A DNA stretch of 32,498 nt from Pseudomonadota bacterium (GCA_023954855.1 JAGSGY010000063.1:1-32498), one strand, 5' to 3'; numbered from the stretch's first letter, positions 1-32,498 are shown. The notes: generated from the sequence alone by a model not told the origin. A program made the numbers and translations.

Positions 1-13
1 GATCGGAGTTCCC

Positions 14-238
14 GTGTTCCTGATCTACGGGCTCTGGGTACTGATCTGCTTGGTCGTGGGACCGATCCAGCTGTTGGCCGGTGTGCGCATGATGCGCGGG
101 GAGCCGAACAACCGCCTGACCTGGGCGGCTGCCTTTGGCGGACTGGCGGGGGCTGCGACCTTCTACTGCGCGCCACCGGCACTGATTTCCTTCGCGCTCG
201 GCCTCGGCGCGCTGCTCAGCGAAGAAGAGGCGGGTTAG
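14..238 (+). CDS. Small hydrophobic membrane protein, possibly 5'-truncated
   Basis: Not recognised as a family. The 74 residues are mostly hydrophobic, with a first membrane helix at about residues 4-24, a second hydrophobic stretch at about 36-70, and an acidic C-terminal end. The charged loop around residues 25-35 would separate the helices. The GTG at 14 is the first start visible, but the frame is open to the window edge, so the true start may lie outside. It ends three bases before the next gene and is probably co-transcribed with it. Confidence 0.6.
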   Translation: MFLIYGLWVLICLVVGPIQLLAGVRMMRGEPNNRLTWAAAFGGLAGAATFYCAPPALISFALGLGALLSEEEAG

Positions 239-241
239 CAG

Positions 242-1051
242 ATGGCCATGCGCACTTTCTCTCTCCTGTTTCTCGCTGCTTGTGGCTCCTCCCCCGAACC
301 GGCGGCCAACGGTCCCGATTCTGCGGCTGCCGAGGCCCTCGCCGGTCGCATCTGCTCGCTGTACGGCCGCATCGACATGGCCTGCGAGTGGTCTGGGCCC
401 GTCGCCACCGTCGAGGGGCACGAGTACAAGGTCGATGCCGAGGTCACCAGTGAGATCAAGGTCGGAAGCTCGGTGACCATGGAGTTTGCCTACGATCTCA
501 CCATCGATGGCAAGGCCGAGCCGGCGCTTCGCGGGCAGGGGCTCGGAGGCGGTGCTTCTGCCGAGGCCGCACGTGAGCAGGCCGCCGATGACTGGGCACG
601 GGTGTTCGGCACTGCGATCATCGACCGCGTACAGCACACGGGCCGCTTGCAGACGCTTCAGGCGCTGCAAGACCGTCAGAGTCCTCCGCCAGCCTTCGTG
701 AGCGGCGAGTGGGTGGCCTACCTCGGCTACACCGACCTGCGTGGCAAGCGCACCGAGGACAAGACCATCGACATTCAGGCCGTGCTCACACGCCTCACTC
801 CGCTCTCCGACGCGTTTGGCGAGGGGAACCACGCTGCGTACATTCAGTTCAGCCGGGCCGGATCTGCGGTGGTCGAACCCGAGTGCACCCTCGATGGCCG
901 CCCGAGCGAGGAGCTGTGCACGCTCGTTTCGGAGTACGCTTGGCCCGAGGGCAGCTACCTGCTCAAGCAGTACATCGTGTTTGCCCCGGGCCCGTTGCCC
1001 GAGGGGATCAACGCGCGTCCCGACATGCCCGAGATCGAGGCCCGGGAGTAG
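242..1051 (+). CDS. Lipoprotein of unknown function
   Basis: A 269-residue predicted lipoprotein. A very short signal, MAMRTFSLLFLAAC, ends in the lipobox LAAC (lipidated Cys14), followed by a Pro/Ala-rich linker. The body has no motif I can assign; a Gly/Ala-rich stretch around residues 100-120 precedes a helical segment, and a few cysteines in the N-terminal third and near residues 215-225 could form disulfides. ATG at 242 lies 6 bases after a GAGGCGGG stretch; ATG at 248 would give an MR- start like other lipoproteins here and is equally possible. Probably anchored in the outer or inner membrane facing the periplasm. Function unknown. Confidence 0.75.
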   Translation: MAMRTFSLLFLAACGSSPEPAANGPDSAAAEALAGRICSLYGRIDMACEWSGPVATVEGHEYKVDAEVTSEIKVGSSVTMEFAYDLTIDGKAEPALRGQGLGGGASAEAAREQAADDWARVFGTAIIDRVQHTGRLQTLQALQDRQSPPPAFVSGEWVAYLGYTDLRGKRTEDKTIDIQAVLTRLTPLSDAFGEGNHAAYIQFSRAGSAVVEPECTLDGRPSEELCTLVSEYAWPEGSYLLKQYIVFAPGPLPEGINARPDMPEIEARE

Positions 1052-1138
1052 CCGACAATCGGATGACTCCACGCTTCGGCACGTGCTCCGCGCTGACCTC
1101 AGCTATTCTGCGTGTCTACCCCGCCAAGGAGGTGCCAA

Positions 1139-1609
1139 GTGGGTGCTGGTGAAGCGCGCGAACTAAATTCGTCCGGACCGAGCAACCGGAAGATGAATCC
1201 GGATCTCTCAAGCCGCTTGGGCAGTGCGCTGGCAAAGATGGACTCGATGGATCCGTCCTTCAAGACCCTGCGCGACGATGAGCGTGCCGCCCAGCAGACC
1301 AAGCTGTGGAAGATCCTCTGCAAAGAGATCGATGGTCATCTTCGCGAGGCCGCCGAGGTGGTCGTCAACGCACACCAGGTCGGGCTCGACATCGGCAGTG
1401 ACGGTGGTGGTCGGGACCAGAAGCCGTTCATCGAAGAGGTGAACGAGAAGTTCCCTCGGCTCGAGTACCGCCTTCAGAACGGCAAGGTCATCGCGGTCTG
1501 CAACAACCGTGGCCTTGCCCAGGTCGAGATGGATGGCATCGAGTACGACTGGATCGAGGCGACCATCGTCACCTGGCTGGTCTGGTTGATCGAGCAAGGG
1601 GGCCGCTAG
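1139..1609 (+). CDS. Hypothetical protein, about 156 residues
   Basis: No recognised domain. The protein is hydrophilic and mixed-charge, has no signal peptide, and ends with a Trp-rich hydrophobic segment (WLVWLIEQ), so it is probably cytosolic. I chose GTG at 1139 because a near-perfect ribosome-binding site, AAGGAGGT at 1126-1133, lies 5 bases upstream; GTG at 1112 would place that site inside the gene, and ATG at 1193 has no good site. The stop is directly followed by the GTG of the next gene, so the two are translated together, with the SDR gene behind them. Confidence 0.7.
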   Translation: MGAGEARELNSSGPSNRKMNPDLSSRLGSALAKMDSMDPSFKTLRDDERAAQQTKLWKILCKEIDGHLREAAEVVVNAHQVGLDIGSDGGGRDQKPFIEEVNEKFPRLEYRLQNGKVIAVCNNRGLAQVEMDGIEYDWIEATIVTWLVWLIEQGGR

Positions 1610-1975
1610 GTGTCCGACGCCATCGCGGCGGTCTCGGCAATCATCCAAGCCCAGTGCGCGGCCTGGAACAACGCCGACCTCGAGGGCTTCGTTTCGTACG
1701 TCGGCCAGGACGTGATCTACGTGACGGATCACGGACTCGTTCGTGGTCGTGAAGCCTTGCTCGAAGCCTATCGAGGCGACTGGCGAGACAAGGGCGGTGA
1801 GCTGACCGTTGCGATCGAAGAGGCCATCGACCACGGGGCCTCGGTCACCGTCGTCGTGCAGTTCTGGCTGCAAGAGTCGTCTGGCCCGCGCTCGGGCTGG
1901 TCCCTGCTTACCTTTGCGCAGAATGAAGGGCGGTGGGAGCTCATCGCCGACGCTACCCTCCGATCCAGGAGCTGA
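1610..1975 (+). CDS. NTF2-like / SnoaL-type (DUF4440-like) protein
   Basis: A 121-residue protein with the pattern of the NTF2-like alpha+beta cone fold: an N-terminal helix with the typical 'AWNNADLEGF' followed by 'Y..DVIYV', a helix 'GREALLEAY', then beta strands ending in 'W.LIADATLRS'. Members of this superfamily are small enzymes (isomerases, cyclases) or ligand-binding and dimerisation domains, so the fold does not fix a reaction. The GTG start directly follows the upstream stop codon, and its TGA overlaps the ribosome-binding region of the downstream SDR gene. This suggests a three-gene operon. Confidence 0.75.
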   Translation: MSDAIAAVSAIIQAQCAAWNNADLEGFVSYVGQDVIYVTDHGLVRGREALLEAYRGDWRDKGGELTVAIEEAIDHGASVTVVVQFWLQESSGPRSGWSLLTFAQNEGRWELIADATLRSRS

Positions 1976-1976
1976 T

Positions 1977-2657
1977 GTGAACGTTGTGGTGACCGGTGGA
2001 ACCGGCGTGCTCGGTACGGCTGTGGCTCGAGCGTTTCTCGACCGCGGTGCGACCGTCCATGTGCCCGAGTTTGGTGCGTCGATCCCGAGTGGCTGGTCGC
2101 TCGCCGCGCACCCGAACGTGCGTGTGTCGGTGGGGGTCGATCTCACCCAGCCCGAGGCCGTTGCGGCGTTTTACGACTCCGTGGATACCCTCGACGCGAG
2201 CGTGCACTGTGCGGGCGGATTCGTGTGGGCGAACATCGCCGACACTGAGCTGCAGCGCATGTGGGCCATGAATGCCCAGACCGCCTTTCTCTGCTCGCAG
2301 GCCGCGGTGGCGCGCTTTCGAAAGGGTGGAGGCGGTGGGCGCATCGTCAACGTCGCCTCACGGCAGGCGCTGATGCCTCGCATGGGCTCGGGTACCGTCC
2401 CGTACACGATGTCGAAGGCCGCAGTTGCCGCACTCACAGCTGCGCTCGCCGAGGAAGTCCTCGCAGAGGGGATCTTGGTGAACGCGGTCGCGCCGGCCAT
2501 CCTCGACACGCCGACAAACCGCGCGTCGATGCCCGATGCGAACTTTGACGAGTGGACTTCGGTCGATGCGGTCGCCAAGGTGATGGTCTGGCTCGGGTCC
2601 CCGGACAATCCAGTGGCCTCGGGTGCGGTGCTTCCCGTGTTTGGCGCTGGCTCCTAG
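1977..2657 (+). CDS. Short-chain dehydrogenase/reductase (SDR)
   Basis: A 226-residue classical SDR, NAD(P)(H)-dependent and probably cytosolic. It shows the glycine-rich dinucleotide motif TGGTGVLG (residues 6-13), the CAGG strand motif (78-81), catalytic Asn99, Ser128 (NVAS), Tyr143 and Lys147 (YTMSK), and the post-catalytic NAVAPA segment. Substrate unknown. The GTG start at 1977 is preceded by AGGAG at 1967-1971 and lies one base after the upstream stop; a longer reading from 1809 would run through the NTF2-like gene in the wrong frame. Its stop overlaps the stop of the convergent cyclase gene. Confidence 0.88.
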   Translation: MNVVVTGGTGVLGTAVARAFLDRGATVHVPEFGASIPSGWSLAAHPNVRVSVGVDLTQPEAVAAFYDSVDTLDASVHCAGGFVWANIADTELQRMWAMNAQTAFLCSQAAVARFRKGGGGGRIVNVASRQALMPRMGSGTVPYTMSKAAVAALTAALAEEVLAEGILVNAVAPAILDTPTNRASMPDANFDEWTSVDAVAKVMVWLGSPDNPVASGAVLPVFGAGS

Positions 2658-3829
2658 GGCGAGACCCACCAGGTCGGCATCTGCCCCTTGCCCTTCACCT
2701 CGATGGTCCCGCGGGCCTCGAAGGTGAGCTCCGGCGCGGCTTGGACCACCGCCTCGGTGACTTGAATGCGACCGGGCTCGCCGTGGCTCTCCATGCGGCT
2801 CGCGACGTTGACTGCGTCTCCCCACAGGTCGTACGCGAACTTTCGGCTCCCGATCACTCCGGCCACCACCGGGCCATAGTGAATGCCGACGCGGATCTGC
2901 AGGTCCGAGCCGGTCTCGTTTGCCACCTGGGCGACCACCTCGCGCATGGCCTCGGCCATGGCTACTGCGGCGGATGCGGCTCGCGGATGGGCCTCGGGCA
3001 GGCCTGCCACCGCCATGTAGGCATCGCCGATGGTCTTGATCTTCTCGATACCGAGCCGGTCGGCGTGGGTGTCGAAGCGCGAGAAGACGTCGTTGAGCAG
3101 CTCGATCAGCTGGGCTGGAGGCCGCTCAGCGGCGAGCTTCGTAAAGCCGACGATGTCGGCGAAGAGCACCGCCACGCCGTCCATGTGGTCGGCGATGGGG
3201 CCCGGTTCTTGCTCGAGTCGGGTGGCGATCGAGACCGGAAGGACGTTGTGCAGAAGCTTGCGGGAGCGGTCGCGTTCCGCCATCAGCGCGGTCTCGGCGG
3301 CGTCCGTCGACCAGACGGCCACAGCGACGACCACGACCAGCGCCGTGGCCAGTCCGGTGATGTTGACGGCGGCCAGCGCGTGGACGATGGGCGCGGCCAC
3401 GGGCATCAGCGGTGCGGGACTTCCAAAGAAGAGGAGGGGAGCGCCGATGGCGGGCAGCAGGGCGGCCGGTAGCCGCTCGGGATCGCGATCGGTGAACACC
3501 AGAAAGGAACCCGCCGACACCGCGATCCAGTACAGCGGGTACAGCGTCTCCACCCCGAACGAGACCGTGAGCCACGCGGGATGAAGCGTAGTCTCGAGCC
3601 AGAGCAGCCACAGGCTCTGTCGCCACAGCCCTCGCCGCTGGAGCTCGGCGCAGACCACGAAGACGAGCACCGCTGCGACGCTAATCCAAGCCTGAACCGG
3701 GCGATTCATGCCGAAGAAGATCACGGCCTGGACGAGGTGAAGCACACCGCCGATCGGCGGAATCACCCGACGAATGCGGGTGACACGTTGCTCTGTGTCG
3801 GTGGTGGGGGGTCGTGCGGGCACGGGCAA
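2654..3829 (-). CDS. Membrane-anchored class III adenylate cyclase
   Basis: Makes cAMP from ATP. The N-terminal ~175 residues hold several hydrophobic helices (about 25-60, 85-112, 122-175), followed by a short linker containing HNVLP and a C-terminal class III cyclase domain (about 215-391). The two metal-binding aspartates are in FADIVGFT (Asp225) and KTIGDAYM (Asp269). The base-selecting pair is Lys263 (EKIKTIGD) and Asp334 (YDLWGD), the adenylate rather than guanylate pattern. Transition-state residues Asn341 and Arg345 (NVASR) and a late Lys (VKGKG) are present, so the domain looks active as a homodimer. The start is TTG at 3829 or GTG at 3823. It stands alone on the minus strand, tail-to-tail with the SDR gene. 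Confidence 0.92.
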   Translation of the reverse strand: MPVPARPPTTDTEQRVTRIRRVIPPIGGVLHLVQAVIFFGMNRPVQAWISVAAVLVFVVCAELQRRGLWRQSLWLLWLETTLHPAWLTVSFGVETLYPLYWIAVSAGSFLVFTDRDPERLPAALLPAIGAPLLFFGSPAPLMPVAAPIVHALAAVNITGLATALVVVVAVAVWSTDAAETALMAERDRSRKLLHNVLPVSIATRLEQEPGPIADHMDGVAVLFADIVGFTKLAAERPPAQLIELLNDVFSRFDTHADRLGIEKIKTIGDAYMAVAGLPEAHPRAASAAVAMAEAMREVVAQVANETGSDLQIRVGIHYGPVVAGVIGSRKFAYDLWGDAVNVASRMESHGEPGRIQVTEAVVQAAPELTFEARGTIEVKGKGQMPTWWVSP

Positions 3830-3892
3830 GCATAGATCGCGCGGCCGATCGGAATGCTGGGCGCCGCGGATCCACGTGATAGGGGCGCGGCC

Positions 3893-4171
3893 ATGCGCTT
3901 TCTTCCTTTTCTGCTGATCGCATGCTCCGATGTGGGCACCTACTGCGGCGACCTGAGTGACTGCACCGGTTCGGACCGGGGATCGTGTGTCGAGGCGCTC
4001 GAAGACGACGCTGCTGCATCGCGTGAAGCGGGGTGCTCGGCCGAGTGGCGGGCTTGGTCCAGCTGTTTGGCGAGCGAGGCTGAGTGCGTGGGGGCTCTGT
4101 ACTCGCCGACTGACGCCGCCTGTGGCGATGAGTTGTTCGACTGGCAGTCGTGCTTGGTCGGCTTTGAGTAG
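3893..4171 (+). CDS. Small cysteine-rich lipoprotein
   Basis: A 92-residue predicted lipoprotein with an exceptionally short signal, MRFLPFLLIAC (lipidated Cys11). The mature part carries eight further cysteines (18, 24, 32, 48, 58, 65, 77, 87), enough for four disulfides, in an acidic, helix-prone sequence. The pattern resembles small Cys-rich secreted proteins common in Myxococcota, but I know of no assigned function. ATG at 3893 was chosen because it starts directly before the lipobox and follows AGGGGCG; the in-frame ATG at 3854 would add a charged stretch before the signal. Confidence 0.65.
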   Translation: MRFLPFLLIACSDVGTYCGDLSDCTGSDRGSCVEALEDDAAASREAGCSAEWRAWSSCLASEAECVGALYSPTDAACGDELFDWQSCLVGFE

Positions 4172-4284
4172 GTAGAGAGCGCGTCGAGCGGCGCGGACAT
4201 CGAGGAGATCGGCTTTGGGGGGTTGCCGCTTCGATTCACGATCCCATGATTCCGCCGAGAGTGAAACTTACAGTGCGAACGCGG

Positions 4285-4312
4285 TTGACGACCTTCGGGT
4301 TGCGCTTACGAT
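4285..4312 (+). promoter_or_regulatory. Candidate sigma-70-type promoter of dnaK
   Basis: TTGACG (4285-4290), a 16-base spacer and TACGAT (4307-4312) lie about 55 bases before the dnaK start. The -35 matches the consensus in five of six bases and the -10 in four. No convincing CIRCE or HrcA operator and no clear sigma-32 box was seen in 4172-4366. The gap otherwise shows nothing. Confidence 0.45.
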
Positions 4313-4366
4313 TCGCGCCGATCAGACATCAGGCCGGCTTCGAGAGCAGTCGGGGAGGACATCACA

Positions 4367-6253
<1,887 letters not shown>

Positions 6254-6262
6254 GGCGAACCC

Positions 6263-6280
6263 GGGGAGCTTCGGCTCCCC
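6263..6280 (+). other. dnaK-dnaJ intercistronic hairpin 1 (TTCG tetraloop)
   Basis: GGGGAGC-TTCG-GCTCCCC forms a perfect 7-base-pair stem with a stable UUCG tetraloop, starting nine bases after the dnaK stop. There is no T tract, so it is more likely an mRNA-stability or processing element, or a partial terminator, than a full intrinsic terminator. Confidence 0.7.
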
Positions 6281-6289
6281 ATCCGCTCT

Positions 6290-6312
6290 CGCCCGCGCAG
6301 CTGTCGCGGGCG
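6290..6312 (+). other. dnaK-dnaJ intercistronic hairpin 2
   Basis: CGCCCGCG (6290-6297) pairs with CGCGGGCG (6305-6312) around a 7-base loop, a strong GC-only stem ten bases after hairpin 1. The following bases are not T-rich. Together the two hairpins could make dnaK mRNA more abundant than dnaJ mRNA. Confidence 0.65.
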
Positions 6313-6338
6313 TTCGCGGTTGAGGCACGGAGAGCTCG

Positions 6339-7457
6339 ATGCCCCGCGACTACTACGAAGTTCTGGGTGTGGCCCGCGACGCGGACGGCAAGGTCATCAA
6401 GAAGGCCTACCGCAAGCTCGCGATGAAGCACCATCCGGATCGCAATCCCGACAATCCGGAAGCTGAAGCGAAGTTCAAGGAGGCCTCGGAGGCCTACGAG
6501 GTGCTCTCGAGTGACGAGAAGCGCCGCGTCTACGACCAGTACGGCCATGACGGCCTGAAGGGACGTGGCTTCGATCCGAACTTCACGGACATGGGCGACA
6601 TCTTCAGTGCCTTCTCGGGCATGTTCGGGGACCTGTTCGGCGGCGGTGGCCGGGGACGGGGTCGTGGCCAGTCGCGGGGCCCTCGTGCCGGCGCCGATCT
6701 CGAGTACCCGCTGAACCTCGACTTCATGGAAGCCGCCCACGGCTGCTCCAAGGAGATCACGGTGCATCGCCACGCGCACTGCGGTGGCTGCAGCGGCTCG
6801 GGCCTCAAGCCCGGCGCGACCGAGTCGGGCTGCGAGACCTGTGGCGGCCAGGGTCAGGTCATCCAGGCCCAGGGCTTCCTGCGCATTCGCACCCACTGCC
6901 CGGCGTGTCGCGGCACGGGTCGCCATGTCGATCCTGCCGATCGTTGCGACGACTGCAGCGGTTCCGGTCGCGAGCGCGCGACTGAAGAGCTGACCGTCAC
7001 GATTCCTGCCGGCGTCGACCGCGGCATGCAGCTGCGCCTCGTCGGAAAGGGCGAGGTCGGCGACCCCGGTGCGCCGGCGGGCAACCTGTTCGTGACCATC
7101 GATGTTGAGCCCCACTCGCTGTTCAAGCGCGAAGGCGTCGAGACGGTGTGCACGGTGCCGGTGCCGTACCCGGTGATGGTGCTCGGCGGTGAGATCACCG
7201 TTCCCACCATCCATGGCGAAGAGCAGCTCGACGTGCCGCGCGGCACCGACTCGGGCAAGGTCTTCACCCTGCGTGGCAAGGGCATTCCCCGGGTCAACGG
7301 ACGCGGACCCGCTGGCGACCACCACATCCAGCTGGTGGTCGACGTTCCGAAGAAGCTCTCCGAGCGCGCCGAAGAGCTGCTCCGGGAGCTGGCCGAAGAG
7401 CAGGGCGCCGAGGGCAGCGTGCAAGACCGCGGCTTCTGGCAGAAACTGTTCGGTTGA
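6339..7457 (+). CDS. dnaJ: Co-chaperone DnaJ (Hsp40)
   Basis: Stimulates the DnaK ATPase and delivers unfolded clients. The 372 residues show the full type I layout: J domain at about 1-70 with the HPD motif (KHHPDRNP), a Gly/Phe- and Gly/Arg-rich linker at about 75-120, a zinc domain with four CxxCxGxG repeats ([32 protein letters not shown]), and two beta C-terminal domains with an acidic dimerisation end. All zinc cysteines are present. ATG at 6339 is preceded by a GGAG ribosome-binding site. It is probably transcribed with dnaK through two hairpins. Confidence 0.98.
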
Positions 7458-7519
7458 TCCGATTTCGGGGAATGGCGGAGCGTGTCGTCCGTAGTGAGGG
7501 GTAGCCAAGGAGGCACCTC

Positions 7520-7870
7520 ATGCGTCGCGACATCTCAGCCATTGCCCTCGGATTTGCCAGCTACGGAGCACTGATCCTTCTCGCCACCGTCGGGTTGGCG
7601 GTCGGGTTGGGCGTGCTGTGGACGACCGGGAACATGGTCGCGGCAGAGGCCGCGCTCGGCATGGGCTTGCTGATCGCCTTCTCGGTGGTCTTCGCGGTGC
7701 CCTTCCTCGGCACGGCGTGGGGCCTTCATGGGCGCAGGGCCTGGTCGAAGTGGCCGGCGCTGGTGCTCGCGGTGCTCATCGTCGGCAGTGCTCCGGTCGG
7801 CACCTTGCTCGGTGGCTACACCCTGTACACGCTGCTCGATGGCGACACGGCTGACCGCCTGAACGCGTAG
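7520..7870 (+). CDS. Small three-helix membrane protein
   Basis: A 116-residue protein with three predicted membrane helices (about 7-32, 42-66 and 79-105), separated by a short basic loop 'HGRRAWSKW', and a polar C-terminal end. I do not recognise it. A strong ribosome-binding site, AAGGAGG, precedes ATG 7520. It sits 62 bases after dnaJ and directly before an intrinsic terminator, so it may be the last gene of the dnaKJ transcript, which might hint at a link to membrane stress; this is inference from position only. Confidence 0.75.
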   Translation: MRRDISAIALGFASYGALILLATVGLAVGLGVLWTTGNMVAAEAALGMGLLIAFSVVFAVPFLGTAWGLHGRRAWSKWPALVLAVLIVGSAPVGTLLGGYTLYTLLDGDTADRLNA

Positions 7871-7875
7871 GCGAT

Positions 7876-7913
7876 CGAGCCCCCTTCTTCTGGAGGGGGC
7901 TCGCTTTCGTTTT
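7876..7913 (+). terminator. Intrinsic terminator after the dnaKJ region
   Basis: CGAGCCCCCT (7876-7885) pairs perfectly with AGGGGGCTCG (7894-7903) around an 8-base loop, followed by a T-rich run (CTTTCGTTTT). It separates the dnaK-dnaJ-membrane protein unit from the sirtuin gene, which starts 18 bases further on. Confidence 0.88.
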
Positions 7914-7931
7914 GAGCGCTAAAAGGGGGCC

Positions 7932-8681
7932 ATGGATCCCCTGTCACAAACCGTTCGCTGGGCCCGCGGCGCCGACCGCATCCTCGTACTCACCGGAGCC
8001 GGCCTGTCCGCGGACTCGGGGCTTCCGACCTACCGCGGCGTGGGTGGGCTCTACGACGGTATCGATACCGCAGACGGACTGCCCATCGAAGAGGCGCTCT
8101 CCGGGCACATGATGAAGCGGGACCCCGGCCTGTGTTGGCGCTACATCGCGCAGATCGAGCAGGCCTGTCGCGGAGCCCAGTTCAACGCCGGGCACGCAGC
8201 CTTGGTGGAACTCGAGAAGCACGCCCAGGTGGTGGTCGTGACTCAGAACGTCGACGGCTTTCACCGCGACGCCGGGTCGAGCAAGGTGATCGAGGTGCAT
8301 GGTTCGCTGCGCCGGCTGTTCTGTATGGGCTGTGGACGGCCGGAGGACACGCCGGACTACGCCACGATGGCCATCCCGCCGGTGTGTGAGGCGTGCGGGT
8401 CCATCGTGCGGCCCGATGTGGTGCTGTTCGGCGAGGCGCTCCCCGGCGATGCGATGCATGCGTGGAATGCCGAGATGCATCTTGGCTTCGACATGGTGCT
8501 CTCGGTCGGGACGAGCAGCGGATTTCCGTACATTGCGGAGCCGGTGATCTGGGCGCGGCGCAACGGCATTCCGTCGGTCGAGATCAACCCAGGCTCGTCG
8601 AGCGTGAGCCGGGTCGTGGACCTTCGCTGGCCCGAGCGCGCTTCGGTGGCGCTGCCCGCCCTGGTTGAGGCTCTCGGGTGA
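7932..8681 (+). CDS. Sirtuin, NAD-dependent protein deacylase (SIR2/CobB family)
   Basis: Removes acyl groups from lysine using NAD, giving nicotinamide and O-acyl-ADP-ribose. The 249 residues show the NAD-binding GAGLSADSG (22-30) and LPTYRG, the TQNVDGFH motif (104-111), catalytic His123 (VIEVHGS), a complete zinc site (Cys131, Cys134, Cys152, Cys155) and 'RPDVVLFGE' with the distal Rossmann GTSSGF and VEINPG segments. All key residues are present. ATG 7932 follows AGGGGG. Its last four bases, GTGA, contain the start of the next gene, so translation of the dehydrogenase-like protein is coupled to it; this may place a deacylase and its metabolic partner in one unit. Confidence 0.93.
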   Translation: MDPLSQTVRWARGADRILVLTGAGLSADSGLPTYRGVGGLYDGIDTADGLPIEEALSGHMMKRDPGLCWRYIAQIEQACRGAQFNAGHAALVELEKHAQVVVVTQNVDGFHRDAGSSKVIEVHGSLRRLFCMGCGRPEDTPDYATMAIPPVCEACGSIVRPDVVLFGEALPGDAMHAWNAEMHLGFDMVLSVGTSSGFPYIAEPVIWARRNGIPSVEINPGSSSVSRVVDLRWPERASVALPALVEALG

Positions 8682-9586
8682 GGGTTCACTGGCCCCGCCC
8701 ACCCGAGGGCTGCCGCGTCGACACGATGTCCGTCGAGGTCAGCACCGGCGATCTGACCGGCTCCATCGATGTCCTGGTGACCGGACACCCCAAGGATGGC
8801 GAACTCAAGGCCGTCGTCGACGGTGGGGCCGTGATTGTGCCCTTCGCAGGCTTGTCGCCAGAGGCCAGGCGCCGTCTTCTCGAACGGCCCGATCTACGGG
8901 TCTACAACGTGCACGCGAATGCCATCGACGTCGCCGAGCTCGGCCTCGCGCTCCTGTTGGCCCTGACCCGGCGGGTGGTTCCGCTCGACCAGGCGCTTCG
9001 CGACGGCCGCTGGGAACGCGACAGCGGCATGCGTCTGGCCGGCCGAAGGGTTCTGTTGCTTGGCTACGGCGCCATCGGAAAGGCCTTGGCGATTCGCTTG
9101 CAAGCCCTCGGCCTCTACATGACCGCGATTCGCGCCCGCGGCCCCTTTGGCCACGATCAGGTCGCAGAGGTGCACCCCGCCCACGCACTGCACATGCTGC
9201 TGCCGAGCGCCGACATCGTCATCAACACCCTCCCGCTCGTGCCCGACACCGAGGCGCTGCTCGAGAGCTACGAACTCGACCTGCTGCCGCGAGGGGCGCT
9301 CGTCCTCAACCTCGGCCGCGGCGAGACGGTCGACGAGACCGCCTTGTTCGAGGCTCTTCAGTCCGGACAGGTGGGCGGTGCGGGCCTGGATGTCTGGTGG
9401 AGCTACGACGGTCGGCCCTGCCACCACGACTTCGAGGCGATGGACAACGTCGTGTTTTCGCCCCACCGTGGCGGGCAGGTCGACATCACCGAGGACGAGC
9501 GTGCCGCCGCGGTCGATGCGCTTCTGCGGGAGCTCATGCGAGGGGATGAGCCCGATTCACGCGTGGATGTCGAGCGCGGCTACTGA
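8678..9586 (+). CDS. D-2-hydroxyacid dehydrogenase-like protein
   Basis: A 302-residue member of the D-isomer-specific 2-hydroxyacid dehydrogenase fold. It has the NAD-binding motif GYGAIG (129-134), the catalytic-type Arg214 in NLGRGETVDE, the LDV motif with Asp238, and His263 in SPHRGG. The usual triad glutamate, five residues after the LDV aspartate, appears to be Tyr243 (DVWWSYDG), so normal hydroxyacid dehydrogenase chemistry is uncertain. The N-terminal substrate domain is short compared with the usual 310-340 residue enzymes. The GTG start overlaps the sirtuin stop by four bases. Substrate unknown. Confidence 0.82.
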   Translation: MRVHWPRPPEGCRVDTMSVEVSTGDLTGSIDVLVTGHPKDGELKAVVDGGAVIVPFAGLSPEARRRLLERPDLRVYNVHANAIDVAELGLALLLALTRRVVPLDQALRDGRWERDSGMRLAGRRVLLLGYGAIGKALAIRLQALGLYMTAIRARGPFGHDQVAEVHPAHALHMLLPSADIVINTLPLVPDTEALLESYELDLLPRGALVLNLGRGETVDETALFEALQSGQVGGAGLDVWWSYDGRPCHHDFEAMDNVVFSPHRGGQVDITEDERAAAVDALLRELMRGDEPDSRVDVERGY

Positions 9587-9592
9587 GCCGAC

Positions 9593-9829
9593 CTACTCGG
9601 GGGCCGATGCCTCGCCGCTTCCGAGCGCTGTGACGCCGATCTTCGCGATCAACAGCAGCCAGGGCGTGGCGTGGAAGAACAGGTCGAAGATGTCGATGGC
9701 CTTGGTCAGCTCGCCGCGCGACAGCATGCCCAACTTCTCGACGATGTGCGGGGGCGTGAACGGGGCCAGGCCAAGGGTTAGGCACATCATGATCACGATG
9801 CCCCACGGGAGCGTTGCGAGCCATTGCAT
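9593..9829 (-). CDS. Small two-helix membrane protein
   Basis: A 78-residue protein with a hydrophobic helix at about 8-24, a conserved-looking loop 'TPPHIVEKLGML', a short amphipathic region and a second helix at about 50-70. It resembles short proteobacterial proteins that databases often label 'RND transporter' although they are far too small to be one; this is from memory and should be taken as a family resemblance. ATG 9829 is preceded by GGAGGT six bases upstream, which argues against the longer reading from 9904. It is convergent with the dehydrogenase gene and divergent from the MoxR operon. Confidence 0.72.
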   Translation of the reverse strand: MQWLATLPWGIVIMMCLTLGLAPFTPPHIVEKLGMLSRGELTKAIDIFDLFFHATPWLLLIAKIGVTALGSGEASAPE

Positions 9830-9853
9830 TGAGGACCTCCGCGGTTGAGAGCC

Positions 9854-9890
9854 ATTAGCGAGGCTGAGTGTGGCACACAAGGTCGCTAAT
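9854..9890. promoter_or_regulatory. Nested inverted repeat in the control region before the MoxR-Bat operon
   Basis: ATTAGCGA (9854-9861) and TCGCTAAT (9883-9890) are perfect inverted copies 21 bases apart, and GTGTG-G-CACAC (9868-9878) is centred within one base of the same axis. A further short repeat, CTTGG-ACAAA-CCAAG, follows at 9891-9905. The element lies 24 bases before the start of the minus-strand membrane protein and about 150 before moxR. It could be an operator for a dimeric regulator or an RNA hairpin. The rest of 9830-10041 shows no clear promoter. Confidence 0.45.
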
Positions 9891-10041
9891 CTTGGACAAA
9901 CCAAGGCTTCTGCGTCCTCGGCTGTTCCCGGATCCTACGCGGCCAACGCATCGAATGTGCGCGGTTGTCCCTTCTCGTCCGTGTCAGCGGCATCCCGGCT
10001 CCGATGCCATTAAGGTCGGTGAGTCCTACCCGGAGGTGGCT

Positions 10042-11022
10042 TTGTCCCAGGTCGAGGAGATCGAGCGTCGTGTCGAGGCGCTCGCCCCTAGCTTCGAGAA
10101 GGCGCGGGCCGAGATTGCTCGCGTGCTTGTCGGTCAGCGCAAGATGGTCGATCGCCTGCTCATTGGCCTGCTCGCCAATGGTCACGTGCTCGTCGAAGGT
10201 GTGCCCGGGCTCGCCAAGACCACCGCGGTCAAGGCGCTCGCGCAGTCGCTCGACCTCGACTTCTCGCGCATCCAGTTCACGCCGGACCTGCTTCCCGCCG
10301 ACCTGATCGGCACGCAGATCTACCAGCCTGCCGATGGCACTTTCGCTACGCGCCAGGGCCCAGTGTTCGCGCAGGTGCTGCTCGCTGACGAGATCAACCG
10401 CGCGCCGGCCAAGGTGCAGTCCGCGCTGCTCGAGGCGATGCAGGAGCGGCAGGTCACCCTCGGCGACAAGACCTACCCGCTGCCGAAGCCCTTCTTGGTG
10501 CTCGCCACCCAGAACCCCATCGAGCAAGAGGGCACCTACGCGCTGCCCGAGGCCCAGGTCGACCGCTTCATGCTGAAGCTCTCGGTGACCTACCCGACCC
10601 GCAAGGAGGAGCTGGAGGTCATCGCGCTCTCGGCGAACCCACCGGCGAAGCTCAAGCCCGCCATGCACCTCGAGGACATCCTGTCTGCCCAGGAGGTCGT
10701 CCGGGGCATTCGCGCCACAGAAGTGCTCATGGCCTACATCGTCGACATCGTCCGGGCGACGCGCGATCCGGCCACCGTCGACAAGTCCCTTGGGCGTGCC
10801 GTGGATGTCGGAGCCTCTCCGCGTGCCTCGATTGCCCTCGCGGGGGCGGCTCGCGCTCATGCGTTCCTCGATGGACGTGGCTACGCGCTCCCCGAAGACG
10901 TGAAGGCGATTGGCCCGGACGTGCTTCGTCATCGCGTCGCGCTCTCCTACGAGGCCGAAGCCGACGGCATGAGCAGCGAGGACGTGGTCGCTCGCATCCT
11001 CGAAAAGGTCGAGATGCACTAG
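10042..11022 (+). CDS. MoxR-family AAA+ ATPase
   Basis: A chaperone-like AAA+ ATPase that typically activates or inserts cofactors into partner VWA proteins such as those encoded just downstream. The 326 residues show Walker A GVPGLAKT (53-60), 'FTPDLLPADLIG', Walker B LLADEINR (113-120), 'LEAMQERQVTLG', sensor 1 'VLATQNPIEQEGTY' and the C-terminal lid with 'SPRASIAL'. I chose TTG 10042 because GGAGG at 10032-10036 is spaced 5 bases away and the resulting length fits the family; the longer frame from 9868 adds a non-conserved Arg/Pro-rich stretch. Its stop overlaps the next start by one base. Confidence 0.93.
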   Translation: MSQVEEIERRVEALAPSFEKARAEIARVLVGQRKMVDRLLIGLLANGHVLVEGVPGLAKTTAVKALAQSLDLDFSRIQFTPDLLPADLIGTQIYQPADGTFATRQGPVFAQVLLADEINRAPAKVQSALLEAMQERQVTLGDKTYPLPKPFLVLATQNPIEQEGTYALPEAQVDRFMLKLSVTYPTRKEELEVIALSANPPAKLKPAMHLEDILSAQEVVRGIRATEVLMAYIVDIVRATRDPATVDKSLGRAVDVGASPRASIALAGAARAHAFLDGRGYALPEDVKAIGPDVLRHRVALSYEAEADGMSSEDVVARILEKVEMH

Positions 11023-11888
11023 TGCTGACTGCCGAGGAGCTGCGCGAGCTGCGCAAGCTTCACATCACTGCCGGACGCAAGGTCGACTCGCTGTTTGGCG
11101 GCGACTACCGCAGTGCTGTGCGCGGTCGAGGCATGGAGTTCGAGGAGGTGCGCGAGTACTTCCCCGGCGACGACGTGCGCCACATCGACTGGAACGTCAC
11201 GGCGCGCACCGATCAGCCGCACGTGAAGGTGTTCCGCGAAGAGCGGCAGGTCACGGTCATGCTGGCCGTGGACGTCTCGGGGTCGACGCGCGTCGGCACG
11301 GGCGGTCGCGATGGACGCACGACCCGGCGGCTGCAGATGGCGCGGGTGGCCGGCGGACTCGCCTATGCCTCGATGCGAAACCGCGACACCGTGGGCCTGG
11401 TGACGTTCTCGAACGACATCGAGAGGGTGCTCGTGCCGCGCCGCAGCCGCAACCACACCTGGGCGGTCATTCAAGCGGTGTACGAAGGCGAAGCCAAGGG
11501 TCGTGGAACCGACCTGACCGCCGCACTCGGGCATGTCAGTCGCATTCAGCGCCGCCGTGCGGTGATGGTCATCGTCAGTGACTTCCTCGACGATGGACCC
11601 TGGGCGCGCATGCTCGGGGCGATGTCCCGAAAGCACACCGTCCACGCCGTGCTCGTGCACGACGCCCTCGACAAGAAGCTGCCCAGCCTCGGGCTCATCG
11701 ACGTGCTCGACCCCGAGACCGGCCGCACCCGCACCATCGATGCGCGTCGCCTTGCCGCCGGCCCAAGTGTCGAAGAGCGCCTCACTGCCCTCCGTCGCGC
11801 GGGCGCGAGAGCACTCGCCGTCTCCACCGAAGACGACCCATTCCTCGCGCTGCATCAGCACTTCCAGCGGCTGGGGCGCGGACGATGA
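11022..11888 (+). CDS. DUF58 protein of the MoxR-Bat operon
   Basis: A 288-residue DUF58 protein with the family hallmark from about residue 33: RGRGMEFEEVREY-PGDDVRHIDWNVTAR, followed by a VWA-like segment starting with AVDVSGS (Asp84-Ser88, the DxSxS metal site). DUF58 proteins are regular partners of MoxR ATPases; the molecular role is not settled. No signal peptide, so cytosolic. The GTG start shares one base with the moxR stop (TAGTG), and its end overlaps the next start by ATGA, so the operon is translationally coupled. Confidence 0.93.
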   Translation: MLTAEELRELRKLHITAGRKVDSLFGGDYRSAVRGRGMEFEEVREYFPGDDVRHIDWNVTARTDQPHVKVFREERQVTVMLAVDVSGSTRVGTGGRDGRTTRRLQMARVAGGLAYASMRNRDTVGLVTFSNDIERVLVPRRSRNHTWAVIQAVYEGEAKGRGTDLTAALGHVSRIQRRRAVMVIVSDFLDDGPWARMLGAMSRKHTVHAVLVHDALDKKLPSLGLIDVLDPETGRTRTIDARRLAAGPSVEERLTALRRAGARALAVSTEDDPFLALHQHFQRLGRGR

Positions 11889-13162
11889 GGGCCCTATTCC
11901 TGCTTGTGCTGGTGGCTTGTGGTGCGCCGCAGCTGTCGACCCTCGATGACGACGCGCCGGTCGAGGTGCGCACCGCGGTCCAGGGTAAGACCAGCGCCCG
12001 AGGCGGACGCTTCGAGCTGGTGGTCGAGCACGACGCAGACATCGAGGTGGAGTGGCCGGAGGTCCGGCCGGCGCGCCTCGAGATCGAACAAGACGGTGAG
12101 GTGCGCGAAGAGCGCATCGGTGACCGCATCGTGCGCACCGGCCAGTACACCTTCACCGCGGCAAAAGGCAGCTACGTGGTGCCCGCGGTGCTGGTGCGCT
12201 TCGAGGACGAGGGTGTCGCCGGTGCCGCATCTTCGCAGCCGCTCTACGTCGACCTGGGCGTCGAGGCCCCTCGGCCTGGTGAGCTCGCTGACATCAGCGA
12301 CCCCGCACCGAGAAGGCGCTTTCCGTGGTGGCTCGCGGGCACAGCCCTCGCCGTGCTTGCGCTGTTCGTGGCCGGTCTTGCGGTGGCCTTCCGAAAGGGA
12401 GACCAGCGCGAGCTTGCGGCCGTGCCGCCCGAGCCCCCCGACGTCATCGCACTTCGCGCCTGGGAGGCGATTCGCGAGTCCTCCTTGTCCGACTACGACA
12501 AGGCCCTCGGCGTGTCGCGCATCTACCGGGACTACGCCGAGAGCGTGCTGAGCTTCAAGGCCACCGCACTCACGACCACCGAAATCCTCGAGCGTCTGCG
12601 ACACATGGTTCACCTCGACGAGGGCAACCTTCCGCGTTCGAAGCGATTGTTGCGGGCCACCGACCGCATCAAGTTCGCCGACGTCGATGCACACGACGCG
12701 CTGTTCGACGAGCTTGACGCGGACTTGCGCGCCTTTGTCGACTCGACCCGTCCCCACCACTGGGAGCCCGAAGAGCAGGGCGAGAAGCGCGTCATCGAGG
12801 AACGTCCGACCTTCGATGCGGCATGGTGGCTGTTGATCAGCAATCGGGTCGCGGCAGCGGGCGCGGCGGGTGGTGCGGCAGCGCTTATGTTGGCGATGGG
12901 CCGCGAGTTTCGGGCGGCGGGTCTGCCGATCGAGGCCTTCGTCGGAACGCTGGTCGTCGCCTCGGTGCTGCTCGTGATCGCGGCGATGCACGGTGCGCTG
13001 AGCGTCGAGGTCACGGCCAAGCGTCTCAAGTGGGTGCAGATTCCGGTCGGCATCCTCTACCTGGTGTTCATTCCGATCGGCACGGTCTACGGGCTCGGCG
13101 CGCTCTACTTCGCGTTCTTCGCCGATGCCGGGCGTCAGTTCTACGGTCGAGGTGCCACGTGA
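11885..13162 (+). CDS. Membrane-bound BatD/DUF4381-like lipoprotein of the Bat operon
   Basis: A 425-residue protein that does not match one standard Bat component. It begins with a short lipoprotein signal MRALFLLVLVAC (Cys12), then a beta-rich periplasmic part (about 20-130) resembling a single BatD domain, a membrane helix at about 147-170, a cytosolic helical part (about 175-300) like the C-terminal region of DUF4381 proteins, and about three further helices near residues 316-415. If lipidated, the protein would be both acylated and polytopic, which is unusual; the signal could instead act as a plain first helix. It overlaps both neighbours by four bases and occupies the position where DUF4381 genes commonly sit in these operons. 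Confidence 0.75.
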   Translation: MRALFLLVLVACGAPQLSTLDDDAPVEVRTAVQGKTSARGGRFELVVEHDADIEVEWPEVRPARLEIEQDGEVREERIGDRIVRTGQYTFTAAKGSYVVPAVLVRFEDEGVAGAASSQPLYVDLGVEAPRPGELADISDPAPRRRFPWWLAGTALAVLALFVAGLAVAFRKGDQRELAAVPPEPPDVIALRAWEAIRESSLSDYDKALGVSRIYRDYAESVLSFKATALTTTEILERLRHMVHLDEGNLPRSKRLLRATDRIKFADVDAHDALFDELDADLRAFVDSTRPHHWEPEEQGEKRVIEERPTFDAAWWLLISNRVAAAGAAGGAAALMLAMGREFRAAGLPIEAFVGTLVVASVLLVIAAMHGALSVEVTAKRLKWVQIPVGILYLVFIPIGTVYGLGALYFAFFADAGRQFYGRGAT

Positions 13163-14100
13163 TCGAGTGGGCCTCACCGTGGGCGTTTGCCTTGCTGCTG
13201 CCGGTGTTGGTGGTGCCGTTTCGCCATCGGCTGTTCGGCCGGAGCGCGATTGCGCTGCCTCACGCCGAGTCGCGCTTCAAGGGCCGCTCGCTGCGTGAGC
13301 TGCTGGCTCCGCTGCCCGATCTGCTGCTGACCGTCGGTCTGGTCTGCTTGGTCATCGCCCTCGCTCGGCCTCGGGTCACGCTTCGCGACGTCGTCGTCGA
13401 GAGCGACGGGCTCGACATCCTGCTCACCCTCGACACCTCGGGCTCCATGCGTGAGACCGACCTGTCGACGGGCATTATGGCCGTCGATCGGCTCACCGTC
13501 GCCAAGCGGGTGATTCACGAGTTCGTGCTCGGCCGGCCCTACGACCGCATCGGCTTGGTGGTCTTCGGCGAGGAGGCGTTCACCCAGGTACCGCTGACCA
13601 GCGACCATGAGTCGCTCGTCGGCGTGCTCGACTATGTGCGCATCGGCTCGGCAGGGCCCGGCGCCACTGCGATTGGCCAGGCGCTTGCGGTCTCAGGCCG
13701 GCGCATGAACCAGATCGACGCGCCGAGCCGTATCGTGATCTTGCTCACCGACGGCCGCAACAACGCGGGCCGCATCTCGCCGATTGACGCCGCCCAGGCC
13801 GCAGCCGCCCTCGACATACGCGTCTACACCATTGGAGTGGGCTCGCGCGGCGCGGACGGGCTGGACGAAGCGACCCTGAAGTCTGTCGCCGAGGCCACTG
13901 GCGGCAAGTACTTTCGCGCCGATAGCCAGGGCACGCTGATCGACATCTTCGAGCTGATCGACGAGCTCGAGACCTCGCCCGCCGAGGTCACCGAGTACTC
14001 CGAGCACCTCGAGCTGTTTCGCCGCTGGGCGATTCCCGGGCTGCTGCTGCTGTTGCTGCAGTTCTTGCTCGCGCAGACCTGGCTTCGGAGGGGTCCATGA
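13159..14100 (+). CDS. batA: BatA-like VWA membrane protein
   Basis: A 313-residue protein with two N-terminal membrane helices (about 6-22 and 53-70), a periplasmic or cytosol-facing VWA domain (about 85-280) and a C-terminal helix (about 290-308). The metal-ion-dependent adhesion site is intact: DTSGS at 92-96, Thr in 'GATAIG' and Asp in 'LTDGRNN'. VWA proteins of this type are putative MoxR clients; in Bacteroides the Bat proteins were linked to aerotolerance. The GTG start at 13159 overlaps the upstream TGA; an earlier start at 12823 would lie inside the preceding gene. Confidence 0.92.
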   Translation: MIEWASPWAFALLLPVLVVPFRHRLFGRSAIALPHAESRFKGRSLRELLAPLPDLLLTVGLVCLVIALARPRVTLRDVVVESDGLDILLTLDTSGSMRETDLSTGIMAVDRLTVAKRVIHEFVLGRPYDRIGLVVFGEEAFTQVPLTSDHESLVGVLDYVRIGSAGPGATAIGQALAVSGRRMNQIDAPSRIVILLTDGRNNAGRISPIDAAQAAAALDIRVYTIGVGSRGADGLDEATLKSVAEATGGKYFRADSQGTLIDIFELIDELETSPAEVTEYSEHLELFRRWAIPGLLLLLLQFLLAQTWLRRGP

Positions 14101-16019
14101 ACTTCGCCGAGCCGATCTGGGCCGTTGGAATGGCCATCTTGCCGTTCATGTTACTGCTCGCGGCGTGGATAGGCGCTCGCCAGCGACGTGGCCTCGCGCA
14201 GCTGTTTCGAGGCGACATGCTCGCCCGCATTCTGCCGAAGAACCTGGTGATCAGGCGCCGGATTGGCCTGCTGCTCTGGGGCCTTGGTCTCGCGTTGATC
14301 TTCGTCGGCCTCGCCGAGCCCCGCTACGGCAAAGAGGTGCGTGAGGTCGAGCGCAAGGGCGTCGACATCGTGCTCGCCGTGGACCTGTCGCGCTCGATGC
14401 TCGCCCAGGATGTGGAGCCGTCGCGACTCGGTCGCGCCCAGCGTGAGCTGTACGACTTCGTCGAGATGCTCGACGGCGACCGGATTGGCTTGGTCATCTA
14501 CGCCGGGGGCGCCTACGGCCGCATGCCCCTGACCCTCGACTACGACGCCTTCGAGCTGCTCGTGCGCGAGCTCGACACCTCGACCTTCTCGGCGCAAGGC
14601 TCGGCACTCGGTGGGGCGATTCGCGAGTCGCTGCGGCTTCTTGGCGAGGACGAGGGAACCGGACGCGCGATTCTTGTTCTGTCTGATGGAGAGGTTCACG
14701 ATGCCGCCGACGCGATGGCCGCTGCACAGGAAGCCCGAGACGGCGCGGTGCGGGTGTATGCGCTCGGTATTGGCGATGACGCGGCTCCCATTCCGCTACG
14801 GGATGGACGTTCGCTCACCTGGAAGGGCGAGACCGTGCTGAGCACGCCCAGTGCCGATGTGCTTCGTGACGTGGCGAAGGCGACCGGAGGGGCCTACGTC
14901 CAGAGTACGGCTTCGGTGGACGACATGCAGCGGCTCTACCAGCACGAAATTCGACGCTCGCTCGAGGCGCGGGCCACGGGAACCTCGCAGAAGGAGACCT
15001 GGCGTTCCGCATTTCAGGTGCCGCTCGGGCTCGGCATGATGGCTGTGCTGCTGGGCATCGTCCTTGGCGAGTCGCGACGTGCGGCTCTGGTGCTCGTGGC
15101 CCTGCTGATCGCCATGCCCGCTCGCGCGGCTTCGGTCGTCGAAGGGGACGAGGCCTACCGCGAAGGACGCTACGGCGAGGCGGTGTCGGTGTTCACAGAG
15201 CTCGCCGGGCAACAGCCGGGCAATGCGGAGCTCTGGCAGCGTCTCGGCGCGTCTCGATACCGTGCGAACGACTTCGAGGGTGCCGCACGCGCCTACGACC
15301 GTGCCTCGCGTCTCTCCGACGACCTCGGGTCGACCTTCTCGGCGGGCAATGCGCACTACCAGGCTGGGCGCCTCGACGAGGCTCTGCAGCGCTACGACGA
15401 AGTGCTCACCCGCCAGCCGGGCCACGCCGGCGCGCGTCGCAATCGCGAGATCTTGGTGCGTGAGCTCGAGGATCGGCGCCTGCAGGATCCGCCGCCGCCG
15501 CCGAAGCCAGAGCCCCAAGAGGGCGAGCAGGAGCAAGAGGGCGAGCAGGGCGAAGGCGAGCAAGGTGAAGGGGAGCCCGGCGAGGAAGGCGAGCAGGGCG
15601 AAGAGGGTGACCCCGGCCAGGCCCAGCCGGGCGAGGGTCAGGAAGGCTCGAGCGAGGAAGGCGGCAGCGAGGGCGAGACCCAGGACGGCATGGGCTCCGG
15701 CGACCCGCAGGACAATCCAGAGCAAGAGGGTGGCGGCGCCTCGCAGTCGGATGGCACCGACCGTAGTGGTGAGCAAGCCCAAGGTGAGCCCGGCGAAGAA
15801 GAAGGCGAGGGCGAAGGCGAGCTCGAGAGCCTCGAGGCGCTCGAAGGCGAGGGCGAGGGCGAAGAAGAGGGCGTGGTCTCGGGCCAAGGCGCATCGAATG
15901 GTGCCGGCGAAGAGGGCGGCCCGATGACCGAAGCCCAGGCCGAGCGCATGCTCGAGGGCGTCGAAGAGGGCCGGCCGCGCGTGGTGATCCCCGGTGGGCG
16001 CTCGGAGAACCCGTGGTGA
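14097..16019 (+). CDS. batB: BatB-BatC fusion: VWA domain, TPR repeats and acidic tail
   Basis: A 640-residue protein joining two Bat components that are often separate genes. Residues 1-75 hold two membrane helices, about 88-300 a VWA domain with the metal site DLSRS (96-100) and 'LSDGEVHD', then a membrane helix near 310-345. A TPR region of about three repeats (345-455) follows ('GDEAYREGRYGEAVSVF', 'GNAHYQAGRLDEAL'). Residues 465-600 are a low-complexity Glu/Gly/Gln tract, and the end, AERMLEGVEEGRPR...ENPW, matches the conserved BatC-type C-terminus. It overlaps batA by ATGA and batD by four to seven bases. The TPR part probably organises the complex on the membrane. Confidence 0.92.
   Translation: MNFAEPIWAVGMAILPFMLLLAAWIGARQRRGLAQLFRGDMLARILPKNLVIRRRIGLLLWGLGLALIFVGLAEPRYGKEVREVERKGVDIVLAVDLSRSMLAQDVEPSRLGRAQRELYDFVEMLDGDRIGLVIYAGGAYGRMPLTLDYDAFELLVRELDTSTFSAQGSALGGAIRESLRLLGEDEGTGRAILVLSDGEVHDAADAMAAAQEARDGAVRVYALGIGDDAAPIPLRDGRSLTWKGETVLSTPSADVLRDVAKATGGAYVQSTASVDDMQRLYQHEIRRSLEARATGTSQKETWRSAFQVPLGLGMMAVLLGIVLGESRRAALVLVALLIAMPARAASVVEGDEAYREGRYGEAVSVFTELAGQQPGNAELWQRLGASRYRANDFEGAARAYDRASRLSDDLGSTFSAGNAHYQAGRLDEALQRYDEVLTRQPGHAGARRNREILVRELEDRRLQDPPPPPKPEPQEGEQEQEGEQGEGEQGEGEPGEEGEQGEEGDPGQAQPGEGQEGSSEEGGSEGETQDGMGSGDPQDNPEQEGGGASQSDGTDRSGEQAQGEPGEEEGEGEGELESLEALEGEGEGEEEGVVSGQGASNGAGEEGGPMTEAQAERMLEGVEEGRPRVVIPGGRSENPW
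15515..15870 (+). repeat. Low-complexity GAG/GGC-rich repeats in the BatB-BatC gene
   Basis: Irregular repeats of GAGGGCGAGCAG-type units encode E-G-E, E-Q-G and E-G-E-G-E runs, densest at 15515-15612 and 15795-15870. Such DNA is prone to length change, and the encoded segment is probably disordered and strongly acidic. Confidence 0.8.
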
Positions 16020-17677
16020 GCTGGCTTCTTCGTGTGCTGGTGCTCTGCTTCGTGTCCTCACCGGCCTGGGCAGCGTCCGTGTCGCTCGTCGTGGGTGCGA
16101 GCGAGTTCGCGGCTGGGCAGACCACCACCGTCGAGGTGCAGGTTGTCGACGGAAAGCCTCTTGCTGTGCCGCAGATCACCGTTCCAGACGGCTTCGAGAT
16201 CGAGTACCTACACCCCTCGAACATGACCATTCGCTCGGGCGGGCGCTTGGTGCGAGTGGTGCGCTACCAGTACGAGCTCACCGCGACGGTCGAGGGCTCG
16301 TTCACGATCGGTCCGGCCACTGTCGAGCTTGCGAGTGGCGAAGACCTGGTGTCGCTCACGCGCTCCGTCGGCATCCTCGCCGAGGGCGACATGCTCAACC
16401 AGCCCTTCGACGCCGAGATCAGCTACACGCCGAGCGAGGCCTGGGAGGGTGAGGTCGTCGTGTTTCGGTACCGGCTGCGCTCGCGTGTGCGGCCGGCTCG
16501 AACCCGCTGGCACCCCTTCGACTTCGAGGGACTGGTGGCACCGCGAGACGGTGACCGTCCCCGGCGCGAGTACTCGATCGAGGATGCCACCGGATCCATC
16601 TGGATGGACGAGACCTGGATTCCGCTGATCGTCACCGGCACCGGCGACCTGTCGATGGAGTCGACGGTCCTGAACTTGTTCCTGCCGACGGATGAGCGTC
16701 GCGATCCGCTCGGCCTCTTCGGTCGCACCCGCGCCGAGGTCGTGATGGCGGGTCCGGCTCCGTTGGTGGGCAAGGCCTTGCCCCCCGCTCCCGACGACTT
16801 CAGCGGCCTGGTCGGGGACTTCTCGCTCGAAGGGGGCTTCGACACCACGGCGCTCTCGGTCGGCGAGAGTGCGACCTGGACCCTCAGTTTGCGGGGGCAG
16901 GGGGCCCTCGACGGCTTCGTCGTCCCCAAGCCCGAGGCCGATGGCCTGCGTGTGTACGACGGCGCGACGGCCACCAGTGCGGCGATGCGCGATGGCACCT
17001 ACACCTCCGCGGCTCGGTATGAGCTGTCGGTCGTGCCCACGCGGGCTGGCAAGGTCCAGGTTCCGAAGCTCGAACTCGTGGTCTTCTCGCCGTCGCGGGG
17101 CGACTACATCACCCTCGAGACGCCGGGGCGGACCCTGACGGTGAGTCCCGGCTCGGGTACCGCCGTCGACGTCGAGAGCTTTGCCCCGGACGCCATCCCA
17201 GATGAGCCCGTCGAGGTGCTGCCTGCCGATATCCGCGGACCGAAGAGCTTCGGCTTAGCGCGCTCGATCTGGCTGGGGCCGCTGCTGCCTTGGGCCTTGC
17301 TCGCAGCGGGGCTTCCCGGCCTGTTGGCCCTGTTTGCCGGCGGACTCGAGGCGGCTCAGGCCGCGCGGGAGCGGCGACGCAAGCCCCTCGAGGCGGTGGT
17401 CGACCCACTGGCCCGGCTACGCCACCTCCCCGAGGAGCGCGAGGCGCGGCTCACCGAGCTCGACGCGGCCTTCCGCGAGTGTCTCGCGCTCCGAGAGGGT
17501 GTGGCCGTGGGTGGGCTGGACCGCTCCGCGGCGGTCGCGAATCTGCCCGATGGCCTGCGTGAGAAGGTCGTCGACGCCACCCGAGCCCTGGACCGCGCGC
17601 GCTTTGCGGATGGACCCGAAGACGACCTGGTCGAGCGCGTCATTACCTTGGTCGATGCCGTGGGGGATGCTGCATGA
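16016..17677 (+). CDS. batD: BatD (oxygen-tolerance family) protein
   Basis: About 553 residues. A cleavable signal, WLLRVLVLCFVSSPAWA, is followed by a long periplasmic part with BatD-type beta-sandwich domains (about 20-410), which contain the usual 'YELTATVEGSFTIGP', 'YTPSEAWEGEVVVFRY' and 'RYELSVVPTRAGKVQVP' segments. A membrane helix lies near 420-448, and a cytosolic, charged helical domain of about 100 residues ends the protein. GTG 16013 and 16016 are both possible; 16016 gives the GTGA overlap typical of this operon. BatD is thought to act with the VWA proteins at the inner membrane. Confidence 0.9.
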   Translation: MSWLLRVLVLCFVSSPAWAASVSLVVGASEFAAGQTTTVEVQVVDGKPLAVPQITVPDGFEIEYLHPSNMTIRSGGRLVRVVRYQYELTATVEGSFTIGPATVELASGEDLVSLTRSVGILAEGDMLNQPFDAEISYTPSEAWEGEVVVFRYRLRSRVRPARTRWHPFDFEGLVAPRDGDRPRREYSIEDATGSIWMDETWIPLIVTGTGDLSMESTVLNLFLPTDERRDPLGLFGRTRAEVVMAGPAPLVGKALPPAPDDFSGLVGDFSLEGGFDTTALSVGESATWTLSLRGQGALDGFVVPKPEADGLRVYDGATATSAAMRDGTYTSAARYELSVVPTRAGKVQVPKLELVVFSPSRGDYITLETPGRTLTVSPGSGTAVDVESFAPDAIPDEPVEVLPADIRGPKSFGLARSIWLGPLLPWALLAAGLPGLLALFAGGLEAAQAARERRRKPLEAVVDPLARLRHLPEEREARLTELDAAFRECLALREGVAVGGLDRSAAVANLPDGLREKVVDATRALDRARFADGPEDDLVERVITLVDAVGDAA

Positions 17678-18438
17678 GGTGGCTTTTCCTCTTCGCTTTG
17701 ATCGGCTGTGCGCCCGTGCGCGACGGCACCACGTCCTGGCAGGCGGGTGAGCTCGAGCAGGCCACGACCGCATGGACCTCCGGCGGGGGCAGTCCTTCCG
17801 CGGCGGTGCACTACAACCTCGGTGTTGCTGCGTACCGCGCGGAGGAACTGCCGCTGGCGGTGGCTCACTGGCGAGCAGCGCGTCGCCTCAAGCCACGCGA
17901 TGGCGATGTGGTTCACAACCTCGCCCATGTGCGCGGTGATCTGAGCGGTGTCTCTGCTCCGGTGGGCGAACCGCTGTCCTGGATGGAGTTCGCGACGCCC
18001 GTGGAGCTCGGCTTGATCGGCATTGCGCTCGTGGGCTGGGCCTCGTTTGGGCTGGTGGCGCGTCGTCGTCGTCGCAAGGGAACACTGGCTCCGTGGCTGC
18101 TTCTCGGAGCGACTGGTGCCGGAGTCGGCCTGGCCGGAGTGCATGGGGCCATCAGCTGGACCCGGGCGCCCGTGTTCGTGCTGCAGACCGATGTGGTCCT
18201 TCGCGATGGCCCCGACAGCTCGGGCCAGGAGCTTGGCCAGCTCGGCGCGGGCAGTGAGGTCGCGCTCGTCGCGGCCGCTGGACCCTGGGTGCGCGTCGCT
18301 GATGGCGCTTCGCGTACCGGCTGGGTGCCGGCAGGTGCGGGTCTGGTAGTGGGCCCTGTTCCCGCCGGAAATGCGCGTCTGGCCGGCCTTGCCGATGTGG
18401 CTGTGCCCGCCGAACCGGCGGCCTCCGAGAAGCCTTGA
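17674..18438 (+). CDS. batE: BatE-like lipoprotein: TPR, two helices and SH3b domain
   Basis: A 254-residue protein with a short lipoprotein-type signal MRWLFLFALIGC (Cys12), TPR-like helices (about 25-85, 'HYNLGVAAYRAEELPLAVAHW'), two membrane helices (about 107-127 and 137-160) with a basic RRRRR loop between them, and a bacterial SH3 domain (about 168-235, 'VVLRDGPDSSGQELGQL' to 'RTGWVPAGA'). This TPR-TM-TM-SH3 layout is that of BatE. It overlaps batD by ATGA and closes the coupled part of the operon. Confidence 0.88.
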   Translation: MRWLFLFALIGCAPVRDGTTSWQAGELEQATTAWTSGGGSPSAAVHYNLGVAAYRAEELPLAVAHWRAARRLKPRDGDVVHNLAHVRGDLSGVSAPVGEPLSWMEFATPVELGLIGIALVGWASFGLVARRRRRKGTLAPWLLLGATGAGVGLAGVHGAISWTRAPVFVLQTDVVLRDGPDSSGQELGQLGAGSEVALVAAAGPWVRVADGASRTGWVPAGAGLVVGPVPAGNARLAGLADVAVPAEPAASEKP

Positions 18439-18461
18439 CCTCCGGCTGTCACGTCGTTGGT

Positions 18462-18467
18462 TATTCT
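18462..18467 (+). promoter_or_regulatory. Possible -10 box before the GWxTD-like lipoprotein
   Basis: TATTCT lies 30 bases before the ATG, with GGAGG between. The nearest good -35, TTGACC at 18435-18440, is 21 bases away, which is too far for a standard sigma-70 promoter. The same TATTCT stands at 1104-1109, again about 30 bases before a start. Weak evidence. Confidence 0.25.
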
Positions 18468-18491
18468 CGCCCCCCTGGAGGACTTCGCCCC

Positions 18492-19001
18492 ATGCGTACC
18501 CTTGCCATCGTGCTGCTCGCCTCGACCGTCCTGACCGGCTGTATGGGCGCCAAGATCAAGCGTCTGTCTGCTGTCGAGCAAGACCATTACTACGCGCTCA
18601 AGGTCTTCATGAACGACTCTGTCGAGAAGACCTTCCTCAAGTTCAAGACCGAAGAAGAGCGCAACGCCTACTTGCAGGAGCGCGGTCTTTGGGACCACTT
18701 CTACAAGTACCCCGACCACGTGCGTGAGCTGATCATCGCCGGTGAGGTCCAGTCGGGCTGGGCCGAGGACCAGATGTTCATGGCCTGGGGTGAGCCCTAC
18801 GACCGCCGTCGACTCACCGGTCGGCCGGCATCGCGTTCCGAGCTGTTCGTGTACCGCTTCGAGGTCGCCCCCGACGGCGTGATTCGCGTGTGGACGCCCT
18901 CTTCCAAGACCGCCTACAAGGCTGTCGACTTCTACCAGATCGACGTCTACGTCGATGACGAGCGTCTCTCCGAGATGGAGCGAAAGGAAGACTGGGACTG
19001 A
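18492..19001 (+). CDS. Lipoprotein resembling GWxTD-domain proteins
   Basis: A 169-residue predicted lipoprotein: signal MRTLAIVLLASTVLTGC with lipidated Cys17. The body has a helical charged part followed by 'SGWAEDQMFMAWGEPYDR', which resembles the GWxTD signature and the following 'xxxGxP' strand, then a beta-rich part ending in a run of Asp/Glu/Lys. GWxTD domains are found in secreted proteins of Acidobacteria and delta-proteobacteria, with no settled function. ATG 18492 was chosen over an earlier in-frame start inside batE because GGAGG and the lipobox fit it. It lies 53 bases after batE. Confidence 0.75.
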   Translation: MRTLAIVLLASTVLTGCMGAKIKRLSAVEQDHYYALKVFMNDSVEKTFLKFKTEEERNAYLQERGLWDHFYKYPDHVRELIIAGEVQSGWAEDQMFMAWGEPYDRRRLTGRPASRSELFVYRFEVAPDGVIRVWTPSSKTAYKAVDFYQIDVYVDDERLSEMERKEDWD

Positions 19002-19513
19002 GTTCCTGGACCCTGGCGCCGGCGACGGTCTCGGATGCCGGCGGCATCCTTGGGCTACGACGGGCGGTGCTCGCCGAGAAGCGGTGGTTCATCACCCGGC
19101 CCGAGGAGCATCGCGGAGGCATCGACGGTGAGATCCGTCGACTGCGCGAGCTCTCACGGTCCGACAACTCGCTCTGCCTGGTGGCCCGTCGAGAAGGCAA
19201 GGTCATCGGGCTGTTGGTGTGTACCGGCGGCCCCCTCCATCGCATGCGCCACACGGCCAAGCTCGAGGTGATGGTCGCCCAAGACGCTCGGGGAGGGGGG
19301 CTCGGCCGAGCGCTCGTTCAGGCGTCTGTCGACTGGCTCGACGCCCACGAGACGGTCGAGAAGCTCGGCTTGTCCGTGTTCGAAGACAACGAGCGCGCGC
19401 TTGCGCTGTACGCCTCGTTCGACTTCATCGAAGAAGGCCGCCGTCCCAAGGAGTACAAGCTCGACGACGGCACCTACCGCGGCGATGTGCTGCTGTACCG
19501 CTGGTCGCGCTAG
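18998..19513 (+). CDS. GNAT-family N-acetyltransferase, probable CTG start
   Basis: An acetyl-CoA-dependent N-acetyltransferase, acceptor unknown. Motif A is clear: LEVMVAQDARGGGLGRALV binds the CoA pyrophosphate, and motif B follows as 'NERALALYASFDFIEEGRR'. The usual first strand and helix, SSWTLAPATVSDAGGILGLR, are encoded upstream of the first standard start (GTG 19067). No ATG, GTG or TTG lies in frame before that; CTG at 18998 overlaps the upstream stop (CTGA) and is preceded by AAAGGAAG at a good distance. I therefore place the start there (171 residues); from GTG 19067 it would be 148 residues and lack the first strand. It converges with the next gene and overlaps its stop. Confidence 0.78.
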   Translation: MSSWTLAPATVSDAGGILGLRRAVLAEKRWFITRPEEHRGGIDGEIRRLRELSRSDNSLCLVARREGKVIGLLVCTGGPLHRMRHTAKLEVMVAQDARGGGLGRALVQASVDWLDAHETVEKLGLSVFEDNERALALYASFDFIEEGRRPKEYKLDDGTYRGDVLLYRWSR

Positions 19514-20223
19514 CGCAGGGTCTTCGCGGTCTTTGGTCGGTAGGCGACCGTCAGCCCGATGCGCGGTAGAATTGCGCCGTGGTCGACGAGCAGGCCTCCT
19601 CGGGCTTCGAGCGCAAAGCCATCGACGAGCAGGACCTCGCCACCCGCTGAGAGTCCGGTGCGCAGCAGGCTGTCGACGTGTAGCTCGGCCCATGGGCCGA
19701 ACGAGAGCGGACCCTTCATGCGCGCCGCGAGTTCGGCGTACCAGGCCCGCTGCTTTCCGATGCGCACGAAGCCCATGGCGGGGCCCTTTCCAACGCCCCC
19801 GCCGACGCTGAAGAAGCCGTTTCCGTCCCAGCCGATGCCGGTCTCGAACCGGCTGACCCAGCTTGAGGTGGTCTCGATCAGCGGCCCACCATCGGCGCGA
19901 AGAGGGGCCACCGAGGCGTACACCCAGCTGCGGGCGGCTTCTTCGTCCTCGAGTCGCGCTTGTCGCGCCACGCGTGCGATGGCGGCGGCCTTGTCGGGCG
20001 GGACCCAGTCGGTGTGGGCACCGTGCAGGGCTTCGAGCCGCCTCCAGGCCAGGGTGGCGAGCGGCGAGTCCGGAAACGCGAGCAGGAAGGCTCGCCAGGC
20101 GTCGACTGCAGCCTCGTCGGTCATCGACGCCGTCTCGATCGCGCGCACCGCCGTGAGGTCGGCGCCGGTGGCGAGGTCCATTGGCGTGGCCAGGACCGCT
20201 GTGATGAGCAGCGCTGCGAGCAT
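19510..20223 (-). CDS. Secreted protein of unknown function, possible outer-membrane protein
   Basis: A 237-residue protein with a signal peptide (MLAALLITAVLA...), a helical N-terminal part (about 20-110, 'DEAAVDAWRAFLLAFPDSPLATLAWRRLE', which resembles a TPR/Sel1-like or TolA-binding-type helix pair) and a C-terminal part (about 115-235) of alternating Gly-rich strands that could form a small beta-barrel or beta-sandwich. No family is recognised. ATG 20223 lacks an obvious ribosome-binding site. It follows the CPBP gene by 29 bases on the same strand. Confidence 0.65.
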   Translation of the reverse strand: MLAALLITAVLATPMDLATGADLTAVRAIETASMTDEAAVDAWRAFLLAFPDSPLATLAWRRLEALHGAHTDWVPPDKAAAIARVARQARLEDEEAARSWVYASVAPLRADGGPLIETTSSWVSRFETGIGWDGNGFFSVGGGVGKGPAMGFVRIGKQRAWYAELAARMKGPLSFGPWAELHVDSLLRTGLSAGGEVLLVDGFALEARGGLLVDHGAILPRIGLTVAYRPKTAKTLR

Positions 20224-20252
20224 CGGCGCGAAGTAACTCTATGCCGTCGAGT

Positions 20253-21164
20253 TCACCCCTCGGCGGCTGCCTTCGTGGCGACGCTGACCGGATCAGCCAG
20301 GCTGGGCCGCCATCTCAGCCCTGCGAGCAGCGCAAGATTCAGGATCGTGAGAACGGCGATGGCAGTGACCGAGGTGATGCCGACGGTCACGTCGTCTCCC
20401 CCGATGGCGACCAGGAAGGTCATGCCCGCTGAGCCGTTGAAGGCGCCGTGAAAGATGGCCGCACTGAGAACTGAGTCGGTCCGATTGCGCGCCAGCGTCA
20501 TCCAGGGTGAGAGCAGAGCGAGGATTACGGGGAAGAGAAACACCCCGAGGACCGGGTGCTGGGGGTAGTTGTAGCCAAGCAGCAGAATGGGGGCGTGCCA
20601 GAAACCCCAGACCACTCCTGTGATGAAGGACTGCCGCCAGAAGCCGAGCGAGGCAAGCTCGCGGTGCAGGAGTCCACGCCAGCCCGCTTCTTCGCCAAAG
20701 GCCACGAGGCCATTGATGGTCAGGCCCGCCGACGCGGCACTGAGCGCGGTGAGAAGGACAGGGGGAAGGCCGATGGCTTCGACCTCAGCGAGCTGTGTGG
20801 CCAGCTCCTCGGGAGGCACCAATCCTTCGGCCATCGCCGCCGCTCCTTCCCAGCCTTGGGCGAGGGCGACGTGGGGCCACAGCGTGCTTGCGTAGGCCAC
20901 GATCACGTTCAGGCCGATCGGGAACAACAGGGCGAACAGCATCCACGGCCAGGAGCGAGGCATCAGAGGCAGATCGGCCATCATAGGCGTGCCGTCGCGA
21001 TGGCAGACGATGAGCATGCTCACGAGCGGCGCGAACATCAGGGCGATGCCCGCCACGAGTCCGGGTAGCCCAGAGAAAGGCGCACCCGTCGCAGCGAACG
21101 GCAGGGCGATGAGAATCGAGCCGACGTAGGACAGCCCGACGAAGCGCCACGCACGCGGTGTCAT
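20253..21164 (-). CDS. CPBP-family intramembrane metalloprotease
   Basis: A 303-residue polytopic protein of the CAAX prenyl protease 2 / bacteriocin-processing (CPBP, Abi) family. About eight hydrophobic segments are visible. The three family motifs are present: EEAGWRG (EExxxR), 'GFWHAP' (FxxxH-like) and 'HGAFNG' near the C-terminus, so the glutamate and histidine metal ligands appear intact. Substrate unknown; bacterial members are implicated in peptide processing and self-immunity. ATG 21164 is preceded by GAGGAA and lies two bases after the response-regulator stop; the upstream extension to 21461 is inside that gene and spurious. Confidence 0.88.
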   Translation of the reverse strand: MTPRAWRFVGLSYVGSILIALPFAATGAPFSGLPGLVAGIALMFAPLVSMLIVCHRDGTPMMADLPLMPRSWPWMLFALLFPIGLNVIVAYASTLWPHVALAQGWEGAAAMAEGLVPPEELATQLAEVEAIGLPPVLLTALSAASAGLTINGLVAFGEEAGWRGLLHRELASLGFWRQSFITGVVWGFWHAPILLLGYNYPQHPVLGVFLFPVILALLSPWMTLARNRTDSVLSAAIFHGAFNGSAGMTFLVAIGGDDVTVGITSVTAIAVLTILNLALLAGLRWRPSLADPVSVATKAAAEG

Positions 21165-21166
21165 CG

Positions 21167-22522
<1,356 letters not shown>

Positions 22523-22531
22523 GGCGCGAGC

Positions 22532-24361
22532 TTATCCCGCCGACTCGGTTGTCGGCGTCACGGGCTGTCCCGGGCGGTCGGGAAGTACCAAGGTCACGGT
22601 GCTGCCGTCGTCGCTCGAGGCGACGTGCACGGTGCCGTCGTGGTCCTCGAGGATCTGCTTGGTGATCGCGAGACCGAGGCCCGTCCCAGACGCCTTAGTG
22701 CTGAAGAACGGGTCGAAGGCGCGGCTATGCTCTTCGTCGGACATGCCCGGACCGTCATCGGCAATCGCGATGCGAACCTCGCGGTTGGCGCGGGTGGCCT
22801 GTACTCGGAGGTGTCGGGCGCCCGCCTCGGTGGCGTTGCGCACGATGTTCATCAGCGCTTGCCGGAGCTGGTTTCCATCGATGCGCTGCACACCGACGCC
22901 GGATGCATCGAGGGCGACCGCGATCCCGTGCTGAGCGAGCTCAGCATCGAGGATGCGCACGACGTCTTCGAGCAGTGCGGGCAGGTTCTCGGGCTCGAGG
23001 CGGGCGGGTGGCCGGCGCGCCAGCTGCAGGTAGTGCCCGGTCACGTCGGTGAGCCGGTCAATCTCACTCGAGATGGTGCCGAGCATCTCGAGGGCCTCAG
23101 TCTTCTTGGTCGGATCGAGGTCTTGGATCTCGTCCATGAGCAGCTCGGCGTTGAGCGACATGGCGTTCAGGGGATTGCGCACCTCGTGGGTGATCTGCGC
23201 GAGCATCTGACCCACCAGAGCGAGGCGCTCGGACCGGGCGAGGCGCTCCTTGGACTCGGTGGCGTCGGTGACGTCGGAGGTGACGACGACCACCCCGGTC
23301 TCGCCGAATGAAGTCACGCGAACCTCATGGAGCGTTCCCGCGGCGCCGGTGACCTCATGGCGTCCTGGGCGGGTGATGAGTCCGTCGAGTGGAGGGGGCG
23401 CGGGTCGAGCGCTGTGTGCGCCCCAACGTGAGGTCGCAGCGGGATTTGAGAGGGTGACGCGTCCGGCCTCGACCACCATCAATCCGTCGTCTAGGGAGTG
23501 CAGCACACTCTCGAGGTAGCCGTTGAGCCGGCGCAGCTCCTCGGCGCGGTCGACCAGCGCGGTGTCGCGTGCCTCGAGCGCACGGACCATGGCGTTGAAC
23601 TCATGGGCGAGTGCGGCGACTTCGTCCGAGCCCGCAACCTCCACGCCCACTCCCGGTTCGCCGGCGGCCACGCGCTGCACCTGCTGGGTCAGCTCGCCGA
23701 TTGGCCGCAACTGCACGATGACAGCGGTGACCAACAGGAGGGCAAACACCGCCGACAGGGTGGAGGCCGTGACTGCGATGGTGGTGGCGCGGGATTGCGC
23801 TTCCTCTGCAGAGCGGGTGATCCGGGCGATGCTCTCATCGACCAGGCGGGTCACACGGCGAGTCTCTTCGCTCACCCCGCGGTTTCGACGCTCGACGAAG
23901 GCGAGCTCACGCTCGGTGGGCATTGTTCCGGCTTGGCGCGCCGCGATCAGGTCGAGCGTCTTGGCCTCGTAGTCGTGCAGCAGGGCGTCGATATTGCGCA
24001 GGTTCTTGGCGATGAGTCCAAACACGGCGCGCTCGCTCGCGGGCAGCTCTCCCTCGGTCTCGGCCACGTGGGTCTTCGCGAGCACGAGGGTCTCGCGTAG
24101 CTGGGCTGCTGAGAAGCTGGGGGTCGCCCCACGGCGCATCACGCGGTCCTCGCCCAGCAGGAAGCCCACCTCGTTGTGCATCCGGTCGCGGTCCCGCTCG
24201 AGCTGGGCCGCGACCCGGGACAGCGGCAGGTAGGCCTCGGTGACGACGTTGAGCGCGGCGTGAACGGACCGCTGGCTTCCGACCAAGAACAGCAGGGCGA
24301 GGATGGCGGGGAGCAACGCTGCGACGAACGCAGCGACAATGCGCGACCTTAGGGTGCGCAT
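22532..24361 (-). CDS. Membrane sensor histidine kinase (HAMP, PAS, HisKA, HATPase)
   Basis: A 609-residue sensor kinase. Membrane helix 1 at about 8-28, a helical periplasmic sensor region (about 35-190), helix 2 at about 195-217, HAMP (220-272), a PAS-like domain (about 283-368), HisKA with His392 (ITHEVRNPLN), then the ATPase with N box NIVRNATEA (505-513), G1 DDGPGM (535-540) and G2 GTGLGLA (559-565). All catalytic motifs are intact. The ligand of the four-helix-type sensor is unknown. It is 9 bases before the NtrC-like gene and 7 bases after the PEGA-like gene, so the three form one transcription unit. Confidence 0.96.
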   Translation of the reverse strand: MRTLRSRIVAAFVAALLPAILALLFLVGSQRSVHAALNVVTEAYLPLSRVAAQLERDRDRMHNEVGFLLGEDRVMRRGATPSFSAAQLRETLVLAKTHVAETEGELPASERAVFGLIAKNLRNIDALLHDYEAKTLDLIAARQAGTMPTERELAFVERRNRGVSEETRRVTRLVDESIARITRSAEEAQSRATTIAVTASTLSAVFALLLVTAVIVQLRPIGELTQQVQRVAAGEPGVGVEVAGSDEVAALAHEFNAMVRALEARDTALVDRAEELRRLNGYLESVLHSLDDGLMVVEAGRVTLSNPAATSRWGAHSARPAPPPLDGLITRPGRHEVTGAAGTLHEVRVTSFGETGVVVVTSDVTDATESKERLARSERLALVGQMLAQITHEVRNPLNAMSLNAELLMDEIQDLDPTKKTEALEMLGTISSEIDRLTDVTGHYLQLARRPPARLEPENLPALLEDVVRILDAELAQHGIAVALDASGVGVQRIDGNQLRQALMNIVRNATEAGARHLRVQATRANREVRIAIADDGPGMSDEEHSRAFDPFFSTKASGTGLGLAITKQILEDHDGTVHVASSDDGSTVTLVLPDRPGQPVTPTTESAG

Positions 24362-24368
24362 CGACTGC

Positions 24369-24923
24369 TCAGCGACGCTTCGGCTGGAAACTTCCGCCGA
24401 GCGAGGGGACCTCGGGGAGGCGACCCGCGTTGAGCTGTACGACGATCGGGCCGCTCTCGATAGCCAAGACGCCGCTTGCCCAGATGGTCGTGCCCGTCTC
24501 GCTTCGCACCGACATGGTGGTCTCGCCGGCGGGAAGCTCGGTTGTGAACACCGACCCCGCAGTCAGTGGATGGCGCTCGTCCCCGATGAAGAGCAGGACG
24601 CCTTCGTCGTCTGCGACCCTGAACTCAACCGGGACAGAGCCCTCGACCGGGGGAAGTCGCTCCAGCGCCTCTCCGAGAGTGACGCCCGCCTTGCCAACGG
24701 TCAGGGTCGCGTCGAGCCCCTTGCGCACCACGATGTCGAAGTTCTCGGGGGTGCCGTTCCTGTAGATCGTGACGGCGTGCGAGCCGAGGTCGACGGGAAG
24801 GCGGACCTCGGATTCCGAAAACAGCTGTGCTTTGACGTGGCCATCGAGTCGAAGCTCGATGGGTACGGTGGTGTGGACCACCAGGTCGGCACCGAGAGCG
24901 AGAGAGGCAAGGAGGATCAGCAT
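24369..24923 (-). CDS. Secreted PEGA-like domain protein
   Basis: A 184-residue secreted protein. A short signal, MLILLASLALGA, is followed by beta-rich sequence: 'VPIELRLDGHVKAQLFSESE...LPVDLGSHAVTIYRNG' has the layout of a PEGA domain, a surface carbohydrate- or wall-associated domain found with other delta-proteobacterial envelope proteins. A second beta domain follows ('ELPAGETTMSVRSETG'). ATG 24923 was preferred over the earlier frame to 25058 because the signal follows directly. It is the first gene of the kinase operon and could feed an envelope signal to the kinase; that is inference from position. Confidence 0.72.
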   Translation of the reverse strand: MLILLASLALGADLVVHTTVPIELRLDGHVKAQLFSESEVRLPVDLGSHAVTIYRNGTPENFDIVVRKGLDATLTVGKAGVTLGEALERLPPVEGSVPVEFRVADDEGVLLFIGDERHPLTAGSVFTTELPAGETTMSVRSETGTTIWASGVLAIESGPIVVQLNAGRLPEVPSLGGSFQPKRR

Positions 24924-25099
24924 GGCACCGCAGTAACACCGCTCGGGATGAAGGACTTCGTGTCCTGCGACACCTAGCCCCCACGATGCCGTCCCACTCC
25001 TTCCACAAGCGCTGCAAACGTCGCGGTTTTCAGCCTCTGCAGGCGCGTTGCTCCCCACCGCTGCCCGCGTTAGCTCGCTGGGTCTGCGAAGAGGGCTCT

Positions 25100-26098
25100 A
25101 TGCGTACGATGACCGCGCTTCTGGCTGTGTTCCTGATTGCTTGCGGGGAGCCAGCTGAGGCCCCGCCGGCGGCAACTGCGCCCAGTGCGTCCGCCGAGCC
25201 GTCCTCGCTCGTCGAGGTGCCCGAGGATCAGGTGCTCGCCAGCGTGGGTGGGGTTCCCGTCACGATTGCCGAGTTCAAGAGCGCGGCGTCGCGCAAGATC
25301 CCGGCCGATGGCCAGACCCTCTCTGAGGCCGAGCGGGCCGAGGTCATCGACGACCTGATCGCCGAGAAGGTGCTGTACCTCGAGGCCAAGCGCCTCGGTA
25401 TCGACCGCGACCCCAAGGTTCAAAAGGCGATGGTGAACACCCTGTTGCGGCGCACCATCTACAGCAAGGTGCGCAACTCTGACTTCACCGAAGAGGAACT
25501 CCGGGCCTACTTCGACGCGCACGGCGACGAGTTCGTGGTGCCCGAGAAGCGCCAGATCAAGCGCGTGTTCGTGCGCGGTGACGGCGAGCGCACCATGGCT
25601 GAGGCCATCGCTCTGGCCGAGGAAGCACGCAGCGCCATCCTCGCCGACCCATCCGAATTCAAAGAGATCGCCGGCAAGTTCAGCGAGGACCCGTACCGCC
25701 GCCGCGGAGGCGATGTGGGCTTCGTGTCCGCAGAGGGCAAGCCGGGCGTGCCGAAGGCCGTGGTCGACAAGGCCTTCACCCTCGAACAGGGCTCGGTGTC
25801 GGAGGTCTTCGAGGCCGATGGCGGCGCCAACGTGATCTACATCGCCAGTATTCGCGACCGCATCCAGCGGACGTTTGAGCAGATGCGTGGCGGGGTGCTC
25901 CGCAAGGTCAAGAACGACCGCCTACGCGAGATGCTCGAGTCCTACGTCGGCCAGGTGAAGGACGGCTACCCGGTCGAGCGGCAGGAAGACCGCGTGATGG
26001 GTGTTGAACTCGAGACCGTGGGGCCGGCCGGTCCCAAGCTCCGCCTGCCCAACCGCCCTGGCGATGCCGCCGTCGATCCCACCCATGGGGGGCACTAG
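25100..26098 (+). CDS. Parvulin-type peptidyl-prolyl isomerase lipoprotein
   Basis: A 332-residue periplasmic folding factor of the PpiC/PrsA type. Signal MRTMTALLAVFLIAC (Cys15), a Pro/Ala/Ser linker, a SurA/PpiD-like helical chaperone part (about 45-150, 'DQVLASVGGVPVTIAEFKSAA'), and a parvulin domain (about 155-262) with 'FKEIAGKFSEDPYRRRGGDVGFVS' in two adjoining segments. A basic C-terminal region follows. The next gene starts on the base after the stop, so this protein and the SurA-like chaperone are made together. ATG 25100 was chosen for its lipobox. The 176-base divergent gap to the kinase operon shows no clear promoter motif. Confidence 0.9.
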   Translation: MRTMTALLAVFLIACGEPAEAPPAATAPSASAEPSSLVEVPEDQVLASVGGVPVTIAEFKSAASRKIPADGQTLSEAERAEVIDDLIAEKVLYLEAKRLGIDRDPKVQKAMVNTLLRRTIYSKVRNSDFTEEELRAYFDAHGDEFVVPEKRQIKRVFVRGDGERTMAEAIALAEEARSAILADPSEFKEIAGKFSEDPYRRRGGDVGFVSAEGKPGVPKAVVDKAFTLEQGSVSEVFEADGGANVIYIASIRDRIQRTFEQMRGGVLRKVKNDRLREMLESYVGQVKDGYPVERQEDRVMGVELETVGPAGPKLRLPNRPGDAAVDPTHGGH

Positions 26099-27658
26099 GT
26101 GCTCACACTTCTCGCAGCGCTGCTGTTCTCCTCCGCACACGCGGCTACCGTCGATCGCGTGGCGGCGGTCGTCAATGACGACGTGATCGCACTGTCCGAG
26201 GTCTACGATCTCGGCGACGCCTTCATTCGTCAGTCCTGCCCGCGACTGAACCCGATCTGCGTGGAAGAGGCTGAAGTACAGGTGCTCGACTCCTTGATTC
26301 AGCGCAGGCTGATGCGCCAGGAGCTGTACCGCTTGGGCATGCAGGTCACCTCAGAAGAGATCGATCGCACGATCGACCAGGTGGGCCGCGACAACGGGCT
26401 GACGGAACGTGGCGACCTACGACGTGAAATCGAGCGAGCCGGGTTGACCTGGGAGGTCTACCGCGAGCAACTCACCGAGCAGATCCGCTCGATGAAGTTC
26501 ACAGAGAGCGTCATCCGTCCCCGCATCCAGGTGCGCGAGTCTGACGTCGAAGAGCGCTACCGCCGTGCGACCAAGGACTACGAGGGTCCGCCGACAGCCG
26601 CCGTTGAGGCGCTCGCGCTCGCGCTGCCGGAGGACGGCGGGCAAGAGGGCCTGATCGAGGCCGTCGCTCGCGCCCGGGCGATCATGACGGGTGTCAACGC
26701 CGGTGAGCAGGACTGGAAGACGGCCGTCGCCGAGAATGACTCCGGTCTGTACGCCCCCCGCGAGGGCGTGATGGGCGACTTCCACCAGGGTGAGCTCATG
26801 CCCGCCCTCGACGCAGTGGTGTTCGGCTCCGAGGTTGGCAAGGTCAGCGAGCCAGTGGTTGTGGGCAGCGCCGTGTTCCTCATTCTCGTCACCGAGATGC
26901 GCGAATCCGACGTGCTCAGCTACGAGCAAGCCGCTCCGAAGATCCGCGAGCAGCTGTTCAACGAGAAGAGCGAGCGCGAGCTTGAAGAGTGGACCGCATC
27001 GGCGCGTCGGCGCGCTGCGGTGAAGGTCATGCTTGGTGACGGCTCGGGCTCGACCGAGATCAAGCGGGTGTCCGCGGAGGAAGAGGCCGAAGTAGCCCCC
27101 GAGGTCAGCAAGCCGGCGCCCGAGCCTGCTGAGACCGCCGAGCCGGCAGGGACCCCCGAGCCGGCCGAGACCCCCGAGGTCAGCAAGCCCGCCCCAGAGA
27201 CCCTCGAGACGCCGGCGGGCACGTCGACCTTGCCCCCGGGCAAGAAGGCGCCCGCTACCGCCGGTGACGACGCGACCGACACGACCGATGAGGCTGGTGG
27301 CACCTCCGAGGCCGCCGGCGGCGAGCCCAGCACGCCCGCGGTGACCAAGCCGACGGAACAAGCCCCTTCCGACGGGGCGGACGGCGCCGACGTTGAGGCT
27401 GCGCCCGAGGCCACCAAGCCCGCCGAGGACGCCCCGACCGAGGCGGCTCCGACCGAGGAGGCTCCGACCGAGGAGGCTCCGACCGAGGAGGCTCCGACCG
27501 AGGAGGCTCCGACCGACGACGCTCCGGCCGAGACGGACGAGGAGCCCGCGAAAGAGGGGCCGTGGAGCGGCGACTCTCCGCAAGATTCGGAAGAGGGCAC
27601 CGGTTCCGAAGAGGATGGCGGTCCATGGGAAGGAGACCCGACGGAAGCCCCCGAGTGA
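26099..27658 (+). CDS. surA: SurA-like periplasmic chaperone with long acidic Pro/Thr-rich tail
   Basis: A 519-residue protein. Signal MLTLLAALLFSSAHA, then a SurA N-terminal chaperone domain (about 17-150; starts 'VDRVAAVVNDDVIALSEV', the SurA hallmark), and a parvulin-like domain (about 155-275) that keeps the fold pattern ('EGVMGDFHQGELMPALDAVVF') but may be catalytically degenerate. Residues about 310-519 are a low-complexity Pro/Ala/Glu/Thr tail with near-perfect EEAPT repeats, absent from classical SurA. The GTG start follows the upstream stop directly, and pdxA overlaps the end by four bases. The surA-pdxA neighbourhood is conserved in Proteobacteria such as E. coli and supports the call. 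Confidence 0.85.
   Translation: MLTLLAALLFSSAHAATVDRVAAVVNDDVIALSEVYDLGDAFIRQSCPRLNPICVEEAEVQVLDSLIQRRLMRQELYRLGMQVTSEEIDRTIDQVGRDNGLTERGDLRREIERAGLTWEVYREQLTEQIRSMKFTESVIRPRIQVRESDVEERYRRATKDYEGPPTAAVEALALALPEDGGQEGLIEAVARARAIMTGVNAGEQDWKTAVAENDSGLYAPREGVMGDFHQGELMPALDAVVFGSEVGKVSEPVVVGSAVFLILVTEMRESDVLSYEQAAPKIREQLFNEKSERELEEWTASARRRAAVKVMLGDGSGSTEIKRVSAEEEAEVAPEVSKPAPEPAETAEPAGTPEPAETPEVSKPAPETLETPAGTSTLPPGKKAPATAGDDATDTTDEAGGTSEAAGGEPSTPAVTKPTEQAPSDGADGADVEAAPEATKPAEDAPTEAAPTEEAPTEEAPTEEAPTEEAPTDDAPAETDEEPAKEGPWSGDSPQDSEEGTGSEEDGGPWEGDPTEAPE
27431..27535 (+). repeat. 15-base tandem repeat in the SurA-like gene
   Basis: Seven tandem 15-base units of the form GCTCCGACCGAGGAG run from 27431 to 27535; four (27446-27505) are identical and the outer ones differ by a few bases. 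Each codes A-P-T-E-E. The unit is a multiple of three, so gain or loss changes tail length without breaking the frame. Confidence 0.95.
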
Positions 27659-28584
27659 AGCCTCTGATCGTCACTCCGGGCGACCCGCTCGGGGTGGGCC
27701 CAGAGCTAGCGGCGAGGGTTCTCCGGGATCGTGAGCTGAGTGGCTCACCCACGGCCGTCGTGCTCGTGGGAGACGGGGCGAGCATTGCGCGAGCCGCGGA
27801 CGCGGTGAACCTTCGGCTTCGTGCTGACGGTCCGTTCGTGGACGGTCCAGGAGTAGGGGTCGTCGATACCTCCACGGGTGACGAGCCCGCCGAGGTGGGC
27901 GCGATTCGCTACGCGGTCGACGCGATCACCGCCGGGCGCGCGCGCGGGCTGGTCACGGGACCGATTCACAAGGCGAGGTTGCGCGCTCGCGGGTTCACCT
28001 ACTCGGGCCACACCGACTTTCTCGGGGCCCTCTGTGGCGCAGAGCCTGTGATGGCGTTTGTCGGCGGCGATCTGCGCGTGGCCTTGGTCACCGTACACAT
28101 TCCGCTTCGAGCAGTAGCAGACGCCATCACGCGTGAGGCCGTGCTGCACACCCTGAAGACGGCCCACGCGGCCCTCGAGCGCGACTTGGGCCTCAAGGCT
28201 CCGCGGCTGGGTGTCTGCGGACTCAACCCGCACGCTGGCGAGGACGGGGTGCTCGGCTCTGAAGAGGTGGCGGTCATCGGACCCGCTGTCGAGGATGCGC
28301 GCGCCTTGGGCATCGATGCCCGCGGGCCGCTGTCTGCCGAGGCCGTGTTTCGGCAGGCCGCTGAAGGGCAGGTCGACCTTGTGGTCGCGATGTACCATGA
28401 TCAGGGCTTGGCCCCACTCAAGCTGGTCGACTTCGGACGGAGCGTAAACTGGACCCTCGGACTGCCGATTGTGCGCACCTCGGTGGACCACGGAACCGCC
28501 GACGACATCGCCTGGACGGGCAAGGCCGATCCGGCCAGCTTCGAGGCAGCACTCTCCCTCGCCGAGCGACTTACTTCGCGCTGA
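27655..28584 (+). CDS. pdxA: 4-hydroxythreonine-4-phosphate dehydrogenase PdxA
   Basis: NAD-dependent enzyme of the DXP-dependent pyridoxal phosphate pathway, oxidising 4-phosphohydroxy-L-threonine for condensation by PdxJ. The 309 residues show the start motif TPGDPLGVGPE, substrate-binding GHTDF (His119, Thr120), metal ligands His148 (VTVHIPL), His193 (GLNPHAGE) and His248 (MYHDQGL), and the end motif 'VRTSVDHGTADDIA'. It is slightly shorter than usual (about 325-335) but complete in motifs. GTG 27655 overlaps the surA stop (GTGA); the longer frame from 27562 lies inside that gene. The genes that follow E. coli pdxA (rsmA, apaG) are absent here; lipoprotein genes follow instead. Confidence 0.95.
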   Translation: MKPLIVTPGDPLGVGPELAARVLRDRELSGSPTAVVLVGDGASIARAADAVNLRLRADGPFVDGPGVGVVDTSTGDEPAEVGAIRYAVDAITAGRARGLVTGPIHKARLRARGFTYSGHTDFLGALCGAEPVMAFVGGDLRVALVTVHIPLRAVADAITREAVLHTLKTAHAALERDLGLKAPRLGVCGLNPHAGEDGVLGSEEVAVIGPAVEDARALGIDARGPLSAEAVFRQAAEGQVDLVVAMYHDQGLAPLKLVDFGRSVNWTLGLPIVRTSVDHGTADDIAWTGKADPASFEAALSLAERLTSR

Positions 28585-29003
28585 TCGGCGTGTTCGGGTG
28601 TGCGGAACTCGACGACCCGCGTCCGCGGCGGCTCAGCGCCCCCGAGTTCATCGATGTGTCGCTGGAGTGCACCGGCAGTGGGTGGCTTCTCGAGGCCGAG
28701 ACCTCTAGCTGGACCCGGGGGGGCATGCTCTGGCTCGACGACGGCTTGCGCCGAGAGCGCCACTCAGTGCCTTCCGTCGCCGCAGAGGTCGACCAGTCCG
28801 GTGATTTCCTGCGGCTTACCCTCGATGTCATCGCCGACTCGGACCAGTGGCAGGCCGGTCGCACATCCGGCTTTCTCTGTGGTGAGCGGCCGCTTCGCCA
28901 GGTGTACGCGATCTCGTTCGACTACGAGGCCGCAGATTGTCGCCGAGACCCGGGCTTTCCCGAGATCGAGGGTGTCGATCCCTGCGGCGAGCGCTGGCCT
29001 TGA
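28581..29003 (+). CDS. Divergent member of the Cys/WGH lipoprotein family, start uncertain
   Basis: About 140 residues. The frame reads 'TYFALIGVFGC' before an acidic mature part, which looks like a lipoprotein signal, but no ATG, GTG or TTG precedes it. CTG 28581 overlaps the pdxA stop (CTGA) but leaves only six residues before the cysteine; GTG 28590 would destroy the signal; an upstream CTG at about 28512 would give a full-length signal. The body repeats the family spacing C-x4-W-x5-T-x2-W ('ECTGSGWLLEAETSSW'), then has cysteines in 'FLCGER', 'AADCRRD' and 'DPCGER'. It lacks the C-x-C-F tail. Its TGA overlaps the TTG start of the next member. Confidence 0.6.
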   Translation: MIGVFGCAELDDPRPRRLSAPEFIDVSLECTGSGWLLEAETSSWTRGGMLWLDDGLRRERHSVPSVAAEVDQSGDFLRLTLDVIADSDQWQAGRTSGFLCGERPLRQVYAISFDYEAADCRRDPGFPEIEGVDPCGERWP

Positions 29004-29515
29004 GGTGGCCGTTCTGTCTCGCTTTCGTCGGCTGCGTCCAGCCCGGCGACACGGCGGATAGCCCCCCGCCCAGCATTGTACTCTCGCGGGTGAATGCCGC
29101 CGAGTGGAGCTGCGACGAAGACCAGTGGACCTATGATGTCAGCACGCTCGGGTGGGTGGACACTGTGCGCATCGACCTGTTTCGCACTGCCGACTGGCCG
29201 GGGGGACCGAATGTCGGAATCCTCGCTGAGGACCACGGCCTGGCGGTGCTCACCTTTGCCGAGGACCGCAGCTGGACGCACTGGCAGGTGACGCTTGCTG
29301 TGGTGGAGGAAGCGGTTCAGGTCAATGGCGAGAGCACGGCTCTGGTCTGCGAAGCCGACACGCCAGCCGAGGTCGCCAGCCGTCTGAAGGTCTGGCAGGA
29401 GGGGGCCCTGCAGGACTGCGTGATCTGGGGTCAGCGCTCCGAGGACTACTTCAACACGGCCCTGCGCGACGATTGTTACTGCTTTGACAGCGAGCGCGGC
29501 TGCGGCACTTGGTAG
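29000..29515 (+). CDS. Six-cysteine WGH-family lipoprotein, copy 1
   Basis: A 171-residue lipoprotein with signal MRWPFCLAFVGC (Cys12), Asp/Thr/Pro linker, and the family motifs: WSCDEDQWTYDVSTLGW (Cys38), Trp-rich middle 'DRSWTHWQV', 'STALVC' (Cys117), 'DCVIWGQR' (Cys140) and 'DDCYCF' (Cys159, Cys161) with a last Cys168. The six mature cysteines suggest three disulfides. I do not recognise the family. TTG 29000 overlaps the previous stop (TTGA) and gives the only sensible signal; starts further upstream lie in the preceding gene. It is the last coupled gene of the surA-pdxA unit. Function unknown; a periplasmic or surface location is likely. Confidence 0.72.
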   Translation: MRWPFCLAFVGCVQPGDTADSPPPSIVLSRVNAAEWSCDEDQWTYDVSTLGWVDTVRIDLFRTADWPGGPNVGILAEDHGLAVLTFAEDRSWTHWQVTLAVVEEAVQVNGESTALVCEADTPAEVASRLKVWQEGALQDCVIWGQRSEDYFNTALRDDCYCFDSERGCGTW

Positions 29516-29627
29516 GTCCATGCAGACGAATGAACGGGTCTTCTGTCTCATCCGGGGGGTGCGGATTGGGGAAGCTGAAGACTTTGCGCTGAATCGTCGG
29601 GTACACTGAGCCTCCGTGAGGAGACCT

Positions 29628-30191
29628 ATGAAGTACGCAACGCTTGCTCTTGCCCTGTTCGCCTTTGGCTGCAGCGACGAAGGCGGTTCCGACGGTGACT
29701 CGGATGCACCCGTCGGCGATGTTTCCGAGATCCAGACGGTCGACTGGAACTGCGATCAGACGAGCTGGACCTACATCACTCGCACAGACGGGCTGGCGCA
29801 CACGGTCCAGGTGCAGGTGTTCGATAGCGACGCATGGGATGGCAGCGCCGAGCCCTCCGAAGAGGATGCCTGGGGCGAGACGCACCAGTTCTTCAACACC
29901 GATGTCGCGGCCGATGAGAGCTGGTTCGAGTACGAGGGCACGGTGTCCAAGGTCGAGAACACCTCCCAGGTGGTCGAAGGCCAGTCCACTGTCTTCGAGT
30001 GTGGCCGTCAGGGTGCTGACACCCTCGCCTTCTCGATGCAGGTGCGCGATGCCAATGACAACGTCTTCGACTGCGCGCTGTGGGGCCACCGCTCCGCCGA
30101 GTGGTTCAACGACACCCTCGGCATGGACTGCCTGTGCTTCGAGTCCGAAGAAGACGGCGCCTGCGGCGACCACAGCAACCTCGGGAAGTAG
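29628..30191 (+). CDS. Six-cysteine WGH-family lipoprotein, copy 2
   Basis: A 187-residue lipoprotein with signal MKYATLALALFAFGC (Cys15) and a Gly/Ser/Asp-rich linker. Family motifs: WNCDQTSWTYITRTDGL (Cys42), 'WGETHQF', 'ADESWFEY', 'STVFEC' (Cys125), 'DCALWGHR' (Cys149), 'DCLCF' (Cys168, Cys170), Cys179. ATG 29628 follows GAGGAG; the GTG at 29616 is upstream of this site. The 112-base gap before it holds an ATCCG-N7-CGGAT inverted repeat (29550-29566) and TACACT (29602-29607), a possible -10, so it may have its own promoter. It runs tail-to-tail into the methyltransferase gene with three bases between the stops. Confidence 0.78.
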   Translation: MKYATLALALFAFGCSDEGGSDGDSDAPVGDVSEIQTVDWNCDQTSWTYITRTDGLAHTVQVQVFDSDAWDGSAEPSEEDAWGETHQFFNTDVAADESWFEYEGTVSKVENTSQVVEGQSTVFECGRQGADTLAFSMQVRDANDNVFDCALWGHRSAEWFNDTLGMDCLCFESEEDGACGDHSNLGK

Positions 30192-30194
30192 CGC

Positions 30195-31073
30195 CTAGGC
30201 CGGGCTGATCGAGACTGAGTCATCCTCGATGATCGCGCGCACCTTCACCGAAGCGCCCGCGCCAGCGCCGATCTCGGCGGGCCACGCGTTGACGTGCTGG
30301 CCCCAATGGGTCGTGCTTCCCGGTGGGTTCCGCATGGTGATGCCCCCGCCCAGGTCGGCTTCAAACCAGATCACCACGCCGCCGATCGGACCGGGGTCGA
30401 TGCTGGTGATCTCGCGGACGACCTCCTCATCGGGTTCTTCGCCTGTCCCAAGGGCGATGTCCCAGAGCAGGACGGGCTCGCTCGCCAGGCGCTCGCCGCC
30501 GGTGACGTAGCGATAGGGGCCCGGGTCGGCGAGTCCGGAGAGAAGCGGTCCGACCTCGAGCCCGAAGCGCTCACCCACGCCGGCAATCGCGCGCCGAGCG
30601 TCACGAACTTCCTTGGCCGAGTCCGAGCTTCGGACCAGCTGGGCGTAGACCTTGAGGCGACTCGGAGCGAGCTGGCCGCCGGGGACGAGCCAGGTCGCTG
30701 CGGACTCCATCGCCTCGACGACCCCTTCGTAGAACGGGTCTGCGTTGAGCAGCTCACTGAAGGCCAGATCCACGGGCCTCGGCTCGAGCTCTTCGACGGT
30801 GCTCTCCAGCAGGTGGACCCGGTCGGTGAGGCCGTTGGCGGCGATCAGCTCGCGTGCGACCTCTGAGATCGCCGTGGGCTCGACAGCCCAGACTTCCTTC
30901 GCCCCCAGAGCGGCGGCTGTGCAGGACCACAGGCCGGTTCCGCAGCCGACTTCGAGGACGCGTGCCCCCGGTGCTCGGGTCGCGAGCATTTTCAGAAGCG
31001 CTTCGTTCCGGCCGGCGTCCGAGAGCAAGCGGATGTGCTCCCACGGGTCACCAAATCGCTCGACGCCCTCCAT
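30195..31073 (-). CDS. PRMT-like protein arginine methyltransferase
   Basis: A 292-residue S-adenosylmethionine-dependent methyltransferase with the layout of protein arginine methyltransferases. N-terminal 'LLSDAGRNEALL' resembles the PRMT 'M..D..RN..Y' start. Motif I is VLEVGCGTG (39-47), the acidic end of strand 2 is AVEP (Glu65), and the double-E loop appears as SELLNADPFYEG (Glu107, Glu116). The beta-barrel part has 'LVPGGQLAPSRLKVYAQL' and ends with a THW loop, THWGQHVNAW (255-264). All PRMT hallmarks are visible, closest in style to the PRMT7-like group. Target unknown. ATG 31073 follows GGAGG; longer readings overlap the upstream lipoprotein. No membrane segment, so cytosolic. Confidence 0.85.
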   Translation of the reverse strand: MEGVERFGDPWEHIRLLSDAGRNEALLKMLATRAPGARVLEVGCGTGLWSCTAAALGAKEVWAVEPTAISEVARELIAANGLTDRVHLLESTVEELEPRPVDLAFSELLNADPFYEGVVEAMESAATWLVPGGQLAPSRLKVYAQLVRSSDSAKEVRDARRAIAGVGERFGLEVGPLLSGLADPGPYRYVTGGERLASEPVLLWDIALGTGEEPDEEVVREITSIDPGPIGGVVIWFEADLGGGITMRNPPGSTTHWGQHVNAWPAEIGAGAGASVKVRAIIEDDSVSISPA

Positions 31074-31127
31074 GCTGCCTCCCTGCCGAGCGAGGGTAAC
31101 CGGCGAGGGGCTCGGCGACGGGCGGAA

Positions 31128-31164
31128 GGCTCGACGTGAGGCTGAGTCAGCGTCGCGTCGAGCC
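31128..31164 (-). other. Hairpin between lipoprotein copy 3 and the methyltransferase
   Basis: GGCTCGACG (31128-31136) pairs with CGTCGAGCC (31156-31164), and the loop contains the self-complementary GCTGAGTCAGC (31141-31151). On the minus strand it begins six bases after the stop of lipoprotein copy 3. No T tract follows, so it may be a weak terminator or an RNA-stability element. Confidence 0.55.
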
Positions 31165-31170
31165 CCCGAA

Positions 31171-31704
31171 CTAGCAGTCGAAGCAGTAGCAGCTGGTGCC
31201 GTAGGCCTCGATGGGACGGTGGCCCCACACGCCACAATCGAGCGTCTGGTTGTCGTCGTCGTACATCGTGGCCTTCCAGGAGAGGCTGTCGGCGGCGTGG
31301 TAGCCACACTGGAACAGCGTCGACTCGCTCGACACCTGGTTGGCAAAGCTCGAGGCGCTGCGTAACGAGACCTGCCATTCATCCCAGGAACCGTCCTCGG
31401 CGTAGGCCAGGTTCTGGTCGAAGACGTGGTACTCGTCCCAGACGGCGGAAGGGTCGGTGGTCCAGCTACCGTCGCCCGTCTCGACGATGTCGAGGGTGAT
31501 GGTCGAGGCCCACCCATCGGTGAGGGCGTAGTAGGTCCACGTGCCGCTGTTCGGCTCGCAGCTCCAGTCGAGCTGGGAGAGCTGCCACGGACCGGCATAC
31601 GCGGCGCTCGCGGTGTCGCCCCAACTGTCGCCCGTGTCGGTCTCGAGACCGGTGCAGCCGACGAGTGCAATGAAGGTAGCGGCGAGGATGGCGATGCGGG
31701 TCAT
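31171..31704 (-). CDS. Six-cysteine WGH-family lipoprotein, copy 3
   Basis: A 177-residue lipoprotein with signal MTRIAILAATFIALVGC (Cys17) and a Thr/Asp/Gly-rich linker. Family motifs: GPWQLSQLDWSC (Cys49), 'TWTYYALTDGW', 'WDEYH', 'EDGSWDEWQV', 'STLFQC' (Cys133), 'LDCGVWGHR' (Cys157), and SCYCFDC at the end (Cys172, Cys174, Cys177). It is most similar to copy 4, sharing Y-x-GPWQ, TDGW and STLFQC. GGAGA precedes ATG 31704. A terminator (31773-31803) separates it from copy 4, so it needs its own promoter, which I could not identify in the 31705-31772 stretch. Confidence 0.82.
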   Translation of the reverse strand: MTRIAILAATFIALVGCTGLETDTGDSWGDTASAAYAGPWQLSQLDWSCEPNSGTWTYYALTDGWASTITLDIVETGDGSWTTDPSAVWDEYHVFDQNLAYAEDGSWDEWQVSLRSASSFANQVSSESTLFQCGYHAADSLSWKATMYDDDNQTLDCGVWGHRPIEAYGTSCYCFDC

Positions 31705-31772
31705 GGGGTCTCCTTCTCGGGATGACTCATCGACGCGCGGCGCTCAGATCTCTTCAATAGTCCCAACAGAAA

Positions 31773-31803
31773 AGAGCCCCGACCGCATGGCGATCGGGGC
31801 TCT
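31773..31803 (-). terminator. Intrinsic terminator after lipoprotein copy 4
   Basis: On the minus strand AGAGCCCCGA (31803-31794) pairs perfectly with TCGGGGCTCT (31782-31773) around an 11-base loop and is followed by TTTCTGTT. It begins 23 bases after the copy 4 stop and ends its transcript. Confidence 0.88.
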
Positions 31804-31825
31804 GTAGGCTTTCGCCGGATGCGAC

Positions 31826-32386
31826 CTAGTTGGTGCAGCCCGTGCCGAAGCAGTAGCAGTCGTCGCCCTGGTTGGTCTCCCAGTAATCCTCGGCCTCGTG
31901 GCCCCAGATGGCGCAGTCCATGAGCGCGTCGTTGTCGTCGAGCATCTCAGCCTTCCAGGTGAGGCTGGCGTCGTCGTGGCGCGGAGTCGTGCCGTCAGTC
32001 TGGAAGCACTGGAAGAGCGTGCTGGTGCCAGAGGTCACTTCGCCGGTGGTCGCAACGCTGGTGAGCTCGAGGTCCCAGGTGTCCCAGCTTCCGTCCTGAG
32101 CGAACTCGACGTTGCTCATGGGGTGGAACTCGTCCCAGACGTCGGCGTTGTTGGTGCCAGTCCAGGCGCCGGTCTCGAAGATGTCGAGGGTCATGTCGCC
32201 GGCCCAGCCGTCGGTCTTGACGTCGTAGGTGTAGCCGGTGGCGTCGCAGTCCCAGAGGACCTCTGCGACCTGCCAGGGGCCGTCGTAAGGGGCAGCGGCG
32301 GTGTCGCCAGTGGGGCCGTCAACTTCGCCTTCGCATGCAGCGAGGACGGACATGGCAGCGACCATGACGAGGGTAAGCTTGTTCAT
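31826..32386 (-). CDS. Six-cysteine WGH-family lipoprotein, copy 4
   Basis: A 186-residue lipoprotein with signal MNKLTLVMVAAMSVLAAC (Cys18), the most typical signal of the set, and a GDTAA linker. Family motifs: GPWQVAEVLWDC (Cys47), 'YTYDVKTDGW', 'VWDEFH', 'QDGSWDTWDL', 'STLFQC' (Cys127), 'MDCAIWGHE' (Cys158), 'DDCYCFGTGC' (Cys177, Cys179, Cys184). It has an extra nine or so residues after Cys127 compared with copy 3. ATG 32386 follows AAGGAG; the longer frame to 32479 has no signal. A single-gene unit with its own terminator. Function unknown. Confidence 0.82.
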   Translation of the reverse strand: MNKLTLVMVAAMSVLAACEGEVDGPTGDTAAAPYDGPWQVAEVLWDCDATGYTYDVKTDGWAGDMTLDIFETGAWTGTNNADVWDEFHPMSNVEFAQDGSWDTWDLELTSVATTGEVTSGTSTLFQCFQTDGTTPRHDDASLTWKAEMLDDNDALMDCAIWGHEAEDYWETNQGDDCYCFGTGCTN

Positions 32387-32401
32387 TGCGTCTCCTTGGG
32401 T

Positions 32402-32417
32402 GTGGCGAGAACGCCAC
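32402..32417 (-). promoter_or_regulatory. Hairpin in the leader of lipoprotein copy 4
   Basis: GTGGCG-TTCT-CGCCAC on the minus strand forms a 6-base-pair stem just before the AAGGAG ribosome-binding site of copy 4. A TTTTTT run lies upstream of it, so it is not a terminator for this strand. It may affect translation or mRNA stability. The remaining 32418-32498 shows no clear promoter. Confidence 0.35.
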
Positions 32418-32498
32418 GAAAAAACAGTGCCGCTTTTGGCGACAGATGCATCCTTACCCGTGGTGCCGGGCACCCGCAACCCGTGTGAGCGGAATGTA

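Follow-up and report, generated by a model that had tools for sequence, protein, structure and literature searches.

The window, that is the whole stretch of 32,498 nucleotides that was analysed, carries an array of five genes predicted to encode lipoproteins of one family, termed WGH here, which is real and which no curated database names. Within the phylum surveyed, almost all of its carriers belong to one order of environmental Myxococcota, and its core copy typically lies directly behind hflX, in an arrangement that points to joint translation. Our leading reading, to which we assign a probability of roughly 0.45, is that of a disulfide-braced envelope lipoprotein co-produced with HflX, active in envelope maintenance or stress, whose paralogues have diversified. 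What this analysis adds to the first-pass annotation of this DNA is a fifth member, a core of four cysteines, a range almost limited to one order, and the coupling to hflX.

The WGH array and its relatives

Four WGH genes had been proposed in the first-pass annotation, and reading of the sequence located all four open reading frames, each with the described cysteine and tryptophan motifs in order (Table 1). Their description as paralogous lipoproteins agrees with pairwise E-values of 1e-23 to 2e-34 and with the presence of a lipobox in the window members. WGH4 searched against the genome matched WGH3 (E 1.9e-34, 47%), WGH2 (E 9.1e-24, 34%) and WGH1 (E 9.8e-24, 39%), and judged by their sequences the four are beyond doubt true homologues, far beyond chance. 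The array as first described was correct for these genes and incomplete, since a fifth, ancestral-type member, WGH0, had been overlooked; the start then noted for the cluster, 28581, falls inside it. WGH0 was detected with a profile of 31 members, and retains the core cysteines and the E-x-H motif.

Table 1. Genes of the WGH array and its context in the window
Feature	Coordinates	Strand	Evidence
WGH0, divergent fifth member	28512..29003 (predicted start)	+	Profile match 28653-28943, E 5.2e-12; start by comparison with sister species
WGH1 lipoprotein	29000..29515	+	ORF and motifs read in sequence; homology search
WGH2 lipoprotein	29628..30191	+	ORF read in sequence; homology search
WGH3 lipoprotein	31171..31704	-	ORF, homology; modelled domain 31174-31602
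WGH4 lipoprotein	31826..32386	-	ORF, homology, neighbour comparison with sister species
pdxA (context)	27655..28584	+	tblastn and synteny; neighbour of the array in much of the order
Class I SAM-dependent methyltransferase (context; inside the array, not of the family)	30195..31073	-	Pfam Methyltransf_25, E 5.8e-9

WGH0 overlaps the end of pdxA by 73 nucleotides and has the lipobox GVFGC. Reading of its frame found no ATG, GTG or TTG before the lipobox that leaves room for a signal peptide. The orthologue in the sister species starts with a GTG inside pdxA, and the homologous codon in the window is a CTG at 28512, which is the candidate start of WGH0 and would give the signal peptide ...RRATYFALIGVFGC. 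WGH1 starts with a TTG at 29000 and overlaps the WGH0 stop codon by four nucleotides (TTGA, 29000-29003).

The sister species (L037, SBGP01000013.1, 'Deltaproteobacteria bacterium isolate M1803') was the sole named relative from the contig scan, and its NCBI lineage provides the assignment of the group to Myxococcota. The best match of each window gene in this species was its positional counterpart, with identities of 50% for WGH0, 43% for WGH1, 51% for WGH2 and 71% for WGH3. WGH4 is likewise closest to its sister counterpart (53%), although the tree gave it no firm position. Since WGH0, WGH1, WGH2 and WGH3 each have their own sister orthologue, the duplications are older than the species split. 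The sister species also carries the methyltransferase inside the array, and both this gene and pdxA are 74% identical between the two species, against 43-53% for most WGH genes, which indicates that the latter evolve faster than the genes that flank them. Three additional paralogues were found on other contigs of the window's genome, C134 (54%), C26 (47%) and C8 (profile E 1.0e-12). The earlier view that the family duplicated and diverged in place is therefore only partly right, as WGH0 to WGH3 predate the split from the sister species and three copies lie on other contigs.

A tree of 129 rows, obtained by a quick search on few columns, contains a clade of 53 rows (SH-aLRT 99) in which genomes are, with hardly an exception, represented by a single row. 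For nearly every genome this clade takes in the copy that adjoins pdxA or hflX, with WGH0 and its sister-species orthologue among them, and it is termed the core copy here; the tree indicates that it is orthologous across the order, one per genome, and represents the ancestral type. WGH1 to WGH4 belong to a separate clade (support 99) limited to four genomes of the window's family, and by the same tree are a lineage-specific expansion.

Conserved residues, predicted fold and database searches

The lipobox was read directly in all five window members, and a simple rule found it in 123 of the 129 family members, two of the other six being clipped at a locus edge. The WGH family is defined by two invariant cysteines (DC... 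and GxxC), E-x-H and T-x-F-x-C. The invariant cysteines (129/129 each) are that of the DC in DCxxWG and that of the following GxxC; overall, the four core cysteines are conserved in 129, 129, 122 and 112 of the 129 members. The cysteines of WxC and STxFxC are both present in 111 members and both missing from six, and all 11 members with the first (WxC) and without the second (STxFxC) possess a replacement cysteine at another column, as is expected for a swapped disulfide partner. The second cysteine of CxC and the final cysteine occur together in 11 members, the former occurs alone in two, and 116 have neither. Six conserved cysteines, as originally claimed, are therefore a property of the window's subclade, to which the third (CxC...C) pair belongs, and not of the family, whose core is four.

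The cysteine pattern supports putative disulfide pairs 1-2, 3-4 and 5-6. Pair 3-4 never varies, so that it is assigned by exclusion only. Covariation of the cysteines, with 1 to 4 changes per column on the tree, was not significant after correction for relatedness, in a test without power. The most conserved residues besides the cysteines are those of the E-x-H motif (E in 122 of 129 members, otherwise D; H in 122 of 129), which may be either structural or part of a putative binding site.

The AlphaFold model of WGH3 (m4d3dfeddaa75; pLDDT 83.6, pTM 0.80) was built with an alignment of ten rows, comprising window and sister sequences, and displays a beta-sandwich of eight strands with a short helix after the WGH motif. 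A compact extracytoplasmic domain had been suggested before, and the predicted structure is indeed one compact beta-sandwich. Foldseek found no match of the WGH3 model in the PDB at E 0.001 or better (best E 5.5e-3), and the viral structure library gave no match at E 0.001 or better. A second structural aligner reported Z up to 7.6 to diverse Ig-like sandwiches, which is the usual level for unrelated common sandwiches. The model thus supports a predicted fold class that is Ig-like, without a close known relative or a superfamily match above background.

Ig-like and fibronectin-III-like domains, such as the GH2 domain 6byc, the TVA II N-domain 1jf6 and LAIR-1 3rp1, have the compact antiparallel sandwich in common with the WGH3 model. 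Alignments to domains of this kind covered 88-102 residues at 2.9-3.2 Å with Z about 7, not above the common-fold background. However, these domains have no sequence relation to WGH, and no named family was found to have the WGH arrangement of cysteines and the C-terminal helix bearing DCxxWG...C. A first model, of WGH4, was poor (pLDDT 65.7), with PDB matches led by CBM21 (TM 0.28), and was discarded for the WGH3 model. The starch-binding reading was dropped, as it was not at the top of the match list of the better model.

The first-pass annotation recognised no named domain in these proteins, and the profile searches, in which a strong match to a characterised domain would have spoken against novelty, returned none in Pfam, NCBIfam or the PDB. 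Pfam gave sub-threshold matches only for the five window proteins. Among 71 diverse members, no two matched the same Pfam or NCBIfam family (best E 0.0049 for Pfam and 0.019 for NCBIfam), and the 71-row profile found nothing below E 0.4 among PDB sequences. Ten members searched against PHROGs gave chance-level matches only. PADLOC was run on the 71 members for a link to defence, and its one match (E 0.007) was taken as chance. Publications on HflX and flotillin and on lipoprotein families of Myxococcota provided context, and no description of the WGH family was found in them.

Distribution and the hflX neighbourhood

The profile search of 379 genomes of the phylum Myxococcota gave matches in 62, of which 58 belong to the window's order (63 genomes) and four to the rest of the phylum (316 genomes). 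Three of these four were examined, and each seems to be a true though distant relative in which the cysteines are the same. The number of copies per genome ranges from 1 to 8 among the matches listed, and the window's genome has the highest. No WGH relative was found in collections of phages, plasmids and viral contigs, and an origin from a mobile element was rejected on this ground.

The array lies between hflX and pdxA. Of 32 regional loci with a core copy, 31 have hflX nearby, and the hflX product was identified by TIGR03156 with 444.5 bits (cut-off 216.75). Among the 57 genomes that have both pdxA and a family member, 38 have a member whose end is no more than 1 kb downstream of pdxA. In 15 of these 57 genomes pdxA is on another contig, and in 14 of the 15 hflX still adjoins the core copy. 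Where the core copy is the first gene after hflX, its start codon and the hflX stop overlap, by exactly four nucleotides in 17 of 19 distinct junctions; the two exceptions have a CTG there and a TAG stop, respectively. Four-base overlaps are common in bacterial operons. Nonetheless, this one has been retained in several taxonomic families, which suggests that selection favours joint translation.

Many genomes possess, upstream of hflX, two SPFH genes (Band_7), themselves preceded by an nfeD-like gene. The SPFH proteins match Band_7, and among the more specific families only FloT was reported, at 112-157 bits against a cut-off of 700, with no match to HflK or HflC. The nfeD-like gene had no Pfam or NCBIfam match in two representatives, and its label comes from position and hydrophobic build only. 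Roughly one in three of the testable genomes has no SPFH genes near hflX, which leaves hflX as the only constant partner of the core copy. On the other side of the array, ppiC-surA-pdxA is present in most genomes.

The window's genus departs from this arrangement, as its core copy has been relocated to the pdxA side, without the coupling to hflX. In the sister species hflX is directly upstream of WGH4 on the same strand. In the window's genome hflX is on contig C74, 164 bases from the contig end, and it points the way it would if C74 continued the window beyond its right edge, which is the layout of the sister species.

Possible roles and a repeat-bearing paralogue

HflX splits stalled ribosomes under stress. 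In gamma- and beta-proteobacteria hflX shares an operon with the SPFH genes hflK and hflC, whose products regulate FtsH, and nfeD is a frequent partner of SPFH genes (PMC13086221). Similar to the hfq-hflX-hflK-hflC and SPFH-NfeD (flotillin) operons, the neighbourhood described here places hflX beside SPFH genes and these beside an nfeD-like gene. It differs from hfq-hflX-hflK-hflC in that its SPFH proteins are FloT-like, below the cut-off, and in that a lipoprotein gene is added as the last, coupled cistron. The stress role of HflX, taken together with the hflK/hflC-FtsH and SPFH-nfeD operons, makes envelope stress or maintenance the most economical reading, which we hold with moderate confidence. 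The role of the WGH proteins, their ligand and their final membrane we can only infer, the role from gene position.

A WGH protein would be exported, anchored to lipid at its N-terminal cysteine and carried on a short flexible acidic linker. It would consist of one Ig-like domain with two core disulfides, one joining WxC with STxFxC and the other linking DCxxWG to the GxxC that follows the short helix, to which the window's subclade would have added a third, small CxC...C bridge. The ancestral copy, as the last cistron behind hflX and translationally coupled to it, would be made along with HflX, the GTPase that splits ribosomes, and often with two flotillin-like SPFH proteins. Most likely it serves in the envelope as a lipoprotein with a binding or structural, non-enzymatic role, produced with this stress and quality-control module, and the extra copies, including WGH1 to WGH4, may have diverged toward different binding partners. 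Against this reading, the final gene of an operon may be carried along although it has no function in common with the others.

The main rival, which we consider rather unlikely, is surface recognition or adhesion by outward-facing proteins that bind carbohydrates or cells, whose paralogues vary the ligand and whose position behind hflX is accidental. The nearest structural neighbours are Ig-like sandwiches, many of them from glycoside hydrolases and carbohydrate-binding modules, but such neighbours are generic (Z under 8) and uninformative on function, and no carbohydrate-binding residues were assignable. The variable number of copies (from 1 to 8 in a genome, among the matches listed), the acidic repeat linkers of several members and the low identity of WGH0, 1, 2 and 4 between two congeneric species (43-53%, with pdxA and the methyltransferase at 74%) suit this explanation, whereas the hflX coupling, conserved across families, is poorly explained by accident. 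A closer bond to HflX, with the core lipoprotein as its functional partner and the coupled pair answering both translation stress and envelope maintenance, would be a link new to the literature and is doubtful.

An envelope chaperone or assembly helper acting with SurA/PpiC on the pdxA side, and not with HflX, appears improbable. The position of ppiC-surA-pdxA in most genomes would fit it, as would the window's genus, where WGH0 to WGH2 are codirectional with pdxA and WGH0 overlaps it. However, this orientation occurs only in that genus; in 36 of the 38 adjacent cases the member and pdxA are convergent and so have no common transcript, and the hflX link is kept in nearly all genomes with pdxA on another contig. 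Less probable again is a sensor lipoprotein that binds a metal or another ligand via E-x-H: the two residues rank directly after the cysteines in conservation, but may equally be structural, and no other conserved His/Asp cluster was found. We give next to no probability to an artefact of convergent low-complexity Trp/Asp-rich open reading frames. Spurious open frames are many in a high-GC genome, yet this explanation is refuted by profile E-values down to 1e-45, orthologues in dozens of genomes, fixed gene order and a confident fold.

If the hflX coupling is functional, it would connect a factor of ribosome rescue with a lipoprotein of the envelope, and would offer a concrete entry to the stress physiology of Myxococcota known here only from draft genomes. 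If the coupling is not functional, a reliable annotation name and rule would still result for well over a hundred unnamed genes. Unnamed lineage-specific lipoproteins are common, and the hflX link sets the WGH family above the usual ones in interest. This order-wide family, unnamed in curated libraries, can now be defined by profile, anatomy and fixed genomic position.

The paralogue L002 possesses an acidic linker and a repeat ahead of its WGH domain. In these it resembles the Myxococcota lipoproteins with the NF033662 acidic double-disulfide repeat and DTDTD linker. The NF033662 repeat is unrelated to the WGH domain, which also occurs without it, and the matches of L002 to known families fall on the acidic linker, not on the WGH domain.

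WGH0 start and gene order in the sister species

In the window, the putative start codon of the lipoprotein gene WGH0 lies within pdxA and is set by a synonymous third position of the latter: GCC-TGG yields CTG, and GCG-TGG in the sister species (SBGP01000013.1) yields GTG. The sister species also carries WGH3 in inverted orientation relative to the window, and its DUF4026/DUF2314 gene adjoins the methyltransferase.

Related and neighbouring lipoproteins

Contig C134 of the same genome encodes a WGH4-like paralogue, in which a long DTDSDSDSDTDTD linker and an acidic double-disulfide repeat (NF033662) are placed between the lipobox and the WGH domain. Genomes of family f2 possess a second small lipoprotein between hflX and the core copy, the one-per-genome orthologous member. 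This second protein combines a DTDTD linker with a different domain that is poor in cysteine, and may be a very diverged relative. Outside the order, the distant relatives in family f44 (L131 and L132) adjoin lipoproteins with SDSDTDGDSD linkers, not pdxA.

Coordinates of the features described
Feature	Sequence	Position
Bat-like gene row	window	9868-18719
SurA-like protein	window	26099-27658
Putative WGH0 start region	window	28512-28584
Inverted WGH3	L037, sister species	6920-7453
DUF4026/DUF2314 gene	L037	8558-9817
WGH4-like paralogue	L002, contig C134	1498-2232
Second small lipoprotein, f2	L025	1980-2333
	L027	2070-2423
	L031	822-1196

Other genes of the window

The isomerase part of a SurA-like protein is followed by a long Pro/Glu/Ala/Thr tail with repeated EEAPT units, which is unusual for SurA. 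A MoxR-type ATPase, a DUF58-like protein, VWA proteins and one TPR protein are encoded in a row that also includes a BatD-like gene; as judged on translations alone, the row resembles a Bat (aerotolerance-type) operon.
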